Source: Gammaproteobacteria bacterium 42_54_T18 | Lineage (GTDB): Bacteria; Pseudomonadota; Gammaproteobacteria; Pseudomonadales; Ketobacteraceae | DNA: 32,242 nucleotides | NCBI GenBank assembly: GCA_002163245.1 | Contig: MAAL01000060.1 | Location: 1-32,242, forward strand | Direction of reading: 5' to 3' | Shown here: positions 1 through 32,242 of the stretch, in pieces | How the letters are laid out: each line of letters opens with the position of its first letter | Numbering within the stretch: the first letter of the stretch is position 1 | Position numbers and translations under genes: made by a program | Notes under the pieces: generated by a model | The model's input: only the letters and a program-made list of their open reading frames with translations | Told to the model about the DNA's origin: nothing | The model's database searches: none

Positions 1-178
1 AACCTTTTTGATCGAAGAAATTTGTACGATTTGTTCTCGCCACCAATTGATGACGAGCCAGATAAAAACAAACAGTTGTCGATGTTATGAAACTGTGGGA
101 CAGCAGTGTGTTAGTGCATATAGATGCAATTCAATCCAATTTGGTATCCATATGCACTTGAAGATATTTCACCATGCC

Positions 179-835
179 TCAGTGTACCGCCGCGTTAAAC
201 TCCTTGATAAATCCAGCCCCAGTACCGCGACAAATCAGCGAATCAGGGTGAACGGCTATCGGATGCTCTACATCATGAGGATAAGGATCAATTCCCAATT
301 CTTCAAAGACAGTATAAGCATCAGGATAGTAGGCAATGAAAGCATCAATACGACCAGAATCAATCTTCTTTATATTGGTTTTAATATCAGAAACCAACTT
401 TGGAGAAATCCCCGATGCATCAAACTTCTTTCCATAAGGCATACCGTTTCTAGCACCAACATTTTTCCCTGCAAGTCCCTTTAGGTCACTAATAATTGCT
501 TCCCCTTTGCCAGTAAAAATATACACCTTCGCAACACTCATTGCTTTGGTGACGACAACATTGTCTCCATATTCATAAAAATCTGGATTCTTATTAGCAG
601 GACTTAAACAACAATTATTACACTTAGTAAACTCAGCCTCAGCTCTAGCAGGCGGCAATACCACAACCTTTGCCTTTCCAGATTGAACAACAGCCTTGCT
701 AATAATTTTATCATATTCCCCCTTGCCATCTTTTTGGTGGAGCCCTGGTATATCGAGTGCAAAGACAGAAACCTCTGATTGAACAGTGGTAGAGAATAAC
801 GCTATAAATACAAATACTATTAGATTACTTTTCAT
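179..835 (-). CDS. Periplasmic substrate-binding-like protein (SBP family 3 type)
   Basis: A 218-residue protein whose hydrophobic N-terminus (about residues 4-19) looks like a Sec signal peptide, so it is probably periplasmic. The segment around residues 118-135 (DLKGLAGKNVGARNG) resembles the 'DLKGKxVGVxxGT' hinge strand of family 3 extracellular solute-binding proteins. The later 'GRIDAFIAYYPDA' stretch fits the 'G.vDa.i.d' segment of the same fold. Length is slightly below the family's usual 230-260 residues. It has an unusual cysteine cluster, C72, C75 and C76, with a fourth at C202. No permease or ATPase is adjacent, so it may be a stand-alone sensor-like or orphan binding protein rather than part of an ABC importer; the ligand is unknown. 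The ATG at 835 is preceded by GAGAG at suitable spacing. Family call is moderate, function unknown. Confidence 0.6.
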   Translation of the reverse strand: MKSNLIVFVFIALFSTTVQSEVSVFALDIPGLHQKDGKGEYDKIISKAVVQSGKAKVVVLPPARAEAEFTKCNNCCLSPANKNPDFYEYGDNVVVTKAMSVAKVYIFTGKGEAIISDLKGLAGKNVGARNGMPYGKKFDASGISPKLVSDIKTNIKKIDSGRIDAFIAYYPDAYTVFEELGIDPYPHDVEHPIAVHPDSLICRGTGAGFIKEFNAAVH

Positions 836-962
836 GATATTTCTCTCATGCCCAAATGTCAGTAAAACCTAATATTAGACCATCTCGGAATAAACGCTTA
901 AAAAACAAACGCAAAAGATGAGCAGCTAGCTTTGCCACCAACCTCCTAGCTAGATTTTTTAA

Positions 963-1772
963 TTACCCGACGTCGTAGTTCCACAATTCATATCGACAGA
1001 TATTCTCAAACCCCATTCGCTGATAAATAGGCTGCCCCATAGCGGAAGCTTGTAAAATCACATTGCTATACCCTTGTTGTAGCGCTTCACGAACAGCATG
1101 CCAAGTTACTAGCTCACCATAACCTTTTTTCCTCGAAGCCTTTCCTGTTGCAACCCAATATATACCCGCAACTTCTGGAGTATTTACTAGCATTGACGTC
1201 GATACGGGAATACCTTCGACAAGAGCAAGATACAAATGTACGTTGGGTTGAGCGATAAAATCGGTATTTAAAATTTGTCGAGCTAACCATTCCGGCAGTT
1301 CGTATGCCTCACAAACCAAGGTGATGTATTGTGACAATTCGTCCTCAGTACTTGGCTGGATAACAGATAACACATCATTATTGACTGGAAGCTCACGATC
1401 GTCGGGAAAGGTCATTCCAGGCAAGACCGTCTCCAATACAAAACCCTGTTCCTTAAACAAGTCTCTACTTTGCACTGACCAGGGCTCATGTACACAAAAT
1501 TGAAACGACTTATTAATTTTTGAAAAATAGTCTTTTGCAACGGTTATATCTTGCTCCGTGACTATTCGTTGAGATGATGTGAATACCGTATTAAAAAAGG
1601 GAATTGAAATGCCGCAATTGGTAATCACGAGGTCATCTAGGATTTGTATTTCACCCTTAGGTGATGTGGCCATCATTTGCTGCCAGGCGTAGATAAAATT
1701 ATTGTCTGCATTAAAAATGCTTCGATCTACTCGTTGGTCCGCTGGCTGGTTTGTCTGCAATGAGGGTTCCAT
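963..1772 (-). CDS. GNAT-family N-acetyltransferase
   Basis: A 269-residue soluble protein. The C-terminal half carries the GNAT fold hallmarks. A strand with 'YLALVEGIPVST' precedes the acetyl-CoA pyrophosphate-binding loop RKKGYG (residues 214-219, matching Q/RxxGxG/A). The helix 'ELVTWHAVREALQQGY' follows, and then the typical terminal 'PIYQRMGFENICRYELW' (residues 248-264). The N-terminal 130 residues may be a degenerate second GNAT-like domain, as in tandem acetyltransferases. The substrate cannot be told from sequence. The start is well supported: AAGGA lies 7 nt before the ATG. The gene stands alone, with no operon partner on its strand close by. Confidence 0.8.
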   Translation of the reverse strand: MEPSLQTNQPADQRVDRSIFNADNNFIYAWQQMMATSPKGEIQILDDLVITNCGISIPFFNTVFTSSQRIVTEQDITVAKDYFSKINKSFQFCVHEPWSVQSRDLFKEQGFVLETVLPGMTFPDDRELPVNNDVLSVIQPSTEDELSQYITLVCEAYELPEWLARQILNTDFIAQPNVHLYLALVEGIPVSTSMLVNTPEVAGIYWVATGKASRKKGYGELVTWHAVREALQQGYSNVILQASAMGQPIYQRMGFENICRYELWNYDVG

Positions 1773-1845
1773 GTTAAGTCCTTTTATTTAGGAAGATATC
1801 CTCCGTAAAAATTACCCTATCAAGCAGGTGATGTCGACAAGTTCC

Positions 1846-1888
1846 TGCTCCCTCGATTATAAAAACGTTAAACCTAATCGAGGGAGCA
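1846..1888. repeat. 14-bp perfect inverted repeat (hairpin) between GNAT and c-subunit genes
   Basis: TGCTCCCTCGATTA (1846-1859) and its exact reverse complement (1875-1888) flank a 15-nt loop. It lies 52 bp downstream of the c-subunit gene on its strand and upstream of the GNAT gene. There is no T-run after the stem in either direction, so it is not a textbook intrinsic terminator. It could be a 3'-end stabilising hairpin of the c-subunit mRNA or a protein-binding palindrome. Confidence 0.6.
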
Positions 1889-1939
1889 AGCACTTCCTGT
1901 CAAGACAGAACCTTATTTTGATTCAAACAGATCTAATAC

Positions 1940-2188
1940 TCATAAAAAGGGATTCGCAAAAAGCAGCATCACACCAATCCCTATCGCTATCATGGGTACC
2001 GCTTCTAAGGTGCCTGCCATTAAAAAGGCTTTTACCTGGAGTTTTTCTGCCGCCTCAGGCTGACGCGCGACGCCCTCTACAAAGCTTGCACCCACCCTAC
2101 TAATACCAAGACCTGAGGCTACAGCTGCACCTCCTATCATCAACCCTGAAGTGATTAAGCTTGCTGCAATTACCATTTCCGATTCCAT
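1940..2188 (-). CDS. atpE: Orphan F-type ATP synthase subunit c-like proteolipid
   Basis: An 82-residue protein with the two-helix hairpin of ATP synthase subunit c. Helix 1 is small-residue rich (LMIGGAAVASGLGISRVGA). The polar loop is ARQPEA with the conserved R41-Q42-P43. Helix 2 carries the ion-binding carboxylate E62 in LEAVPMIAIGIG, where E. coli and most gammaproteobacteria have Asp. The C-terminus LLFANPFL resembles Pseudomonas/Marinobacter and N-ATPase c subunits. No other atp gene is nearby, so it is an isolated copy. A strong Shine-Dalgarno (GAGGAG, 6 nt before ATG) suggests it is expressed. It diverges from a LysR regulator across 158 bp, which might control it. It could be a paralogous rotor subunit or an assembly modulator; role unknown. 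Confidence 0.82.
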   Translation of the reverse strand: MESEMVIAASLITSGLMIGGAAVASGLGISRVGASFVEGVARQPEAAEKLQVKAFLMAGTLEAVPMIAIGIGVMLLFANPFL

Positions 2189-2346
2189 TAGCTTCTCCTC
2201 GTTGTGTTTATCTCTTGAGACTCATGTGACCCACACGGCTTAGTGGTTTTCTTTATTACCGTTTTAATATACAGTGTTTCCAAACCAAGGATAATCCCAC
2301 AAAATAAAATAACATTGTTTATATATATGAACAGTTGAGAGGTATT

Positions 2347-3246
2347 ATGAGCCGATGGGAAGGGTTCGAGGAGTTTGTTCAAGTTGTTGATACTGGAGGG
2401 TTTTCTGCTGCGGCTCGAGCAACAGGTGCATCAAAAGGTCATATTAGTCAGCAAATTAGCCGCCTCGAAGATCGATTGGGAGCTCGCTTACTTAACCGCA
2501 CCACAAGAAAGATATCATTGACCGATGTCGGTGAAGAATTTTACGACAGATGCACTCGTATCATTGAAGAGCTGGATGAGGCAGAGCGCTCCGTATCGTC
2601 TTTACAGAGTGAAGCAAAAGGCATTCTACGAATCAGTACCCCTAGCCTTCTAGGTGAAATACACCTTGTTCCAGCACTCGCTGAATTTCAAAAAACACAT
2701 CCCAAATTAGAAATAGAATTAAACTTCAGCAGTCGCAAAGTGGATCTTATTGAAGAAGGCTACGATCTTGTTATTCAGTTAGGCAAACGCACCGATATCA
2801 ACGTTGTTAATAAACCATTATGCCGTACTCGTTTCCATGTAGCAGCCAGCCCTGATTACTTGGAAGACCACGGAGTCCCAAAAAAACCATCTGATTTAAA
2901 ACAACACAATTGCCTGATGTTCACGCATCTTGGCCAGAGTAAACCGTGGAAATTTGTGAGTGCTAAGGGAAAAAAGCAAGAATCTGTCAAAGGAACATGG
3001 CGCAGCAGTAGCGGAAACGCACTTAGGGCAGCGGCTATTCAAGGTTTAGGGCTTGTTTACCTTCCTGATTATTATATTGCAGACGATATCAAATCTGGAA
3101 AATTACAGATGATATTGTCAGAATGGAGCGCTGTAGAAAGGGATATTGTGGTGATTTACCAAGAACGTCGCCACTTATCCGCAAAAACTCGATTGTGTAC
3201 AGAACACTTAATGAAACATTTTGAATCCGTGCAGTCTTTTGGATAG
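2347..3246 (+). CDS. LysR-family transcriptional regulator
   Basis: About 299 residues, the normal LysR length. The N-terminal winged helix-turn-helix (about residues 5-63) includes FVQVVDTGGFSAAARATGAS and the 'ISRLEDRLGARLLNRTTRK' recognition/wing segment typical of the CrgA/DsdC-like subgroup. A LysR substrate-binding domain follows (residues ~85-290, with 'GILRISTPSLLGEIHLVPAL' type opening). The ATG at 2347 is preferred over an in-frame TTG at 2335 because GAGAGG sits 4-5 nt before it. Gene order suggests regulation of the divergent subunit-c gene, as LysR proteins often control a divergent neighbour, but no convincing T-N11-A operator was identified. The inducer is unknown. Confidence 0.92.
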   Translation: MSRWEGFEEFVQVVDTGGFSAAARATGASKGHISQQISRLEDRLGARLLNRTTRKISLTDVGEEFYDRCTRIIEELDEAERSVSSLQSEAKGILRISTPSLLGEIHLVPALAEFQKTHPKLEIELNFSSRKVDLIEEGYDLVIQLGKRTDINVVNKPLCRTRFHVAASPDYLEDHGVPKKPSDLKQHNCLMFTHLGQSKPWKFVSAKGKKQESVKGTWRSSSGNALRAAAIQGLGLVYLPDYYIADDIKSGKLQMILSEWSAVERDIVVIYQERRHLSAKTRLCTEHLMKHFESVQSFG

Positions 3247-3289
3247 ATAACGCAAGCCCCCCTTTAAGCATCATTTGCTGAGAGCCTTT

Positions 3290-4210
3290 CTAGAGCCCTC
3301 TTTGCTGAGAAAGAAAACGTTGTTCCACCGCTTTACCAGCAAGCCCATAACCCTCCACTTTGGTATGTTGACTCATCGTTAAAGAGCCAAATAGACGATC
3401 CCACACTGCCAATGTTGCGCCAAAATTCTTGTCAATATGCTCTGGTGCAACACTATGGTGTATTTGATGTTGCGCGGGGCTAACAACCCAACGTTCAAAG
3501 TAACCAAATCCCAACCACACGCTACTATGACGCAAATTAGAACCCGCCATGTTAAATAAAAAACCCGTGATGGTGGCGCCAAACACCGTATATGGATGAA
3601 TCCCGTTATCAAAAAAGTAAATAAACATAGCGCTCACAAAACCAATAACCAATAAACTACGAATACTATTCACGAGCATTTCCGCCCAATGAATCCGATA
3701 TAACGTCATAGGGGTGAGTATTGTTGCGCTATGGTGAATGGCATGAAAACGCCAAAACAGCGGAACTTTGTGATACAGGTAGTGAACAAAGAAACGACTA
3801 AAATCTTCCACCAAGAACAACACCAAAGTAAATAAAACCGTTACCGTCATCTCTGGTAACTGCCAGAAATCTCCGGCACCAAACCACCTGTACAGTATCC
3901 GGTTAATGGTAATTGCTAATGCTACCCCTCCCCCTAGCACCGGTACAACCAACGCTACACGAAGAATGTGGTTCAAAAAAAACCAATAAAAATCAATACG
4001 ACTCGATGGATGAAGCCACAACTTCCAGCTCAGTGCCTTCGCCAATTGTCGGGGAAGGTGTTCCCGACGAGCCATACCCAAGCCGAACGCTATCACTGCG
4101 CTACTGAGTAAATATAACCAATATATACGCTTTTGAGGGTCAATAAAATATTGCGCAGACTCCAACCCAATGAATAACAGCTGCTGTAATCCTTCCATTA
4201 TCTCAATCAT
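3290..4210 (-). CDS. Sterol desaturase / fatty acid hydroxylase superfamily membrane protein
   Basis: A 306-residue integral membrane protein with several hydrophobic helices (about residues 8-45, 75-103, 120-142, 180-200). It has the histidine-box set of the non-haem di-iron FA_hydroxylase superfamily: HYLYH (143-147, HX3H), HAIHH (156-160, HX2HH), a central H near 228, and HQIHH (248-252, HX2HH). These boxes bind two irons and support hydroxylation or desaturation of a lipid; the substrate is not evident. It converges on the LysR gene (44 bp between stops) and diverges from the imelysin gene. It therefore shares the AT-rich, Fur-box-containing intergenic region, so iron control of this iron enzyme is possible. 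The ATG at 4198 is an alternative start. Confidence 0.88.
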   Translation of the reverse strand: MIEIMEGLQQLLFIGLESAQYFIDPQKRIYWLYLLSSAVIAFGLGMARREHLPRQLAKALSWKLWLHPSSRIDFYWFFLNHILRVALVVPVLGGGVALAITINRILYRWFGAGDFWQLPEMTVTVLFTLVLFLVEDFSRFFVHYLYHKVPLFWRFHAIHHSATILTPMTLYRIHWAEMLVNSIRSLLVIGFVSAMFIYFFDNGIHPYTVFGATITGFLFNMAGSNLRHSSVWLGFGYFERWVVSPAQHQIHHSVAPEHIDKNFGATLAVWDRLFGSLTMSQHTKVEGYGLAGKAVEQRFLSQQRGL

Positions 4211-4278
4211 GTCATCTCAGGTATCGTTGTCCCTGCATCAAATTGACCACATTCTAGCCAACACAGGCAATCATTGAT

Positions 4279-4314
4279 ATAACGATAATGATAACAATAA
4301 CGATAACAATAACG
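4279..4314. promoter_or_regulatory. Six tandem ATAAYR hexamers resembling an extended Fur-binding array
   Basis: ATAACG-ATAATG-ATAACA-ATAACG-ATAACA-ATAACG runs without interruption. The segment GATAATGATAACAATAACG (4284-4302) matches 14 of 19 positions of the Fur consensus GATAATGATAATCATTATC. Fur sites are known to be built of repeated GATAAT-like hexamers, so this could seed a longer Fur array together with the downstream box. It lies between divergent genes and could act on both. Confidence 0.5.
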
Positions 4315-4317
4315 CTA

Positions 4318-4346
4318 TTGCTAATAATAATCAGAATGATTATCAT
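4318..4346 (+). promoter_or_regulatory. Predicted promoter overlapped by a Fur box, upstream of imelysin gene
   Basis: A -35-like TTGCTA (4318-4323) and a -10-like TATCAT (4341-4346) are separated by 17 bp. The Fur-type site AATAATCAGAATGATTATC (4326-4344) matches 15 of 19 consensus positions and covers the spacer. Iron-loaded Fur would be expected to occlude polymerase here. The gene's Shine-Dalgarno AGGGGAAG is at 4372-4379. Confidence 0.65.
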
Positions 4347-4383
4347 CCCCATATGATTAACAATTGTACTTAGGGGAAGAAGA

Positions 4384-5670
4384 ATGTCCAAGTTAAAAGT
4401 TTTTTTGGGGGTCGCTGCACCTGTTGCTGTGGTCAGCATAATCACGGCATGTGGCGGCGGTGGTAGCAGTAGCAGCACCGCAGCTCGAAGCGTTAGCGCA
4501 GCTGATGTAACATCAAACTACGTTGATATCGCTTACGCTATGTATTCTGACTCTTTAAGCACCGCAGAATCGCTACAAACCGCTGTCACCGCTTTATTAG
4601 CAACACCAACAGAAGACAACTTGGAGCTAGCCCGCGCCGCATATAAAGCAGCCCGAGTTCCTTACCAACAAAGTGAGATTTTACGCTGGGATACTGATAT
4701 CACTCTCGGTAGCAATACTGGAGATGCTGGCATCGAGTCCGTTGACGAATGGGAAGGTCAAGTAAATGCCTGGCCATTAGCTGAAGGTCTAATTGATTAC
4801 GTTGACGGCGGTGACGGCAATAACATCATTTCAGGTGTAGAAACAATCGATAGTGCTTACCTTATGGCACAGAATGGTGTTGATGATAACGACGCCAACG
4901 TCGCCACCGGTGTTCACGCCATTGAGTTTTTACTGTGGGGCCAGGACCTTAACGACACAGAAGCCGGCTCTGGTGAACGTCCCGCTACCGACTATGATAC
5001 CGGCGCAGGTTGTACCAACGGAAACTGCGATCGTCGCGCACAATATCTAGAAGTTGCGACTGAACTGCTTGTTAGCGACCTCACTAACATGGTCGCAGAG
5101 TGGTCTCCTGCTGCCGTATCCACTGATGGCACTCTTGCATATAACTTCGTAAACCATGACGATGCAATCGCCTACATTGCAGGTTCAATGAAAGTAATGG
5201 CAGACGACGAGCTTGCCGGAGCTCGCATGGGATCAGCCCTAGAACTCGGCGATACTGAAGAAGAGCACGATTGTTTTAGTGATTTAAGCCATGTTGCAAT
5301 CTACAACAACTTTCAGGGCATCAAGAACGCGTTCTACGGTACTTACAGTAGCGCAAATGGGGATAGCACTATAAGTGGAGCAAGTTTTGGTACGCTACTC
5401 AAGCAAACAGATTCCAATACTTACAGCACAATTGACGCAGCATTTACTAGCATCGAAGCTAAAATGGCAGCCATCCAAACACTAGGTGAGACAGCTGATC
5501 CGATCCTGAAGTTTGATCAAATCATTGGCCTTGGTGAAGGCAACGAACATTACGATAATGCCAACGCTGCCAGCTTAGAACTTGTTGAGCTGGGCATTGA
5601 GCTAGATTTAGCGCGCCAAGCATTAGCCTTAGCAGAACTAAACACTGGCGGTGGTGGTGACGGGGATTAA
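4384..5670 (+). CDS. Imelysin-family (M75-like) iron-regulated lipoprotein
   Basis: A 428-residue lipoprotein: the signal peptide ends in IITAC (lipid Cys at residue 23) followed by a Gly/Ser-rich linker. The imelysin signature GxHAIE is present (G176-V177-H178-A179-I180-E181) and continues as FLLWGQD. The 'YKAARVPYQQSEILRW' segment near residues 87-102 is also typical. Imelysin-like proteins (ICMP/IrpA) are periplasmic, two four-helix-bundle proteins linked to iron acquisition; the M75 peptidase label is historical and enzymatic activity is doubtful. The partner gene downstream encodes a di-haem DUF1111 protein, the usual neighbour. A Fur box over the promoter supports induction under iron limitation. 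Confidence 0.92.
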   Translation: MSKLKVFLGVAAPVAVVSIITACGGGGSSSSTAARSVSAADVTSNYVDIAYAMYSDSLSTAESLQTAVTALLATPTEDNLELARAAYKAARVPYQQSEILRWDTDITLGSNTGDAGIESVDEWEGQVNAWPLAEGLIDYVDGGDGNNIISGVETIDSAYLMAQNGVDDNDANVATGVHAIEFLLWGQDLNDTEAGSGERPATDYDTGAGCTNGNCDRRAQYLEVATELLVSDLTNMVAEWSPAAVSTDGTLAYNFVNHDDAIAYIAGSMKVMADDELAGARMGSALELGDTEEEHDCFSDLSHVAIYNNFQGIKNAFYGTYSSANGDSTISGASFGTLLKQTDSNTYSTIDAAFTSIEAKMAAIQTLGETADPILKFDQIIGLGEGNEHYDNANAASLELVELGIELDLARQALALAELNTGGGGDGD

Positions 5671-5705
5671 TCCCACCCTCAGCGAATAGAATAACGCTGT
5701 ACGCC

Positions 5706-5764
5706 AATAGGAAAACAAGCGCCAGCTTAGAGAGCACTCTCTTGCCCGCGCTTGTTTTCCTATT
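5706..5764. terminator. 17-bp perfect hairpin between imelysin and di-haem genes (attenuator/terminator)
   Basis: AATAGGAAAACAAGCGC (5706-5722) pairs exactly with 5748-5764, with a 25-nt loop, followed by TTTACAC. It sits 36 bp after the imelysin stop and only 32 bp before the ATG of the di-haem gene. There is little room for a new promoter after it, so it more likely lowers read-through or processes a shared mRNA than separates two units. Confidence 0.65.
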
Positions 5765-5796
5765 TTACACCGAGAATAACCAACATAGACACCATC

Positions 5797-7311
5797 ATGA
5801 AGTTATCTACCCTCCCTCTTTGTTTATCTAGTTGCCTGTTAGTTGGCTGCGGCTCAGGTGGCAGCAGCAGCGATACCACACAGCAAGATCATGCCCTACA
5901 AATTGAGCACCTTTCCGCCGGCGACACCAGCGTAACTTTCTCAAACCCAAGCGCCTTTTCTCAACATGTCGCAAATATGTCCGATGCTGAACGAATCAGA
6001 CGATTTAATCTTGGTGATGATTTTTTTGAAAACCCCTGGGTTGAAAAGCAAGCCAGCACCGAACTAAGGGATGGTTTAGGCCCCCTGTTTAACAACAACG
6101 CTTGTCAAGACTGCCACATACGTGATGGCCGTGGACACGCTCCCAACGTATCAGCAACAGAAGATGGCACTAACTTTTCCAGCATGCTGATCCGGGCCTC
6201 CCGCAGCAGCATCAGCGACGCAAATTTACAAGCCATGCAGAACGGTACCCTGGCAAATGTCGGTGATAGCAGTGTCGGGGGGCAATTACAGCAGAACGCT
6301 ATATTTGCTATCGAAAAAGAAAGCACCTTACGAGTAAGCTACACTCCTGTCACCATCACCTTTAACGACGGATACACCGTTGAGCTTCGCAAACCGCAAT
6401 GGCACCTAACGAGTAACTATGCTGACCAAGGTTACGATTTTAATGCCGACACCGTCTTTTCTGCCCGAGTTGCCCCACCAATGATAGGGCTAGGGCTATT
6501 GGCGCTTATCCCTGAAGCCGACATCCTTGCCAATGAAGACGTTAATGATACCGATCAAAATGCTATCTCAGGCAAAGCAAACCGCGTTAAAAATCACGTC
6601 AGCGGCCAAGTAGAACTTGGGCGATTTGGCTGGAAAGCAGGCCAACCCACCCTTCGACAACAAGCAGCAGGTGCCTTTGTTGGCGACATGGGCCTAACCA
6701 GCGAAATTTTTCTCGATGAAAATTGCTTATTACATCAAGACGACTGTCTGACGTCACCTAACGGTAATGGTGATAGCTCAAGAGACTATGACTTTGAAGT
6801 CTCTTCTGGCGTATTGGATCTCATCGAATTTTATTCCCACAACCTAGCTGTGCCTGTTCGCCGAAACGCCTACGGCGAGAATGTACAAGAAGGAAAGGCA
6901 TTGTTTGCACAAGCCGGATGTAATAGCTGCCATGTTGAAAGCTATCAAACAGCAAGCAGCGAAGAGCATCCTGAATTAGCAAACCAAACAATTTTTCCAT
7001 ACAGCGATTTGTTATTGCATGACATGGGAGAAGACTTGGCAGATTTCACAGTCGACAATGTAAGTGTCGCCGACACTGTGTTGGTTGAGTATCAAGCTAA
7101 TGCAAAAGAATGGCGCACCCCCGCTCTTTGGGGATTAGGGTTAACCCATACCGTTGATCCAGAGGCAACATTCTTACACGATGGACGTGCTCGCACTATA
7201 ATGGAAGCTATTCTTTGGCATGGTGGTGAAGCACAGAGTGCGAAGAATGCCGTTCTGGACTTTGACAATGAAGAGCGTGATGCACTGATAGAATTCTTGT
7301 CAGACTTGTAA
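5797..7311 (+). CDS. Di-haem oxidoreductase-like lipoprotein (DUF1111 / DHOR family)
   Basis: About 504 residues from the ATG at 5797, which gives a clean lipoprotein signal peptide with lipobox LVGC (C18). An in-frame upstream TTG at 5752 lies inside the hairpin and is less likely. Two c-type haem motifs are present: CQDCH (residues 103-107) and CNSCH (375-379), matching the two-haem DUF1111 layout. The C-terminal region has the family's 'WRTPALWGLG' and 'FLHDGRARTIMEAILWHGGE' segments. Family members are annotated as thiol oxidoreductases and co-occur with imelysin proteins in iron uptake loci; the redox substrate is unknown. It probably acts on the periplasmic face of a membrane. It ends just before a strong terminator. 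Confidence 0.9.
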   Translation: MKLSTLPLCLSSCLLVGCGSGGSSSDTTQQDHALQIEHLSAGDTSVTFSNPSAFSQHVANMSDAERIRRFNLGDDFFENPWVEKQASTELRDGLGPLFNNNACQDCHIRDGRGHAPNVSATEDGTNFSSMLIRASRSSISDANLQAMQNGTLANVGDSSVGGQLQQNAIFAIEKESTLRVSYTPVTITFNDGYTVELRKPQWHLTSNYADQGYDFNADTVFSARVAPPMIGLGLLALIPEADILANEDVNDTDQNAISGKANRVKNHVSGQVELGRFGWKAGQPTLRQQAAGAFVGDMGLTSEIFLDENCLLHQDDCLTSPNGNGDSSRDYDFEVSSGVLDLIEFYSHNLAVPVRRNAYGENVQEGKALFAQAGCNSCHVESYQTASSEEHPELANQTIFPYSDLLLHDMGEDLADFTVDNVSVADTVLVEYQANAKEWRTPALWGLGLTHTVDPEATFLHDGRARTIMEAILWHGGEAQSAKNAVLDFDNEERDALIEFLSDL

Positions 7312-7316
7312 CGCTT

Positions 7317-7370
7317 AACCAATAAAAAAGGGGCTATATACGAAAGTACATAGCCCCTTTTTTATTGGTT
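7317..7370 (+). terminator. Strong rho-independent terminator after di-haem gene
   Basis: A 21-bp perfect stem (7317-7337 with 7350-7370) contains a GGGGCTAT / ATAGCCCC core flanked by A6 and T6 runs, so it can terminate in both orientations. The loop is 12 nt. It starts 6 bp after the di-haem gene stop and closes the imelysin/di-haem unit. Confidence 0.9.
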
Positions 7371-7621
7371 TTCTGCAGCTTCAGCATAGCCCTTCCCTAC
7401 CATGTAGAAGTAGTTTGTCATCCAAGCGTTGACCCCACACACGCCGCGTTGGAGATTGATCTTACGACTTTCCCGTAATACCAATAATAACGATTCGCAC
7501 TTACATTGGTATTTCTGTATATTTGCCCTGGAAAAGAGTTGGTATGTATACCGAGTGCTTATTAGACAAACCTCCCCTTTGTGAATTTATTACGTTTAAA
7601 ATATTACTAATGAGGTTCTGT

Positions 7622-9643
7622 GTGAAAGTTAAACGCTTTTTTCGTATCTTCTTTTTTGCAATTTATTTACTAATTTCCGCATGTGGAAGCTCCTCGGGAG
7701 AGGCTGTCAATGTAAATAGTACCGACAAAGCAACCGACATCGGTGACCCGACATCACCAAACGAGAACCAAACAGACAACTCCAATCAATTACCACGTAT
7801 TGAAACTATAAATAACTTCATAGTTACTGAAGGTAGTGTATTTCAATTAGTGGCAAGTGCTAACGACCCTGACGGCCAAATTTCGACCTATCAATGGCAG
7901 CAGCTAAAAGGTCCTACCATTGAACTATTCGAAACCAAAACCAATACATTAACACTTCGCGCACCAGAGGTTAGTTTCGACACTCCACTCTTATTCGAAT
8001 TAACCGTCTCCGATAATCAGGGGGCTACAACGTCTGAGCAGTTTACGCTGACAGTGGTTCAAACATCAAATCGCGCACTTATCACGGGAACCGTTAGTTT
8101 CGACAGACTCCTACATAACATTACCACCAATGCTTGGGATACAAGTCATGTTCAGCAACGCCCATCGCGAGAAATCCTCGTTGAATTAGTTGCAGGCGAC
8201 AGCGTCATTAACAGTACGTTTACCGATATATATGGCACCTACAAATTCCCCCTTCCATCCTATGTAAACTATCCTACTGTTCGGGTCCGAGCGTCTGCGA
8301 CACTTCGCTCCGACATAAAGTGGTTAGTTGACGTTAGAAATAACACCGATTATAACAACGACACGAAACAGTACCCCCTATACAGTATTGAAAGCGACAT
8401 TATTGATTTAGAAAAAGCGACCCTCCTTACTGAAGAAGATATTGTTAGTGAAGCGGCATTTAGAGCCTGGCTATCAATGCTGGTTATCGATATCAATACC
8501 GATAGTACATCGAGAGACGCTGCGCCCTTCGCCATTCTAGATACCACTTACACTATTCTGCAGCACCTTAATAATGAATGGGACCCCTCTGCCATATTCC
8601 CTGACCTAACGGTCTATTGGAGTAAAAATAATACTGCGGAAGAAGGAAATTTCAATGAAGGTAAAATTAGCGCCGCTCACTATAAACGAAGCGAAAGGGC
8701 CATAGTCCTAAAAGGTGACATCAATAACGATGCAGATGAATATGATGAAATGCTGATCGGCCATGAATTTGGTCACTTTTTCCAAAGCGTTTTTTCACGA
8801 GATCACTCTGTAGGGGGAATTCACACCTTTAGTGATCATTTAAATATGAGCGTTGCCTTTAGCGAAGGTTTTGCGACCGCATTTGCAGGTATGGCTTTAA
8901 AGCAGTCCGTTTATAGAGATGGTTCACTTCAAGGTGGATTTCATGTAGACCTCGAAAACAATACAATTGACACCGTCGGCTGGTATAACGAAACATCAGT
9001 AGCATCCCTTCTTTACGACCTTTATGACAGTACTAACGAAAGCGTTGATAACACCAGTCTAGGAATGGCCCCTATATTAGACACTATGCGTAACGAAATC
9101 CCTTCACAATCTGCCAAAACCAGCATCTTTAGTTTTATGGCAGGGCTCTACCACATAGAACCAGAAATAGAGCCCGACGTGGAAAACCTTTTACTAAACA
9201 ACCAAATATCGCCTTACGAACTCGATCCTTACGGCACCACTGAAACAAATAATGCTGGTGTAGCCAGCTTGCTGCCTATTTACAAAAACATAACCGTAAA
9301 TGGAAACAGCGTAACCGTCTGCAGCATCGATGACTTTATGACATATGAATACAACGCCAACAAACTTGGAGCACGACAATACCTACGCTTTTCCGTAGAT
9401 GAGGACACCGCTTCGGAAGTGCACAATATATACGTTGAAGGTGATTTTGGGAGAGACCCTGAAGTTTCCATCTATTACCAAGGAGAGCAACTTAACTCTG
9501 CAAGAAACCCAAACGGAGCCAATGAACTACTCATACTTAGCCTCGACAGAGGGGAGTATGTTATTGAAATCGGCGATTTCTTTAACTTAACGATCCCACT
9601 GGGTGAAACTTGCTTTACCGTTAGCATTACCACTGACGACTAA
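7622..9643 (+). CDS. Lipoprotein with PKD/Ig-like domain and HExxH zinc metallopeptidase domain
   Basis: About 674 residues from a GTG at 7622, chosen because TGAGG lies 6 nt upstream and it gives a normal lipoprotein signal (FAIYLLISAC); an ATG at 7610 and longer starts are possible. After a low-complexity Asn/Thr/Asp linker comes an Ig/PKD-like domain (about residues 60-145: 'ANDPDG', 'YQWQQLKGP', 'FELTVSDNQGATT'). A carboxypeptidase-regulatory-like beta domain follows (about 150-250). The peptidase part has H381-E382-F-G-H385 with a candidate third zinc ligand at E415 in SEGFATAF, 30 residues on, a gluzincin-like arrangement. It is probably outer-membrane-anchored and surface or periplasmic. 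No family can be named exactly; substrate unknown. It is single-gene and follows a strong terminator. Confidence 0.75.
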   Translation: MKVKRFFRIFFFAIYLLISACGSSSGEAVNVNSTDKATDIGDPTSPNENQTDNSNQLPRIETINNFIVTEGSVFQLVASANDPDGQISTYQWQQLKGPTIELFETKTNTLTLRAPEVSFDTPLLFELTVSDNQGATTSEQFTLTVVQTSNRALITGTVSFDRLLHNITTNAWDTSHVQQRPSREILVELVAGDSVINSTFTDIYGTYKFPLPSYVNYPTVRVRASATLRSDIKWLVDVRNNTDYNNDTKQYPLYSIESDIIDLEKATLLTEEDIVSEAAFRAWLSMLVIDINTDSTSRDAAPFAILDTTYTILQHLNNEWDPSAIFPDLTVYWSKNNTAEEGNFNEGKISAAHYKRSERAIVLKGDINNDADEYDEMLIGHEFGHFFQSVFSRDHSVGGIHTFSDHLNMSVAFSEGFATAFAGMALKQSVYRDGSLQGGFHVDLENNTIDTVGWYNETSVASLLYDLYDSTNESVDNTSLGMAPILDTMRNEIPSQSAKTSIFSFMAGLYHIEPEIEPDVENLLLNNQISPYELDPYGTTETNNAGVASLLPIYKNITVNGNSVTVCSIDDFMTYEYNANKLGARQYLRFSVDEDTASEVHNIYVEGDFGRDPEVSIYYQGEQLNSARNPNGANELLILSLDRGEYVIEIGDFFNLTIPLGETCFTVSITTDD

Positions 9644-9695
9644 ACACTCATATAACAGAGCACTTTACTTTTACATTCACCCAATAACCGCCAAA

Positions 9696-9770
9696 GTGCA
9701 GAGTGCTAAGAATACGGCACTGGCCTTCGACAATAAAGAGATGGTAGCGCACACTGAATCGATGGATTAT
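9696..9770 (+). pseudogene. Decayed 3' fragment of a second di-haem (DUF1111) gene
   Basis: The stretch 9696-9740 aligns without gaps to 7231-7275 near the end of the intact di-haem gene: 35 of 45 bases agree by hand count. The encoded residues are VQSAKNTALAFDNKE against AQSAKNAVLDFDNEE. Beyond 9740 similarity fades (a weak match to the 'ALIEFL' coding end). No haem motif, start or upstream homology remains. It is a remnant of a duplication or of a recombination that placed the metallopeptidase gene between two copies. Confidence 0.6.
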
Positions 9771-9812
9771 TCACTTCGTCACACAGTAGGAAAAATTATT
9801 TATGGAAATAAA

Positions 9813-11891
9813 TCAGAAAACCAATGATTTTATTTTACTGTGTACTTTTCTAAGTTCATTTTCATCATCATTAAAGCCATAACGAATAACAATTAACGCA
9901 TTACATATCTCAATTATTTCATTACGATTAACCGAAAAATATGCCGCTGCCCTAAGCTTATAATTCTCAGGGCCTTCACAAGGGTTTATCTCTAACCCTT
10001 GTGAAGCCAGTTTTTTCTGAAAAAACTGATAAACATCCAATGAATCTAAAATTTTTCTTTTCGTTGAATAATATGCATAACAACAATAGACCATAAATAA
10101 AAATACAATAGAACTCGGCAGCATCCAAAACTTCAATCTATCAATACCTAAAGCGACGAGTAGCTGTTCTTGTAGCTGAACATTATAATGACGAAAAATC
10201 AGATCAATGCTTTCTTCTAAATTGCTTTTTAGCATATAGAAATAATCTACTTCCGCATTCTCAGCGACCTCATCGTCTACCCTAGGTTCGCTATATAACT
10301 CGCCAGTTGCAGGTACAATAACCGTAGACTGTCCAGAAACCGCTATGGTTGGATCCATTCTAAACCAATAATCCCCCGTCCAATACTCCACCCAAGCATG
10401 TGCCATCATGCTTGTTACCTCAATGCTGTTAGCAGCCCCAACTATTGCGCGACCACCACGAAATCCAGTAACTAAACGAGCGGGAACACCCGCCGCTCGC
10501 AAATATAACACTAACGAACTAGCATAATGTCCGCACTGCCCCACTTTACTCTCAAACACAAAGTCATCCAGAGACTGCTTGCCAGCCGAAGGAAAGCGAT
10601 CTATATCGTAAGAAAAGCCAGCATGACTATAGTGAGACAATAATTTTTCCAATATAAGCGTTGGCTCTTTGCCTTTCATAGCACGACCAAACTTATACAA
10701 TCTAGGGTTACTACCGGGCGGATAATACAAAGCAGCCTTCTTCTCAAATCGAGTAAGTCCCACTCTTCTTTTTGTTGCTCCTACTAAAATACTCTCGACA
10801 TCATATGAAAAATCCTTATTTAACGAATCAACCGCTATCAATTGTTGATCACGTGTCATCAACGTCCCCTGAGGTCGGTAAACAGGAAAATCTAAGCCAT
10901 ACAGCCAACGTTTACCATGGGCTGGGATAACCATATGATAACGCGTTGTCGGATATTTATTCACGCCAAAAGAATCCACCCTACCCTCTTTCTGCCAGTG
11001 TTCACGCTGCTGCCACGTTTCACCATCGTAGCGCCAAAATACCGCTGCACGCCAATATAAAAAATCCATATCAGGCACAGTATCGTCAAAGGTCACGGTA
11101 AACAATGCTGTATCAACTTTACTTAACGAGGACAACTGATCCAAGTTGAATGTTTCAGCCTGAGCTTTAGCGGCTCTACCACCTGTCGTACTGGTGGATA
11201 ATTTTCCCGAACTATCAAAAGACTCCTCTTGCGTACTAAACCACGAATTTACACCTTCAAGCTGCCATGAAAATAACACGGTAGGCAAGCGTGGAAACAA
11301 AAGATAACACACAACGACAAGTGGCAAAGAGAACAAGAGTAAACGAGAAAACAAAAAAACAAACGCCCACTTTACAACATTCACATTGTGATTATTCAGA
11401 GATATCAAGCTCATAGAAACAAACAGTAAAAACAAGAACAAATAACTAATGGAATCATAACCAGAAATAATAGACTCGGAAAACACAACTGTTGATATAA
11501 GAAAAACACCAATAGCATCGCGATGCGGGTTACCGTCACAAAATTTTAGCCAGGCCACCAAAATAACTAACCCATTAACGGTCAGTGGATGAAACCAGCC
11601 ATAACGTCGATAGAGGTAAAAGGCCGCTACAAACAAGAAAAAAACCGAAAAGAGCCTAACAACAGTGGTTATTCTGAGAGTTTTTTTAATAAAAAACAAA
11701 TGGAATTCACTTATCCCACAAATAACACAAAAATACCACCGACAAACAACCAACAAAAACGAAAGTAAAACAAACAGTAAAAACACACTACCAATAGTCA
11801 CGAAATAAGGGTAGCTTGCAACAAGAAGCAGCCCAATCAGTAATGAAAAAGCGCTGGATGAAATCACCCTATCATGCTCAATTTTATACAT
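9813..11891 (-). CDS. TgpA-like transmembrane transglutaminase (DUF3488 + transglutaminase core)
   Basis: 692 residues. The N-terminal ~200 residues form several membrane helices (DUF3488 region). A periplasmic part follows with the transglutaminase core, whose Cys-His-Asp triad is visible: C453 in VGQCGHYA, H498 in MAHAWVEYW and D513 in FRMDPT. A last helix lies near 573-592, followed by a cytoplasmic DUF4129-like tail. Pseudomonas TgpA has the same layout and an essential or growth-related periplasmic transglutaminase activity. It is the third gene of a MoxR-DUF58-TgpA unit, one base after the DUF58 gene, the standard arrangement. The partner substrate is unknown. Confidence 0.92.
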   Translation of the reverse strand: MYKIEHDRVISSSAFSLLIGLLLVASYPYFVTIGSVFLLFVLLSFLLVVCRWYFCVICGISEFHLFFIKKTLRITTVVRLFSVFFLFVAAFYLYRRYGWFHPLTVNGLVILVAWLKFCDGNPHRDAIGVFLISTVVFSESIISGYDSISYLFLFLLFVSMSLISLNNHNVNVVKWAFVFLFSRLLLFSLPLVVVCYLLFPRLPTVLFSWQLEGVNSWFSTQEESFDSSGKLSTSTTGGRAAKAQAETFNLDQLSSLSKVDTALFTVTFDDTVPDMDFLYWRAAVFWRYDGETWQQREHWQKEGRVDSFGVNKYPTTRYHMVIPAHGKRWLYGLDFPVYRPQGTLMTRDQQLIAVDSLNKDFSYDVESILVGATKRRVGLTRFEKKAALYYPPGSNPRLYKFGRAMKGKEPTLILEKLLSHYSHAGFSYDIDRFPSAGKQSLDDFVFESKVGQCGHYASSLVLYLRAAGVPARLVTGFRGGRAIVGAANSIEVTSMMAHAWVEYWTGDYWFRMDPTIAVSGQSTVIVPATGELYSEPRVDDEVAENAEVDYFYMLKSNLEESIDLIFRHYNVQLQEQLLVALGIDRLKFWMLPSSIVFLFMVYCCYAYYSTKRKILDSLDVYQFFQKKLASQGLEINPCEGPENYKLRAAAYFSVNRNEIIEICNALIVIRYGFNDDENELRKVHSKIKSLVF

Positions 11892-11892
11892 T

Positions 11893-12864
11893 CTACACGG
11901 CCACCTTATCAGCCACTAGCGAACTACACCGGCGCAGGCCAAAAGAAACAGGTTCATCAGGACACCTAAAATTGGCAAGCAAAGCTATACATCGATCGAA
12001 GTGAAGACTACCACGACCTAACGGGACATTGTGTCCAGGAAAATCCAAACCATATTCAATGTTATTTTTATGCGCAAATACAATCTTATTTGTCAATGAC
12101 ACAATACGTTCCTCAACATCACCCTCCTCCTGGGTCCAAGCTAAAAGAAGATCATTATCGCTATCATTTCCTAATTCTTCCTCAAAGCTTCTAATAGTCA
12201 ACCTATCTGTTTTAGAAAAATATGGCCAATAGATACGATTAATAGCATCGCCATTTTGATACTCTCGTAAGCCATCTAAGTTAAACTTATCGGATAAAAC
12301 ACCTTTACAATTAGAGTAATTTACAGAATCAACATAAACGGCATCTATTATGGGTAAACATAAAAACTCTAGGCCAAGATCAATTAACACATTAAAATTA
12401 AAAAAACCTATGGGGTAATCACTTGAAAGCCTTAACCCCTGCAAAAAATAGCTACCTCGACCTAAACCATCTAAATCAATCGTTATTGTTTTTTCACTAT
12501 ACGGTTCTAAGTCGAAAACACTTAAGGACCTTCCCTGTAAATCAATCGACAAAGTTGATCTAGCCAAGGAAGTTGGATTTTCAACAACAAAACTAAACCT
12601 TAGCTTTTTATCTGCCCCCCCCCTTAATGTACCAACGCCTCTAAATTTTAGACCATATAAGTTTCTATGTGTAAACCACAAGCTAACAATAGACAAACTC
12701 AACAAAGAAAAAGCAAAAAACAGCGATAAGTTACTATTCACAGGATTAGTTAACGACAAGAAAACAATTGTTACTATTACGATCATAATAACAAAACCCA
12801 TGGCTTCCAAATTAAATTCTCTACTTTTATTCGTAGATTTGTTTTTACTAAGAAACGGCGACAT
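11893..12864 (-). CDS. DUF58 domain protein
   Basis: About 323 residues from the ATG at 12864, which overlaps the moxR stop by 17 bp; a TTG at 12876 is the longer alternative. Two hydrophobic helices near the N-terminus (about residues 20-62) are followed by a beta-rich region. The DUF58 signature comes next: 'LREYQNGDAINRIYWPYFSK' followed by 'DRLTIRSFEEE'. DUF58 proteins carry a vWA-like domain and work with MoxR AAA+ chaperones; TgpA-like transglutaminases are the usual third partner. The coding strand contains a run of nine G (12615-12623), a possible slippage site. Confidence 0.9.
   Translation of the reverse strand: MSPFLSKNKSTNKSREFNLEAMGFVIMIVIVTIVFLSLTNPVNSNLSLFFAFSLLSLSIVSLWFTHRNLYGLKFRGVGTLRGGADKKLRFSFVVENPTSLARSTLSIDLQGRSLSVFDLEPYSEKTITIDLDGLGRGSYFLQGLRLSSDYPIGFFNFNVLIDLGLEFLCLPIIDAVYVDSVNYSNCKGVLSDKFNLDGLREYQNGDAINRIYWPYFSKTDRLTIRSFEEELGNDSDNDLLLAWTQEEGDVEERIVSLTNKIVFAHKNNIEYGLDFPGHNVPLGRGSLHFDRCIALLANFRCPDEPVSFGLRRCSSLVADKVAV
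12615..12623. repeat. Homopolymeric G9 tract (coding strand) inside the DUF58 gene
   Basis: Nine consecutive C on the given strand, read as AGG GGG GGG GCA (Arg-Gly-Gly-Ala) in the gene, about 80 codons from the start. Tracts of this length are prone to slipped-strand mutation; a one-base change would truncate the protein. Confidence 0.8.
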
Positions 12865-13786
12865 GGGACAAAACAATCTCGCTTGGCAATACGTCTTCTG
12901 GTACGTTTAATGTCAAACGATGATCTATAACGCTGGGTAATAACTCTTGAATATCTTCTGGTAACACATAACTCCTTTTATGAAAAAGTGCATATGCCTT
13001 TGCTATAGACAGTAAACCAACCAGGGATCGAGAGGATAATCCGTGAGAGAAATACTTGGATTTTCGAGAAAATTCAGCAATATCCAATATGTAGTCATAT
13101 ACTGCTTGCGAGCAGTGCTGTTGCTTAACGATGTTTTGTAATTGAATAAACTCCTCAGTAATAATTACCTGACTTATATCCTTTATTAGCTCTTGACGAT
13201 CTTCACCCATCAAAACACTGCACTCTGATTTACGATCCATATATCCCAAACGAATACAAATAAGAAAACGGTCGAGCTGAGACTCAGGTAATGCATGCGC
13301 ACCCACTTGATCAATAGGGTTTTGCGTTGCCACAACACAAAAAGGCACTGGCAATAGCCGTGTTTCACCTTCAATAGTGACCTGCCTTTCGGCCATTGCC
13401 TCTAACAACGCACTTTGTGTTTTAGGGCTTGCTCGATTTATCTCATCCGCCATTAAAAACTGTGTAAAAATAGGCCCCGCATGAAATGTAAAACTCTCCG
13501 TTTCACGCGAGTACATTGACACACCCAAAATATCACTAGGCAGTAGATCATTCGTAAATTGCACCCGCCGATAAGAGAGCCCTAGCACAGCTGCTAAGCT
13601 TTGTACCAACGTTGTTTTACCTTCACCTGGCAACCCCTCAACTAACAAGTGCCCCCCTGACAAGAGGCATGAAACAGCCCATTGTATTTGCTTTTCTTTA
13701 CCGACAACAACGCTATTTAGCACGTTCAATATATTGTTTAGTTTTACCTGAGCGTCATTCATTGCTGAATCTGAAATATTTCCCAT
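12848..13786 (-). CDS. MoxR-family AAA+ ATPase
   Basis: 312 residues with all MoxR/AAA_3 landmarks: Walker A GLPGEGKTT (51-59), Walker B LMADEINRA (111-119), sensor-1 ATQNP (153-157), and the arginine-finger region ESQLDRF (168-174). The C-terminal lid (AAA_lid_2) has 'SHGLSSRSLVGLLSIAKAYA'. MoxR proteins act as chaperone-like ATPases, commonly with a vWA/DUF58 partner, encoded next. It overlaps the DUF58 gene, indicating coupled translation. It lies 69 bp downstream of the pilus cluster's last gene on the same strand, so it may have its own promoter or be read through from it. Confidence 0.95.
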   Translation of the reverse strand: MGNISDSAMNDAQVKLNNILNVLNSVVVGKEKQIQWAVSCLLSGGHLLVEGLPGEGKTTLVQSLAAVLGLSYRRVQFTNDLLPSDILGVSMYSRETESFTFHAGPIFTQFLMADEINRASPKTQSALLEAMAERQVTIEGETRLLPVPFCVVATQNPIDQVGAHALPESQLDRFLICIRLGYMDRKSECSVLMGEDRQELIKDISQVIITEEFIQLQNIVKQQHCSQAVYDYILDIAEFSRKSKYFSHGLSSRSLVGLLSIAKAYALFHKRSYVLPEDIQELLPSVIDHRLTLNVPEDVLPSEIVLSHVAVS

Positions 13787-13855
13787 AATATATCCACACT
13801 AAAGCCAACCCTACCAAAAAGAATCACATTATTTAATTTCAGATAACATATCTCG

Positions 13856-14329
13856 CTATTCTGTCGAAATCACTGGATTTTTATGGCCATTTAAAAGTGC
13901 CCTTTCCTCCCAATCTTTTGCTTTAACCATAGATTTTTCAGTACCAAAACCATTTCGATAGCTATGAGCCAGCATAAATTGCGCATGGCTATGATTTAAC
14001 TTTGCTGCTTGCTCATACCAATAGAAAGATTTTTCATAATCTTTATCTCGACCTAAACCAAAAAAATGCATCTCAGCCATCAATGTCATTGCTGAGGAAT
14101 TCCCTGTAATAATTGACTTGGCACACCAGCTATAAGCCTTGTTATAATCAACAGAAGCTGCGCCATCATGGCCGTACATATATTTAAAACAATACGAATG
14201 CATAATTTGTTGATGCAGATTTTTTTTAAAAGATCCCCCTACTCCTGATGTACTTTGGCAAGCAACCAACAACGAACAGACAAAAATAGCAAGAATATAT
14301 TTCAATCGTTTCATATTTATCATCGACAT
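13856..14329 (-). CDS. Sel1-repeat lipoprotein; candidate secretin pilotin
   Basis: About 157 residues. A short signal peptide ends in the lipobox LLVAC, so it is an outer- or inner-membrane lipoprotein. The rest contains Sel1-like (TPR-type) helical repeats, with 'GNSSAMTLMAEMHFFGLGRD', 'YEKSFYWYEQAAKLNHSHAQ' and 'MLAHSYRNGFGTEKS' as successive pieces. Several starts are in frame (14341, 14329, 14323, 14314). ATG 14329 has AGG upstream and overlaps the secretin stop. It is the last gene of the filament cluster and directly follows the secretin. Known T4P pilotins (PilF/PilW) are lipoproteins of tandem TPR helices, so a pilotin role is a reasonable inference, not shown by sequence identity. 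Confidence 0.75.
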   Translation of the reverse strand: MSMINMKRLKYILAIFVCSLLVACQSTSGVGGSFKKNLHQQIMHSYCFKYMYGHDGAASVDYNKAYSWCAKSIITGNSSAMTLMAEMHFFGLGRDKDYEKSFYWYEQAAKLNHSHAQFMLAHSYRNGFGTEKSMVKAKDWEERALLNGHKNPVISTE

Positions 14330-15954
14330 AAACCTGCACACTGTAACGACAACTGCTCAACACTTAATTGGCGGTCATCTTGATTAAATTCAACTTTATT
14401 GAACTCTCCGTCTTCTGGATTTTTTAACAAACGAGGCGTAATCAATAAGATCAATTCACTACGCTGTTTATTATCGATGGTAGAACTAAACAAACGACCC
14501 AACAATGGGATTTTCCCAAAGAAAGGCACTTCACTGACTTCATCACTTACGCTTTCACGTATCAACCCACCTACCGCGATCGTGTGGTTATCTTTAACAA
14601 TAATCGTACCTTCGAGCTCTGCAATATTAATAGTATCAATGGCCAGCGTTTGAATCGTGCCCTGGGAAGTTACTAGGCTAATCTGCCCACCTCCTTTCCT
14701 TAAAATCGAATTTTCTTGTTGCACACTTAGGGTTATTATTCCATCTTTCGCATTAATAAACGGCGTTATTTCTATTGAATTACCAATGTCTTTTACGCTG
14801 GTTTCAGGTATCACGCTACCGCCTGTTACCGCAGTATTATTGCCAACTTCAGTTACAACGGCGGTTGCCGTGTAACCCGTAACGATAACCTGTTGTTCAC
14901 CCACAAATAATTTTGACGGCCGATTATTTGATGCCAATATCATCGGAGTTGACAAAACATTAACCCGTTTATTTTTTTGTAACAATTCGATATTAGCCTT
15001 CAAATGATCATTCATATATTCAAATATAAACGTCCCTTCATTAGAAAGACCGTTATTTCCAAAAATAATTGGCTGTAAACTATCGCCTTGAGCAGAAACA
15101 TCATTCACTTCAAAATTAAAAATTGAACTGAATTTGTCATCGATCAATACATCAAGTATTTTCATTTCCAACAAAACCTGAGGTATAGGCCGATCAAGAT
15201 CCTTAATTAAACTGCCTATTTGCTTTAAAGCTTCGCGATCACCTGTTCGTACTAACACCAAGTTATGCTCTGAAACTATCGAAACATAAATAGGTTCTTT
15301 CTGAACAGACAAGATTTGCAGCTGGCGACCAGATATGATATTGCCACTCACTCCACTTGTTGCCAATGAGGATATTTGATCTATACTAAGTTCCTCGTTA
15401 AGGCTGTTTTTATCCCCCCCGCCACTATCACTCTCGCCCCCAGAGGTGGCACCTCCTGATGACCCACCACTATTACCCGGGGTATCAAAACTTGTTCCTG
15501 AATCACTTCTCTTTACCCGTTCACCGTATAAATTTCCAATCGCATCTGCCGCCAAATTGACATTCAAATTATTCATAGTAAATATTTTTGTTACTTCATT
15601 TCGATGAATGATTATATCTTCTGAATATTCTTCCTTGGTCATAATTCTGTAAGTATTACTAACACGATCCCTTCGGTACCACAGATTATTCATTTTGCAT
15701 ATCGTTTCTATTGCGTTTCTAACCGTCACATTCCTCAAAAACAAAGTGACTTTAGTATTTTTTGTTTCGGGTGTCACAACGATATTCATATCAGACATCT
15801 CAGAAATGATACGCACCACATTGATTAAATCAGCTTCTTTAAACTCCAATGTATCCAACATCGGATTAGTAAATTTTGCTTCTGAAACAATCGGACACAA
15901 CAAAGAAACAATGATCAACATCAGCAGACTATTAATCGAAACTATTTTTCTCAT
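14320..15954 (-). CDS. Secretin (outer-membrane channel, PilQ/MshL/GspD superfamily)
   Basis: 544 residues with a signal peptide (cleavage near residue 26). An N0/STN-like domain lies at about 36-108 ('LEFKEADLINVVRIISEMSD', 'VTVRNAIETICKMNNLWYRR'). A second periplasmic N domain at about 119-255 is interrupted by a Gly/Ser/Asp-rich linker (151-183). The C-terminal secretin beta-barrel domain spans about 258-510, with the signature 'VPFFGKIPLLGRLFSS' (476-491) and the closing 'RSELILLITPRLL'. The short N region (no array of N1-N3 repeats) is closer to MshL than to GspD. It begins right after the PilP-like gene, and AGG precedes the ATG. It forms the outer-membrane pore for the filament. Confidence 0.93.
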   Translation of the reverse strand: MRKIVSINSLLMLIIVSLLCPIVSEAKFTNPMLDTLEFKEADLINVVRIISEMSDMNIVVTPETKNTKVTLFLRNVTVRNAIETICKMNNLWYRRDRVSNTYRIMTKEEYSEDIIIHRNEVTKIFTMNNLNVNLAADAIGNLYGERVKRSDSGTSFDTPGNSGGSSGGATSGGESDSGGGDKNSLNEELSIDQISSLATSGVSGNIISGRQLQILSVQKEPIYVSIVSEHNLVLVRTGDREALKQIGSLIKDLDRPIPQVLLEMKILDVLIDDKFSSIFNFEVNDVSAQGDSLQPIIFGNNGLSNEGTFIFEYMNDHLKANIELLQKNKRVNVLSTPMILASNNRPSKLFVGEQQVIVTGYTATAVVTEVGNNTAVTGGSVIPETSVKDIGNSIEITPFINAKDGIITLSVQQENSILRKGGGQISLVTSQGTIQTLAIDTINIAELEGTIIVKDNHTIAVGGLIRESVSDEVSEVPFFGKIPLLGRLFSSTIDNKQRSELILLITPRLLKNPEDGEFNKVEFNQDDRQLSVEQLSLQCAGLCR

Positions 15955-15957
15955 CCT

Positions 15958-16548
15958 TTACCTCACAACAATTAAATCGCCCAAAGATCCGACTTCGACA
16001 ACTATATTTAATCTGTTAATCTTCTTGATCTTTATCACTTGACTTGGATCTGAGAAATTAAAGCCAATTTCATCTTCTAAACGCACCATATAGACCCCAT
16101 GACCTGCAACATCCAACAAAGCCAGCGGGTCAGATTCGGATTGCTTATAAACGACCCCTTTTAACGATAATTTGGGCAATTTAACAGCCAAACCAGGGCT
16201 TTTAAAATCATATCCAGAATAAGCGGAACCCTCGTCATCTGACGAAGCTCCATCATTACCCGTATCGACAATTTTTTTTGTAGCGGAAAATGGATCCCTG
16301 ATACCGTTCAAAAACGCCAGTGAATTCGCATCAGATAATTCTACATCTTTAGTTGTATTTAATGGCCCCGAATTTGACTGCGTATCCTCTTCTACATTAG
16401 GAAATCTTTTCTTTAAAATCTCGTTTCTCTCTTCAATTATATTTAGTAGATTAAACACTTGATCCTTTGCATCATCTATGTCGACAGAATATGCAAAAGA
16501 ACTTTGAAAAAATGAACACAAAAAAAACATCAATAAAAAAATCTTCAT
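15958..16548 (-). CDS. PilP/GspC/MshK-like secretin-linking protein
   Basis: About 196 residues from the ATG at 16548, which yields a clean signal peptide (IFLLMFFLCSFFQSSFA); a GTG at 16563 is the alternative. A predicted helical or coiled segment (about 25-55) and an acidic, Ser-rich linker lead to 'NGIRDPFS'. The C-terminal small beta domain (about 120-196) has 'PKLSLKGVVY', 'ALLDVAGHGVYMVRLEDEIG' and 'INRLNIVVEVGSLGD'. The RDPF motif followed by an HR-like beta domain is the layout of PilP and GspC, which connect the inner-membrane assembly complex to the secretin N0 domain. Identity is low, so the call rests on motif, size and position just before the secretin. Confidence 0.75.
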   Translation of the reverse strand: MKIFLLMFFLCSFFQSSFAYSVDIDDAKDQVFNLLNIIEERNEILKKRFPNVEEDTQSNSGPLNTTKDVELSDANSLAFLNGIRDPFSATKKIVDTGNDGASSDDEGSAYSGYDFKSPGLAVKLPKLSLKGVVYKQSESDPLALLDVAGHGVYMVRLEDEIGFNFSDPSQVIKIKKINRLNIVVEVGSLGDLIVVR

Positions 16549-16549
16549 A

Positions 16550-17770
16550 TTAGCTTGAGGCACCCATCATAGCCTTAAAGAACCCGATATAAACCATCAT
16601 TACCATACCACCTATAATTAAAATAGCCGCCGGCTCTACCAAAGTTGCCATGGTTTTACTCAACGCCTTTAAGTTTTCTTCGTAAAACTTTCCTGCCTCT
16701 AACATAATCGCTACCAGCCCCCCGGTTCTTTCTCCGACAGACGCCAATTGAGATATCAACGGATCGATAAAGGGTGACGTTAAGCTAGATCCCAAATCTC
16801 GACCGATCAATACATTATTCGTTGCTTTATTTATTTCCAAGGCGATGACTGAATTAGGCATTAATTTCTCAACAATTTTTAATGCCTCTACTAACGTCAG
16901 TCCACTTTGCAATAGCATTGATAGCCCCCATCCTATCTGCGACATAGCCCCGACTTTAACCACCTTACCAAAAACCGGTATCATTAAAACAATAAGGTCC
17001 GTTACATATCGTCCAGAAACCGTAGAGCGCACATAACTCAACGACACAAAAAATGCTACAACACCGGCTAAAACAAAGTAACCATAATCAGAAAAAAATT
17101 GAGACAAATCAATTAGTCGTTGCGTTTCCGGGGGAAGCTTCTTACCTGAATTCTCAAAAATCTTCGCGAATTTTGGGATAACTGTTGCCACCAGAAAGTA
17201 CCCCATAAGAAGAGCTATTAACATCGTAATAGCCGGATATAACATCGCTGATGTCATATCCCGTTTCATTTCTGCCTTACGCTCCATATCATCAGCAACA
17301 CGCCCCATAACCACATCTAATTCACCCGTTGCCTCCGCGCTACGAATCATATGCTCAGACATATTAGGAAATATTTCCGCTTCTGAAATTGCATCAGAGA
17401 AAGTACCTCCCCCCTTAATATGGCCGCTCATATCCCGAACAATCAGCCCCATTTTTCCGCCGACAATACTCGTCACCATGTCTAAACTTTCAGTCAACGC
17501 CAAACCCGACTTCAACATTAGTGACATTTGTCTAAAGAAAAATATTTTTTTGCTGTTTGACACCCAACCAATTTCAGCCAAAAATTTGCTTAATTCACTA
17601 GTAACCCCTTTTTCATGAATAACTTCTGAATCATGGGTCACCTCTAACCCGTACAACCCTAACCTCCGCAATTGAGCACGAACATCTTGTTTGTCTTCTG
17701 CCTCAATGGTGCCGTATTGCTCTTTACCTTGCTGATCCAACGCGACATAGTTAAAATTTTGCACTAGCAT
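16550..17770 (-). CDS. Inner-membrane platform protein (PilC/GspF/MshG family)
   Basis: 406 residues, the family's usual length. Two T2SSF domains are visible: about 75-198 with 'FFRQMSLMLKSGLALTESLD' and the SAEATGELD motif (144-152), and about 278-400 with 'GWGLSMLLQSGLTLVEAL' and VGERTGGL (345-352). Membrane segments are near 172-197, 225-246 and 376-398. The N-terminal 'FNYVALDQQGKEQYGTIEAE' is standard for PilC/GspF. It is the rotor-like base that couples the cytoplasmic ATPase to pilin addition. It overlaps the assembly ATPase gene by 7 bp (ATGCTAG), indicating translational coupling. Confidence 0.95.
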   Translation of the reverse strand: MLVQNFNYVALDQQGKEQYGTIEAEDKQDVRAQLRRLGLYGLEVTHDSEVIHEKGVTSELSKFLAEIGWVSNSKKIFFFRQMSLMLKSGLALTESLDMVTSIVGGKMGLIVRDMSGHIKGGGTFSDAISEAEIFPNMSEHMIRSAEATGELDVVMGRVADDMERKAEMKRDMTSAMLYPAITMLIALLMGYFLVATVIPKFAKIFENSGKKLPPETQRLIDLSQFFSDYGYFVLAGVVAFFVSLSYVRSTVSGRYVTDLIVLMIPVFGKVVKVGAMSQIGWGLSMLLQSGLTLVEALKIVEKLMPNSVIALEINKATNNVLIGRDLGSSLTSPFIDPLISQLASVGERTGGLVAIMLEAGKFYEENLKALSKTMATLVEPAAILIIGGMVMMVYIGFFKAMMGASS

Positions 17771-19419
17771 ACTTCCTGTTCAATCACATTGGGCTCATTG
17801 ATACTCTCTTCATAACCAAGAGACAGGCGTTCAAATTCTGCAATGGTGGTATGCCCGCCCAATATTTTCTCGCGGCAATCATCTGCTAGGCTCACAAAAT
17901 CTTTGGCATTACTTCGAATTTCCTGCTCACTCCCTCCCCTGGCTATTATTCTTGCCAGATGCTCATCCATCCACAATGTTTCAAATAACGCGATACGCCC
18001 CTTATAACCACTATTATGGCAATTTGAACAACCATTATTTTGATATACATCCGCCTTTTCAACCGAACTAATACGTAGCAACTTAAGGTCTTTATCCGTT
18101 AACACCTTATCTGTTTTACAAAAAGTACATAATCGCCGTACGAGACGCTGTGCAATCACGCTTACCAGCGTTGTGCCAATCAAAAAAGGCTCCGCTCCAA
18201 TATCAATCAATCGGCTCACCGTCGACACCGCAGAATTAGTATGCAGCGTTGAAAAAACCATATGCCCTGTTAAGGCAGCTTTCATCGCTATTCCGGCCGT
18301 TTCACCATCACGAATTTCACCCACCATAATCACATCAGGGTCATGCCGTAAGAATGATCGCAACGCACTGGAAAACGATACCTTGGCCCCAACTTGAACC
18401 TGCGATATTCCATCCATAACATATTCAACGGGGTCTTCTACGGTTAATACATTAATATCCTTATTGGCAATTTGCTGTAACGCCGAATATAGGGTTGTTG
18501 ATTTACCCGAGCCTGTTGGCCCTGTGATTAAGATCATGCCATGGGGACGCTTAATAGCTTCCGAGAACAGCTCCAATGAGCGTTCTGATAAACCTATCTT
18601 TTTCAGCGACAGAGCCTCACTATCAGACCCTAACAGTCGCAACGTAGCACGCTCGCCAAACTTAATCGGAATGGTCGCAGCACGAATATCGAAGGATATC
18701 TGCTTATCCAACTCAAAGGTCATACCGCCATCTTGCGGCATGCGTTGTTCTGATATATCCATACCCGTCAGTACTTTCATGCGACTTAACAGCGAAGCAC
18801 CTTGTTCTACTGTGAGCATTTTTGCATAAGGTTGCAAGCAACCGTCTATACGAAAACGAATATGGAAACTACCTTTAGACGGTTCAAAATGCACGTCTGA
18901 AGCACTATTTAAGTAAGCTTCTGTCAGTAATTCATTCAGCCCAGCCACAGGGTCAAATTCACTTTCCTCTTCACCTTCATCTTCACTGGCACTTTGCATA
19001 ACACGTTGCACCAGCTGCTCTAGTAATCTCGGATCCGTCATGCAAATTTCTATATCATCAGGCAGCGAACGACGAACTTGCGCAATACCAGCAACATCAT
19101 CTGGATTATCCACCAACAACAACGCAGTCTCGTCAACAGGTAGCAACGGCAACATTAGGCGGCGCTGCACAATAGCAGGGGATATTTTCCTCAATAACAA
19201 AGGATCAATGCGTATTTCATCACTATCAAGAAAGCGAATATCTTGCACCTGAGCATAGGCTCGATAAAGTGAGGTAATCGAAAAGCGTAATTTGTAGCAC
19301 AACAATGTTAACAAATCGCTACGTTCTCGGCGTGCCACTAATTTAAATTCGGCCACCCTGGCTTCATCCAGCATGCCGGTTTGTATACCCGCATTAATTA
19401 ATATGTTGTCACGTATCAT
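17764..19419 (-). CDS. Assembly ATPase (PilB/GspE/MshE family)
   Basis: 551 residues. The N-terminal ~150 residues form a T2SSE_N-like domain ('EFKLVARRERSDLLTLLCYK', 'LYRAYAQVQDIRFLD') that lacks the RLG-type c-di-GMP motif of MshE. The catalytic core has Walker A GPTGSGKST (300-308), Asp box 'VEDPVEYV', Walker B 'PDVIMVGEIRD' (361-371) and His box 'FSTLHTNSAV'. A zinc-binding tetracysteine is present: C431-x2-C434 and C464-x2-C467. These are the marks of the hexameric ATPase that drives filament extension. Its ATG shares a base with the stop of the upstream PilT-like gene (TAATG). Confidence 0.95.
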   Translation of the reverse strand: MIRDNILINAGIQTGMLDEARVAEFKLVARRERSDLLTLLCYKLRFSITSLYRAYAQVQDIRFLDSDEIRIDPLLLRKISPAIVQRRLMLPLLPVDETALLLVDNPDDVAGIAQVRRSLPDDIEICMTDPRLLEQLVQRVMQSASEDEGEEESEFDPVAGLNELLTEAYLNSASDVHFEPSKGSFHIRFRIDGCLQPYAKMLTVEQGASLLSRMKVLTGMDISEQRMPQDGGMTFELDKQISFDIRAATIPIKFGERATLRLLGSDSEALSLKKIGLSERSLELFSEAIKRPHGMILITGPTGSGKSTTLYSALQQIANKDINVLTVEDPVEYVMDGISQVQVGAKVSFSSALRSFLRHDPDVIMVGEIRDGETAGIAMKAALTGHMVFSTLHTNSAVSTVSRLIDIGAEPFLIGTTLVSVIAQRLVRRLCTFCKTDKVLTDKDLKLLRISSVEKADVYQNNGCSNCHNSGYKGRIALFETLWMDEHLARIIARGGSEQEIRSNAKDFVSLADDCREKILGGHTTIAEFERLSLGYEESINEPNVIEQEVC

Positions 19420-20504
19420 TATGAAGAACCTAACAATTGGTTAAGTAACTCATTAAAAACATGGGGTTTACGCGACAATCGCATACCTTGATCCCGAGGA
19501 ATCAACCCCTCTTTAACCCGAACTGCCAAAGCATAATCAAAGGTTTGATTGCCCTGGGCTCGCCCCGTTTCCATGACCGAATAAATTTGCTCTGGCTTAT
19601 GATTACGGATCAAGTTGGATACGGCAGCATTAACCATCAAAATCTCATTAATAGGCACCCGCCCTGATGCATTATCTGGGCGCACCAATGTTTGTGTAAC
19701 AACTGCCCGCAACACCATAGATAATTGCTGGCGAACACCTTCTTGTTGGTTACCAGGAAAGGACCCCACCAAACGATCTATCACACCAACCGCATCATTG
19801 GTATGCAAGGTAGAAAATACCAAGTGACCTGTTTCTGCCGCCATCAAGGCCGCTTCCATCGTTTCTAAATCCCGCATTTCTCCCAGCAAAATAACATCCG
19901 GGTCTTCACGCATAGCCGCACGAATAGCATCTGCAAAACAATGAACATCGGAACCCACCTCGCGCTGATGAACTAATGCTCGTTTATTTAAATGCAAAAA
20001 CTCTACAGGGTCTTCAATAGTCAGAATATGGCAATCTCTGGTTTCATTAATTTCATTAATAACACTGGCCAACGTAGTGGATTTACCGCTACCTGTAGCA
20101 CCAGTAATCAGCACCAAGCCATCATGTAACTTTGCCAGTTTAAACAACTGCTGCGGTAGACGAAGTTCCTCTAAACTATGGAAACTACCATCTAACCAAC
20201 GTATCGAAAAAGCGGGGCATCCTCGTTCAAAATAAACATTAAGACGGTATCGCAAACCGTTTTTATTGCTATAAGCCAAATCTACGCTGCGGTGATCCAT
20301 ATAATGTTTATATTGTTTTTCACTTAACACCGCCTTACAAACACCCTCCAGCATGGCTTTATCTAACACCATTAAATCGTCCTGCTGAGAAATATCTCCA
20401 CTTATCCTAAACGCAGGGTAACAATTGTCCGACAGATGAATATCTGACGCACCATGTTTATCTGCGGCGTTCAATATTTCTTCAAACAAAGATAGCCCAA
20501 TCAT
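19419..20504 (-). CDS. PilT-like retraction ATPase
   Basis: 361 residues, the PilT/PilU size and well below that of PilB. An N-terminal PAS-like domain ('KHGASDIHLSDNCYPAFRIS') precedes Walker A GATGSGKST (135-143), 'IEDPVEFLH', 'AIRAAMREDPDVILLGEMRD' (192-212) and 'ETGHLVFSTLHTNDA'. The C-terminal AVSNLIRN (294-301) corresponds to the AIRNLIRE motif that PilT needs for retraction. No zinc-binding cysteines are present, as expected for PilT. Finding a retraction-type motor inside the same operon as the assembly ATPase suggests a dynamic filament and is unlike T2SS. It is spaced 3 bp from the PilO-like gene. Confidence 0.93.
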   Translation of the reverse strand: MIGLSLFEEILNAADKHGASDIHLSDNCYPAFRISGDISQQDDLMVLDKAMLEGVCKAVLSEKQYKHYMDHRSVDLAYSNKNGLRYRLNVYFERGCPAFSIRWLDGSFHSLEELRLPQQLFKLAKLHDGLVLITGATGSGKSTTLASVINEINETRDCHILTIEDPVEFLHLNKRALVHQREVGSDVHCFADAIRAAMREDPDVILLGEMRDLETMEAALMAAETGHLVFSTLHTNDAVGVIDRLVGSFPGNQQEGVRQQLSMVLRAVVTQTLVRPDNASGRVPINEILMVNAAVSNLIRNHKPEQIYSVMETGRAQGNQTFDYALAVRVKEGLIPRDQGMRLSRKPHVFNELLNQLLGSS

Positions 20505-20507
20505 ACT

Positions 20508-21134
20508 TCAAAAACTCATAATCAATTTAATATTAAGACCGTCGCCTTCGGCCCTTGGTGCCACCGATACCTTTGTTACTACCACCCTATTTTCTAAGGT
20601 TTCTAGGCGTTCAATAAATACCAGTAAATCATGGTATTTCCCGTACAACATGATATCAAATGCAGGTCGCTCTAAGAATTTCATAAGCTGCGGTTGGCGA
20701 CCATCTGTAAAACCAGAAAGATCCTGATCGGCTTGCGTTACACTCGCCATGCGTAGTTCGTGTGACTTGGCTAAGAACGTTAACTGAGAACGCATTTTTG
20801 CAATGGCTTTTTTGCTGTTAAGGTCAATAAATCCACTCTCAATACCCGCCACAGCCTCTTCTTCTATTATTGTTTGTTCTATTAATCCTGCTAATTCCTT
20901 GTTTAGCCGCTTTATGTCCTTATTGCCCGCTCTCTTAATTTTTGTTTTTCGTACATCTTGGCGGCTTTCCTCAAGCACTTCTTTCCATACTGCCCGTTGT
21001 GTTGTTTGAACTTTCACTCTCAGCATAAGATACCCACCAACAACACACGAAATAAGCAGAATCCCCACCAATACTTTTTCTCGTAGTGCCATTGGTTTTT
21101 TTTCTGTTTTTTTACCATTGGACTTATCAAACAT
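20508..21134 (-). CDS. PilO/GspM/MshJ-like inner-membrane alignment protein
   Basis: About 208 residues from ATG 21134, 2 bp after the stop of the PilM/N-like gene; the upstream TTG at 21140 would overlap. A short basic cytoplasmic tail leads to one membrane helix ('VLVGILLISCVVGGYLML'). A predicted coiled coil (about 45-95) and a small alpha/beta domain follow, ending in 'LVFIERLETLENRVVVTKVS' and 'GLNIKLIMSF'. This is the topology of PilO/GspM, ferredoxin-like dimers that bind the PilN/GspL periplasmic part. Sequence similarity is low; the call rests on topology and gene order. Confidence 0.8.
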   Translation of the reverse strand: MFDKSNGKKTEKKPMALREKVLVGILLISCVVGGYLMLRVKVQTTQRAVWKEVLEESRQDVRKTKIKRAGNKDIKRLNKELAGLIEQTIIEEEAVAGIESGFIDLNSKKAIAKMRSQLTFLAKSHELRMASVTQADQDLSGFTDGRQPQLMKFLERPAFDIMLYGKYHDLLVFIERLETLENRVVVTKVSVAPRAEGDGLNIKLIMSF

Positions 21135-21136
21135 GA

Positions 21137-22939
21137 TCAAATAGATTCCAAAATCATTGTGAACTTATATCCATCAATACCAGAAAATCCTTTTTCCTCT
21201 TGGCTCGAATTATCGACAATCTGCATATCCCAGACATCTAATTCATCCGTTAGTTTTTGATTAAATTCATCAATCGACAACTGATCAACAGACCATCCAG
21301 AGACACTGAACTGGTACCACGATGTTTCCTCTATTCTATGGATCATAATTAAATCGTTAATACTTCTAGAGAAAAGTGGCAACAAATCTACCAAAAACTG
21401 CTGCCTACGTAACAAAATAGTATTAAGACCTGACTGGCGCTTAGACAACATGCTTAACTTTTCTTGCAGCTTCTTTTTTTCCAACATTAACCGATTATAT
21501 TCAGCATTATCACTATTAATTTTTGAATTGATCGAGTCAATTTTTTCAACCGCTAAACCATTTTCTTGAACTTCACTCTCTGTGCTTACTCTTTCGTAAA
21601 TATAATAAGATTCATTACCAGAAATACCCAAAATGACCACCACAACTACTGCAGCCACCTGTAATTTTGGCTGTTTATACCAGGGCGGTGGCGGTGGCGT
21701 ACCATGCAAGCTACTTAACTGCTGACTTGAGAATTTGTAAAAATGATGCCGCGCTGCCCCCATAATTGCAGCATCACCAGAAAATGGATCATTAACCAAG
21801 TTGTTTACATCGAGAACCCCATCAAGATTCAGAAAATGGCAGGACAAACTGTCACTAAGTTCCTGCACAAAGTCATTGATCCTAGGATGGTAACCGCTGT
21901 AATACACCTTTTCTAAACTTTCACCGTCCAGCGGTTCATCCGAAATATAATCACTCACAAGCTGGACTATATCGGATGCCTCTAATGCATAATCACTGCA
22001 CCGATGTTGTTTTGACGCTACAACATGATTGTTTTTTACCTGAATCAATGTCACCAAACTGATATTGATCACTAACAATAGTTGTTCGTGCTTATTTACT
22101 GGGAGCTGGGTAACCGCACTGTGATGCTGAGAATAAATCGCTTCTAAAAATATTTTATGCTCACCAAAAACCGTCAACCATTCATTGCGAACCTGTGCAT
22201 TAATAGCAGAACACAGCCATAGGCCACCTTGATCTTCCGACGCAATCGATTCATCACTCCAACTACAATCTATTGTCGGATCTGCCAACTGGTTTTTTTC
22301 ATGTACCGACAAACATTCATCAAGCTGCTCTTTGGTAATAAATCCGGCACGTATCGCCAGCTCACCAAAACGTGCAGGTGACCGTCCTCCTCTTCCAGCC
22401 ATTCGTTCTTTTTGTTCACCTAATTCTTCTAATAATCGCTTTCTCTCCGGCTCCTTTAAATAGCCACAAGCAATCAATAAACCTCCAATAGTCCAATGCC
22501 CTACACTTTCGGTAAACAGTGGCTCAAGCTCCCAACGCACAAGTTCTTGCATTTGTTTATCCGAGAGCTTTCGATCACCTTCTATTGGCAAGGGTAACAA
22601 TGCAGAAGTCACCGCACCGGAAACCAGCAACGCTTTAGAGGGAACAGAAAAGTCGTCACGCTTAAGTTGCACAACAATATCGGCCAATGCCTCTGAACTT
22701 TCCATTATATTATTTTCTGCGTAACCGATTAATTCAACCTCATCACCACGGCGCTCAACCACATACGCTTTAATGCCAAAACCACGACTCTCAATAATCA
22801 GCAAGCTATTGGCTTTTTGTGCCATGCGCTGAAATATATTTTTAGCCATATCTTTAGCATTACGGCCCGTCGTATTCACCGCTAATTTCTGCTGAGACTT
22901 TTTAATGTACGTCGTTAGTTTTTCTGGGAATTGGCTCAT
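21137..22939 (-). CDS. PilM-PilN / GspL-like fusion with an MshEN-like insert
   Basis: 600 residues. The N-terminal ~400 residues resemble the actin-like PilM/GspL cytoplasmic domain ('LLIIESRGFGIKAYVV', 'LLPLPIEGDRKLS', 'QELVRWELEPLF', and late 'DAAIMGAARHHF'). An insert at about 147-230 has two repeats of the RLGxx-type. The first, TIGGLLIACG (150-159), is degenerate. The second, RFGELAIRAG (190-199), continues with ITKEQLDECL and is close to the MshEN c-di-GMP motif. A proline-rich hinge (PPPPPW, 415-420) precedes a single membrane helix (about 427-441). A coiled coil (about 462-505) and a PilN/GspL-like periplasmic domain follow. The membrane complex thus joins PilM and PilN functions in one chain, as in GspL and MshI. 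Confidence 0.82.
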   Translation of the reverse strand: MSQFPEKLTTYIKKSQQKLAVNTTGRNAKDMAKNIFQRMAQKANSLLIIESRGFGIKAYVVERRGDEVELIGYAENNIMESSEALADIVVQLKRDDFSVPSKALLVSGAVTSALLPLPIEGDRKLSDKQMQELVRWELEPLFTESVGHWTIGGLLIACGYLKEPERKRLLEELGEQKERMAGRGGRSPARFGELAIRAGFITKEQLDECLSVHEKNQLADPTIDCSWSDESIASEDQGGLWLCSAINAQVRNEWLTVFGEHKIFLEAIYSQHHSAVTQLPVNKHEQLLLVINISLVTLIQVKNNHVVASKQHRCSDYALEASDIVQLVSDYISDEPLDGESLEKVYYSGYHPRINDFVQELSDSLSCHFLNLDGVLDVNNLVNDPFSGDAAIMGAARHHFYKFSSQQLSSLHGTPPPPPWYKQPKLQVAAVVVVVILGISGNESYYIYERVSTESEVQENGLAVEKIDSINSKINSDNAEYNRLMLEKKKLQEKLSMLSKRQSGLNTILLRRQQFLVDLLPLFSRSINDLIMIHRIEETSWYQFSVSGWSVDQLSIDEFNQKLTDELDVWDMQIVDNSSQEEKGFSGIDGYKFTMILESI

Positions 22940-22946
22940 GATTTAA

Positions 22947-24280
<1,334 letters not shown>

Positions 24281-24281
<1 letters not shown>

Positions 24282-24874
24282 TAAGGTGTACGCTTAATAT
24301 CAGTTGATGCATCGCTGACTGTCAATGTTTCAGAAATAGTTGCCCACCATTGTTGCCACATGCTGGGTGCTGTTTTTTTCTGCCAACTGTACACTAACAA
24401 ACCGGGTCCAAATTTTGAGTTATACACATGGTAGGCCTCAAAGATCACTTCATCATTCAGGCTTAGGTGTTTTTCCATTCCCTCGGCCAGCTCATCAATA
24501 ATATACACCGGCAGTGTTCTGCCAGTGGCTGACGCCACCGTTATACCTTTGGTCGCAACGATAGATGATTCAGAAGCAAAATTTTCAATGGCACGTTTCA
24601 AATAGCTGTGCTTACGGGAATAAGGCATTTCGTTTAATGTCGCAGTAAAACCCACAGGCCGAAACAACACTAACTCAACTGTACCTTCCATTGATGCTTT
24701 AAATTCATCAATCATAATATCAACATCATAAATGTTGATATTTTTTTGCTCCAGCGTGACAGTAGAATTGTTATCATCTACGGCCTTCGTTGCCACCTCA
24801 TCATTATCGGCCACCACAATCTTGGCCCACAAACTCATCGTACATAATAGTAAAATAATTAACGTATTCTTCAT
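24281..24874 (-). CDS. Secreted protein of unknown function in the pilin gene block
   Basis: About 197 residues from ATG 24874; the longer open frame runs into the preceding prepilin gene. GAAGAG lies upstream and the N-terminus is a Sec signal peptide (MKNTLIILLLCTMSLWAKIVVA). The mature protein has no family I recognise. Visible features are 'NINIYDVDIMIDEFKASMEG', a positively charged 'EMPYSRKHSYLKRAIENF', and a Trp-rich C-terminal stretch 'APSMWQQWWATISETL'. No prepilin signature and no lipobox are present. It lies between the GspG-like and the EP-rich prepilin genes, 22 bp and -1 bp from them, so it is co-expressed and probably a periplasmic accessory or assembly factor. Confidence 0.7.
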
Positions 24875-24896
24875 GTTATTACTCTTCACTCTCGAA

Positions 24897-25652
24897 TCAA
24901 TACAAACATAAGACAATGTCATCGCCACCCGCCGCAGCGGGACAAGACAGCCCTGAACTTTCATAAATACCGTTGGGGCCTAAGCTAACAACCCTTGCTT
25001 CCCTTGCTCCTTCACTATCCAAATCAAACAAAAAATACGGCCGCCCCCGACGGGAAATCGGATCATCGGCATCACTTTGTCCAAGTAGACGCCAATCAAA
25101 TAAACAGGCGTCATTGGCAACAGGACTATCATCACAAATAGCCGCCATATTTGCTTTTCCATCGTCATCATTAACGTCCACAGGAAAAGCAACAAAAGGA
25201 TCTGGTATAGCTCGCTGTCTATTATGCGCAGCCGCCACTACTGCATGTGGGGAACCAGTACCATTAAGACCAATACCATCACCAATATCCACCAAACCAC
25301 TATCTCCACTATGCAAATAGGGCCCACGCCAGCCCCGTTGATAATCTGCATCCCAGGCAACAACAGGCGTACCTGGTTGCTCAAATAGGAATACTGCATC
25401 CACCGCGGAGGATTGCGCTGGAAACACAAAGTTATCTTGTCTATAACGCAACAATGCAGCGCGAATATTTAGCATTTCACTATCCGCAGCGATTAATTTA
25501 CTGTCGCTTATACGGCTACCTGATGCCGTATAAGCGACCCCCGCTAACGCCGCCATAATTCCCACGACAACGAGTAACTCCAGCAAAGTGAAACCTGACA
25601 CACGCTGGTAAGCCACCGCATCACGACGTTTGGATATTTGTTTAATATTCAT
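24897..25652 (-). CDS. GspG-like prepilin
   Basis: 251 residues. A 20-residue leader ends in SG|FTLLELLVVVGIMAALAGVAY, with Glu5 of the mature protein, the full N-methylation signature. 'DSEMLNIRAALLRYRQDNFVFP' and 'GWRGPYL' resemble the GspG major-pseudopilin core, where 'W.GPYL' is conserved. Asp-rich 'PVDVNDDDGK' and the C-terminal 'SLGPNGIYESSG' (compare SxGpDG in GspG) suggest a calcium site. It is longer than GspG (about 140 residues) and is the only prepilin here with clear GspG-type motifs. Third of four prepilin genes. Confidence 0.88.
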   Translation of the reverse strand: MNIKQISKRRDAVAYQRVSGFTLLELLVVVGIMAALAGVAYTASGSRISDSKLIAADSEMLNIRAALLRYRQDNFVFPAQSSAVDAVFLFEQPGTPVVAWDADYQRGWRGPYLHSGDSGLVDIGDGIGLNGTGSPHAVVAAAHNRQRAIPDPFVAFPVDVNDDDGKANMAAICDDSPVANDACLFDWRLLGQSDADDPISRRGRPYFLFDLDSEGAREARVVSLGPNGIYESSGLSCPAAAGGDDIVLCLY

Positions 25653-25679
25653 TGCGAACCATGTAGTTATTTTTTGTTA

Positions 25680-26759
25680 TTAACCTGACTTCTGGCCGTT
25701 AAATTCAGATATTTCCTCTGCCAAAAAACCGCCCGAGGCATCAATAATTGCTTGTAGATACGTGTTAGGGGCTGCCGCACTCACCAAGGGTCCCGTCCCG
25801 CTCACCAACTCTGTATACGTGCCACTATTAAACAAAGCGATATAATGCGCATACTTATCTTTTGCCGCCCCAGTATAAAAAGGAGCTTTACCAAACACAC
25901 CGTCGACCCCCACCACATCAGACTCAGCACCAATACCAAACGCTAACAAGCGGTCATGTGCTCCGGCTCCGAGCTTAATATTGTTGTAACCGTTGTCGGT
26001 ATAAGAAGAACCACCTGCTGTCACATCACTGCCCTTGTACCACATCAATACGGGCGCACCGGCAGCAACAACACCCGAAAAACCAACACCACGAAACTTA
26101 TACCCCCCCGCGCCGTCAGGCTCAGGATCTGCAAATGCTTCATTAGGTATGTCAATCGCGTCCAAACCCTGGCTATTGTCACCGAAAAAACCACTGCTAC
26201 CGTTTACCGCCAAACTAAGTACAACACTGGATGCAAAATTATCACACGCCTCGCTCATAGCGTAACGTAACGTTAAAAAACCGCGGCGCTGAAACTCCTC
26301 TGCCTCCGCGGCCGTGAGCGCTGTGCCCACAAACTTTTCTGACAGTGCCCGGCTCATACCACCACCGACACCCGAGACATTTGAAATGCCGCCAAATTTA
26401 TATGCCGTGCTCGGTAATGCCGTCACGGTACCTGCCGTCGTATTTAAAAGTGCATCTTCAGTTTCCGGATCAACCAATGCGGCAGATTGCCAGCTATTGC
26501 CCGATACTGCGCCCGTAGCGCTATAATTTGTGCACACTAACGATTCTAAATTATTCGGCAAGCGTTGTGTTAACTGCATAAACACACGCATTGAATTTTC
26601 AATTCCACTAAGCGTTTGCGCAGCCACTCCACGCGCTGCTTTGGATTCAGTACCTGACCATGACGCTACCATTGAGCCACCAATTACGGCAATAATCCCC
26701 ACCACCACAAGCAATTCAAGTAACGTAAAACCCTTGTGTTGTTGATACTGACTAACCAC
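25680..26759 (-). CDS. Large prepilin, paralogue of the first prepilin
   Basis: About 359 residues from a GTG at 26759, with TGAGA about 7 nt upstream; a TTG at 26771 is in frame. The leader ends in KG|FTLLELLVVVGIIAVIGGSMV with Glu5. The rest closely parallels the neighbouring upstream prepilin across its whole length. Examples are 'YKFGGISNVSGVGGGM', 'EKFVGTALT', 'LTLRYAMSEACDN', 'DIPNEAFADPEPD', 'APVLMWYKGSDVT', 'NGYNNIKLGAGAHDRLLAFG' and 'FGKAPFY'. At about 350 residues these are much larger than standard major pilins. Duplicate genes allow a mixed or alternative filament. It lies downstream of a hairpin terminator, so it is likely less expressed than its paralogue. Confidence 0.88.
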   Translation of the reverse strand: MVSQYQQHKGFTLLELLVVVGIIAVIGGSMVASWSGTESKAARGVAAQTLSGIENSMRVFMQLTQRLPNNLESLVCTNYSATGAVSGNSWQSAALVDPETEDALLNTTAGTVTALPSTAYKFGGISNVSGVGGGMSRALSEKFVGTALTAAEAEEFQRRGFLTLRYAMSEACDNFASSVVLSLAVNGSSGFFGDNSQGLDAIDIPNEAFADPEPDGAGGYKFRGVGFSGVVAAGAPVLMWYKGSDVTAGGSSYTDNGYNNIKLGAGAHDRLLAFGIGAESDVVGVDGVFGKAPFYTGAAKDKYAHYIALFNSGTYTELVSGTGPLVSAAAPNTYLQAIIDASGGFLAEEISEFNGQKSG

Positions 26760-26872
26760 GTTAATTCTCAATAAAATGAAGGCTGAATAAATGATCTTGA
26801 CACCAATGGATTCACGACCCAGCCGATTTGATTCTTATAAAATCCGCCAATACACAACGGTCAGATCATTCG

Positions 26873-26918
26873 TTTAAAAATAAAACACCGGCTGAAGATT
26901 AATTCCAACAGCCGGTGT
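26873..26918 (-). terminator. Rho-independent terminator after the first prepilin gene
   Basis: ACACCGGCTG (26885-26894) pairs exactly with 26909-26918. Reading along the minus strand, the stem is followed by TTTTATTTTT. It lies between two paralogous prepilin genes and would give excess first-prepilin mRNA with limited read-through to the rest of the cluster. Confidence 0.85.
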
Positions 26919-26951
26919 GTGACACGTCCCTGCGTCAATCAAGTATACTGA

Positions 26952-28037
26952 TTAGGTTTTTTGACCAGCGAATTCAGCAAACTCCTCGTCTAGGAAATCT
27001 CCACGAGCATCAATTACCGCTTGGATATTGACACTTGAGCTAGCAGGGATAACCCATGATGTACCATCGTGAGTGTACGTTCCGGTATTGAACAAGCCAA
27101 TATAATGCGCGAACTTATCCTTTCCTACTTGACCGTAGAACGGCGCTTTACCAAAGACCGCATTAGGACCAACCAGATCAGAATCGCCACCAATACCAAA
27201 GGCTAGGATACGATCGTGTGCACCGGCACCAATCTTAACATTGTTGTAACCATTAGCAGTCACCGCACCTGCAGCATCTGTCACATCACTACCTTTGTAC
27301 CACATTAGTACTGGTGCATCTTCAGCAACATTTCCTTCAAAGCCAACACCACGGAACTCAAATGATGTAGCATCGTCTGGTCGTGGATCAGAGAAGGCCT
27401 GATTTGGAATATCGATATCCGCCAAGGTGTTAGTCGTATCACCAAAAGGACCTGTTGTACCATTAACATCGGTCAGAGCAGCGGTAGTAGCAGCATCATC
27501 ATCACACGCTTCTGCAATTGCATAACGTAAAGTTAACAGGCCGCGATCAGTAAACTCAATCTCTTCCTCTTCAGTTAAAGTAGTACCAACAAATTTCTCA
27601 GCCAGCTTTTTAGTCATACCACCGCCAACACCTGATACATTCGAGATACCACCAAACTTATATGCAGTGGCAGCCGCTGCTGTAGCACCCACTGCTGCTT
27701 CTGTAGACGTCGCAAGTATTGCAACTGCAGCTTCCGGATCCGTCTCAGCTGCTCCATCCCACACTGCAGTTGTAACATCACCGGCAGCACTGTAAGGCGC
27801 ACAAACCATTGTTTCCAAATTGTTAGGCAAACGATCCGTAGTATTAACGAAAATACGAATTGAATTTTCAATGCCCGCGATAGATTGCGTCGCCACACCA
27901 CGAGCCGCTTTATCTTCATTGCCAGAGAATGAAGAAATCATGGCGCCACCGATTATCGCGATAATACCGACAACCACCAATAGTTCGAGCAAGGTAAAAC
28001 CGCCCTGCTTCTTGTTTATTTTTTGCATATTATTCAT
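26952..28037 (-). CDS. Large prepilin; likely major filament subunit
   Basis: About 361 residues from ATG 28037; the longer open frame (to 28124) has no leader-like sequence. The leader MNNMQKINKKQGG is basic, then FTLLELLVVVGIIAIIGGAMI with Glu5 of the mature chain. The body is rich in Ala, Gly, Thr and Asp, has few Cys, and is clearly paralogous to the next prepilin. Being first of the four, with a strong terminator right after it, suggests high expression as the major pilin. An Ala-rich low-complexity stretch (about residues 115-135) is absent from the paralogue. The family of its globular domain is not recognised. Confidence 0.88.
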   Translation of the reverse strand: MNNMQKINKKQGGFTLLELLVVVGIIAIIGGAMISSFSGNEDKAARGVATQSIAGIENSIRIFVNTTDRLPNNLETMVCAPYSAAGDVTTAVWDGAAETDPEAAVAILATSTEAAVGATAAAATAYKFGGISNVSGVGGGMTKKLAEKFVGTTLTEEEEIEFTDRGLLTLRYAIAEACDDDAATTAALTDVNGTTGPFGDTTNTLADIDIPNQAFSDPRPDDATSFEFRGVGFEGNVAEDAPVLMWYKGSDVTDAAGAVTANGYNNVKIGAGAHDRILAFGIGGDSDLVGPNAVFGKAPFYGQVGKDKFAHYIGLFNTGTYTHDGTSWVIPASSSVNIQAVIDARGDFLDEEFAEFAGQKT

Positions 28038-28231
28038 AGTTAAATCCACAGTTGATATCCAAAATGACTCGCCGCTCCCGCACCGGTTATTGCCATTGCT
28101 TTTGCTGCTGCCCAAACAGCGCAAAGGGCGTATTAAACATGCAAACCCACATTGCCATGTATTTTTAATTTCTTATTTCTTAATTCTTCCTTCTACGTAT
28201 CTATATCACCGCCTTGCAGCAACACAAACAC

Positions 28232-28456
28232 CTAGGCATCCATATCGGTGGTGCGACGCTTCAATGCAAAGGATGCGTCCGCGGTTTTTACCCGTCTATC
28301 CACCACATATCGATATTGTTTACCACAATCAATAATCACTTCTTTCTGATGCTTTTTTAAGATTTTCATCGATACCGTAAAATTACCAAAACCATCATGT
28401 TTAAAAATCTCGTCGTAAACAGCCATCAGTTTTTCTTTCACGTCATCGTGCTGCAT
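28232..28456 (-). CDS. Small conserved-looking protein of unknown function
   Basis: About 74 residues from ATG 28456, with AGGTGAG 9 nt upstream; a TTG at 28477 would add 7 residues. It is predicted to be soluble and mixed alpha/beta, with 'VKEKLMAVYDEIFKHDGFGN' followed by 'ILKKHQKEVIIDCGKQYRYVV' and a basic tail. No family was recognised. It lies between a 124-residue unknown gene (31 bp away) and the first prepilin gene, in the same direction, so it is part of the cluster's 5' end. It could be a regulator or assembly factor. Confidence 0.6.
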   Translation of the reverse strand: MQHDDVKEKLMAVYDEIFKHDGFGNFTVSMKILKKHQKEVIIDCGKQYRYVVDRRVKTADASFALKRRTTDMDA

Positions 28457-28487
28457 ATTTTTCAACTCACCTTTCAAGAATTTATAT

Positions 28488-28862
28488 TTACACTGATTTA
28501 AGTTTGTTACGGCCTAACATTTCAACTAGCACCACAAAACGGGACGGTATTGGGATCAACATACTTGATCGATCTTTAAAATAACCTTGCAGAGCAGCTT
28601 TATTACCACCTTGCACAACAACTTTGCGCCAATGAAGTCGCGCCTGACCATCACCCACCATCTCAATTTTGTAACCACAAAGCATCAATTCTGTGCTCAA
28701 CTCACCATCATCCAACGTCAACGACACATCACTACTATCTCGGTCAATATCTACATTCGTCACTCTTCCCCACTGAGAAGGCAGCGCCTTATTGAGCACC
28801 CACAACACCACGGCATTAACACTAAAATAACGTCTAAAAAATTGGCGCATCCTATGAAACAT
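28488..28862 (-). CDS. Small protein of unknown function at the head of the filament cluster
   Basis: 124 residues. The N-terminus is basic and amphipathic (MRQFFRRYFSVNAVVLWVLNKA), perhaps a membrane-associating helix. The rest looks like a small beta-rich domain ('VTNVDIDRDSSDVSLTLDDG', 'YKIEMVGDGQARLHWRKVVV'). The ATG at 28862 has AAGGGGG 8-9 nt upstream. Its promoter region contains a Fur-type palindrome. No family was recognised. Its position, first in the run of co-directional genes, makes it a candidate dedicated component or regulator of the filament system. Confidence 0.65.
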   Translation of the reverse strand: MFHRMRQFFRRYFSVNAVVLWVLNKALPSQWGRVTNVDIDRDSSDVSLTLDDGELSTELMLCGYKIEMVGDGQARLHWRKVVVQGGNKAALQGYFKDRSSMLIPIPSRFVVLVEMLGRNKLKSV

Positions 28863-28892
28863 GACTTAAGCCCCCTTGATTTGAATGACACC

Positions 28893-28921
28893 ACTTTACA
28901 TCAACAAAACTCTTAATACAA
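28893..28921 (-). promoter_or_regulatory. Candidate promoter of the filament cluster
   Basis: On the minus strand, TTGTAT (28921-28916) and TAAAGT (28898-28893) are separated by 17 bp, 31 bp before the start codon of the 124-residue gene. Matches to the -35 and -10 consensus are 3/6 and 4/6, so it is weak. The Fur-type site overlaps the -35. Confidence 0.35.
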
Positions 28922-28947
28922 ATGATTATCATTAGTATTAAGAGTTT
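28907..28947. promoter_or_regulatory. 41-bp near-perfect palindrome with a central Fur-type box
   Basis: The 13-bp arms AAACTCTTAATAC (28907-28919) and their reverse complement (28935-28947) enclose AATGATTATCATT (28921-28933), itself a perfect 6-1-6 palindrome. Only one base pair (28920/28934) is mismatched. Read on the minus strand, the site at 28918-28936 matches 14 of 19 positions of the Fur consensus, with an unbroken run TAATGATAATCATT. It lies about 56-74 bp upstream of the first small gene of the filament cluster. Confidence 0.75.
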
Positions 28948-29373
28948 AAAAATCCACCAGTCTTTGTAGTAGCTCTCTCGCTATCACAAAAATTGGTAGG
29001 TTCTATTCACGGATTCTAAAACAGTTATTGCCCTGATTGTTTAGCCCATAGATGACTAGATAACTGCATATCAATTACGTCTCTAACAGATAGAGTCAAT
29101 CAGATTGACTTACTTTCCAGGGATTACCAATGGCACCTGGCAGGAACACTTAATAAAAAAATAGAAGGGTTGAATGGATACACTATAGACAAGCACCCTA
29201 TTGGATTGTCGAAAGTCTGCGAATAAGAACACCTGTAACAAAATTCTCTCGGTGTAATTGGGGAGGTTGCAATATCACGCCTCTTTAAGTGAAAATTAAA
29301 ATCGACGGCACTATAATGTAAATGCGAATCTATATCAACCGCATTCGCAATATTGCTACCGGTTCGCCAACAT
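28948..29373. other. Non-coding stretch with no identified feature
   Basis: About 425 bp between the palindrome and the cytidylate kinase gene. An open frame on the minus strand (29124-29414) overlaps the kinase gene and has no coding character. No RNA gene, clear terminator or repeat was seen here. Confidence 0.5.
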
Positions 29374-30066
29374 TTATTTCGTGACGGAATGCAAGGGAGC
29401 TTCATTGCGCCCAATCAAACCACTCACGACATGGCAAAAGGTTTCCACAACCGTCATTTGCGATGAATCTATAATAATTGCATTTTTTGCTGGCTTGAGT
29501 GGGGCAATCGCCCTCATCTCATCACGTCGATCTCGCATTTGAATCGTCTGCATGATACCTAACAGAGATCCCTCTCCCTTATCTTCCATAGCCTGCTCAA
29601 ATCGCCTTTTTGCGCGCACCTCTAGTTGACTTACCGTAAAAATCTTTATTGTAGCATCGGGGAAAACGACAGTTCCCATATCTCTACCATCGGCAATTAA
29701 ACCCGGTGTGTTTTTTTCAGCAAGCATTCTCAACATTAACGCACCACGAACTTCCCCAATCGTCGCAATTTTTGATGCAATATCCGCAATCTCTTCTGTT
29801 CTCACAAAACGAGTGATATCCCTTCCTTCAAAAAAAACAGAGGGTGGTAACCAAGGTGCTGGCCGACACAAAAAAAACGGTGGGTTTCTCGCTAATTCAA
29901 TCAAATCTACTTGCCCTCGCTCAACACCTCTTTCCTGAGCCACATATGCCACTGCACGATAAAACACACCACTATCCAATAAATTCCAACGCATTTCCTG
30001 CGCTAACATACCTGCAATAACACCTTTTCCCGATGCGGCGGGCCCATCAATAGTAATAACTGGCAT
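29374..30066 (-). CDS. cmk: Cytidylate kinase
   Basis: 230 residues from ATG 30066, the normal Cmk length, with GTGAG 6 nt upstream. An upstream ATG at 30159 overlaps the previous stop but its AAGGAG is too close to it. The nucleotide-binding loop is GPAASGKG (8-15). Also visible are DSGVFYRA (31-38), GRDMGTVVFPDA (127-138), 'RAKRRFEQ' (151-158) and RDRRDEMRAIAPLKPA (178-193), all diagnostic of bacterial CMP/dCMP kinases. The enzyme phosphorylates CMP and dCMP with ATP. The usual neighbours rpsA/aroA are absent; it instead follows a phosphotransferase gene. Whether it is the only cmk in the genome cannot be seen. Confidence 0.9.
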   Translation of the reverse strand: MPVITIDGPAASGKGVIAGMLAQEMRWNLLDSGVFYRAVAYVAQERGVERGQVDLIELARNPPFFLCRPAPWLPPSVFFEGRDITRFVRTEEIADIASKIATIGEVRGALMLRMLAEKNTPGLIADGRDMGTVVFPDATIKIFTVSQLEVRAKRRFEQAMEDKGEGSLLGIMQTIQMRDRRDEMRAIAPLKPAKNAIIIDSSQMTVVETFCHVVSGLIGRNEAPLHSVTK

Positions 30067-30155
30067 CACATGCTCACGCTGCAAACTTTTTCCCAACTGC
30101 CGCAATTGATGACGTAACTTTCCAATATGGACGTTTTTTGTTGATAACTTTATGT

Positions 30156-31166
30156 TCATTCTCCTTTCTTCTGCCGAGAAAATAACTTATGAATCAATTG
30201 GCGGGTAAAATCTAATTGCTTTTTTAACACCTTTTTATCTCGTAAAAACTCATCCCCCCAATCTTGTGAATTAGCCGCCCACAATGCGAGAAACCAGATA
30301 CCACGTATCGGCAACAAAGCCTCGACGATAGCCCACTCAGTATCACTTATAGGCCTAATCTTTTCGTAGCCCTCCAGGTAAGTTTCAACGAAACCATTCG
30401 CCCCATTTAAAAAAGCATTATCATGAATAAAGATAGCAATATCGTAAGCGCGCCAACCATAACCACTAAAATCAAAATCAATTATACCCACGTCACCTTC
30501 TGCTTCAGAAGCATTGGCAAACATCGCATTGGCAGGTAAAAGATCGCCGTGTATCAAACCAAATTGTGGCGCCCCAGCATTCAGCGAAGCAAGAAATTCA
30601 GTAAGCCAATCCCTATAGCGGTACAGATCTCTTAGATATTTTGGTTGATCGACCAAATACGGTTCCAAGTGCTTAAGAGGACTATTCAGCATCCATTCCA
30701 AACCCAGATCTAAACGATCTTTCGTAATAGAAAAATAATCGAGAGCATTATGCATTCGCGCGGAACACATGCCAAATTTTTCCATCACTGTTGATGAATC
30801 GAGGCTACGCTCATCGAAGGATACCCCTTCCATAAATTCAAACAACACCGCATAGCGCTCTCCTTCTGGTGCGGTTAACGCTTGGATTGATTCACCTTCA
30901 CCATCCCTGACATAGCAAGGTACAAGGCATGCATGACTATTTAGGTGATCAAGAATTGCCAGCTCCGCCTTGACTTGCTTCATGTTCCGCCATTGTTTTC
31001 GATAGATGCGTAACACATAACGTTTAGTTGAACACTGCACTATGTAAGTATCGGACACTCGACGTTGAATCAATCGACAGTGAATTACCTCTCCAATAGA
31101 ATAATTTTTTGATAAGTATTGTGCTAACGCATTGCTGCAAAGTACAGAGTGACTAACCGGAAACAT
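30156..31166 (-). CDS. APH-fold phosphotransferase (homoserine kinase type II/SrkA-like)
   Basis: 336 residues with the protein kinase-like APH fold. The N-lobe has 'YVLRIYRKQWRNMKQVKAEL' (Lys/Glu pair candidates) and a hinge 'AVLFEFMEGVSF'. The catalytic loop is HGDLLPAN (206-213, with D208 and N213), and the metal-binding IIDFDF is at 228-233 with D230. Members phosphorylate small molecules such as homoserine, choline or aminoglycosides, or proteins (SrkA). The substrate is not predictable here. It precedes the cytidylate kinase gene on the same strand. An antibiotic-resistance role is not implied. Confidence 0.85.
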   Translation of the reverse strand: MFPVSHSVLCSNALAQYLSKNYSIGEVIHCRLIQRRVSDTYIVQCSTKRYVLRIYRKQWRNMKQVKAELAILDHLNSHACLVPCYVRDGEGESIQALTAPEGERYAVLFEFMEGVSFDERSLDSSTVMEKFGMCSARMHNALDYFSITKDRLDLGLEWMLNSPLKHLEPYLVDQPKYLRDLYRYRDWLTEFLASLNAGAPQFGLIHGDLLPANAMFANASEAEGDVGIIDFDFSGYGWRAYDIAIFIHDNAFLNGANGFVETYLEGYEKIRPISDTEWAIVEALLPIRGIWFLALWAANSQDWGDEFLRDKKVLKKQLDFTRQLIHKLFSRQKKGE

Positions 31167-31215
31167 AGAAAATATAGATCCCTGTTGAGATAAAAATATA
31201 GATTAGAGCGAACTA

Positions 31216-31249
31216 CTTTTGGTCATTGCCTTGTATAAACGACCAAAAG
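31216..31249. repeat. 9-bp inverted repeat in the gap between phosphotransferase and RTX genes
   Basis: CTTTTGGTC (31216-31224) pairs with GACCAAAAG (31241-31249) over a 16-nt loop. A weaker 7-bp stem (31283-31289 with 31317-31323) lies just downstream of the RTX gene on its strand and could serve as its terminator. Neither has a strong T-run. Confidence 0.35.
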
Positions 31250-31342
31250 CAATCGCCTGCATTCGCATTTTCTGTAAAAGCCAAGAGGGTTATTGCATGC
31301 CAAATAGCACCAATCCCCCTCTTAACGTTTCACGAATAATGA

Positions 31343-32242
31343 TTAAACTTGAGGTGATTGCCAGCTTTCTGCAATCACTATCTGAAGTTCATTATCAACA
31401 GCCGCTTGTAAATCCATCGAGCTACTGCTTTGAACATCAAATGACGCCATTGCCAACACAAGCTGTTCGACCTGACTTTCAATCAACATAGCGCCATCTG
31501 ACAACTCAATCTCTTCAATTCGATAGCGATCTCCGCTGTACCAACTTTCTATGCGAATTTGATCATCCTCACCAATAACATCAATAACCAAATCATTGCC
31601 TTGTTGTGAAAACCATAATTGATTTTTATCAATGCTCACACCCAATTCAATGCGATCCGTTTTGTTCAATGAGCCGGAACTTTCCCCATAGCCACCAAAC
31701 GCTTTTCCATAATCAAAGTCATTGATAACATCCTGACCATCACCCCGGTTAAAGATGTATGTATCGGCACCCGTCCAGCCTTCTAAGCGATCATTGCCGG
31801 TGCCACCAACGAAGGTGTTAACACCATAACTTGCTTTACCGCCACTTTTGTTTTGTGTGGAGCGGTTGATACGAAGAATGTCATCACCTTCTCCTCCCTC
31901 CAGACTATTGGAGCCGTTGAAGTCGGCACTGAGGGTGTCATTGCCTGCACCACCATAAACCTCGTCGTTGCCATCCCCTGCTTGAATCACATCGTTACCA
32001 GCATCGCCGTACAAGTGATCATCGCCAGAACCTGAATTTATGGCATCATCTCCATCACCACCATAAACAGTGTCTCTTGTATTTCTAGTGCCACCCGTGT
32101 TAATACTATCATTTCCACCCAAGCCGTAATAAACCTGGTCATCATCAGGTGATCCACCAATCACATCAGCCTCTTCGGTTCCTTGATTGGCAATGGCTGT
32201 TGATGTCATTGCTGCATGACCAATCACTTCCCCATCAGCCAG
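31343..32242 (-). CDS. RTX (haemolysin-type calcium-binding) repeat protein, 3' part only
   Basis: The open frame continues past the right edge of the window (no stop in the last codons), so this is the C-terminal ~299 residues of a larger protein. It has a run of GGxGxDxUx nonapeptides ('GGDGDDAIN', 'GDDHLYGDAGND', 'GGAGNDTLS', 'GGEGDDILR'), which bind calcium in a beta-roll. A 'VGGTGNDRLEGWTGADTYIF' repeat follows, and then the haemolysin-type calcium-binding-related segment ('LWFSQQGNDLVIDV', 'IRIESWY'). The C-terminus fits a type I secretion substrate. No T1SS genes are in the window. Activity of the missing N-terminal part is unknown. Confidence 0.85.
   Translation of the reverse strand: MADGEVIGHAAMTSTAIANQGTEEADVIGGSPDDDQVYYGLGGNDSINTGGTRNTRDTVYGGDGDDAINSGSGDDHLYGDAGNDVIQAGDGNDEVYGGAGNDTLSADFNGSNSLEGGEGDDILRINRSTQNKSGGKASYGVNTFVGGTGNDRLEGWTGADTYIFNRGDGQDVINDFDYGKAFGGYGESSGSLNKTDRIELGVSIDKNQLWFSQQGNDLVIDVIGEDDQIRIESWYSGDRYRIEEIELSDGAMLIESQVEQLVLAMASFDVQSSSSMDLQAAVDNELQIVIAESWQSPQV

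Follow-up and report, generated by a model that had tools for sequence, protein, structure and literature searches.

The window analysed here, a 32,242-nt stretch from Gammaproteobacteria bacterium 42_54_T18 (contig MAAL01000060.1), holds a block of type IV filament genes that raises the question of whether it belongs to one of the known systems — T4aP, MSHA or T2SS — or represents a subtype of its own, and what such a filament would be for. A preliminary description had reported a one-strand filament block at 13856-28862 with four prepilins, a PilM-PilN fusion, PilO-, PilT-, PilB-, PilC- and PilP-like proteins, a secretin and a lipoprotein, and open reading frames together with HMM matches confirmed both its layout and its content. 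In transcriptional order, the features are:

28918..28936, minus strand: Fur-box-like site ACTAATGATAATCATTTGT with 14 of 19 consensus matches, 74 bp ahead of x124
28488..28862, minus strand: x124, 124-aa protein, first gene; homologues in L017 and L051 only (of 22 loci); no Pfam match
28232..28477, minus strand: s81, small conserved protein that probably starts at ATG 28456; proposed iron/heme-linked regulator
28137..28160, minus strand: stem-loop in the leader of pilin 1, heptaloop TGTGGGT, 114 nt ahead of the ATG
26952..28037, minus strand: plA1, large prepilin 1, likely major pilin (N_methyl PF07963 and alignments)
25680..26771, minus strand: plA2, large prepilin 2, 60% identity to plA1
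24897..25652, minus strand: plG, GspG-like prepilin (N_methyl; GspG model 39.5 bits, under its cut-off)
24281..24964, minus strand: unk227, protein of unknown function whose inner start resembles a signal peptide; family present in 10 of the 22 loci
22947..24281, minus strand: plH, third prepilin type (N_methyl just above cut-off); family in 22 of 22 loci
21137..22939, minus strand: PilM-PilN fusion with a tandem MshEN-like domain (~residues 150-215; hhalign, PilN half to 3jc8)
20508..21140, minus strand: PilO-like inner-membrane protein (position and family)
19419..20504, minus strand: PilT/PilU-family retraction ATPase (TIGR01420 415 bits, cut-off 319)
17764..19419, minus strand: PilB/GspE-family assembly ATPase (PF00437 403 bits and MshEN PF05157); own clade
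16550..17770, minus strand: PilC/GspF platform protein (PF00482 158 bits); own clade
15958..16563, minus strand: PilP/GspC-like periplasmic protein (position and family)
14320..15954, minus strand: secretin (PF00263 119 bits); own clade
13856..14341, minus strand: Sel1-repeat lipoprotein, possible pilotin (PF08238); related genes in 5 other loci
9813..13786, minus strand: MoxR, DUF58 and TgpA-like transglutaminase genes directly downstream of the operon, membership doubtful

All genes of the block lie on the minus strand, and neighbours mostly overlap or are separated by less than 30 bp. The "overlaps or tiny gaps" reported earlier hold for most genes, but not for the 180 bp between the two large pilin genes, nor for the 363 bp before pilin 1, which proved to contain a missed small gene (s81) and a structured leader. 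The most likely start of pilin 1 is ATG 28037, giving 361 aa, rather than TTG 28124, and the C-terminus of plA1, LDEEFAEFAGQKT, resembles that of near relatives in alignments. The block is more than a chance assembly, since the same gene order recurs across the 22 operon loci compared, several of them truncated where their contig stops. The PilO-, PilP- and PilM-N-like proteins gave no Pfam match, and their families are present in 20, 19 and 22 of the 22 loci, respectively. The unk227 family is found in nine loci with PilT and in L068, whose contig stops before the PilT place; the window's copy of plH carries a Glu-Pro repeat. A constant neighbour gene, sought across loci, was not found: MoxR and DUF58 genes also follow the operon in L054, the only locus in which they recur in the neighbour comparison. 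An O-antigen-ligase-like gene, possibly for glycosylated pilins, lies near nine loci (four of the nine verified with Pfam).

Phylogenies of the core proteins set the operon apart. Its sequences formed one clade distinct from T4aP, MSHA and T2SS for the assembly ATPase (19 rows, SH-aLRT 95, and 100 once the long outgroup was omitted) and for the platform protein (19 rows, support 97), and one clade distinct from MSHA and T2SS for the secretin (17 rows, support 100, in a tree without T4aP rows). The named groups formed branches of their own without the operon (ATPase, all 100; platform, 98-100; T2SS and MSHA secretins, 92-99). Two rows, a truncated T4aP sequence and L064, were dropped from the ATPase trees, and L064 also from the platform tree; two later ATPase trees omit some of the 'other' rows as well as the long T4b sequence, and in the enlarged ATPase tree three of the four added in-clade rows are identical in sequence to rows already present. 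Gene order, compared in related loci, was likewise the operon's own, recurrent and unlike that of MSHA, T2SS or T4aP loci. The outcome that the preliminary description had set against its proposal, with all core parts inside MSHA or T2SS and the same gene order, was not what the trees gave, and the three clades and the gene order support a distinct type IV filament subtype. In the best ATPase tree the operon clade joins T2SS (support 72), and AU tests on the ATPase rejected neither a sister position to MSHA (p 0.39) nor one to T4aP (p 0.49).

Membership in each named system was rejected on its own terms: MshE/MshG/MshL-type proteins fall outside the MSHA clades, and GspE/F/D-type proteins fall outside the T2SS clades with scores below the GspD/E/F equivalog cut-offs. 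For T4aP, the rejection concerns the ATPase and platform protein, which lie outside the T4aP clades, the ATPase also scoring below the PilB equivalog cut-off. By HMM matches, the cluster unites an ATPase, a platform protein and a prepilin, and the 'generic' type IV filament model consists of ATPase, platform and major pilin in the available part of its description (PMC6668835); the part of Denise et al. 2019 at hand gives 884 'generic' systems in the final set. The window also holds a retraction ATPase of the PilT/PilU family, a trait expected in T4aP and lacking in T2SS.

The earlier view that the block mixes features of T2SS, T4aP and MSHA holds only loosely, because the operon is a separate lineage. 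Like MSHA (Vibrio; L019 here), it forms a single large locus that lacks a prepilin peptidase gene and has an MshEN-type domain, PilM/N/O-like proteins, a secretin, an ATPase and a platform protein; unlike MSHA, its E, G and L proteins form separate clades, PilM and PilN are fused, it has its own PilT, and an MshEN-like domain sits in PilM. With T4aP it shares PilB, PilC, PilT, PilM-P, a secretin and the same prepilin signal, but all genes stand in a single operon with two ~360-aa pilins and separate ATPase and platform clades. With T2SS (Gsp) it shares a GspG-like prepilin and relatives of GspE/F/D, but it differs in the presence of PilT, in its separate clades and, in the window, in giving no I/J/K/L Pfam match.

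All four prepilins of the window carry an N_methyl signal above cut-off (HMM). The prepilin peptidase lies outside the block, as had been predicted: the genome holds one PF06750-type gene, at C64:45970-46323. Neither these prepilins nor PilM-N matched Pfam T2SSI, J, K or L, whereas the genome's own T2SS proteins, serving as positive control, did; for the other 20 filament loci, GspI/J/K/L were sought with weak phmmer probes only. MshC/D/O phmmer probes taken from the same genome had no match in 21 filament loci, being weak probes that match only 1-3 of 45 reference loci; overall, the tip-pilin probes match 1-6 of these 45, about ten of which are T2SS.

The PilN half of the fusion matches Myxococcus PilN (3jc8, E 6e-4), and PilM and PilN are two separate genes in L068 and L074. 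GspL of T2SS is laid out like the fused PilM-N, so the fusion is less odd than it looks. PilM and PilN are also one protein in Clostridioides difficile, there as part of a Gram-positive system unlike the window's, according to the accessible portion of the source (PMC6916266). Within PilM, the MshEN-like insert aligned to the MshE N-domain (hhalign, probability 95, E 2e-8); against five other alignments, four gave at most 1.2%, and the fifth, in which orphan and other ATPase N-domains are mixed, gave 94%. Both motif copies are recognizable in the insert; of 22 rows, 20 keep the motif arginine in copy 2 and 2 keep it in copy 1, where S, T or N mostly takes its place. In the MshEN c-di-GMP receptor, two (R/K/L)LGxx... 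motif copies bind c-di-GMP together, as the excerpt available describes (PMC11731258). PilM carries a predicted MshEN-like domain of this c-di-GMP-receptor type, which is a new observation.

The operon recurs patchily, mostly in Gammaproteobacteria, and was probably spread by horizontal transfer; its carriers include methylotrophs, among them Methylotenera mobilis 13 and a Methylomonas strain. A genome search matched 17 of 369 genomes, 12 of them weakly only, and a plasmid search with PilM-N as query gave no match. PilT is present in 11 and absent from nine of the 20 loci that reach its place, and it is also absent from L126; the predicted retraction ATPase is a trait of the window's branch. 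The genome itself additionally holds T4aP, T2SS, MSHA (L019), T4b-like and Tad loci. As far as sequence comparison can tell, the operon is one lineage, comprising a dedicated assembly ATPase, a platform protein, a PilM-N/O/P alignment complex, a secretin, three prepilin types and a small, putatively regulatory protein.

That putative regulator, s81, is a conserved protein of ~70 residues (core ...HDG(F/Y)...QKEVIIHCGKQYRYVVD) overlooked in the preliminary description. It occurs in 18 of the 21 filament loci that hold this end of the operon — all except L057, L059 and L069, which rules out its presence in every locus — and in none of the 45 reference loci. Searches with s81 gave 53 matches, 51 of them covered by 50 further loci that we typed, with G391 and G833 read separately. 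Twenty-one of the 50 are loci of this filament (three, L195, L203 and L237, on the same contigs as L061, L062 and L066; L238, whose region stops before plA, classed by its secretin), 29 are TonB-receptor loci, and none is of another kind. The latter rule out s81 as a marker of this filament alone. Each of the 29 pairs a TonB receptor with a protein of one secreted family, to which plA showed no relation (hhalign 0.4%); 24 carry heme-uptake genes. In L123, the TonB receptor is a heme/hemoglobin receptor above model cut-off. Since the further s81 loci are all filament or TonB-receptor loci, the latter mostly with heme-uptake genes, the filament appears tied to iron and heme. HemP/HmuP/ChuP, in the part of the account available (PMC9131926), is likewise a small protein beside a TonB heme receptor and heme-uptake genes and is proposed to act on leader sequences, as we propose for s81; unlike HemP, s81 does not have the GKLILTK-like tail present in three HemP rows. 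Alignment to these three rows showed a weak likeness (hhalign 29%); s81 matched no Pfam or NCBIfam family, Pfam hemP gave nothing at E up to 1, and a profile search of the PDB returned one row at chance level.

The Fur-box-like site at 28918-28936 was scored against GATAATGATAATCATTATC, which we take to be the Fur-box consensus (shuffle p 0.03). With this assumed consensus, Fur-like sites before the operon gave a Fisher p of 3.2e-4 over all 18 filament loci scanned and of 5.4e-6 in the PilT branch (10 loci, a grouping set after a first look at the data and including L068, though its contig ends before the PilT place). The scan starts from the first gene, and an earlier, narrower scan showed the same trend. 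No Fur-like site was found upstream in the closest relative, L051 (p 0.99), the eight loci of the branch without PilT had no significant site (Fisher 0.77), and a set of 40 loci gave no significant result (0.75-0.94), though two kin heme loci among them have a site. Stem-loops of the same kind lie ahead of the major pilin gene and of some genes in heme loci: the motif matched 26 times against 0.83 expected in 57 leaders, a count inflated by near-copies (e.g. L123/L194) and obtained with patterns picked after viewing the sequences. These 57 were drawn from 61, two duplicates, one leader shorter than 25 nt and another for which no start was found having been dropped; for the window, the leader was redefined with ATG 28037 as the pilin start. 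Rfam, run on the window and four loci, returned nothing at the leader, and Pfam/HMM searches of the operon revealed no receptor, hemophore or known heme-binding domain.

We give about an even chance to a complete and distinct filament subtype, apart from T4aP, MSHA and T2SS, that is tied to iron/heme control and acquisition; the control genes suggest a surface filament made at iron shortage. A fuller version is possible but more tentative: Fur and a HmuP-like s81 would switch on a filament dedicated to iron or heme, with s81 recognizing the heptaloop hairpin in the pilin leader and in that of the heme-locus secreted-protein gene, and c-di-GMP would gate it via PilM, not PilB. In the main reading, loss of Fur-Fe at iron shortage would derepress the operon, and s81, in the manner of HemP/HmuP, would act on the pilin gene's stem-loop leader. 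The genome's PilD would process the prepilins, PilB and PilC would assemble a thin filament of ~360-aa pilins through the secretin, with plG and plH as putative minor or tip subunits, the MshEN-like domain of PilM would sense c-di-GMP and thereby gate assembly, and PilT would retract the filament. Such a filament would serve iron/heme acquisition, for instance by catching hemoproteins or particles of iron and pulling them in to the surface. Legionella pneumophila PilA2, likened here by function and not by gene-level kinship, is a type IV pilin that takes part in iron acquisition; in the available text (PMC13170364), this role did not depend on piliation, unlike that of the filament proposed here. 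Among the functions suggested in the preliminary description, nutrient uptake (iron/heme) has the best circumstantial support, adhesion and secretion being less probable.

Secretion would take the form of a T2SS-like machine whose short periplasmic endopilus expels an iron-scavenging protein at a time set by s81 and Fur. The GspG-like plG, the nine of 20 loci without PilT and the GspL-like layout of PilM-N speak for it, and iron-linked control (Fur-like sites, s81 loci) fits it too; but PilT is present in the window's branch, T2SSI/J/K/L matches come from the genome's own T2SS proteins and not from the window's prepilins and PilM-N, and the operon has no obvious substrate gene, and we consider such a machine unlikely. 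Many surface structures respond to iron in their expression, and an adhesion, twitching or biofilm pilus that is merely iron-responsive, without iron uptake, would agree with PilT, with the c-di-GMP-type domain in PilM and with the O-antigen-ligase-like gene near nine loci. We find this pilus rather doubtful: among the loci typed, s81 occurs only with filament or TonB/heme loci, a tighter association than general iron regulation would give. That the operon is simply a divergent member of MSHA, T2SS or T4aP is very improbable, given that each named group branches without it and that its gene order and pilin set differ, although the AU tests allow an MSHA or T4aP sister and the ATPase tree a T2SS one, so that its nearest relative may be among these three.

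The operon adds a lineage to the superfamily of type IV filaments, many members of which are still classed as 'generic', with s81 and a PilM-N bearing the MshEN insert as markers for finding it, and it raises the proposal that iron/heme control governs a filament able to retract. Should s81 bind the hairpin, heme uptake and the filament would have an RNA-binding regulator in common. Apart from the site before the operon, non-coding DNA of the window has sites with at least 14 Fur matches only at 4284-4350, just before an imelysin/DHOR pair. An imelysin gene was found close to only three of the 24 distinct filament loci, namely those of the window, L065 and G389, with flanks partly scanned with Pfam and with imelysin/DHOR profiles built from the proteins they found, so that only the absence of others is informative. 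In L065 the imelysin gene follows the secretin, and in G389 DHOR is followed by imelysin.

The filament operon occupies one strand of the window, which is the entire contig C139 of a draft genome (6.66 Mb, 199 contigs), and its genes run in the following order:

From 28862 downward (−): a gene for a 124-aa protein, then s81 (28232–28477), which encodes a small conserved protein
After s81 (−): plA1 (361 aa) and plA2 (363 aa), large prepilins 60% identical to each other
After plA2 (−), in order: plG, a GspG-like prepilin; a 227-aa unknown protein; plH, a third prepilin type
After plH (−), in order: a PilM–PilN fusion (PilM-N), PilO-like, PilT and PilB-like proteins
Then down to 13856 (−): PilC/GspF, PilP-like protein, secretin and a Sel1 lipoprotein
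Downstream of the Sel1 lipoprotein gene (−): MoxR, DUF58 and TgpA-like genes

The preliminary description had the filament genes at 28862–13856 right and overlooked s81. Upstream on the same strand lie genes for a cytidylate-kinase-like protein and an APH-family kinase (29374–31166). The assembly ATPase scored under the PilB and GspE equivalog cut-offs and the secretin under those for GspD, PilQ and MshL, leaving PilT as the sole filament protein of the window above a named system-level cut-off. Pfam models for GspI, J and K matched none of the window prepilins, nor did the GspL model match PilM-N; as a positive control, T2SS proteins of the same genome matched all four. The NCBIfam GspH model matched the prepilin N-termini weakly (≤25 bits, cut-off 80), and phmmer probes for GspH–M, MshC, D, O and MshI, themselves weak, found nothing in 21 filament loci.

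We built quick trees, with SH-aLRT as the sole support measure. Reference sequences were drawn from the window's genome and others of its class, and were assigned to systems by gene context and by their resemblance to the systems that this genome itself encodes. The filament loci fell on one side of a branch in the ATPase (19 rows, support 95), platform (19 rows, support 97) and secretin trees (17 rows, support 100), apart from MSHA and T2SS in all three and from T4aP in the first two, the secretin tree having no T4aP rows. Support for the ATPase clade rose to 100 once a long T4b row was removed, and likewise stood at 100 (23 rows) when 20 ATPases from six host genomes were added, 16 of which fell outside; three of the four inside repeated rows already present, and the fourth was a Planctomycetota ATPase with a PilT-like match adjoining it on the same contig. 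In AU tests of the ATPase sister group, MSHA had p 0.39 and T4aP p 0.49; the best tree joined T2SS to the filament clade (support 72). The earlier proposal of a distinct type IV filament subtype was supported by a clade apart from MSHA and T2SS in three trees, and we regard it as very probable. Denise et al. (PMC6668835) distinguish T4aP, T4bP, MSH, T2SS, ComM, Tad and archaeal types, with 884 systems left generic, among which the window system may fall. A literature search, mostly of listings, turned up no publication that describes either the operon or s81.

By reading of ORFs, the same genome holds six further kinds of filament-type loci (contigs C64, C117, C144, C36, C75, C66, C55 and C29; loci L019–L026): T4aP pilA/B/C/D with pilT/U at a separate place, a T2SS, MSHA, T4b-like and Tad clusters, and an orphan GspE-like ATPase. 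PF00437 matched 11 times in the genome, which has six secretins. The orphan ATPase grouped with orphans of other genomes in a clade of its own. The single PF06750-type prepilin peptidase adjoins pilB and pilC on C64; prepilin processing is therefore borrowed, in line with the preliminary description, which had the peptidase supplied from elsewhere in the genome.

PilM-N relatives occurred in 3/145 genomes of the order, and a three-row profile matched 17/369 genomes of the class, five strongly. A scan of genome contigs yielded 20 loci (L055 and L070 duplicate earlier loci; L052 and L053 are near-copies), whose titles include Moritella, Chromatiaceae and Ectothiorhodospiraceae MAGs, Methylophaga, Methylotenera, Methylomonas, Emcibacter, Nitrospinaceae and Planctomycetota, among others. 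The usual order is s81, plA, plG, (unknown), plH, M-N, O, (T), B, C, P, secretin, with the secretin gene relocated to the operon front in L061 and L062, and PilM and PilN encoded separately in L068 and L074. The plA, plG and plH families were matched wherever a locus has a complete pilin end. This patchy spread, together with Planctomycetota- and Nitrospinaceae-labelled rows within the ATPase clade, points to horizontal transfer of the operon, with the proviso that single-contig MAG labels may be wrong. PilT was present in 11 of the 20 loci reaching that place and absent from nine, eight of which are in the ATPase tree and form one branch there (support 100); L126 likewise lacks it. Surface location of the filament and its retraction by PilT are predicted.

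Two MshEN-type repeats are set between the PilM segments of PilM-N. The insert profile matched the MshE N-domain (95%, E 2e-8, both repeats covered) and mixed orphan/other ATPase N-domains (94%), with no match to the N-domains of T4aP PilB (1.2%), T2SS GspE (0.2%) or the system's own PilB (0.9%), or to PilC (0.4%); in a PDB profile search, the Thermus PilF c-di-GMP domain scored at chance level (E 0.79). The repeat arginine is present in 20/22 rows of copy 2 and 2/22 of copy 1. According to PMC11731258, binding is still tight with lysine or leucine at this position, whereas copy 1 carries mainly serine, threonine or asparagine in these 22 rows. Binding of c-di-GMP by the repeats is putative.

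Nine or ten positions of the s81 core are invariant, and the core occurred in 18 of the 21 filament loci having that end and in 0/45 reference loci. In the class it was found in 8/369 genomes, namely G213, G342, G391 and the five that matched PilM-N strongly, and in a phylum sample in 3/398 (the window's genome, G815 with a filament locus, and G833). It adjoins TonB receptors in G391, G833 and G213, with HmuS and an ABC transporter in the first two; on the short contig of G342 only the secreted protein described below was seen beside it. Two order-level searches (6/250 and 34/201 genomes; 53 matches in total) allowed 50 regions to be typed: 21 were filament loci (20 via plA, one via secretin at a contig end), the other 29 each combined a TonB receptor with a member of a single secreted family, heme-uptake genes being present in 24 of these, and none was of a third kind. 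s81 therefore accompanies both the filament and heme uptake, and both locus kinds co-occur in some genomes. The secreted family bears a WGGW motif, with a PEP-CTERM tail in the two loci checked (L127, L164); WGGW(T/D)RG-type proteins lie beside s81 and TonB receptors in the heme loci L123 (with a Kelch domain), L124, L127 and those among L164–L202.

Many loci carry two hairpins between s81 and plA. RNAalifold on 12 leaders gave 11 pairs, five changed on both sides, with hairpin 1 misaligned in some rows. Its heptaloop is [AT]NNGGG[AT] (window copy GCAA-TGTGGGT-TTGC), and with a stem of at least four pairs it occurred 26 times in 25/57 leaders, where the background in 3.07 Mb of these loci predicts 0.83. 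The strict loop TGTGG[AG][AT] was present in seven leaders (0.11 expected), of which four belong to filament loci and three to heme loci that are kin; the patterns were picked post hoc and some leaders are near-copies. Either pattern was found in 20/31 filament and 6/26 heme-locus leaders, 80–129 nt upstream of the start codon in 15 of the 20 filament leaders, and no Rfam family matched the element in the window or four other loci. HmuP and ChuP are post-transcriptional regulators for both of which leader elements have been proposed, according to PMC9131926; by analogy, s81 may act on hairpin 1 of the plA leader.

We scanned 400 bp upstream of the first gene for Fur-like sites, comparing with shuffles. 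Sites were commoner than in shuffles across ten loci of the PilT branch (Fisher 5.4e-6; p <0.05 in 6/10, L051 0.99), showed no excess in eight loci lacking PilT (Fisher 0.77), and gave 3.2e-4 for all 18 pooled; 40 later loci showed no excess (0.75–0.94), with a strong site in each of L184 and L187. Regulation of the operon by iron is predicted. The other non-coding Fur-like sites of the window with ≥14 matches cluster just upstream of two genes, the whole spanning 4284–7311:

4284–4350: Fur-box-like sites
4384–5670: imelysin gene (PF09375)
5752–7311: di-heme oxidoreductase (DHOR) gene (PF06537)

An imelysin gene follows the secretin on the same strand in L065, as do a DHOR and an imelysin gene in G389. 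That the filament's business is iron or heme, and not merely timed by them, is a tentative reading that we hold slightly short of probable. G389, with its DHOR and imelysin genes after the secretin, also has a second, diverged s81-like core (L128 14251–15036, 42 bits) near FecR- and TonB-receptor-like genes, named by reading.

Several loci without PilT have a LuxR-type response regulator and/or LapD_MoxY_N sensor kinase near the operon (L057, L058, L062, L063, L066, L067, L073, L126). Related O-antigen-ligase-type membrane proteins, possibly pilin glycosyltransferases, lie near the filament genes of L057, L058, L059, L061, L062, L065, L066, L072 and L073 (Pfam check on L057, L061, L065 and L072), and a Pom-domain (Protochlamydia outer membrane protein) gene directly follows the secretin in L058, L063, L067 and L126.
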